In this document: positions 1-22,927 of the stretch, one piece after another | Layout: every line of letters begins with the position of its first letter | How positions within the stretch are numbered: the first letter of the stretch is position 1 | Origin: a virus | Virus record (IMG/VR): IMGVR_UViG_3300044630_000916 | Coordinates: 1 to 22,927 of that record | Length of the DNA: 22,927 nt | Reading direction: 5' to 3' (one strand) | Translations under genes and position numbers: made by a program | Notes under the pieces: generated by a model | The model's input: only the letters and a program-made list of their open reading frames with translations | Database searches by the model: none | Told to the model about the DNA's origin: nothing

Positions 1-71
1 GATGCGAAGTCCATGTGTGGCGACCGTCTGACATGCAAGAAATTGCTGACCGATTTCAAAGAAAGACTTGA
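1..71 (+). CDS. C-terminal fragment of a probable VRR-NUC-type nuclease (partial, cut by window start)
   Basis: The frame starting at base 3 is open from the window edge to a TGA at 69-71 and reads CEVHVWRPSDMQEIADRF followed by four residues. A strand ending in VWRPSD followed by an amphipathic helix is how VRR-NUC nucleases of actinobacterial phages commonly finish, so this is probably the tail of such a nuclease. Only 22 codons are visible and no catalytic residues, so the assignment rests on one short motif recalled from the family. The promoter TTGACA of the next block overlaps its last two codons. The other two forward frames do not give a recognisable terminus. Confidence 0.5.
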   Translation, partial: CEVHVWRPSDMQEIADRFQRKT

Positions 72-96
72 CACGGGTTTAGTTTTCTGGAAGACT
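68..96 (+). promoter_or_regulatory. Promoter-like element, copy 1 of 3 (TTGACA, conserved GGGTTTAGT spacer)
   Basis: A perfect -35 hexamer TTGACA (68-73) is followed by a 17-base spacer containing CGGGTTTAGTTTTCTGG and a weak -10 AAGACT (91-96). The same -35 and almost the same spacer recur at 865 and 13998, in the same orientation and always 41-46 bases before a start codon. The -10 here is poor, so the conservation of the spacer may reflect an operator as well as a promoter. Confidence 0.6.
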
Positions 97-118
97 TCTT
101 TTGTCGGAGGGAGACAAA

Positions 119-358
119 ATGACACACACAGCATTCACCGCAACCGCACCTGACGGATTCGTCTGGAAACGCAAAACAAAAGGGCATTTCAGCCACGCAG
201 TTCTTGGCTTCAACCCTTACCTCGGAGACTGGCACATCGTAGGTTTCCGTTCAACACTTGCATCAGCACAAAAAGAGGCAATGAAAGCAAGCGGTGGCAT
301 CGGATCGTGGAGTCCTTACAGCGAAGTAATCATCGTTGAGACAGTGGAGGTGGAGTGA
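119..358 (+). CDS. Small hypothetical phage protein (79 aa)
   Basis: The first gene of a promoter-led block of small genes. I start it at ATG 119 because a strong Shine-Dalgarno sequence (GGAGGGAG, 107-114) sits just upstream. A TTG start 18 bases earlier would run through that ribosome site. The protein is rich in aromatic and basic residues and has no membrane segment, cysteines or recognised motif. Its last residues (IIVETVEVE) are acidic. It overlaps the next gene by one base (TGATG), which suggests translational coupling. Function unknown; position upstream of the head genes suggests a small accessory or regulatory phage protein. Confidence 0.75.
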   Translation: MTHTAFTATAPDGFVWKRKTKGHFSHAVLGFNPYLGDWHIVGFRSTLASAQKEAMKASGGIGSWSPYSEVIIVETVEVE

Positions 359-687
359 TGCTAAACACTGATCCAACAAAACTGGCTCGCCGACAAGATC
401 CGCACACATCTCGTGCAGGTGCCAAAGATGTAGCACCCAGATCTGGATCGCAGAAAGCGAAACTGCTGGAAGCGTATGCGAATCATCCTGACGGGCTGAC
501 CGATGAGGAAGCGGGCATTTTTTCAGGTTTGGCTAACAATCACGGATGCGGGTACTGGAAACGGTGTTCGGATCTGGAGCGGGAAGGGCTGATCCAGCGG
601 ACATTATTTACCCGCCCAGCGTCTACAGGAAATCAACAGATCGTGAGAGCGATCACCGAAACAGGAAGAAAGGTTGTGGGAAAATGA
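358..687 (+). CDS. Winged-helix-like phage protein
   Basis: A 109-residue basic protein. It starts RRQDPHTSRAGAKDV, then has a helical stretch (SQKAKLLEAYANHPDGLTDEE) and a segment with YWKRCSDLEREGLIQ, followed by a TRPASTGNQQIV hairpin. The DPxTSRxAA opening, the GLTDEE helix and the R-x-S-x-L-x-x-x-GLI turn are the layout of small winged-helix proteins common in phages of Actinobacteria, where a helix and a beta wing contact DNA. A GTG three bases upstream is in frame, but ATG 358 overlapping the previous stop is preferred. GTGGAGGTGGAG at 342-353 supplies the ribosome site. DNA binding is inferred; no target is known. Confidence 0.7.
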   Translation: MLNTDPTKLARRQDPHTSRAGAKDVAPRSGSQKAKLLEAYANHPDGLTDEEAGIFSGLANNHGCGYWKRCSDLEREGLIQRTLFTRPASTGNQQIVRAITETGRKVVGK

Positions 688-860
688 ATCTACGATGGCT
701 TTGTGGGTCAATTTTGTTCAATTTGGTGACGATGCTTTTTGTGGCGTTTGCGGAACCGAGCGGGGTGGCTTTTATTACGGTTGTGATGCTTGGTTGTTCG
801 TTGGTCTTGATGGTGTTGGGGATGCGAAAGTTGGATCCCGACAATAAATACTTTGACTAA
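684..860 (+). CDS. Small membrane protein with two predicted TM segments (58 aa)
   Basis: ATG 684 overlaps the preceding stop as ATGA, and AGGAAGAAAGG lies upstream. The frame is open further back to 546, but those codons overlap the winged-helix gene. The protein has two hydrophobic segments, roughly residues 6-20 (CGSILFNLVTMLFVA) and 26-46 (GVAFITVVMLGCSLVLMVLG), joined by a short EPSG turn, with a charged tail RKLDPDNKYFD. This is the pattern of a small two-helix inner-membrane protein. It could be a holin-like or superinfection-related protein, but no lysis gene is next to it, so no role is assigned. Confidence 0.65.
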   Translation: MNLRWLCGSILFNLVTMLFVAFAEPSGVAFITVVMLGCSLVLMVLGMRKLDPDNKYFD

Positions 861-864
861 TGAC

Positions 865-893
865 TTGACAGGGGTTTAGTTTTCTGTCAGACT
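865..893 (+). promoter_or_regulatory. Promoter-like element, copy 2 of 3
   Basis: TTGACA (865-870) is followed by a 17-base spacer beginning GGGGTTTAGTTTTCTG, which differs from copy 1 at only two positions, and by a weak -10 CAGACT (888-893). The similarity to copy 1 continues downstream (AGACTTCTT), so the conserved block is longer than a bare promoter. It lies in the short gap between the membrane protein and the 917 gene. Confidence 0.6.
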
Positions 894-916
894 TCTTATA
901 CAAGGAAAGGAGCCAA

Positions 917-1324
917 ATGACCAGTTACACCCACCAAGAAGCCGAAAGTCTCAAAGCGGAACTTCGGGAACTTGCCTCGCAAGTTTTGGAGTACAAAGCA
1001 ACCGCTTACATGGTTGCCAAGGAACAGACCGCTCACCAGCGTCGGACACACCAGCCTGCTGGCGAAAGCAAGAGGTGGTACGCAGGTTCCAAAATTGCTG
1101 GCTTAACTTGGACGGAATTTGCTAAAGAGTTTGGTTTGGAGTACGAGATCCACACAGATGTTGGCGATGACCAAGGCAGGTACTACACCAAAAAAGAAGC
1201 GGTTGAAATCCGAATGGAATCCTGCGAAGAAGAGTTTGTCCGCTTCATGTTTCACCAGTCCTACGACGATCCTGAAACATTTAAAAAAGTAGTCGCTTTC
1301 TTAAAAAAGGAGGAAATTAAATGA
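917..1324 (+). CDS. Hypothetical phage protein, charged and helical (135 aa)
   Basis: Preceded by AAGGAAAGGAG (903-913), a strong ribosome site, and by promoter copy 2. The N-terminal 40 residues form a likely amphipathic helix (EAESLKAELRELASQVLEYKA), followed by a basic patch around QRRTHQPAGESKRWYAG. The rest is mixed alpha/beta with an acidic CEEEF segment and a lysine-rich end. No family is recognised. It overlaps the next gene by four bases (ATGA), so it heads a five-gene coupled run to 2343. Confidence 0.75.
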   Translation: MTSYTHQEAESLKAELRELASQVLEYKATAYMVAKEQTAHQRRTHQPAGESKRWYAGSKIAGLTWTEFAKEFGLEYEIHTDVGDDQGRYYTKKEAVEIRMESCEEEFVRFMFHQSYDDPETFKKVVAFLKKEEIK

Positions 1325-1545
1325 CCATGACAGAAAAAAATAAAAACACAATCAAGAAAAATCGGCTTGAGATTGAACAGCAACTGCAAGACCTTGAATC
1401 TCAGATCGCTTCACTTCGCAGTAAGTTTGAACTTGATGAGTTTGAAACTTATATGGGTCATACAGCAAACAACATGATGGTGAGAGTTATGGAACTAGGT
1501 TTACTTATTGCCACTAATCGTGCGCTCATTGTGGGGGCTAAATGA
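1321..1545 (+). CDS. Short coiled-coil protein (74 aa)
   Basis: Starts in the ATGA overlap at 1321, with AAAAAAGGAGG upstream. A second ATG two codons on (1327) is possible. Residues about 10-40 have a heptad pattern rich in Glu, Gln, Leu and Ile (EIEQQLQDLESQIASLRSKF), typical of a short coiled coil. The C-terminal part has a further helix with ELGLLIATNRALIVG. It probably forms an oligomer. No specific function can be assigned. Confidence 0.7.
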   Translation: MTMTEKNKNTIKKNRLEIEQQLQDLESQIASLRSKFELDEFETYMGHTANNMMVRVMELGLLIATNRALIVGAK

Positions 1546-1727
1546 AAATAGTTGAGGGCACACGAGCGATCTACAAAAACAAGACAGGCACAGTGGTCGC
1601 TATCGGTCAACACGGGATGGGTTACTGGGATCCCGATACCAACCAAAAAGGCAATGACGGCATGCGACTGGTAGCAATCGCCGATCTCACCGTGATCGTT
1701 CCAACAACCTATGAGGAGGGTAAATGA
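1542..1727 (+). CDS. Small KOW/SH3-like beta protein (61 aa)
   Basis: ATGA overlap with the gene before and ATGA overlap with the gene after. The sequence begins VEGTRAIYKNKTGTVVAIG, a pattern of short strands with a central NKTGTV turn like that of KOW or SH3-type small beta barrels. It then has a WDPDTNQKGNDGMRLVAI stretch that could form the remaining strands. The fold is inferred from this pattern alone. Such proteins in phages can bind nucleic acid or ribosomes, but nothing here proves that. Confidence 0.65.
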   Translation: MKIVEGTRAIYKNKTGTVVAIGQHGMGYWDPDTNQKGNDGMRLVAIADLTVIVPTTYEEGK

Positions 1728-1912
1728 GCAAGATACAGGAAGTCCCCAAGTTCAAAGATGGGGAATGGCATTGGCAGGAAATTATCGGGGGGACATGGGT
1801 TTGGGAAAAGTCCCATACCCACCCGATCACGGGGGCGTACACGCCTGAGGAGCATGAGGAAATGCAAGAAATGTTTGATGCTGAATTTGACGAAATGGAG
1901 GAATTCGTATGA
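1724..1912 (+). CDS. Small acidic hypothetical protein (62 aa)
   Basis: A tiny gene inside the coupled run, with TGAGGAGGG upstream of ATG 1724 and an ATGA overlap at its end. The first half is Trp-rich (WHWQEIIGGTWVWEK) and the second half is strongly acidic with many Met and Glu (EEHEEMQEMFDAEFDEMEE). The acidic half is likely helical. Small acidic phage proteins sometimes inhibit host enzymes or mimic DNA. Here that is only a possibility suggested by composition. Confidence 0.65.
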   Translation: MSKIQEVPKFKDGEWHWQEIIGGTWVWEKSHTHPITGAYTPEEHEEMQEMFDAEFDEMEEFV

Positions 1913-2343
1913 CAACAATTATTGAAAACTGGGAAAAGCGAGTCAAAGAAACATTTGGTGGGGATCTTCCTTCAGTTGTTGAGGTTGAACATTTTGAGAA
2001 GAATGCCGACTCAAGTGACTTGATGCGAATGATGGTCAAGACCGTTCATTATGGGGTTCGGGTTCTGTTTCCGATTTCTAAAATTGACCATGTGGTTGTT
2101 TCAGCATTTCAGCGTCAAACTGAGTTGGAGGGTTTGGTTATTCCAGCGGATCATGGTGGAATGTCGGATGTTCACTTTGGAGCCAACATGAAATTGATCT
2201 TGCCTAACCGAAGCATTTTTGGTGTTACTGCCATCACTTTTGGATGCGACCATGAAATGGATCATCGGCAGAAAGGCAATTGCTACTACGAGTCGCAATG
2301 CTCTAAGTGCAGTTATTCGTATGTGGTTGACTCTGGCGACTAA
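1909..2343 (+). CDS. Hypothetical protein with C-terminal zinc-ribbon-like motif (144 aa)
   Basis: The last gene of the small-gene run; it starts in an ATGA overlap with GAGGAAT upstream. The N-terminal 100 residues are mixed alpha/beta with no motif I recognise. The end holds a likely metal site: Cys113-x-His115, Cys125, then Cys131-x-x-Cys134 followed by SYSYVVDSGD. A CDH...GNCYYES..C..C.YSY.VDS ending is one I associate with small zinc-binding proteins of phages infecting Actinobacteria. Zinc binding is inferred from residue spacing. A strong terminator follows 24 bases after the stop. Confidence 0.7.
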   Translation: MTTIIENWEKRVKETFGGDLPSVVEVEHFEKNADSSDLMRMMVKTVHYGVRVLFPISKIDHVVVSAFQRQTELEGLVIPADHGGMSDVHFGANMKLILPNRSIFGVTAITFGCDHEMDHRQKGNCYYESQCSKCSYSYVVDSGD

Positions 2344-2366
2344 AGCAAACTGAAGTAAAAGTCAAG

Positions 2367-2395
2367 TGGGGTGATGCTTCGGCTCACCCCATTTT
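2367..2395 (+). terminator. Rho-independent terminator with a C(UUCG)G loop
   Basis: The arms TGGGGTGA (2367-2374) and TCACCCCA (2384-2391) pair perfectly. Inside them GC-TTCG-GC forms the extra-stable UUCG tetraloop with one bulged T at 2375. TTTT (2392-2395) follows directly. It closes the small-gene block and separates it from the head operon. The hairpin overlaps the possible GTG 2371 and ATG 2374 starts of the portal frame, which argues that the portal starts further downstream. Confidence 0.8.
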
Positions 2396-2403
2396 GCTAT
2401 CCT
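2395..2403 (+). promoter_or_regulatory. Candidate extended -10 promoter for the head operon
   Basis: TGC-TATCCT (2395-2403) fits an extended -10 element (TGN followed by TANNNT) immediately after the terminator and 16 bases before the preferred portal ATG at 2419. No good -35 is present at the usual distance. It would explain how the head genes are transcribed downstream of a strong terminator, but read-through is an equally possible explanation. Confidence 0.3.
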
Positions 2404-2418
2404 CGCCATGTGGCTGAC

Positions 2419-3849
2419 ATGCGTGAACTAGGAACATCAGGATTTCAACATTCTGGCGGTTCTGTAACAGACGAATTTTTAGCGAATCTTCAAGGTATTC
2501 GTGGTATTCGTACATGGCGTGAAATGGCTGATAACGATCCCGTGGTCGGTGCGATGCTGTTTGCTGTTGAACGGCTGATCCTGAATCTGAAATGGAAAGT
2601 AGATCCCTTTGTTGAAGAGGGCAAGACCAAAGCATCCAAGAAAGATGAAAAGGTCGCCGAATTTGTTGAGCAATGCTTGTACGACATGGAAAACTCTTGG
2701 GATGGAACGGTCGCCGAGATCCTGTCGTTTCTGACTTACGGCTGGTCGTACTCCGAGATCGTCTACAAGAAGCGTGGCGGGATGGACACCAAAGACAAGT
2801 CCAAGCGATCCAAATTTAATGACCAAAAAATTGGTTGGAGAAAGATTTCTAACCGAGCGCAAGAAACATTGTTCCAGTGGGACATTGATGAATCTGGCGA
2901 TGTGAGAGCAATGCAACAATTAGACCCGTCTGGCGGTCGTGGTCTGGTGTCAATTCCCATTGAGAAGGCTCTGCACTTCCGTACAACCTCCGCTAGAAAC
3001 AATCCTGAAGGACGAAGCCTTTTACGCAATGCGTACCGCCCGTGGCGATTTAAACGCACCATTGAAGAAATTGAAGCGATCGGCATTGAACGAGATCTGG
3101 CTGGTCTGCCAGTCGCTTATGTCCCGCCGTCCATGCTTTCGTCCACCGCAACAACAGACGAAGTGTCTGCCCGCAATGCGATCCAAAACATGGTGCGTGG
3201 AATCAAACGAAACCAAAACGAAGGCATCCTTTTCCCGCTCGCTTTTGACGAGGGTGGGCGAGAGATGTACAAACTGACTCTTCTGTCCAGTGGTGGCAAC
3301 CGCCAGTTCAACACTGATGCCATTGTTGCCCGCTATGACCAGCGAATCACAATGACAATTTTGGCTGACTTCATTTTGTTGGGTCACGAAAAAGTCGGTT
3401 CGTTCGCTTTGGGTTCGTCAAAGATTGACTTGTTTCTGACTGCGATCGCCCAGATGACCGCTCAGATTTCTGATGTGTTCAACAAGGATGCTGTTCCGAG
3501 ATTGTTGAAGTTGAACGGTATGGATCCCCAGCGCGCACCCGTGATGCGAGTGGAAGAGTTGCAGTCCACCGATCTAACTGTTCTTGGTGACTTCATCACC
3601 AAAATGGCTGGTGCTGGAGCGTTGCAAGTTGATTCTGGTCTGGATGAGTTTGTTCGTGATCTTGCTGGCTTGCCACCAAAGGTTGAAGAAGAGGGTGCTT
3701 TACAACAAGGTGCCCAGATGCAACCGAATGCGATGCCCCAACCTCCTGTAGCACCGCAGTCTGCTCCACCCGCTGAAGCGCAACCTGCTCAAGCCCCGCC
3801 CGCTCAAGCGTCTGGTAGTGGTTCGGTTGAAGACTACATCATTCAATAA
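2419..3849 (+). CDS. Portal protein
   Basis: The portal forms the dodecameric ring at one capsid vertex through which DNA is packaged and ejected. The N-terminus MRELGTSG...GIRTWREMADNDPVVGAML and the following helix ERLILNLKWKVDPF match the opening of Mu gp29/DUF935-like portals of actinobacterial phages. The middle has RTTSARNNPEGRSLLRNAYRPW, the conserved clip/stem-side signature, then GIERDLAGLPVAYVP and a long helical crown region. The last 50 residues are low-complexity Pro/Ala/Gln. I choose ATG 2419 (476 aa) because the upstream GTG 2371 and ATG 2374 lie inside the terminator hairpin and homologs begin near MRELGTSG. The ribosome site there is weak. No terminase gene is next to it in this window. 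Confidence 0.88.
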   Translation: MRELGTSGFQHSGGSVTDEFLANLQGIRGIRTWREMADNDPVVGAMLFAVERLILNLKWKVDPFVEEGKTKASKKDEKVAEFVEQCLYDMENSWDGTVAEILSFLTYGWSYSEIVYKKRGGMDTKDKSKRSKFNDQKIGWRKISNRAQETLFQWDIDESGDVRAMQQLDPSGGRGLVSIPIEKALHFRTTSARNNPEGRSLLRNAYRPWRFKRTIEEIEAIGIERDLAGLPVAYVPPSMLSSTATTDEVSARNAIQNMVRGIKRNQNEGILFPLAFDEGGREMYKLTLLSSGGNRQFNTDAIVARYDQRITMTILADFILLGHEKVGSFALGSSKIDLFLTAIAQMTAQISDVFNKDAVPRLLKLNGMDPQRAPVMRVEELQSTDLTVLGDFITKMAGAGALQVDSGLDEFVRDLAGLPPKVEEEGALQQGAQMQPNAMPQPPVAPQSAPPAEAQPAQAPPAQASGSGSVEDYIIQ

Positions 3850-4717
3850 AGCCTCACCTTTAACGCCAAACGAGATCGGGATGGCTGGTGCTGTCTCTCA
3901 AATTTCGTCAAGTTTGTCTCGGAGTTTGTTGGGTGTTATTGGTGGTTCGTCGGATGGTGTAACTGCTTTGGGTCGGTTGAGTTCGGTTGATATTTTGGAT
4001 CAACTTCAGGACTTAACACCAGCAATTATTGGTCCGTTGATAAACGAACTTAACTTGTCTGCCATTGATGCGATTGCTTCTATCCCGCCACAGTTAAGCA
4101 TCGGAGTCAGTTTCAATACCACTGACCCTCGCGCGCTCGCGTGGGCGACCCAGCGGGCTGGCGAGTTCGTTGTCCAAATCAGTGACGAGGTACGGTCACA
4201 GATCAGGGATCTGATCTCTCGTGGATACCGTGACCAAATGACTGTAGATGCCATTGCAAGAGAACTACGGAACATTGTCGGGTTGCATTCTCGTTGGGCT
4301 ACCGCAGTGGAAAACATGTATGTACGAACACTTGACGGGCTTATCAATTCTGGTGTTGCATTAGGTATGGCGACTACGCAGGCAACCAGTCTTGCGGGGG
4401 CGTACCGTGACAAGTTGATCGCTTCACGGGCTAACACGATCGCCAGAACCGAAGTCATTGGGGCTAATAACGCTGGACGCTATTTGGGGTGGCAACAGTT
4501 CATGCAACAGTCTGGTTATCCGCCGAACTTGATGCAGAAAGAATGGGTTGTTGGTCCTGACGGTTGGCAGGGGATTAATGTATGCGATCTGTGTCTTGAG
4601 TTAGATGGCACGATTGTTGGTGTGAATGATGAGTTTCCTAGTGGTCGGTTGATGCCTCCGTTGCATCCGAATTGTCGTTGTACTGCTTTGCTGATTTTTC
4701 CTGAGGATGGTTTGTGA
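3818..4717 (+). CDS. MuF-like minor head protein
   Basis: A minor capsid protein of the SPP1 gp7 / Mu gpF family, which binds the portal and enters or lines the head. The C-terminal half carries the family signatures ARTEVIGANNAGR (about residues 209-221) and a Cys/His cluster: CDLC (Cys256, Cys259), LDGT, then MPPLHPNCRC (His283, Cys286, Cys288). The N-terminal half is helical. The start is uncertain. GTG 3818 and TTG 3827 overlap the end of the portal gene, while ATG 3881 would leave a 31-base gap and drop 21 residues (SFNKASPLTPNEIG...). Unlike MuF polymorphic toxins, it ends right after the MuF domain. The effector domains sit in the separate genes that follow, coupled through a TGATG overlap. 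Confidence 0.85.
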   Translation: MVRLKTTSFNKASPLTPNEIGMAGAVSQISSSLSRSLLGVIGGSSDGVTALGRLSSVDILDQLQDLTPAIIGPLINELNLSAIDAIASIPPQLSIGVSFNTTDPRALAWATQRAGEFVVQISDEVRSQIRDLISRGYRDQMTVDAIARELRNIVGLHSRWATAVENMYVRTLDGLINSGVALGMATTQATSLAGAYRDKLIASRANTIARTEVIGANNAGRYLGWQQFMQQSGYPPNLMQKEWVVGPDGWQGINVCDLCLELDGTIVGVNDEFPSGRLMPPLHPNCRCTALLIFPEDGL

Positions 4718-6423
4718 TGCCGTACAAGATTGAGCAGAGGGCTGACAAGTTTGTTGTTGTTCGTGAAGACGGCGGGAGAGTTGTTGGTACGCATTCGTCT
4801 AGGGCTAAGGCGACGGCTCATGTGCGGGCTTTGTATGCAAATGTTAAGGATGCCATTGAGAAGGCAAAGTTTGCTTCTCGTAGCGAAGCAGGCAAGTACG
4901 CCGCTCACATTCGGTGGATGCGAGAGCGGGGTATGGAACCGTTAACGCCTGATGCTTGGCGTAGCCAGAACGCTCAACCAGTTCAACCGACAAGAAGTTC
5001 TTATGAAAGTTCGTTAGATGCGATCACAAGTTTTGCTAGTGATGAGTTTCAAAGCAGATTGCGTGATGCCGGTGCTTCTATAAGGGGTAGTAGGTATGAC
5101 GGTGGCAGATTGGTTCCGTTAGGAGAATATTTAAATATTCAAAACGAAATGTCTGTGGTTAGAGTTCGTAACCCAAATAATCCTGTGAATACAATAATTA
5201 TTGGTTCTCCTCCTCTGATGGCGGTTGAACGAGAAGTCAATGAACTGGGCGGGTTAGTGCATAATGCGATACTAGAAAAAATGAAACAAGACGGACATAT
5301 TTTGCCAAACGGTGAATTTAATACTGCCAAACACGAAGCGTTAATGCAAGTTCGTGACGAATCGCAGGCTGTTGTTGATGAGATTAGAGCCAAAGCCAAA
5401 GAATTAGGGCTACAACAGTTCACTGGTTATGAAAACGGTGCCCAAACTGAAGAAATGAAAATTGGGTGGCGTGGAGATCCTAAAGATATAGATACTGCGG
5501 ACCTCCCTCCTCGTCTCAAAAATTTGCACGAAAAATGGGACACACTGCACCAAGAATTTTACGAAATTCCGTGGAGTGAACGAGATGCGAATGTTTCAAA
5601 AAGAGAACAGTTAGATGCCGCTAAAGACGAATACGAGAAAGCCGCGCTCGCCGATTTTGAAACTTGGTTTAACGCTAACCACAATCCGTCAGGATCTGGA
5701 AGTCACAAAGATCAGTTTTCAAAAATAAGTAATAATCACAACAACAATATGAGAGCGGTCTGGTCTTATCCAAATTATGTGGATCGGTATGCTGAAAGTT
5801 TTAGTAAAGTCATGGAAGATCTAAATATTTCTGCCAAGTCACAAATTGGTAAATCTGACCAAATTGATTTAAGTAGAAGTAGGTTGACCAAAGCAGAAAA
5901 AGAAAAGTTTGCTAGGGACATTCACACATTTTTTCCTGCTAAAGCAATCAAAATTTTTAGTGATAGATATGGCTTACTGAAAGTAACAAAATCCAAAGGT
6001 GGTGGGCATTGGAATGTTAGTGATGTACAAATTTTGACATCTAATTCGGAAGGTACGAACATACATGAATTTATGCATGCTTTAACTTATGCGGATCGTC
6101 GGGCTAACTTTGTGGAACAAGCATTTCTTATGCGACGGCAAACAGTTGGTGGGCGTAATAATCAACCTATTAAAGAACGCATTGTTAATGGTTGGGAAAA
6201 ACCTAAACAAACTTATGACGGAGGAAGAGGTAGACGGTTTGACTCTCTATATATTCGTGACGAGTTTGCGGATGAATATACGGGCAGGCATTATTCGTCT
6301 GGTCATACCGAAACTATGACAACTGGTTTGGATCGCCTGTCTGAAGGTGGCACTCATATTGAAGATCAGGATCACATGAACTCTACTTTAGGTTTGCTTG
6401 TAGCGATTGGGTTGGGACAATGA
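4717..6423 (+). CDS. Effector-like zinc metalloprotease with N-terminal address motif
   Basis: A 568-residue modular protein. Residues 1-45 (KFVVVREDGGRVVGTHSSRAKATAHVRALYANV) match a short domain that opens many phage head-associated proteins. Residues 48-81 hold the shared motif KAKFASRSEAGKYAAHIRW plus its GMEPLTPDAW tail. A long charged helical region follows. The C-terminal catalytic domain has NIHEFMHAL (His450, Glu451, His454), a DEFADEYTGRHY segment and a likely third ligand Glu532 in HTETMTTGL. HExxH with a Glu about 78 residues later is a gluzincin-like zinc protease layout. The substrate is unknown. ATG 4717 overlaps the MuF stop; a GTG sits one codon upstream. Codons change from T/G-rich to A-rich after about 5000. 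An internal-virion or host-targeting role is inferred from the motif and context. Confidence 0.75.
   Translation: MPYKIEQRADKFVVVREDGGRVVGTHSSRAKATAHVRALYANVKDAIEKAKFASRSEAGKYAAHIRWMRERGMEPLTPDAWRSQNAQPVQPTRSSYESSLDAITSFASDEFQSRLRDAGASIRGSRYDGGRLVPLGEYLNIQNEMSVVRVRNPNNPVNTIIIGSPPLMAVEREVNELGGLVHNAILEKMKQDGHILPNGEFNTAKHEALMQVRDESQAVVDEIRAKAKELGLQQFTGYENGAQTEEMKIGWRGDPKDIDTADLPPRLKNLHEKWDTLHQEFYEIPWSERDANVSKREQLDAAKDEYEKAALADFETWFNANHNPSGSGSHKDQFSKISNNHNNNMRAVWSYPNYVDRYAESFSKVMEDLNISAKSQIGKSDQIDLSRSRLTKAEKEKFARDIHTFFPAKAIKIFSDRYGLLKVTKSKGGGHWNVSDVQILTSNSEGTNIHEFMHALTYADRRANFVEQAFLMRRQTVGGRNNQPIKERIVNGWEKPKQTYDGGRGRRFDSLYIRDEFADEYTGRHYSSGHTETMTTGLDRLSEGGTHIEDQDHMNSTLGLLVAIGLGQ
4858..4959 (+). 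other. Address motif copy 1 (long form)
   Basis: Encodes EKAKFASRSEAGKYAAHIRW then MRERGMEPLTPDAW. This is the first of six copies spread over five genes. It separates the N-terminal domain of the metalloprotease from its helical and catalytic parts. Confidence 0.8.
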
Positions 6424-9236
6424 TTAGGTTCGGGTATGTCCAGAATGGTGTTCAGCGGTTTGCTGAGTGGACTGAAGAGTCTGGGCTTGTATGCGAAGAC
6501 GATTTGCTTGATGCCGTCAATCTTTTGATTGGGGCTAAGGCTCCTGTTAAGTGTTCTTGGGTCGGGTATTTGATGGAAGCGTCTGTTGATACTCCTGTGC
6601 AGGCGTGGGGGACTATCAATAAGGCATTGAAGTGGTGTAATGGTGTTGAGTTGGTTCGTTGTACGCCACCGTTGATTGAGTATGACGAGTTTTCGGAACC
6701 TGAAGAGGATCTGCTTGAGAAAGCAACTTTTAGTTCACGATCTGAAGCAGGCAGATATGCCGCCCAACAGCGTTGGAAGAACCATGCGAAACAAGAAACG
6801 CTGTTAACTCCAACCGATGATGTTTCTTTGGCACAAAAAACTGGTCAACCAATTACATGGTTGCTTCCTGCTACACGGGATATGCGGTTAAAAGGTTTGT
6901 TAAGTAGTTTGGCTCCTCATTTTATTGCTACTGGTGTGTCAGTCCAAGATTTTGACTCTGTGTTGGGTGATCCAGCAATTAAACCGTTGATTAAATATTT
7001 GGAAGATAAAGGTATTGTTGATATACCAGATTTTTATAGTTCTGAGGGTGCGACTAATGCTGAGTTGGTTGCTCACGGGTTAATTGTTTCGGCGATGCAA
7101 GACCTTGCTTTGAAGATGAGGTCTAGCAGTTTGGATGTTGACCGAAGCAAATCGTTCAATCAGGCAATTCAGATCGCTACTGATGGTTTTCCAACAGTCA
7201 ACATGGGTATTACCGCTTTTGAGATGATGATGGATGAGGGCGGTCGTTACAAGACACAGTTTGAGGCTGGTGATTCTGGTGGATATTTTAGTCCAGATTT
7301 GCGGGCGGCTTTTGAATCTAGCGTGTTGGGTTTACATCCTGACATGGATGCGACTAAGCGTCCCGTGTATGGCACTATGCAGACCTCAACAAGTTTAAAA
7401 ACAAGTGAAGATGCTCAAATGTACGGTGGCATTGTTTTGCAGTTAAAGAATAATGTTCGGGATCGGACAACTGTTGCTTACAACGATTCGTTGGGTATGG
7501 CGACAAGAACTGCTCCAGCAAACAGTGTTAAAGATGATTCTGGTGGCATGTTTCGTACTGGCATGATTACGGAACCGTTTTTTTATGTTGAGGCTCAGAT
7601 TCATGGTGGTGTCAACATGGATGATGTTGATGCTGTTTGGATTCACAATTTTACGGGTGTAGATGCTGAGGCTCCTCGTCGTGTAAGGGAAGCGTTGGAT
7701 GCGAATGGGTACACGGATGTTCCTGTGTTGCGTGTGGGCGTGGACGAACCTGTGGAGAAAGCGAAGTTCAGTTCACGAAGTGAGGCAGGTAGGTATGCGG
7801 CTCACATTAGGTGGATGAATGAGCGTGGTATGACTCCGATGACCGCCGACCAGTGGAATGCACAGAACTCTGGTGGTTCGGAGCGCATGCGAAAGATTAA
7901 AAGCATGCAAGCGGATGTTTCTAAGCGACTTAAAAACTTGAATGATGTTTTGGTTAAGTCTGGTTTGGCATCTGAGGGAATGTGGAACCAAGGAAGATTA
8001 GATAGTAATGGTGATTTAAAGTATGTTGTTGTTGATCCTAAAGATTGGGATAAGACCAGCGTTCCTGAGGTAAGTAAAAGTCCGATGGCGGCATGGCTTG
8101 TTGAAGTAGACATAAAAAACCCAGAGAGTCCTTTTGCAACATATCAAGTTCCTAATGCTGAGGTCATGGCTTTGATGGAGGATGTTAAAACTTTAGGTTC
8201 GTTAATTGAAGAAGAAGTTCAAGAGCGGATCAACGCACAAAATATTCGTTTGGCAACTGGAGCAGAAGCATCCCGTGACTTTACTTTAAAAATTGTTAAC
8301 GCCCAGAGAGTGATAACGCATTACGAAACAATCACTTCCAGATTTTTGAATGATTTCATCACTTTTAAAGCAGATCCGAATGACCCAACACCAAAATTTC
8401 AACAATATGTTAAGTCAGGTCAACCTAAAATGATTGGGAGCCTTGTTGATTATGCCCCAAGTTTGGGAGAATTTATTGAAAGTAATAACAGTGCTGACGA
8501 AAAAGTTTTGCTTTCTGCTTTAATAGAAAAAACGCGATCTTCTGTTCTTGAATTAAACCAATTAGGATTTGAGCAGAACACTTCGGCAAAATATCGGCGT
8601 GAAGTTTTGGCTGAAATTCGTTCTTTCGGTGCTGACGAAGGTACTCCTTATGAAATTGTTACTGGTTTCAATTTCCCGAATGGGGCACCTGTAGAAGTCC
8701 GTATTGCTGATGCGATGCAAAATTTACCAACGGCATGGATTGACAATTTAAAAACTTACACGCAAACAAAAACTACGCATAGAGTGTTAAGAGCAAAAAC
8801 TGTTAACGAAATGCAATCAGGGTACATTGAAGCGAATCATATAATTCAAACTTCGGCAAATGCTCAGACTGCTTTTGTTATCCACGAATTGGTTCATGCT
8901 GTTGAAGCGTCAAGCCCAGTCATGCGAGCAATGGTTCATTCTTTTGGTGTCAATAGAAGAGTCGGTAATTTTAGACCTTCAGAAGAAAAGTTTGGTAGCA
9001 CTTTTGCTCAAAGGTTACAAACTGGGATTTGGGAAGAATCTGGGCGATCTGGTTTCGTTGAAGATAGTTATTTTGATAAGTATTCTGGGCGTGTGTACGG
9101 CGGGTTCGCGTATTCTGCTCACGAACAGTTGACTACGGGGACAGATTATTCGTTGTTTGTCAATACGATTCGTCCGCATGACCGTATTGACTCGGATCAG
9201 TTGACTTTTACATTAGGAATGTGGGCTTCAGCATGA
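6420..9236 (+). CDS. Double effector: ADP-ribosyltransferase-like (DUF3626-like) domain plus zinc metalloprotease
   Basis: A 938-residue protein with two motif-effector units in series. Residues 1-99 form a small N-terminal domain shared with the 9233 gene. Motif copy 2 is at 100-124. Residues about 300-420 hold RPVYG (Arg314), MYGGIVLQL (Tyr335), a T-x-x-x-x-DSLG turn (Asp356) and FFYVEAQIHGG (Glu391, Gln393). This is the order seen in DUF3626-like domains, which I read as ADP-ribosyltransferase-like; NAD use is unproven. Motif copy 3 is at 446-479. The last 460 residues are helical and end in a protease domain with FVIHELVHAV (His822, Glu823, His826), KYSGRVYGG and HEQLTTG (Glu902). That domain is clearly related to the 4717 protease (same spacing, 76 against 78). 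Start is in an ATGA overlap. The gene could be a fusion of two once separate genes. Confidence 0.72.
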   Translation: MIRFGYVQNGVQRFAEWTEESGLVCEDDLLDAVNLLIGAKAPVKCSWVGYLMEASVDTPVQAWGTINKALKWCNGVELVRCTPPLIEYDEFSEPEEDLLEKATFSSRSEAGRYAAQQRWKNHAKQETLLTPTDDVSLAQKTGQPITWLLPATRDMRLKGLLSSLAPHFIATGVSVQDFDSVLGDPAIKPLIKYLEDKGIVDIPDFYSSEGATNAELVAHGLIVSAMQDLALKMRSSSLDVDRSKSFNQAIQIATDGFPTVNMGITAFEMMMDEGGRYKTQFEAGDSGGYFSPDLRAAFESSVLGLHPDMDATKRPVYGTMQTSTSLKTSEDAQMYGGIVLQLKNNVRDRTTVAYNDSLGMATRTAPANSVKDDSGGMFRTGMITEPFFYVEAQIHGGVNMDDVDAVWIHNFTGVDAEAPRRVREALDANGYTDVPVLRVGVDEPVEKAKFSSRSEAGRYAAHIRWMNERGMTPMTADQWNAQNSGGSERMRKIKSMQADVSKRLKNLNDVLVKSGLASEGMWNQGRLDSNGDLKYVVVDPKDWDKTSVPEVSKSPMAAWLVEVDIKNPESPFATYQVPNAEVMALMEDVKTLGSLIEEEVQERINAQNIRLATGAEASRDFTLKIVNAQRVITHYETITSRFLNDFITFKADPNDPTPKFQQYVKSGQPKMIGSLVDYAPSLGEFIESNNSADEKVLLSALIEKTRSSVLELNQLGFEQNTSAKYRREVLAEIRSFGADEGTPYEIVTGFNFPNGAPVEVRIADAMQNLPTAWIDNLKTYTQTKTTHRVLRAKTVNEMQSGYIEANHIIQTSANAQTAFVIHELVHAVEASSPVMRAMVHSFGVNRRVGNFRPSEEKFGSTFAQRLQTGIWEESGRSGFVEDSYFDKYSGRVYGGFAYSAHEQLTTGTDYSLFVNTIRPHDRIDSDQLTFTLGMWASA
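6717..6791 (+). other. Address motif copy 2 (short form)
   Basis: Encodes EKATFSSRSEAGRYAAQQRW then KNHAK. The AHIRW/GMTP tail of the long form is replaced by QQRWKNHAK, as in copy 4. It lies between the shared N-terminal domain and the ADP-ribosyltransferase-like domain. Confidence 0.78.
7755..7856 (+). other. Address motif copy 3 (long form)
   Basis: Encodes EKAKFSSRSEAGRYAAHIRW then MNERGMTPMTADQW. It sits in the middle of the 938-residue protein, directly after the ADP-ribosyltransferase-like domain, where a new effector unit begins. Confidence 0.8.
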
Positions 9237-10207
9237 AATTAGATTGGTTGACCGTTGACGGTGACAGTATTTCGTGGGATAACGGGGTGGTTGATGCCCC
9301 GCAAGAGTTTTTGGACAATGTGGACTTTCTGGTTGATGCGAAGGTTCGTGTTCGGTCGCCTCGGTTTTATTTTGCTGAGGAGGTTGCTGGTATGGACACG
9401 ATGTTGGGGGCTTTGTTGACGATTGAGTTTTTGTTGGATGTTTTGGGTGTTGGTTTGGTTGAGGCTCCGATGCCGTTTGGGGTGTCGGATGTTTTTGTGA
9501 CTGATAATCACGATGTGTTTGATGGTTCGGGTGAGTTTGAGAAGGCTATGTCTCGGAGTGAAGCGGGCAGGTATGCGGCGGAACAGCGTTGGAAGAACCA
9601 TGCGAAGAAGGTTGATCCTGTTCGGGTGCTTGATCCGCAGTATCAGAAAGTTGCTGATCGGATTAACGCTGGTACAAAATCAGTAACTGATGCTGGTTTC
9701 CAAATTGAAATAATCAATTCTCCTGAAGATCGGCAACGCATATTGGAGATGCATACAAAATTTAAAGATTTTGTTGTTGAACAAAGGAATTTGTGGCGAG
9801 ATACAAAAGGAAAAGAAGGTAAATATTTTTCTGATAGAACAATTTCTGGTCTTCAGTTAATGACAACTTCTATAAAAAGGGGAGCAACACGAGGGACAAC
9901 AATTGTTGTTCACGATGGATCATTAGTTGCTGGTGCCGCTCTTGCTCATATTCAGACAAACAGTATGGCTGATGGTAAACCTATGTCAATTTGGCTTATG
10001 GGGTCGGCTCATATAGTTGAAGGTGCTGGTTCTGCTATGTATGGCGCGCTTTTGAAATGGGGTCAATCTCAAGGTGTTACATCTATTGAATTAGATCCGT
10101 TACCTGATGCTAAAACTTTTTGGCAGACAAAAATGAGAATGATTTGGACTGGTGAAGAAATGGTTTATTCTGATAGCAAAATTGGAATGATTGGGGCGTT
10201 GAAATGA
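9233..10207 (+). CDS. Effector-like GNAT acetyltransferase with address motif
   Basis: ATG 9233 overlaps the previous stop as ATGA and gives 324 residues. A GTG at 9221 would lie inside the upstream gene. Residues 1-100 resemble the first 99 residues of the 6420 protein (LDxVxxLVxAKxxV, then GVxLVExPxP). Residues 103-126 hold the short-form motif with a two-residue deletion (EKAMSRSEAGRYAAEQRW). The C-terminal domain has the GNAT features: strand TTIVVHDGSLVAGAAL, a strand ending in IVEG, the acetyl-CoA loop GAGSAMYGALLKWGQ (about 264-278), strand VTSIELDPL and the terminal KTFWQTKMRMIW. GNAT enzymes transfer an acetyl group from acetyl-CoA to an amine on a protein or small molecule; the target is unknown. 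Codon use changes to A-rich after about 9660, just past the motif. Confidence 0.75.
   Translation: MKLDWLTVDGDSISWDNGVVDAPQEFLDNVDFLVDAKVRVRSPRFYFAEEVAGMDTMLGALLTIEFLLDVLGVGLVEAPMPFGVSDVFVTDNHDVFDGSGEFEKAMSRSEAGRYAAEQRWKNHAKKVDPVRVLDPQYQKVADRINAGTKSVTDAGFQIEIINSPEDRQRILEMHTKFKDFVVEQRNLWRDTKGKEGKYFSDRTISGLQLMTTSIKRGATRGTTIVVHDGSLVAGAALAHIQTNSMADGKPMSIWLMGSAHIVEGAGSAMYGALLKWGQSQGVTSIELDPLPDAKTFWQTKMRMIWTGEEMVYSDSKIGMIGALK
9539..9610 (+). other. Address motif copy 4 (short form)
   Basis: Encodes EKAMSRSEAGRYAAEQRW then KNHAKK. It lacks the KFS part of the consensus but keeps SRSEAGRYAA and RW exactly. Confidence 0.75.
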
Positions 10208-11283
10208 TCGGGTCGTTGGATGATATGGATGATGCGATGCCTGATCTATTGGATTGGCTTCGTTCTAATGTTGAGTTTGAGAAAGCAAAGTTCAGTTCTC
10301 GTAGTGAGGCTGGGAAGTATGCGGCTCATATTAGGTGGATGAACCAGAGGGGTATGACTCCGTTGTCTGCTGAGGCTTGGACGGCTAGTCAGAGTGCTGA
10401 TGCGACACCTGTTGTTACGGCTCCGACTGTACCGTCACGGTTTACTGCTACTGGTATGTGGTGGGATGCACAACCGCCCGCTCTTGCTTCTATGAAAGAT
10501 GCGATCACATGGTTGCAGGATAAATGGGGTGGCACAACAAAAGATCAACGGCGTAGATTCAGAGTAAAACTGAATGCTATGGGAAGTAACCCCAAAACGG
10601 ATCATTTGGCTCAAGCGTATGCCATTGCAATGGATAACTTGTTTAAATTTGCACCTATCGTGGCGGAAACTATTGAAGAAGTAGTTTGGGATGAAAATCA
10701 AATACGGAATTCGTGGGGTCAGGCTAGTCGTGATGGTCACAGTCTAAATTTCATTGCAAGCACTTTTGTACAAACTTTGATACAGCCAGATGGAACAGTT
10801 ATCCCTTCGGAGCAATATGCGTTGTTTGCAAAAGAACAAGCATTTTCAACGGGGTTCAAATCTTCAAGGTCGCTGAGTAGCACTTTTTATCACGAGTTTG
10901 GGCACCACATTGGGTTTGCCGCTGGTAATAAAGCGTTGTACGGCGATGTTAAAGAAGTTAGACCATCCTTGTATGCGGATTCAGATGATCGTAAAAAGTA
11001 CAATCGTGAACTTGCCAAATTGATTAGCCCGATTCTTAAAGAGCATTACGGAGATGAAAGTCGTGCAAGAATTGAACTTGATGATAAAGCGCAATATAAA
11101 ATACGGGGAAAAATAGAAGAAGACATATCCAAATATGCTTTGACTAACTACGACGAATTGGTTGCGGAATCAGCGGCACAGTATTTTGCCGCCAAATTTG
11201 AACCTGACCAACCGCCAGCGTCACCGTTAGCAATCAAAATTGTTGAGACATTATTGAATTACATAGAAGGAGAGAACAAATGA
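10204..11283 (+). CDS. Effector-like zinc metalloprotease, HEFGHHIG type, with address motif
   Basis: A 359-residue protein starting in an ATGA overlap. A 25-residue acidic leader is followed directly by the long-form motif (residues 26-59, KAKFSSRSEAGKYAAHIRW...GMTPLSAEAW). The catalytic part has STFYHEFGHHIGFAAG (His230, Glu231, His234), and later TNYDELVAESAAQYFAA with Glu318 and Glu322, one of which is the probable third zinc ligand. The HExxHxxG core and the DELVAES helix differ from the other two metalloproteases in the cluster, so this is a third, separately acquired protease. Its N-terminal domain is much shorter than in the neighbours, so the motif is almost at the N-terminus. Substrate unknown. 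Confidence 0.75.
   Translation: MIGSLDDMDDAMPDLLDWLRSNVEFEKAKFSSRSEAGKYAAHIRWMNQRGMTPLSAEAWTASQSADATPVVTAPTVPSRFTATGMWWDAQPPALASMKDAITWLQDKWGGTTKDQRRRFRVKLNAMGSNPKTDHLAQAYAIAMDNLFKFAPIVAETIEEVVWDENQIRNSWGQASRDGHSLNFIASTFVQTLIQPDGTVIPSEQYALFAKEQAFSTGFKSSRSLSSTFYHEFGHHIGFAAGNKALYGDVKEVRPSLYADSDDRKKYNRELAKLISPILKEHYGDESRARIELDDKAQYKIRGKIEEDISKYALTNYDELVAESAAQYFAAKFEPDQPPASPLAIKIVETLLNYIEGENK
10279..10380 (+). other. Address motif copy 5 (long form)
   Basis: Encodes EKAKFSSRSEAGKYAAHIRW then MNQRGMTPLSAEAW, only 25 codons from the start of its gene. This shows that the motif does not need a preceding folded domain. Confidence 0.8.
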
Positions 11284-11516
11284 CTGAGGGTTTAACGATC
11301 TGTTGGGCTTGTAAGCACTTGCGAGCAGATTCAGCCGTTGTTGACGGTTGGATGGTTTCCACATGCGACGCTTTCCCTGACGGTATTCCGATCAAGATCT
11401 TTATTGATGGGTTTGACCATCGGAAAGAATTTGGTGGCGATAACGGGGTACGCTTTGAACCGATAACGGTTGATATGGGCGTTGAGGCTCTAAAAATAGT
11501 TGAGGAGTTGTCGTGA
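11280..11516 (+). CDS. Small Cys/His protein of a widespread uncharacterised family (78 aa)
   Basis: ATG 11280 overlaps the previous stop, with GAAGGAGAG upstream. The protein reads CWACKHLRAD (Cys8, Cys11), then TCDAFPDGIP with a third cysteine, then a DHR and GDNGVRFEP segment. The CxxC...CxAFPxGIP...DHRxP...GDxGIxF pattern is one I recognise from many small uncharacterised proteins of phages and bacteria. The cysteines and His may bind metal. It directly follows the effector genes and is coupled to them, so it could help or restrain them, but no such role is known. Confidence 0.7.
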   Translation: MTEGLTICWACKHLRADSAVVDGWMVSTCDAFPDGIPIKIFIDGFDHRKEFGGDNGVRFEPITVDMGVEALKIVEELS

Positions 11517-11695
11517 TTTTGATTGCAATGGTTGATAATGCGAAGGTGTTTGACATTGAAGACGATGATCCGATGTTCGGCAAGCGTGTTGTTCTGGAGC
11601 GTGGCGGTGTTCAGAGTGCCCCGATCTTGTTGGAGAATGTGGTTACGAAAATGTCTATGAGCAAGTGGGAATGGATCAACCCCCCTACTAAATAA
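11513..11695 (+). CDS. Small hypothetical protein (60 aa)
   Basis: GTG 11513 overlaps the preceding stop as GTGA, with TTGAGGAG at 11500-11507 as ribosome site. The sequence (IAMVDNAKVFDIEDDDPMFGKRVVLERGGVQSAPILLENV) suggests a few beta strands and an acidic loop. No family is recognised. It ends 30 bases before the protease gene and is the last gene of the coupled effector run. Confidence 0.6.
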   Translation: MILIAMVDNAKVFDIEDDDPMFGKRVVLERGGVQSAPILLENVVTKMSMSKWEWINPPTK

Positions 11696-11725
11696 TGCTT
11701 ATCGGGTTTACTGTAAGGTGACCGC

Positions 11726-13735
11726 ATGCATACACACGAAATAGACCAGTGGATTAACGGCGATCTGGCGTGGGAAGATTTGTCTGTTGAAGCGCAACGA
11801 AGTGTTGATGCTGATGCGATGAAGGCTGAACCTGTCGCCGAAATGGAACTGGTTCACAAGTCGGTTGCTGAGAAGCGATTCACTTTGGGTCCGTGGTATA
11901 TCCCTAATCGGTTGGATGCTCATAATGAGTGGACGGACGCTGACGAGTTGCAGGCTGGTTTGTGGGATTATGTTCGTAAGGGTGATCGTGGTATCCGTTT
12001 ACAGCACAATCGTGACATTGTGGCTGGTGAATGGGTTGAGGCTATGCAACTGCCTGTACCGATGCGAATGCAGAAAGCGGCTGACGGCGGGGATGTTGAA
12101 TATCCTGAGGGGACAGTGTTTTTGGGTGTTGTTTGGAAGCAGTGGGCGTGGGATCTGGTGAAGAACGGCAAAATTAAAGGTTTTTCTATTGGTGGTTCGT
12201 CGGCTCGTCTGCCAATTGAGCCTGTTTCTAAGGCTGTCGGGTTCAAACCGATGTTTATTCCTGCGTTGATTCGGGTTTCAGGTAAGTCTTTTGCTGTCCG
12301 TCCAGATGGTGGAGGGGTTCGGGTTTCGTCGGGTTCTGATGCTGTTGTGTTTGATCCGTATCGGGCTGATGTGGTTGCTAAGTCTGTTTCTGGAGCGCAG
12401 TTTGCTGATGCGAAGACGATGGTGGCGATTTCTAAAGCGATCTTGACTGGCAATGTTGATGCTGGAATGTGGGCTGATACTGGGGTTTCGTGGGTTTTTG
12501 TTAAGGCTAAGTTCAGTTCTCGTTCTGAGGCGGCTCGTTACGCCGCTCATATTCGTTGGGCTACTGAACGAGGTGAAACCCCGATGGGTGCGGGCGAGTT
12601 TTCGGAACAAATTAAGTCGTCTGCGGATTATGCGATGATGAATTTGAAGAAAAATCGTGATGCTTTGGCTTCCAAGATGGAGTTTCCGCATAACGATCTT
12701 CCTGTTGGTCCGTTGGGTTTGCCAACTTCTCCTGCTGGTAAGTCTTTGTTTAACACTTCTCCGTCGCTTGGCGGGCATGTTGATTTTGACGCTATGGGCA
12801 AGTACATGATGGATCGTTTAGATCAACCGAACATGGGTTTTGGTAAGGCGGGGTTGCCTACAGAAGCACCGTATGATGTTCTTCGTCGTTTTATGACTCC
12901 TGAACGGCGGGCTTTGCACGATGCGATCGTTGACGCTCATTTGGCTGGCAAAACGGCTAGAGATGATACCCCCGAATACACTTGGCTTGGTGGTGGTGGT
13001 GCTTCTGGTAAAACCAGCATTTTGGAATCTGGTGCCGCTAGTGTTCCGACCCGTGTTTTGAAGAATGGTTCGGCTGTACCAAGTGGTGATATGCACTCTG
13101 TTGAGATCAATGCTGACGAAATCAAAGATTTGTTACCAGAGTTTTTGGCGTTGACAAAGGGTGGGGAAAAAAGGGTTTATGTCACTGCTGACGGTAGAGA
13201 AAAGCCTTATGAATTGGGTCGTTCAACTGAGCGGGCACGATTTGTTGCGGCTGGTTTTACTCACGAAGAGTCGTCTATCCTTGCGAAGCGTATTAACTCC
13301 GAGGCTATGTACAGAGGTTTGGACATTGTGATGGATGGTACTGCTGACGGCAAACCGGGGGCACAAGCGAAGAAGGTTGCTGTGGCTCAAGCAAACGGCT
13401 ATAAAACTCGTTTGATTATGGTGACTATCCCTACCGAAGTGGCTATTGTTCGTTCTAATGAGCGAGGTATTACTTCGGGGCGTAAGGTTCCTGAGTTCGC
13501 TTTGCGTGACGCTCATGTTGGGGCTTCGGCAAGATTTTTGGAAACGGCACCGCTGTATGACTCTTTTGAGGCTTATGATAACTCAGGGCGACCGCCACAA
13601 AAATTTGTAAGTAAGAGTACCAAGGGTGGTCGGGTTACTATTCAAAATAAAGCCCTGTATGATGCTTTCTTAGCGAAGGCTGGCGAAAGTTTGGGCGAGT
13701 CAACAGCAAGGGATGAACCGTGGACATTAGCGTAA
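11726..13735 (+). CDS. Prohead protease (XkdF-like) fused to a zeta-toxin-like kinase
   Basis: A 669-residue fusion. Residues about 50-185 form an XkdF-like head maturation protease: FTLGPWYIPNRLDAHNEW, RLQHNRDIVAGEWVEAM (probable catalytic His94) and IKGFSIGGSSARL (probable Ser154). This enzyme cleaves scaffold and head proteins during capsid maturation. Residues 259-292 carry motif copy 6. Residues about 400-640 form a zeta-toxin-like P-loop kinase: Walker A GGGGASGKTS (422-431), INADEIKDLLPEF (Asp464), HEESS (513-517), LDIVMDGT (Asp537) and Arg580/Arg586 in NERGITSGRKVPE. Zeta toxins phosphorylate UDP-N-acetyl sugars or related substrates; the substrate here is not known. AAGGTGA precedes ATG 11726. 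The protease could cut itself free of the kinase near the motif (inference). Confidence 0.82.
   Translation: MHTHEIDQWINGDLAWEDLSVEAQRSVDADAMKAEPVAEMELVHKSVAEKRFTLGPWYIPNRLDAHNEWTDADELQAGLWDYVRKGDRGIRLQHNRDIVAGEWVEAMQLPVPMRMQKAADGGDVEYPEGTVFLGVVWKQWAWDLVKNGKIKGFSIGGSSARLPIEPVSKAVGFKPMFIPALIRVSGKSFAVRPDGGGVRVSSGSDAVVFDPYRADVVAKSVSGAQFADAKTMVAISKAILTGNVDAGMWADTGVSWVFVKAKFSSRSEAARYAAHIRWATERGETPMGAGEFSEQIKSSADYAMMNLKKNRDALASKMEFPHNDLPVGPLGLPTSPAGKSLFNTSPSLGGHVDFDAMGKYMMDRLDQPNMGFGKAGLPTEAPYDVLRRFMTPERRALHDAIVDAHLAGKTARDDTPEYTWLGGGGASGKTSILESGAASVPTRVLKNGSAVPSGDMHSVEINADEIKDLLPEFLALTKGGEKRVYVTADGREKPYELGRSTERARFVAAGFTHEESSILAKRINSEAMYRGLDIVMDGTADGKPGAQAKKVAVAQANGYKTRLIMVTIPTEVAIVRSNERGITSGRKVPEFALRDAHVGASARFLETAPLYDSFEAYDNSGRPPQKFVSKSTKGGRVTIQNKALYDAFLAKAGESLGESTARDEPWTLA
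12500..12601 (+). other. Address motif copy 6 (long form, between protease and kinase)
   Basis: Encodes VKAKFSSRSEAARYAAHIRW then ATERGETPMGAGEF. It is the most divergent long copy (EAAR for EAGR, changed tail), and it lies in the linker between the XkdF-like protease and the zeta-like kinase. Confidence 0.78.
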
Positions 13736-14001
13736 ACCGTATTAGCCGTTTGATGCAGGCTATTGTTTTGGGCGAGGACGCTGAGGCGTTATGCGAATCG
13801 CCTGAGGAGTTGCAGATTCTTCCGCAGTTGCGTGAGGAGTGCCAGTTTGAAGATGGAATGATTTTGGATTTCCAGAATGATTCTGTGGATGCGAATGCTT
13901 GGGATTGTGCTGGGTTTGATCGTGATGCTTGGGAAGCGGCGGGGATGCCTGACGATGCTTGGGCGTTTGTGAAGCCGTATGTATCAGAGGCTTGGGCTTG
14001 A
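13720..14001 (+). CDS. Small acidic protein with D-x-x-AW repeats (93 aa)
   Basis: GTG 13720 overlaps the end of the protease-kinase gene by 16 bases, with AGCAAGGGA upstream, so translation is probably coupled. The N-terminal half is helical and very acidic (LGEDAEALCESPEELQ). The C-terminal half has four spaced AW units, DANAWDCAG, DRDAWEAAG, PDDAWAF and SEAWA, an 8-11 residue repeat. No family is recognised. An acidic protein made from the same message right after a zeta-like kinase could be its antidote, but zeta antitoxins are normally helical epsilon-type proteins and no likeness was seen. Confidence 0.68.
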   Translation: MDISVNRISRLMQAIVLGEDAEALCESPEELQILPQLREECQFEDGMILDFQNDSVDANAWDCAGFDRDAWEAAGMPDDAWAFVKPYVSEAWA

Positions 14002-14026
14002 CACGGGTTTAGTGTTTTGGTACCCT
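13998..14026 (+). promoter_or_regulatory. Promoter-like element, copy 3 of 3, with good -10
   Basis: TTGACA (13998-14003), a 17-base spacer CGGGTTTAGTGTTTTGG, and -10 TACCCT (14021-14026). This is the most complete of the three copies and is well placed for the 14045 gene. The -35 overlaps the stop of the DAW-repeat gene. Confidence 0.75.
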
Positions 14027-14044
14027 TTGAATGAAGGAGGGTAA

Positions 14045-14428
14045 ATGAAACCAATTGCTGTATACGGAACCCTGATAAAAGGATTCCACAACTCACGGCT
14101 GTGGGATGGGCTTGCTACCTACGAGGAGTGCATCATCCACGATTTCCGTCTTGTCACTCACGGGTGGTACCCGTATGCGATACCAGACGAGGGATCAATA
14201 ACAGTCGGTCAAATTATTACGCCGACAAGTGAAGTTAACGCTTCAACGATCTTGTCTCGGCTTGATTATTTAGAAGGTGTTCCCGATCATTACAGTCGTG
14301 AATCTGCAACTGTTGAACTTGAGAATGGTGCGATTGTTACTGCATGGATTTATGTTCCTGTGAGTGATGAATCAAGTTTGGATCCTGTGCCAGAAAACGA
14401 CTGGCGACTTTACGCAAGTCTTGTTTAG
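14045..14428 (+). CDS. Gamma-glutamylcyclotransferase-like (GGCT/AIG2-like) protein
   Basis: A 127-residue protein with its own promoter and AAGGAGGG ribosome site. It begins AVYGTLIKGFHNSRLW, the YGTLxxG substrate loop of the GGCT fold, and continues with a WYPYAIPDEGSITVGQI strand pair, then LDYLEGVPDHYSRESATVEL, the region that holds the acidic residue and strand of the fold, and AWIYV near the end. Family members cyclise gamma-glutamyl amines or act on related peptides; the substrate here is unknown. It interrupts the head genes and is transcribed separately, which marks it as an inserted accessory gene. Confidence 0.8.
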   Translation: MKPIAVYGTLIKGFHNSRLWDGLATYEECIIHDFRLVTHGWYPYAIPDEGSITVGQIITPTSEVNASTILSRLDYLEGVPDHYSRESATVELENGAIVTAWIYVPVSDESSLDPVPENDWRLYASLV

Positions 14429-14457
14429 TTGATGTAGTTCAGGGTTATCAGTACCGT
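14429..14457 (+). promoter_or_regulatory. Candidate promoter for the scaffold/capsid operon, possibly leaderless
   Basis: TTGATG (14429-14434), a 17-base spacer and TACCGT (14452-14457). The -10 resembles TACCCT of the promoter at 13998. Its end is only 8 bases before ATG 14466, and there is no Shine-Dalgarno sequence between them. That is the geometry of leaderless transcripts, which are common in Actinobacteria. Confidence 0.5.
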
Positions 14458-14465
14458 TCTCTGCG

Positions 14466-15164
14466 ATGGCTTCGCGGAAAATGGTAAACATGAACATTGA
14501 AGAGACTTCTGGTGTTGACCATCCCGCGCACATGGACGAAGGATGGATCCTTATGAAGAACTCTGGTTTAAACACCGAAGATTTTGAAACGATTGAAAAA
14601 ATGGTCGCTTTGGAATCAGAACTTGCTGACGCTCAGGCTCGCCTTGCCTCTTTAGAAACTGAAGAGACAACCGAAGAGACAACCGAAGACATGGACTACA
14701 TGGACGACGATGCGATGATGAAGTCGGCTCCGCCTGCTGTTCGTGAAGCATTGTTGAAGGCTCGTAACGAGGCTTTTGTTGCTCAGGAAGAACTACGCAA
14801 AGAGCGTGAAGTCCGTCTTGACGCTCACGCAATTGCTAAGAGCATGGACGATTATGGCAATCTTGCTATTGACCACGAAGAATTTGGTCCTGCCCTTCGC
14901 CGTTTGGAAGAACTTGACGCAACAGTCGTTGAGATCATCGCTAAGGCTTTGCAGTCCGCTAACGCTCAGGCTGAATCAGCCAACATTTTTGCCGAAATCG
15001 GCTCTTCATACATGCCAAATACTGCTGGCAGTTTCCAGAAGATTGAATCGCTCGCTAAGTCCGCTGTGACCAAGGGCGAATATAAGACCGTTGAGCAAGC
15101 AATCGCTGGCTTGATTGAAACCAACCCATCGTTGTACGCAGAGTACATCGCTGAAACCCGCTGA
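14466..15164 (+). CDS. Capsid scaffold protein
   Basis: A 232-residue acidic, helical protein just before the decoration and capsid genes, the usual place of the scaffold that guides procapsid assembly and is then removed by the prohead protease. The N-terminus (ETSGVDHPAHMDEGWILMKN) matches the VDHPAHxxEGWxVMK opening seen in scaffolds and proteases of related phages. Residues about 35-110 form an acidic coiled coil with a repeated EETTEETTED segment, and the C-terminal half is helical (ALRRLEELDATVVEIIAKAL). ATG 14466 has no ribosome site and fits leaderless translation. ATG 14481 and ATG 14490 are alternatives. Confidence 0.8.
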   Translation: MASRKMVNMNIEETSGVDHPAHMDEGWILMKNSGLNTEDFETIEKMVALESELADAQARLASLETEETTEETTEDMDYMDDDAMMKSAPPAVREALLKARNEAFVAQEELRKEREVRLDAHAIAKSMDDYGNLAIDHEEFGPALRRLEELDATVVEIIAKALQSANAQAESANIFAEIGSSYMPNTAGSFQKIESLAKSAVTKGEYKTVEQAIAGLIETNPSLYAEYIAETR

Positions 15165-15182
15165 CCAGAAGAGGACACACTC

Positions 15183-15578
15183 ATGGCATACGAAATTTCC
15201 AATTACAGCGTCAAAATCACCCTTGTCGCCGCCGCTGACCTTAGTGCGAAGCAGTATTACTTCGTCAAGATCAACACTTCGGGTCAAGCCGCGCTTTGTG
15301 CGGCGGCTACTGACAAGCCGATTGGCGTTCTTCAGAACAGCCCAACCGCTGGTCAAGAAGCCCAAGTTCTAGTTATTGGTGGAACTAAGGTCGTTTGTTC
15401 CGCAAGCCTAGACGAAGGTGTTGCTATCGGCACGACTTCGGCTGGTAAGGCTGGAGCAAAGGTTGTCGGAACTGACACCACTAACTACATCGTCGGTCAA
15501 ATCATCCTTGCGGGTGGAGCCGACTTGGATATTGCAACCGCTGTTATTAACTGTGCATCGCCTGCCCGCGCCGCCTGA
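15183..15578 (+). CDS. Capsid decoration (cement) protein, DUF2190-like
   Basis: A 131-residue all-beta protein with GAAGAGGA upstream of ATG 15183. It opens with ISNYSVKITLVAAADLSAKQYYFVKI and has the repeated pattern DKPIGVLQNSPTAGQEAQVLVIGGTKVVC and LDEGVAIGTTSAGKA. This matches DUF2190-type head decoration proteins, which bind the capsid surface and stabilise it. Its place between scaffold and major capsid genes agrees with that. Length is normal for the family. Confidence 0.82.
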   Translation: MAYEISNYSVKITLVAAADLSAKQYYFVKINTSGQAALCAAATDKPIGVLQNSPTAGQEAQVLVIGGTKVVCSASLDEGVAIGTTSAGKAGAKVVGTDTTNYIVGQIILAGGADLDIATAVINCASPARAA

Positions 15579-15595
15579 GTCAAAAGGAATAAATC

Positions 15596-16546
15596 ATGCC
15601 CCAGCCCACACAAAATCAGGTACATGTTGATGCGATTCTGACGAACATCAGTGTCGCTTACATGCAAAAAGCCGAAAACTTCATTGCAAACAAGATCTTC
15701 CCGATCGTTCCTGTTGAGAAGCAGTCGGACAAGTTCTTCAAGTACACCAAGAACGACTGGTTCCGTGACGAAGCACAGCGACGCGCTGATGCGACGGAAT
15801 CTGCTGGTGGCGGTTACAACTTGTCAACCGATTCGTACAACGCTGAAGTGTGGGCTTTCCACAAGGATGTTGGCGATCAGACTCGTGCAAATGCTGATGC
15901 TCCTATCAATGTGGATCGTGAAGCGGTTGAGTTCATTACGAGCCGTTTGTTGCTCAAGATGGAAACTGAATTCGTTTCAAGTTATTTCACGAGTGGCATT
16001 TGGGCTACTGACAACACTCCGTCAAACTTGTGGTCGGATTACACCAACAGTGACCCGTTGAACGATGTTGAAGATGCGAAGCGAGCAATCCTTTCCACTA
16101 CTGGTTTTGAACCGAACACGCTTGTGCTTGGTTACGATGTTTTCAAGGAATTGAAGAATCACCCAGATCTCGTTGACCGTATCAAGTACACCTCGTCTTC
16201 GGTTATCACGACTGACATGATCGCTCGTATGTTTGATGTTGATCGTGTTGTGGTTTCAAAGGCTGTCAAGGCAACCAACAATGAAGGTGCCACTGGTGCT
16301 TATGACTTCACTGCTGGTAAGAATGCGCTCTTGTGCTATTCGGCTCCGTCACCGGGTCTTCTCCAGCCGTCTGCTGGTTACATCATGTCTTGGACTGGTG
16401 TTTCTGGTGGTCTTGGTCAGACGATCGGTTCAAGCCGTTTCCGTATGGAATCAGTGAAGGCTGACCGTATTGAAGCAGAAATGGCTTTTGACATGAAGGT
16501 CGTTGCCGCTGACCTCGGTTACTTCTTCGCCAGCGTGGTTTCGTGA
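15596..16546 (+). CDS. Major capsid protein
   Basis: A 316-residue protein with AAAAGGAA upstream of ATG 15596. It starts VDAILTNISVAYMQKAENFIANKIFPIVPVEKQSDKFF, then NDWFRDEAQRRADATESAGGGY, the opening of a major capsid family (HK97-type fold by inference) found in actinobacterial phages. Later it has FEPNTLVLGYDVFKELKNHPDLVDRIKY, the conserved helix and strand of the A-domain region, and an ending of KADRIEAEMAFDMKVVA. No N-terminal delta-domain is visible; the separate scaffold gene takes that role. Its last codons overlap the next gene (GTGA). Confidence 0.88.
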   Translation: MPQPTQNQVHVDAILTNISVAYMQKAENFIANKIFPIVPVEKQSDKFFKYTKNDWFRDEAQRRADATESAGGGYNLSTDSYNAEVWAFHKDVGDQTRANADAPINVDREAVEFITSRLLLKMETEFVSSYFTSGIWATDNTPSNLWSDYTNSDPLNDVEDAKRAILSTTGFEPNTLVLGYDVFKELKNHPDLVDRIKYTSSSVITTDMIARMFDVDRVVVSKAVKATNNEGATGAYDFTAGKNALLCYSAPSPGLLQPSAGYIMSWTGVSGGLGQTIGSSRFRMESVKADRIEAEMAFDMKVVAADLGYFFASVVS

Positions 16547-16779
16547 GCGAATGGCTCGTGCTTAAGCCGATCAAGGTCGGTGGAGGCAATTTCATTCAAA
16601 CTGGTGAACGAGTTCTTGCTGACAATTGGCGGAATCGTCGCTCTCTTGAATCTGGACGCTATATCCAGAGGATTGAGGTTACGGTTCCGCCTGTTGACAG
16701 TGATGCGATCGTTGAAGATGTAGTTAAGCCCGTTAAGAAAGTTGGGCGACCGCCAAAGGTTGCTGTAGAGGAAGGTTGA
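16543..16779 (+). CDS. Small basic-tailed protein between capsid and connector genes (78 aa)
   Basis: GTG 16543 overlaps the capsid stop as GTGA. The sequence has a KPIKVGGGNFIQTGERV strand pair, RNRRSLESGRYI, and an AT-hook-like KKVGRPPK stretch before an acidic end. Small proteins of this type are often found after the capsid gene in siphoviruses and are usually left unassigned. The layout recalls the 19409 protein (small beta part, then charged tail), but no clear homology was seen. Confidence 0.7.
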   Translation: MSEWLVLKPIKVGGGNFIQTGERVLADNWRNRRSLESGRYIQRIEVTVPPVDSDAIVEDVVKPVKKVGRPPKVAVEEG

Positions 16780-16783
16780 TTCA

Positions 16784-17209
16784 ATGACTTGGAGTTATGG
16801 CGGTGATCCTGCTAACTCCGTTATTGATCGGGTCAGGTTCCTTTCGGGAGATACTGACACTACGAACCAGCAGGTAAGTAACGAAGAGATTTCGTTCTTG
16901 TTGTCGGAGAATAACTCTGATGCTTATTTGTCGGCGGCTGGTGTGTGTGAGGCGGCGGCTTCTAAGGCTTCTGGTAAGGCTGATTATTCTCGTAGTGTGG
17001 GCGATTTGTCTATTTCTACTCAGTATTCGGCGCATGCGAACTCTTTGTTGAAGTTGGCTGAGGTTTTGCGTATGAAGGCTTCTCGTCGTAATCCGCCGTC
17101 TGTGAATTTCTATACGGATGACAGTGGGAATGTTTTTGGGGCTATGAAGTTTGCTGTTGATATGGATCATAATTATGGTTCGTATGACACTCGGACTGCT
17201 GTGGATTGA
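16784..17209 (+). CDS. Head-tail connector (adaptor) protein
   Basis: A 141-residue helical protein. It begins DPANSVIDRVRFLSGDTDTTNQQVSNEEISFLLSE, the typical opening of gp6/gp15-type adaptors that dock under the portal (short helix, DTD loop, then the SNEEI helix). Long helices follow (YLSAAGVCEAAASKASGKA, YSAHANSLLKLAEVLRMKA). Order relative to capsid and the next three genes is as in HK97/SPP1-like phages. ATG 16784 lies four bases after the previous stop, with GAGGAAGG upstream. Confidence 0.78.
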   Translation: MTWSYGGDPANSVIDRVRFLSGDTDTTNQQVSNEEISFLLSENNSDAYLSAAGVCEAAASKASGKADYSRSVGDLSISTQYSAHANSLLKLAEVLRMKASRRNPPSVNFYTDDSGNVFGAMKFAVDMDHNYGSYDTRTAVD

Positions 17210-17212
17210 TGT

Positions 17213-17542
17213 ATGGCGTTGGAGACTGCTTTTTTGGAGTTGATGCCTCAGACGGTGACTGTTTATTCTCAGTCGGCTAAGACGGAGTATGGGGTTCAGT
17301 CGTGGTCGGCTTCGGGGACTTCTGTTAATTGTCGTGTGATGGAAACTGGGACTTTGGCGCATGATGCGAATGGTCGTCAGGTGTATGAGACTGGCAAAAT
17401 CATTTTTTATGGGACTCCTACGGTGAATTTGAGTTCTCGGATTGCTTTGCCTGATGGTTCTTTCCCTGTGTTGTTGACGGTGAATGTTCATAGTGATGAA
17501 AATGGGCTTAGTCATACCAGTGTCAGTTTTGGTCGTGCCTGA
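17213..17542 (+). CDS. Head-tail stopper (head closure) protein
   Basis: A 109-residue beta-rich protein following the adaptor. PQTVTVYSQSAKTEYGVQSWSASGTSVNCRVMETG is the characteristic first half of SPP1 gp16 / HK97 gp7-like stopper proteins: a strand pair describing the assay-like YG...WS loop, then the CRV strand. The end has FPVLLTVNVHSDENGLSHTSVSFG. It would close the head pore after packaging and form the tail joining surface. Three bases separate it from the adaptor gene and one base overlaps the next gene. Confidence 0.75.
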   Translation: MALETAFLELMPQTVTVYSQSAKTEYGVQSWSASGTSVNCRVMETGTLAHDANGRQVYETGKIIFYGTPTVNLSSRIALPDGSFPVLLTVNVHSDENGLSHTSVSFGRA

Positions 17543-17952
17543 TGGCTCGTGTGGGGAATGCGACGATTCTTTTGGTGGGGGAGAATCGGATGATTGAGGC
17601 TTTGAAGTATTTGGGTAAGTCTGGGACTGTGCCGAAGGTGGGGACTGCGTTGTATATGGTCGCTAATAAGGTGTTTAATGAGTCTCAGAGGCAGGTTCCG
17701 TTTCGGACTGGTGCTTTGCAGTCGTCTGGGTTTGTGTCGCCGTATTCGTATGACGGTCAGACGGTTCATGTTCGTGTTTCGTATGGTAATACGGCTGTTG
17801 CTTATGCTGAGAAGCAACACGACATCAACTTTCCGCATGCACCGGGTCGTAAGTGGCATTATTTGAGTGATCCGCTTAATGACAATCGGGAGAATTTTGA
17901 AGCCCAGATGAATACGGTGTTGATGCGATTGTTGAAGAAGGTGATGTACTGA
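17542..17952 (+). CDS. HK97 gp10-like tail completion / minor tail protein
   Basis: A 136-residue protein with a one-base overlap on each side. The core has YMVANKVFNESQRQVPFRTGALQSSGFVSP, in which VPxRTGxLxxSG is the signature of HK97 gp10-like proteins. It continues with VHVRVSYGNTAVAYAEKQHD, the paired strands, and HYLSDPLNDNRENFEAQM, the closing helix. These proteins act at the head-tail joint or in tail completion. Its place between stopper and terminator supports the call. Confidence 0.82.
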   Translation: MARVGNATILLVGENRMIEALKYLGKSGTVPKVGTALYMVANKVFNESQRQVPFRTGALQSSGFVSPYSYDGQTVHVRVSYGNTAVAYAEKQHDINFPHAPGRKWHYLSDPLNDNRENFEAQMNTVLMRLLKKVMY

Positions 17953-18347
17953 TGGCTGTTTTGGATGCTTTGGGTGCCCGTTTGGTTTCGTCTGGGGTTG
18001 GGACTTTGGGTACGGATTTGTGGTTGGCTCAGATGCAAAGCAGTCCTGATGCTTCGGTTGTTTTGATGGAGCAACAGGGTGGGGTAGATCATGTCTTTGG
18101 TGCTTCGGTAGCGGGCACTTATAGGCATACTGTGCTGGTTGTGGCTCGTGCTGGGCGTAATGATTACCCGTCAGCCAGAACTAAGATGCAGGCTGTTCAG
18201 GCGAGTCTGGGTGCTATTAGAAACCAAACGATTTCGGGGGTTGCTTTCATGTCTGTTTTGGATACTACGGGTCTTTATCCTGCTGGGATGGATGGTGATG
18301 AGCGTCCTATGGTTGCTTGTGAGTTCACTTGTTGGGTGACACCGTGA
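17952..18347 (+). CDS. Tail terminator protein
   Basis: A 131-residue protein in the usual place of the tail terminator, which caps the growing tail tube and binds the head connector. It begins with a helix (LDALGARLVSSGVGTLGTDLWLAQM) followed by strands (ASVVLMEQQGG, TYRHTVLVVARAG), a helix with YPSARTKMQAVQASLGAI and a closing RPMVACEFTCWV strand. That alpha/beta order is like lambda gpU and other terminators. The assignment is by order and pattern, not by a signature motif. Confidence 0.72.
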   Translation: MAVLDALGARLVSSGVGTLGTDLWLAQMQSSPDASVVLMEQQGGVDHVFGASVAGTYRHTVLVVARAGRNDYPSARTKMQAVQASLGAIRNQTISGVAFMSVLDTTGLYPAGMDGDERPMVACEFTCWVTP

Positions 18348-18556
18348 ACGAGGGCTTGGTTGCGGTTCATAAGGCTCTGTTGGCGGCTCAGGCTTGTTTG
18401 GATGCCGCTCAGTCTGCTTTGGTGGCGGCTTTGGCGATCCAACCTGACTTTGACGATGCGACGGGTTGCCCACATCCAGTAGAGGCTCGGATAAATGTGG
18501 CGACTATGGGCGTGGAAAGTGAAGAGTTCTGCAATGCCTGCGGAAAAAATATCTGA
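18344..18556 (+). CDS. Small protein with helical N-terminus and CPHP...CxxCG zinc-like end (70 aa)
   Basis: GTG 18344 overlaps the terminator stop as GTGA. The TTG at 18329 is less likely. The N-terminal half is one long Ala/Leu helix (ALLAAQACLDAAQSALVAALA). The C-terminal half has GCPHP, an ARINVATMG strand, then EFCNACGKNI. One Cys and one His followed by a CxxC pair make a likely zinc ribbon of a kind seen in small proteins of actinobacterial phages. Function unknown. Confidence 0.68.
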   Translation: MNEGLVAVHKALLAAQACLDAAQSALVAALAIQPDFDDATGCPHPVEARINVATMGVESEEFCNACGKNI

Positions 18557-18701
18557 TCCAGATCCTTACGGTCGCCAGATCCGTCCAGCGGACGAAAACC
18601 CCCGCTGTTGGCGGTGTGCCCGCCTTTTGGCTATCCGTTTGACCCGTCCGTGGCAGGTTATGTGCCCCCGTTGTAAAGCACAGAATAGTCAGGAAGTTTG
18701 A
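18534..18701 (+). CDS. Com-like zinc-finger protein (55 aa)
   Basis: ATG 18534 lies inside the end of the previous gene (23-base overlap), with GAAGAG upstream. An earlier ATG at 18495 would add an unlikely Trp-rich leader. The core is CWRCARLLAIRLTRPWQVMC followed by PRC: Cys25, Cys28, Cys44 and Cys47, with LL after the first pair and PRC at the second. This is the arrangement of Mu Com and related small zinc-finger proteins. Com activates translation of the DNA-modification gene mom; no mom-like gene is visible here, so the target is unknown. Confidence 0.72.
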   Translation: MPAEKISDPDPYGRQIRPADENPRCWRCARLLAIRLTRPWQVMCPRCKAQNSQEV

Positions 18702-18713
18702 CCTGAACGGAAT

Positions 18714-19280
18714 ATGACGGTAGGGTTACGACTCATGTTGAGACGGATTCTTGTTTTGTCGGTTTTGTTGGTTGGTTGTGGCAGTTTGAAGGGGGCTGAT
18801 TCCCCGCCGACAACTTCGGTGACGATGCGAACAGATCCCCCTGTGATTGTTCCAGAAACAACTGTGGTGATCCCGACCACCACTACTGTTCCCGTGACTA
18901 CCACGACTGAGGTTGATTGGATTGGTGTTGCTGAGACTTGGGCTTTGCAAACTGATGTGGCTCGTTTTGTTCACGGGCGTTGCGGTGAGTGGCACGATCT
19001 GGCGATGACGGTCGGTTGGCATGAAGAGGAATGGGAAACATTAAGCACCGTTCTGTGGACTGAATCACGATGCGATCCTTCTGCATGGAACGGACATGAT
19101 GCGGGTTTGAGCCAGATAAATCAGATTCATACTGAATGGCTAAACCAAATGGGTTTTTCGCACCCTGATGACATGTTTGATCCTGCGTTGAATCTGGCGT
19201 TTGCTTACAAGTTGTATTCGTCAAGGGAAGAGAAGGGTCAATGCGGTTGGAAGCCGTGGACTGAACCCTGCAACGACTAA
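18714..19280 (+). CDS. Secreted lipoprotein with lytic transglycosylase-like (SLT) domain
   Basis: A 188-residue protein starting with a lipoprotein signal: basic RLMLRR, hydrophobic ILVLSVLL, lipobox LVGC (Cys22). ATG 18735 (MLRRI...) would give an equally good signal. A Thr/Val/Pro linker (about residues 45-67) leads to a lysozyme-fold domain: LSTVLWTESRCDPSAWN (probable catalytic Glu117), DAGLSQINQIHTEWL, and NLAFAYKLYSS. Such domains cut peptidoglycan between MurNAc and GlcNAc. Lipid anchoring is odd for a phage tail or lysis enzyme, because it would place it on the outer face of the host membrane. It may remodel the wall during infection or be the endolysin; no holin is adjacent. Confidence 0.75.
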   Translation: MTVGLRLMLRRILVLSVLLVGCGSLKGADSPPTTSVTMRTDPPVIVPETTVVIPTTTTVPVTTTTEVDWIGVAETWALQTDVARFVHGRCGEWHDLAMTVGWHEEEWETLSTVLWTESRCDPSAWNGHDAGLSQINQIHTEWLNQMGFSHPDDMFDPALNLAFAYKLYSSREEKGQCGWKPWTEPCND

Positions 19281-19329
19281 ATAAGAGTTCAGACGATGCG
19301 ATGATGGTTGTGGCGTACACTCAAGTTGT

Positions 19330-19370
19330 CGTGACCATAGTGTCCCCAGCCCATCCGTGACCTTTGTGTC
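19330..19370 (+). repeat. Pair of 15-base direct repeats in the intergenic gap
   Basis: CGTGACCATAGTGTC (19330-19344) and CGTGACCTTTGTGTC (19356-19370) match at 13 of 15 positions and start 26 bases apart. The gap 19281-19408 is the longest non-coding stretch after 14 kb. Such a pair could bind a regulator of the tail operon. No convincing -35/-10 pair was found here. Confidence 0.45.
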
Positions 19371-19372
19371 TA

Positions 19373-19395
19373 GGGCGCGCTGGGAACGCGCGTCT
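19373..19395 (+). promoter_or_regulatory. GC-rich hairpin just before the 19409 gene
   Basis: GGGCGCGC (19373-19380) can pair with GCGCGTCT (19388-19395) as an 8-pair stem including two G-T pairs, with a 7-base loop. No T run follows, so it is unlikely to be a simple terminator. AAAAGGA, the ribosome site of the next gene, starts right after it, so it may affect translation or message stability. Confidence 0.4.
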
Positions 19396-19408
19396 AAAAG
19401 GATTCTTT

Positions 19409-19633
19409 GTGGCGAAGTACAAGGTGTTAATTGGAATTGATACTCCGAGCGGTCGGTATGAGGCTGACGCTCTAGTTGACCACACCTCCATTCCGTCCAA
19501 GTCCATTAAATGGTTGACCGACCAAAAGATCATTGAACTTGTTTCTGGCAAAGCACCTGAAGTGGTTGAAGAAACCGTTGAAGAGGTCGTTGAAGAGGTC
19601 GTTGAAGAAGAAGTTGAAGAAGGCGGTTTCTGA
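19409..19633 (+). CDS. Small protein with acidic repeat tail, upstream of tail tube genes (74 aa)
   Basis: GTG 19409 is chosen because AAAAGGA precedes it; the frame is open back to 19364 but through the hairpin. The first 45 residues (YKVLIGIDTPSGRYEADALVDHTSIPSKSIKWLTDQ) are a small alpha/beta segment. The rest is a low-complexity acidic tail made of VEE(V/T) units, encoded by a 12-base near repeat. The end overlaps the first tail protein by one base. Small genes of this kind often precede the tail tube gene in actinobacterial phages. Role unknown. Confidence 0.7.
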   Translation: MAKYKVLIGIDTPSGRYEADALVDHTSIPSKSIKWLTDQKIIELVSGKAPEVVEETVEEVVEEVVEEEVEEGGF

Positions 19634-20355
19634 TGGCATTCGTTCACGGTAAATCAACAGTCGTTTTGTTTAATGCGACCAATCTCTCGCCGTATTTGAA
19701 GGAAGTTTCAGCCAATCAGGGTATTGACATGTCGGATGTGACCGCTTTCGGTACTTCTGGTGCTAAGTCTTACATTCCGGGTTTGAAAGACGGAAAGATT
19801 TCGGCTTCTGGAATGTTTGACGGTGGCTCTGGTGCTAGTGACTCAGTGTTCCAAACGGCTTTGGGTGCCACTGTTGGCGACCTATCAGTTTTCCCTGACA
19901 CTGATGCGATCGGTAAGCGTGGCTTCATTGCTGAATGCCACGAAACTTCATACAACTTGTCTAGCCCTGTTGCTGATGTAGTTCAGGCTTCAGCCGAATT
20001 TCAGGCAACTGGCGGAGTTGATTACGCAGTGAGCCTTCAGGCTCTTAGTGCCCAAACCGCTACAGGTAACGGAACTTCTGTGGATAACTCTGCTTCGTCT
20101 GCTAACGGTGGTGCAGGCATGTTGCATGTAACTGCCAACACGCAAGACAGTACGAGCATTGTCAAGATTCAGCATTCGTCTGACAACAGCACTTGGGCTG
20201 ATCTTGTCACTTTTACTACTGTTCCGACCGTCACAACGACTTCGGAAAAGATCGTGGTTGCTTCGGGAACCACTGTTAACCGTTACCTGCGAACCACTCG
20301 GACTATCGCTGGAACGGGTTCAATCACCTACCAAACCTCATTCGCAAGAAAGTAA
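19633..20355 (+). CDS. Major tail protein 1, with extra C-terminal domain
   Basis: A 240-residue tail tube protein. It opens AFVHGKSTVVLFNATNLSPYLKEVSANQGIDMSDVTAFGTSGAKSYIPG in the style of siphovirus tail tube subunits and is paralogous to the next gene. Residues about 140-240 form an added beta domain (GAGMLHVTANTQDSTSIVKIQHSSDNSTWADLVTFT...NRYLRTTRTI) of a type appended to tail and baseplate proteins, likely displayed on the outside of the tail where it can bind sugars or the cell surface. ATG 19633 overlaps the previous stop by one base. Confidence 0.83.
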   Translation: MAFVHGKSTVVLFNATNLSPYLKEVSANQGIDMSDVTAFGTSGAKSYIPGLKDGKISASGMFDGGSGASDSVFQTALGATVGDLSVFPDTDAIGKRGFIAECHETSYNLSSPVADVVQASAEFQATGGVDYAVSLQALSAQTATGNGTSVDNSASSANGGAGMLHVTANTQDSTSIVKIQHSSDNSTWADLVTFTTVPTVTTTSEKIVVASGTTVNRYLRTTRTIAGTGSITYQTSFARK

Positions 20356-20364
20356 GGAACCGAC

Positions 20365-20781
20365 ATGGCATTCGTACACGGAAAATCAGCAGTATTCAAA
20401 CTGGACAACTCCAGCGGAACTTTGACCGACATCAGTTCATACCTCATGGAAGTTTCGTTTCCTGAGAGCATTGACACTGCCGATGTGACGGCGTTTGGTA
20501 CCACTGGTGCCAAGTCGTACATCGTCGGTTTGAAAGATGCGAAGATCTCGTTGACTGGCAAGTGGGATGCAACTTTTGATGCACTCGTCGCCGCTGTACT
20601 TGGTCAGACCGCTTCGCTTTCATTTGAGTACGGTCCTGCTGGTTCAACCTCTACTTTTGTTAAGTATTCTGGCGAGGCTTTCGTGACCGCCTACAACATC
20701 GGATCGCCAGTTGGCGATGTCGTTTCCGCTTCGGTGGAATTGCAAGTAACAGGTGCCGTAACCCGCGGTGCTTGGGCATAA
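20365..20781 (+). CDS. Major tail protein 2 (shorter paralog)
   Basis: A 138-residue tail tube protein with AAGGAA upstream of ATG 20365. It begins AFVHGKSAVFKLDNSSG and shares DVTAFGTTGAKSYIVGLKDAKIS and the SSPVADVV/GSPVGDVVSAS segments with the preceding protein, but it stops where the extra domain of that protein begins. One of the two is probably the main tube subunit and the other a minor or decorating version. Confidence 0.82.
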   Translation: MAFVHGKSAVFKLDNSSGTLTDISSYLMEVSFPESIDTADVTAFGTTGAKSYIVGLKDAKISLTGKWDATFDALVAAVLGQTASLSFEYGPAGSTSTFVKYSGEAFVTAYNIGSPVGDVVSASVELQVTGAVTRGAWA

Positions 20782-20804
20782 TTAACAACCTATAAGGAGC
20801 AAAA

Positions 20805-21155
20805 GTGTCCCTTCGTGACCGAATTTTAGCCGCCAATGACATTGAGTCAAAGGTGTTCCATGTAGCCCAATGGGGTATTGACATTGAATTGCGAACGCTC
20901 AGTGCTTCTGATCGTGCCCAGTTGGTCAGTTCCTGTATGAGTGCTGACGGGACGGTTGATATTCAAAAGATGTATCCGTCGCTCATCATTGCGTGTGTTT
21001 ACGATCCCGAAACTGGTGGTCGTGTTTTCTCTGTTGAAGACATGGATGCCATTTCAGATAAGTCTGCGTCTGCTGTGGAGTTTGTGGCACAGAAGGCAAT
21101 GGAAATGTCGGGTATGAAGCCTGATGCGATTGATGAAGAGGGAAAAGGCAATTAG
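20805..21155 (+). CDS. Tail assembly chaperone (G-type, unshifted product)
   Basis: GTG 20805 with AAGGAG upstream. The 116-residue protein has a helical N-terminus (RDRILAANDIESKVFHVAQWGIDIELRTLSASDRAQLVSS) and a middle VYDPETGGRVFSVEDMDAISDKSA segment typical of phage tail chaperones, which hold the tape measure protein during tail assembly. It ends at TAG 21153, nine bases after a GGGAAAA slippery site. The gene lies between tail tube and tape measure, as in lambda G/T and HK97-like systems. Confidence 0.82.
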   Translation: MSLRDRILAANDIESKVFHVAQWGIDIELRTLSASDRAQLVSSCMSADGTVDIQKMYPSLIIACVYDPETGGRVFSVEDMDAISDKSASAVEFVAQKAMEMSGMKPDAIDEEGKGN

Positions 21156-21337
21156 CCGATCCCGAATATAGGTATTACTTCGTCCTTTCAGAGCGTTTGG
21201 GGCGGACAGTTGAAGAGTTGTTGTGGGGATCACCAAATCATCGTCCGCTGAGTTCAGACGAACTGATTGGGTGGGCGGCACATGACAAATTAACTGCGTG
21301 GGAGCGTGAACAAGCGATGGCGAAGGCGAGAAGATAG
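20805..21337 (+). CDS. Tail assembly chaperone GT-type fusion made by -1 frameshift
   Basis: Slipping back one base at GGGAAAA (21140-21146) joins the first 114 codons to a second open frame that runs to TAG 21335-21337, giving about 177 residues. The second part reads RQLADPEYRYYFVLSERLGR, then TVEELLWGSPNHRPLSSDEL and IGWAAHDKLTAWEREQAMAK, which is the WxxE/RT...WAAxxxL...E pattern of the T domain. The T part has no start codon of its own with a ribosome site, which fits expression by frameshift. The tape measure ATG follows four bases later. Confidence 0.8.
21140..21146 (+). other. Programmed -1 ribosomal frameshift site GGGAAAA
   Basis: In the upstream frame the heptamer reads G-GGA-AAA, a classical X-XXY-YYZ slippery sequence as used in lambda (GGGAAAG) and many siphoviruses. 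It is nine bases before the in-frame TAG, and the -1 frame beyond is open for 63 codons. Confidence 0.82.
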
Positions 21338-21340
21338 CAA

Positions 21341-22927
21341 ATGGCTATAACCGTTGACGCTGTACTTGGTGCTGATGTATCTGGCTTTGTCTCAGGGATG
21401 GGGCAGGCTCAACAGGCGTTCTCAAATACTGCTAAGACAATCACTGGTGGCACCAATGCGATGGGGTCTAGCCTTCAGTCCACTACTAACGCCAGTAATG
21501 CTTTCCATGACGCGGCGGTCAAGATGGGTGTGGCTGTTGGTGTTGCTGGGCTGGCGTTAGTTAAGTTCAGTCATAGCGCATTTGGTGTTGCGGCGGATGT
21601 TGCCGAAATGAATGTGGCGATGGAGGCTGTGGGTAAGTCGTCGGGTGTTGGTGGTAAAGCGTTGACGGATGCCGCCGTAGCGGTCCGTAAACAGGGTATT
21701 GAAATGAAGGCATCTCAGGAGATTGCTTTGCTTTTCGTGAAGTCAAACCTTGATTTGGCGGATGCGAGCAAGTTGGCTCGTGTTGCTCAAGACTTTGCTG
21801 TGTTGTCGCAAAGAAACTCAACCGATGTTGCTAAAACGCTTGCTTACGCTATTCAGACGGGCAACAGTATGTTGCTTAAGGGTGTGGGTATCACTAAGTA
21901 CGCTGGTGAAGCGTATGCGGAGTATGCAACTAAGTTAGGTAAGTCGTCTAACAACTTAACTAACTCGGAACGCCAGCAAGCAATTTTGAACATGGTTATG
22001 GATGAGGGTGCGAAGGTTGCTGGTACTTATGAAGCGGCGATGACTGAATCTGGGAAGGTTCTTCGTTCGTTCCCTCGTATTATCAACGACATTAAGTTGG
22101 AGTTTGGAACCCTATTTTTGGATGGTTTTGGTCCTGTCATTTTGGCGGCGTATTCAACTTTCAAACAGTTCTCATTGATGATTCGTGAGGGTGGAGCGTT
22201 GCACCCGATCATTACGGCTTTGACACAATCGTTTACTACTTTGATTTCGCCGTTACAAGGCGTTTTCAAAAATATGAAGCATGCGATGGAGATGTTTCAG
22301 TTAGGCAGTTTTGATATTGACGCTGTTTCTGCTCGGATCACTGAGTTGTTACCGCTGATTACTGCGTTGTCTGTCGGTTTGGCGGCGTTCGCTGGTAAAG
22401 ACATTGTTGGTCAAATCCCAGTTTTGGGTCAATGGTTACAGAAATTAACAGCAGGCATTAGTCCGCTGGGGCTTGGTATAGCGACCCTCATTTTGATGTC
22501 GCCAGAACTTCGTGCCGTATTTATGGATTTAGTAAAGAGTTTGGAACCGTTGTTGCCTGTGGTTATGGATCTTGGGGAAACAATCATGGATTCCATGAAC
22601 CAAGTGTTAAAGGCTGTTGCCAATGTTGCTCAAGGAATGCAAGGTTCAATAGTTTCTATTCTGACTGGAATGGTCAATGCGATATCGGCGATCAGTGTTG
22701 TTGTTTTGCCTGTGATTAACGGTTTAGCGTCGCTGTTGACTGTTCTGACTGCCAACAAAGCAGTTATGGCGGCGTTGTTGCCAATCATCATGGCTTTTGT
22801 TGTTCAAAAGAAGTTGATGGGTCTTAACGCTGATGGTTCTGCAAAGGCGTTAACAAAGTTGGTAACAGGCTTTAAAACTTTTGGTGCCAGCATGCGAGAT
22901 ACGATTACATACCAAAAAACTTTAGCG
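21341..22927 (+). CDS. Tape measure protein (partial, cut by window end)
   Basis: ATG 21341 opens a frame that runs to the last base of the window without a stop (529 codons). It begins AITVDAVLGADVSGFVSGMGQAQQAF and continues with an AVKMGVAVGVAGLALVKF segment, a domain with KQGIEMKASQEIALLFVKSNLDLADASKLARVAQDFAVLS of the tape-measure N-terminal type, then several long hydrophobic stretches (LPLITALSVGLAAFAG, AISVVVLPVINGLASLLTVL, KAVMAALLPIIMAFVV). Tape measure proteins set tail length and enter the membrane during DNA injection. Place right after the chaperones confirms the call. GAGAAG is a weak ribosome site upstream. Confidence 0.88.
   Translation, partial: MAITVDAVLGADVSGFVSGMGQAQQAFSNTAKTITGGTNAMGSSLQSTTNASNAFHDAAVKMGVAVGVAGLALVKFSHSAFGVAADVAEMNVAMEAVGKSSGVGGKALTDAAVAVRKQGIEMKASQEIALLFVKSNLDLADASKLARVAQDFAVLSQRNSTDVAKTLAYAIQTGNSMLLKGVGITKYAGEAYAEYATKLGKSSNNLTNSERQQAILNMVMDEGAKVAGTYEAAMTESGKVLRSFPRIINDIKLEFGTLFLDGFGPVILAAYSTFKQFSLMIREGGALHPIITALTQSFTTLISPLQGVFKNMKHAMEMFQLGSFDIDAVSARITELLPLITALSVGLAAFAGKDIVGQIPVLGQWLQKLTAGISPLGLGIATLILMSPELRAVFMDLVKSLEPLLPVVMDLGETIMDSMNQVLKAVANVAQGMQGSIVSILTGMVNAISAISVVVLPVINGLASLLTVLTANKAVMAALLPIIMAFVVQKKLMGLNADGSAKALTKLVTGFKTFGASMRDTITYQKTLA

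Follow-up and report, generated by a model that had tools for sequence, protein, structure and literature searches.

The selection of phage proteins for packaging and injection has been worked out for a few models, T4 and P1. The internal proteins of T4 are diverse and, as passages of PMC3012670 describe them, their sole conserved part is a capsid-targeting sequence (CTS). A short sequence is enough for packaging in T4 and for DarB of P1 (parts of PMC3012670 and PMC9024508). Polyvalent proteins, found in phages and conjugative elements, combine disparate domains in a late-gene context and are predicted to be packaged, injected and processed into units (sections of PMC5512222). Effectors can also be joined to the head protease itself, as in a Nudix domain joined to a capsid-processing serine peptidase (excerpts of PMC9503650). 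The locus described here is probably a split, modular effector set of an actinobacterial-type phage, in which a short motif would act as a cargo-side tag for release or loading in the procapsid.

A motif shared by enzymes of a head gene cluster

The window, meaning the whole stretch of 22,927 nucleotides analysed, carries six motif copies, all on the + strand and spread over five large ORFs, in genes that adjoin the virion genes of a portal-terminase phage:

2371-3849, + strand: portal protein (context; Portal_Mu 1e-30, phrog_113 1.1e-85)
3818-4717, + strand: MuF-like minor head protein (context; Phage_Mu_F, PF04233, 8.7e-13)
4714-6423, + strand: protein 1 (ORF), with 48-aa carrier, long motif copy and HExxH peptidase-like module
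4858-4959, + strand: motif copy 1, long form, in protein 1 (motif HMM match)
6420-9236, + strand: protein 2 (ORF), with ~100-aa carrier, short copy, ART-fold module, long copy and HExxH peptidase-like module
6717-6791, + strand: motif copy 2, short form, in protein 2 (motif HMM match)
6792-7754, + strand: ADP-ribosyltransferase-like (DUF3626) module (DUF3626 3.3e-10; Foldseek SopF E 8.5e-7)
7755-7856, + strand: motif copy 3, long form, in protein 2 (motif HMM match)
9221-10207, + strand: protein 3 (ORF), with ~104-aa carrier, short motif copy and GNAT-like module (weak)
9542-9604, + strand: motif copy 4, short form, in protein 3 (motif HMM match)
10204-11283, + strand: protein 4 (ORF), with 25-aa leader, long motif copy and HExxHxxG module
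10279-10380, + strand: motif copy 5, long form, in protein 4 (motif HMM match)
11280-11695, + strand: two small ORFs (78 and 60 aa) without motif, in the gap between cargo genes and protease
11726-13735, + strand: protein 5, XkdF-type protease, motif and zeta kinase (Peptidase_S78_2 and Zeta_toxin)
11843-12205, + strand: XkdF protease domain (PF14550, above cut-off)
12503-12598, + strand: motif copy 6, in protein 5 between protease and kinase (motif HMM match)
12893-13681, + strand: zeta-type kinase module (phrog_16619 390-652; PF06414)
15596-16546, + strand: major capsid protein (context; phrog_1005 4.6e-99)

The six copies in five large proteins reported by the initial annotation are borne out by the ORFs and by a motif HMM built from 184 copies in 29 other virus groups, without the window's relatives. 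This HMM recovered all six (E 3e-10 to 9e-14), and its best match on the window ORFs beyond them reached only E 0.83. With all window ORFs shuffled 200 times, no score exceeded 8.7 bits; the real copies score 33-45 bits. A chance origin is rejected on these shuffles and on the origin of the HMM in other virus groups, and an annotation artefact as the motif's source is rejected too. Calling the copies near-identical was somewhat strong: the other three long copies are 78-82% identical to that at 7755, and the short pair reaches 67-72% over 21-25 aa. All six copies agree in ten alignment columns (SRSEA..YAA..RW). The proteins are consecutive as far as the large genes go, with the two small ORFs lying between the fourth and fifth, and their position between MuF and a prohead protease that is itself a carrier agrees with the Pfam matches. 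The MuF ORF has neither the motif by HMM nor a fused enzyme that could be found, and none of the five motif proteins matches MuF in Pfam; the enzymes are stand-alone genes, as had been proposed.

Copy 1 is predicted by AlphaFold2 to form a helix over 56-71 (pLDDT ~88 over 61-70 and 73 over 51-60); the motif helix in the ART model has low confidence (pLDDT ~50). The mean net charge of the motif is +2.3 over 17 residues, and its conserved positions are Arg and Trp, but also Ala, Gly and Tyr.

The enzyme assignments made at the outset fared unevenly. Protein 2 as a whole matches DUF3626 (2.8e-9), and the model of its DUF3626 module matches the ADP-ribosyltransferase SopF in two Foldseek entries (E 8.5e-7 and 2.6e-6), which supports an ART fold; DarT comes next at E 0.06-0.27, above the usual threshold. 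Invariant residues of the ART module include R, S, E and Q, not an evident H-Y-D set, Tox-ART-HYD2 being the ART clade that PMC5512222 reports for polyvalent proteins. The zeta-like kinase of protein 5 is confirmed (Zeta_toxin 4.2e-16, P-loop at residue 423; Peptidase_S78_2, that is XkdF, 4.6e-9). The two HExxH proteins are indeed related: the peptidase parts of proteins 1 and 2 fall in one cluster, and H451, E452 and H455 of protein 1 are invariant or nearly so among 22 aligned sequences. The fold of protein 1 has no Foldseek match at E 0.001, the listed matches being coiled-coil, and its VIA list includes rows for the zincin ACE2 (Z 5.2, 103 residues, 4.3 A over 392-568) amid unrelated rows of like Z. 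The GNAT claim is weak, with E 0.11 in protein 3 and 0.0014-0.0062 in relatives, all below the Pfam cut-off. Protein 4 does contain HExxHxxG, and its protease assignment comes from this motif alone: Pfam gives no match, and PHROG none better than E 0.02. Proteins 2 (ART-like and HExxH) and 5 (serine protease and zeta kinase) hold at least two domains of disparate activity in one polypeptide, and proteins 1, 3 and 4 a single enzyme each.

Searches for known relatives covered domains, structures, genomes and literature. Against Pfam the six copies gave only SLT_L (E 0.05, below cut-off) and no known pre-toxin domain; against PDB sequences they gave one chain (E 0.37) and no DNA-binding family or structure. 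Pfam scans took in 158 of the 162 non-redundant motif proteins, four that cross the border of a fetched piece being left out. PHROGs and PADLOC each covered half of the proteins (79), and PADLOC returned no match on its 79. Among annotated phages the motif led to six Mycobacterium records at E 5-10 only, and two carrier sequences and protein 1 led to none. In two scans of bacterial genome contigs, 495 and 119 sites matched the pattern but none was confirmed as a relative at a threshold that is strict for a short motif, which argues against common prophage copies. Four motif strings were absent from the open-licence PMC papers searched, and the titles and abstract starts of such papers on zeta/XkdF/MuF, DUF3626 and shared packaging motifs do not describe the motif.

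Spread, gene context and exchange of cargo

The motif is not private to the phage of the window: 50 of 50 related viral records carry it, in 1-13 copies each. A pooled set, its genes taken from simple ORF calls made for this analysis, holds 292 copies in 219 proteins of 66 records, with at least one copy in 61 of the 66; four of the other five were fetched by motif match, and the fifth (G012) has a copy in the related-record scan. Copies occur in 30 virus groups, the window's and 29 others. The 100% conservation of AAxxRW in this set is by construction, as these residues served as the alignment anchor. At matching residues the codon is shared in 37.7% of comparisons over 39 records, where codon usage would predict 30.6%; a small excess remains, 11 of the 39 records lying more than 0.1 above expectation. 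By this codon comparison the motif is constrained at the protein level, and a DNA-repeat explanation is rejected. The hosts of these viruses appear to be actinobacteria, and the window's major capsid protein is 50-53% identical to capsid proteins of Arthrobacter phages.

Motif proteins lie on the portal's strand in 144 of 144 cases. Among ORFs of at least 180 aa in 12 records, the motif is present in 49 of the 53 that lie in the interval from portal/MuF to protease, against 26 of 160 elsewhere, in agreement with the original picture of a constant motif on varied enzymes in a late-gene context. Some of the 34 portal-bearing records are near-duplicates, for example the window, G001 and G002; the range of -10 to +13 kb was set after the distribution was seen. 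The expectation that a profile search would find the motif near head genes holds for most copies; of the 70 motif proteins that the longer portal-bearing records contain, 6 are encoded at a distance of 25-34 kb without a change of orientation, and a second cluster of motif genes sits between tail and replication-type genes. Portal genes lack the motif (0 of 34), and the HMM finds none in the window's ORFs for MuF, capsid and scaffold region, so the motif is no general mark of protease substrates.

Start positions of the motif range from residue 2 to 393, and in only 16 of the 155 complete proteins is the first copy preceded by no more than 20 aa. Multiple copies (2-5) are borne by 41 of 162 proteins. 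At least 80 aa follow 215 of 218 copies, and these 215 modules form 56 BLAST families, several without a Pfam match; ADP-ribosyltransferase, zeta kinase, HExxH peptidase, GNAT, topoisomerase IB, HNH and others are represented.

The carrier of protein 1 is 88-98% identical in three related records (G003-G005). G004 has the second carrier of the window at 94% identity, there ahead of a different module, and has the window's ART module after the third carrier type; relatives of protein 4 in G004 and G005 are fused behind an ART module. Between records, 727 protein pairs have a common carrier but first modules without detectable similarity, 400 have a common first module but carriers without detectable similarity, and 180 have both in common. 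Where both are common, the carrier shows the higher similarity in 126 of the 180 pairs, and in 39 of 51 when pairs of groups are compared. Judged by these pairs, conservation is higher in the N-terminal carriers than in the cargo that follows the motif, and carriers and cargo reassort across it, the carrier being kept and the cargo swapped. A pre-toxin-type layout is present, with a conserved N-terminal part and exchanged C-terminal effectors. Motif copies on unrelated modules of one record have a mean identity of 0.665 (644 pairs), and those on related modules of other virus groups 0.607 (720 pairs). Motif-partner coevolution is not counted as support (15 of 23 virus groups positive, Wilcoxon p 0.13).

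The motif behind the XkdF protease was scored in 25 records, one of which ends too early to be read. It is intact in 20 of 20 records with at least 136 aa behind the protease, decayed in two with a 19-aa tail and absent from two without cargo. In the records scored, then, the motif in the protease gene depends on cargo; the four cargo-less or tail-only proteases, all with the motif lost or decayed, represent only two lineages. The zeta-protease fusion occurs in 19 records, a record being counted if the region after the motif is full-length or if it has cargo of similar length with a P-loop, and the P-loop is detected in 18. In related Arthrobacter phages the same protease is fused to an RNA ligase and has no motif.

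Release signal, address or anchor

The motif most likely serves as a per-module release or loading signal in the procapsid. The proteins would follow one plan, a carrier or leader, a 20-residue helical motif and an effector module, in which motif-module units can be repeated. They would be synthesized late and enter the procapsid through their carriers, the kinase as part of the protease, and the motif would be what is recognised there, module by module. The XkdF protease would most probably cut the module free, with the motif as site or docking helix; a close alternative is that the motif loads or ejects the module. The freed enzymes would exit with the DNA. Virion packaging, cleavage, injection and targets are what we infer for this system. 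In TP901-1 and cyanophage PSS2 it is MuF itself that bears ART-like DUF3626 and zeta modules, an arrangement consistent with delivery from the head.

Several observations are counted against this best explanation. A nearly invariant 20-residue helix exceeds the usual need of a protease, portal genes and the window's MuF, capsid and scaffold-region ORFs are without it, the 16 proteins with the motif near their start have little carrier, and the 6 distant motif proteins lie far from head genes. The motif-less XkdF-RNA ligase fusion, the two lineages of cargo-less proteases and the codon-test excess are counted likewise.

Could the motif be a plain address? As a capsid-targeting sequence in the manner of the T4 CTS, to which scaffold, portal or MuF would bind and at which no cut would be made, it would account for a single constant short element on varied enzymes and for the head context of its genes, and the 16 proteins with the motif in their first 20 aa look CTS-like; the diverse T4 internal proteins conserve only their CTS (passages of PMC3012670). 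One copy per polypeptide would be enough for this, yet 41 of 162 proteins carry 2-5; the motif is kept between protease and fused cargo and lost along with cargo, although the protease presumably enters the procapsid unaided; and conserved carriers precede it, as if targeting were theirs. We consider this reading possible, but doubtful. A per-module junction or release function is favoured at least as much as a plain address because carriers are conserved, the motif recurs and it is kept between protease and cargo. The shared address first proposed is supported in part, for the constant motif and its head context, but the motif is not the sole address.

Conserved Arg and Trp, positive charge and per-module use would suit a basic helix that tethers the freed module to the DNA in the head or has a chaperone or immunity factor as its partner. 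This is unlikely, as Pfam and PDB sequences give no DNA-binding match and the conserved Ala, Gly and Tyr point to a specific protein face as much as to DNA contact. About equally improbable is that these are late intracellular enzymes, located in the head operon by chance: the second group of motif genes speaks for it, whereas the fusion of zeta to the head protease and of related modules to MuF in other phages speaks against it. Least probable is a linker that persists only since shared DNA at module borders permits exchange. Modules are swapped across the motif, but at synonymous positions the copies within a record come close to random (0.377, with 0.306 expected), leaving little shared DNA, and the residues are conserved across the 30 virus groups.

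A bolder form of the release-signal reading, held only tentatively, would make the 20-residue helix a phage 'zip code' that governs both delivery and release of each module, such that any enzyme behind it is packaged, cut free and sent into the host. If true, actinobacterial phages would have, in the conserved carriers and the freely exchanged effectors, a dedicated protein-delivery platform with dozens of module families. The data suggest a common, swappable packing and release route for proteins entering with viral DNA. One unannotated motif flags many candidate injected effectors in uncultured phages and offers a way to find more effector families, and the 56 module families are candidate host-takeover or counter-defence enzymes. 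It also helps to choose a scissile or docking site and to test whether head protease or carrier decides delivery.

Comparison with described systems

Like the T4 CTS, the motif is one short element on unrelated injected proteins, injection being our surmise here (portions of PMC3012670). The signals of T4 and P1 DarB are N-terminal, whereas the motif has no such fixed location, is repeated and stands behind a conserved carrier (parts of PMC3012670 and PMC9024508). MuF polymorphic toxins share the phage head context and the variable toxin-like enzymes, but join MuF and toxin in one polypeptide, whereas the window's cargo is in separate genes (sections of PMC5576092). Pre-toxin polymorphic toxins resemble the locus in a conserved N-terminal trafficking part, a proposed junction processing site and a variable C-terminal effector; their delivery route differs, and the motif has no Pfam pre-toxin match (excerpts of PMC3482391). 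With the Nudix and RNA ligase fusions the locus shares an enzyme joined to the head protease, the Arthrobacter RNA ligase-XkdF fusions being without the motif. Polyvalent proteins share with the window late genes, a portal-terminase phage and a combination of disparate enzymes, in the window ART-like, zeta-like kinase, candidate zincin-like peptidase and tentative GNAT modules; packaging, injection and processing into units, predicted for them, would be further points in common (passages of PMC5512222). The word 'linker' is absent from the text of PMC5512222, and its passages on these proteins hold no such motif. Unlike the polyvalent proteins of those passages, the window has several genes, with a shared 20-residue motif ahead of every module.

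The motif and the enzymes that carry it

ORF calling and motif search placed five genes and six motif copies where the initial annotation had put them, between MuF and the XkdF-type prohead protease, with the protease itself as the last carrier:

4714-6423 (+), protein 1, with a C-terminal HExxH module
6420-9236 (+), protein 2, with a DUF3626 module and a C-terminal HExxH module
9221-10207 (+), protein 3, candidate GNAT enzyme
10204-11283 (+), protein 4, candidate HExxHxxG protease
11726-13735 (+), protein 5, XkdF-type (Peptidase_S78_2) head protease, then the motif, then a zeta-type kinase with a P-loop

A profile of 184 motif copies from 29 other virus groups recovered all six from the six-frame window translation (E 3e-10 to 9e-14; next match E 0.83), and its top score on 200 shuffles of the window ORFs was 8.7 bits. 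The copies within one record use synonymous codons almost at random, so the constraint acts on the protein. The window, a 22.9-kb viral fragment, matches the opening 22.9 kb of the longer related records G001 and G002 at 99.99% identity.

The HExxH modules of proteins 1 and 2 are related and have additional conserved residues, and neither Foldseek nor VIA-align gave them a decisive zincin-fold match. An AlphaFold2 model of the DUF3626 module (mean pLDDT 78) has the ADP-ribosyltransferase SopF as a structural match (E 8.5e-7). The acetyltransferase suggested for protein 3 matches weakly in the window and better, yet still below threshold, in relatives, while the putative protein 4 protease is read solely from its HExxHxxG motif.

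Elsewhere in the window, a promoter-like 39-base repeat with TTGACA (62-100, 859-897, 13992-14030) directly precedes ORFs at 101, 917 and 14045. By eye, an ORF among the tail genes (18714-19280) begins like a lipoprotein and contains a stretch resembling lytic transglycosylases, and adjacent proteins with like starts (MAFVHGKS; 19633-20355, 20365-20781) look like duplicated tail proteins.

Distribution and genome context

IMG/VR scans with motif alignments returned overlapping sets of 50 and 67 loci, and all 50 records searched whole contain the motif, at 1 to 13 copies each. A pooled set of 66 records, five without a copy in the ORF set used for counting, holds 292 copies on 219 proteins (162 once near-duplicates are removed), and copies occur in 30 virus groups at 80% protein identity. 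A Pfam scan of 158 of the 162 gave XkdF (15), zeta (12), ADPrib_exo_Tox (10), DUF3626 (8), DUF6321 (7), DUF5872 (7) and topoisomerase IB (2), besides acetyltransferases, HNH, one M90 match and one ATLF match; the PHROG of Alt-like RNA polymerase ADP-ribosyltransferases is matched by 6 of 79 motif proteins. Two signs point to actinobacterial hosts: WhiB genes in 9/51 records, and capsid and protease sequences whose closest relatives are found in Arthrobacter and Microbacterium phages.

Among 51 records, many of them fragmentary, XkdF is found in 25 and portal and MuF in 34 each. In portal-bearing records all 144 motif proteins share the strand of the portal. Where these records reach at least 25 kb, 64 of their 70 motif proteins fall in the span from 10 kb upstream of the portal to 13 kb beyond it on the downstream side (37.3 expected by length). 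Among ORFs of at least 180 aa in 12 records, portal and MuF excluded, the motif is on 49 of the 53 between portal and XkdF and on 26 of the 160 outside this interval; the motif-less ORFs of the interval include one cargo-less XkdF gene. Six portal-distant copies occur in G001, G004 and G008, those of G001 and G004 forming a second cluster between tail and replication-type genes. This cluster (G001 34869-37555, G004 3679-6462) has a different carrier type, mutually related. In the window, a 78-aa cysteine-containing protein (11280-11516) separates the last cargo gene from the protease, and most other records with portal and XkdF have small ORFs at this place.

What the motif may do

The motif stands ahead of each module, with 2 to 5 motif-module units in 41 of 162 proteins. 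It follows a leader or carrier segment of variable length: among 155 complete proteins this has at most 20 aa in 16, 21-60 in 72, 61-140 in 45 and more in 22. Compared with close relatives of the window, the first two carriers show 83-98% identity and the third 70%; the modules behind them show 45-61%, or are swapped or located elsewhere, except the fourth, which reaches 78% in G005. Across all records, 727 protein pairs, which are non-independent, have a common carrier without detectable module similarity, 400 the reverse and 180 both.

The protease offers a natural test. A head protease has to enter the procapsid on its own, as is established for such enzymes, and presumably does so here. 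Cargo follows XkdF in 20 of 25 records, one of the 25 (G033) being cut off, and all 20 have an intact motif between protease and cargo, across 12 virus groups. The cargo-less proteins form two lineages, one within the window's group. Those of G004 and G005 end 19 aa past a decayed motif, and those of G006 and G009 lack it. Since the motif is kept only with cargo, on a protein that needs no help to reach the procapsid, it would appear to serve the cargo.

The initial annotation proposed a shared address, either for loading or as a release site. That the motif is repeated before each module and kept on the protease only with cargo favours a role for each module separately (its release, perhaps by cleavage, its docking on the protease, or its ejection) over a single loading address, and we regard the plain address as rather unlikely. 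A cargo tag of putative virion effectors, working by per-module release or loading, seems reasonably probable from these sequence patterns; the two readings overlap, and their likelihoods should not be read as adding up to one. Against the cargo tag count the absence of the motif from all 34 portal genes and, by profile search, from the regions read in the nearest named relatives, the motif genes far from the head cluster, a non-significant within-record similarity test of motif copies, and a protease test that rests on only two cargo-less lineages.

Comparison with known delivery systems

Two of the window's cargo types occur on the MuF head protein in other phages: MuF is joined to DUF3626 in TP901-1 ORF33 and to zeta in the minor head protein of PSS2. 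Arthrobacter phage Salgado gp18 (8275-9396) and relatives fuse the same protease domain to an annotated RNA ligase, without the motif. Actinomycetia phage DSL-LC01 has a DUF3626 gene directly after the portal (7641-9041) and soon after it, from 10273, a giant ORF (record 52800-62669). Polyvalent proteins have the same enzyme classes as the present system, with predicted injection and processing (PMC5512222), the internal proteins of T4 are described as diverse but sharing a conserved capsid-targeting sequence (PMC3012670), and polymorphic toxins have pre-toxin domains that are proposed to act as processing sites (PMC3482391). The motif had no convincing match in any library searched, and the present system unites traits of MuF fusions, polyvalent proteins, T4 internal proteins and polymorphic toxins around a motif of its own.
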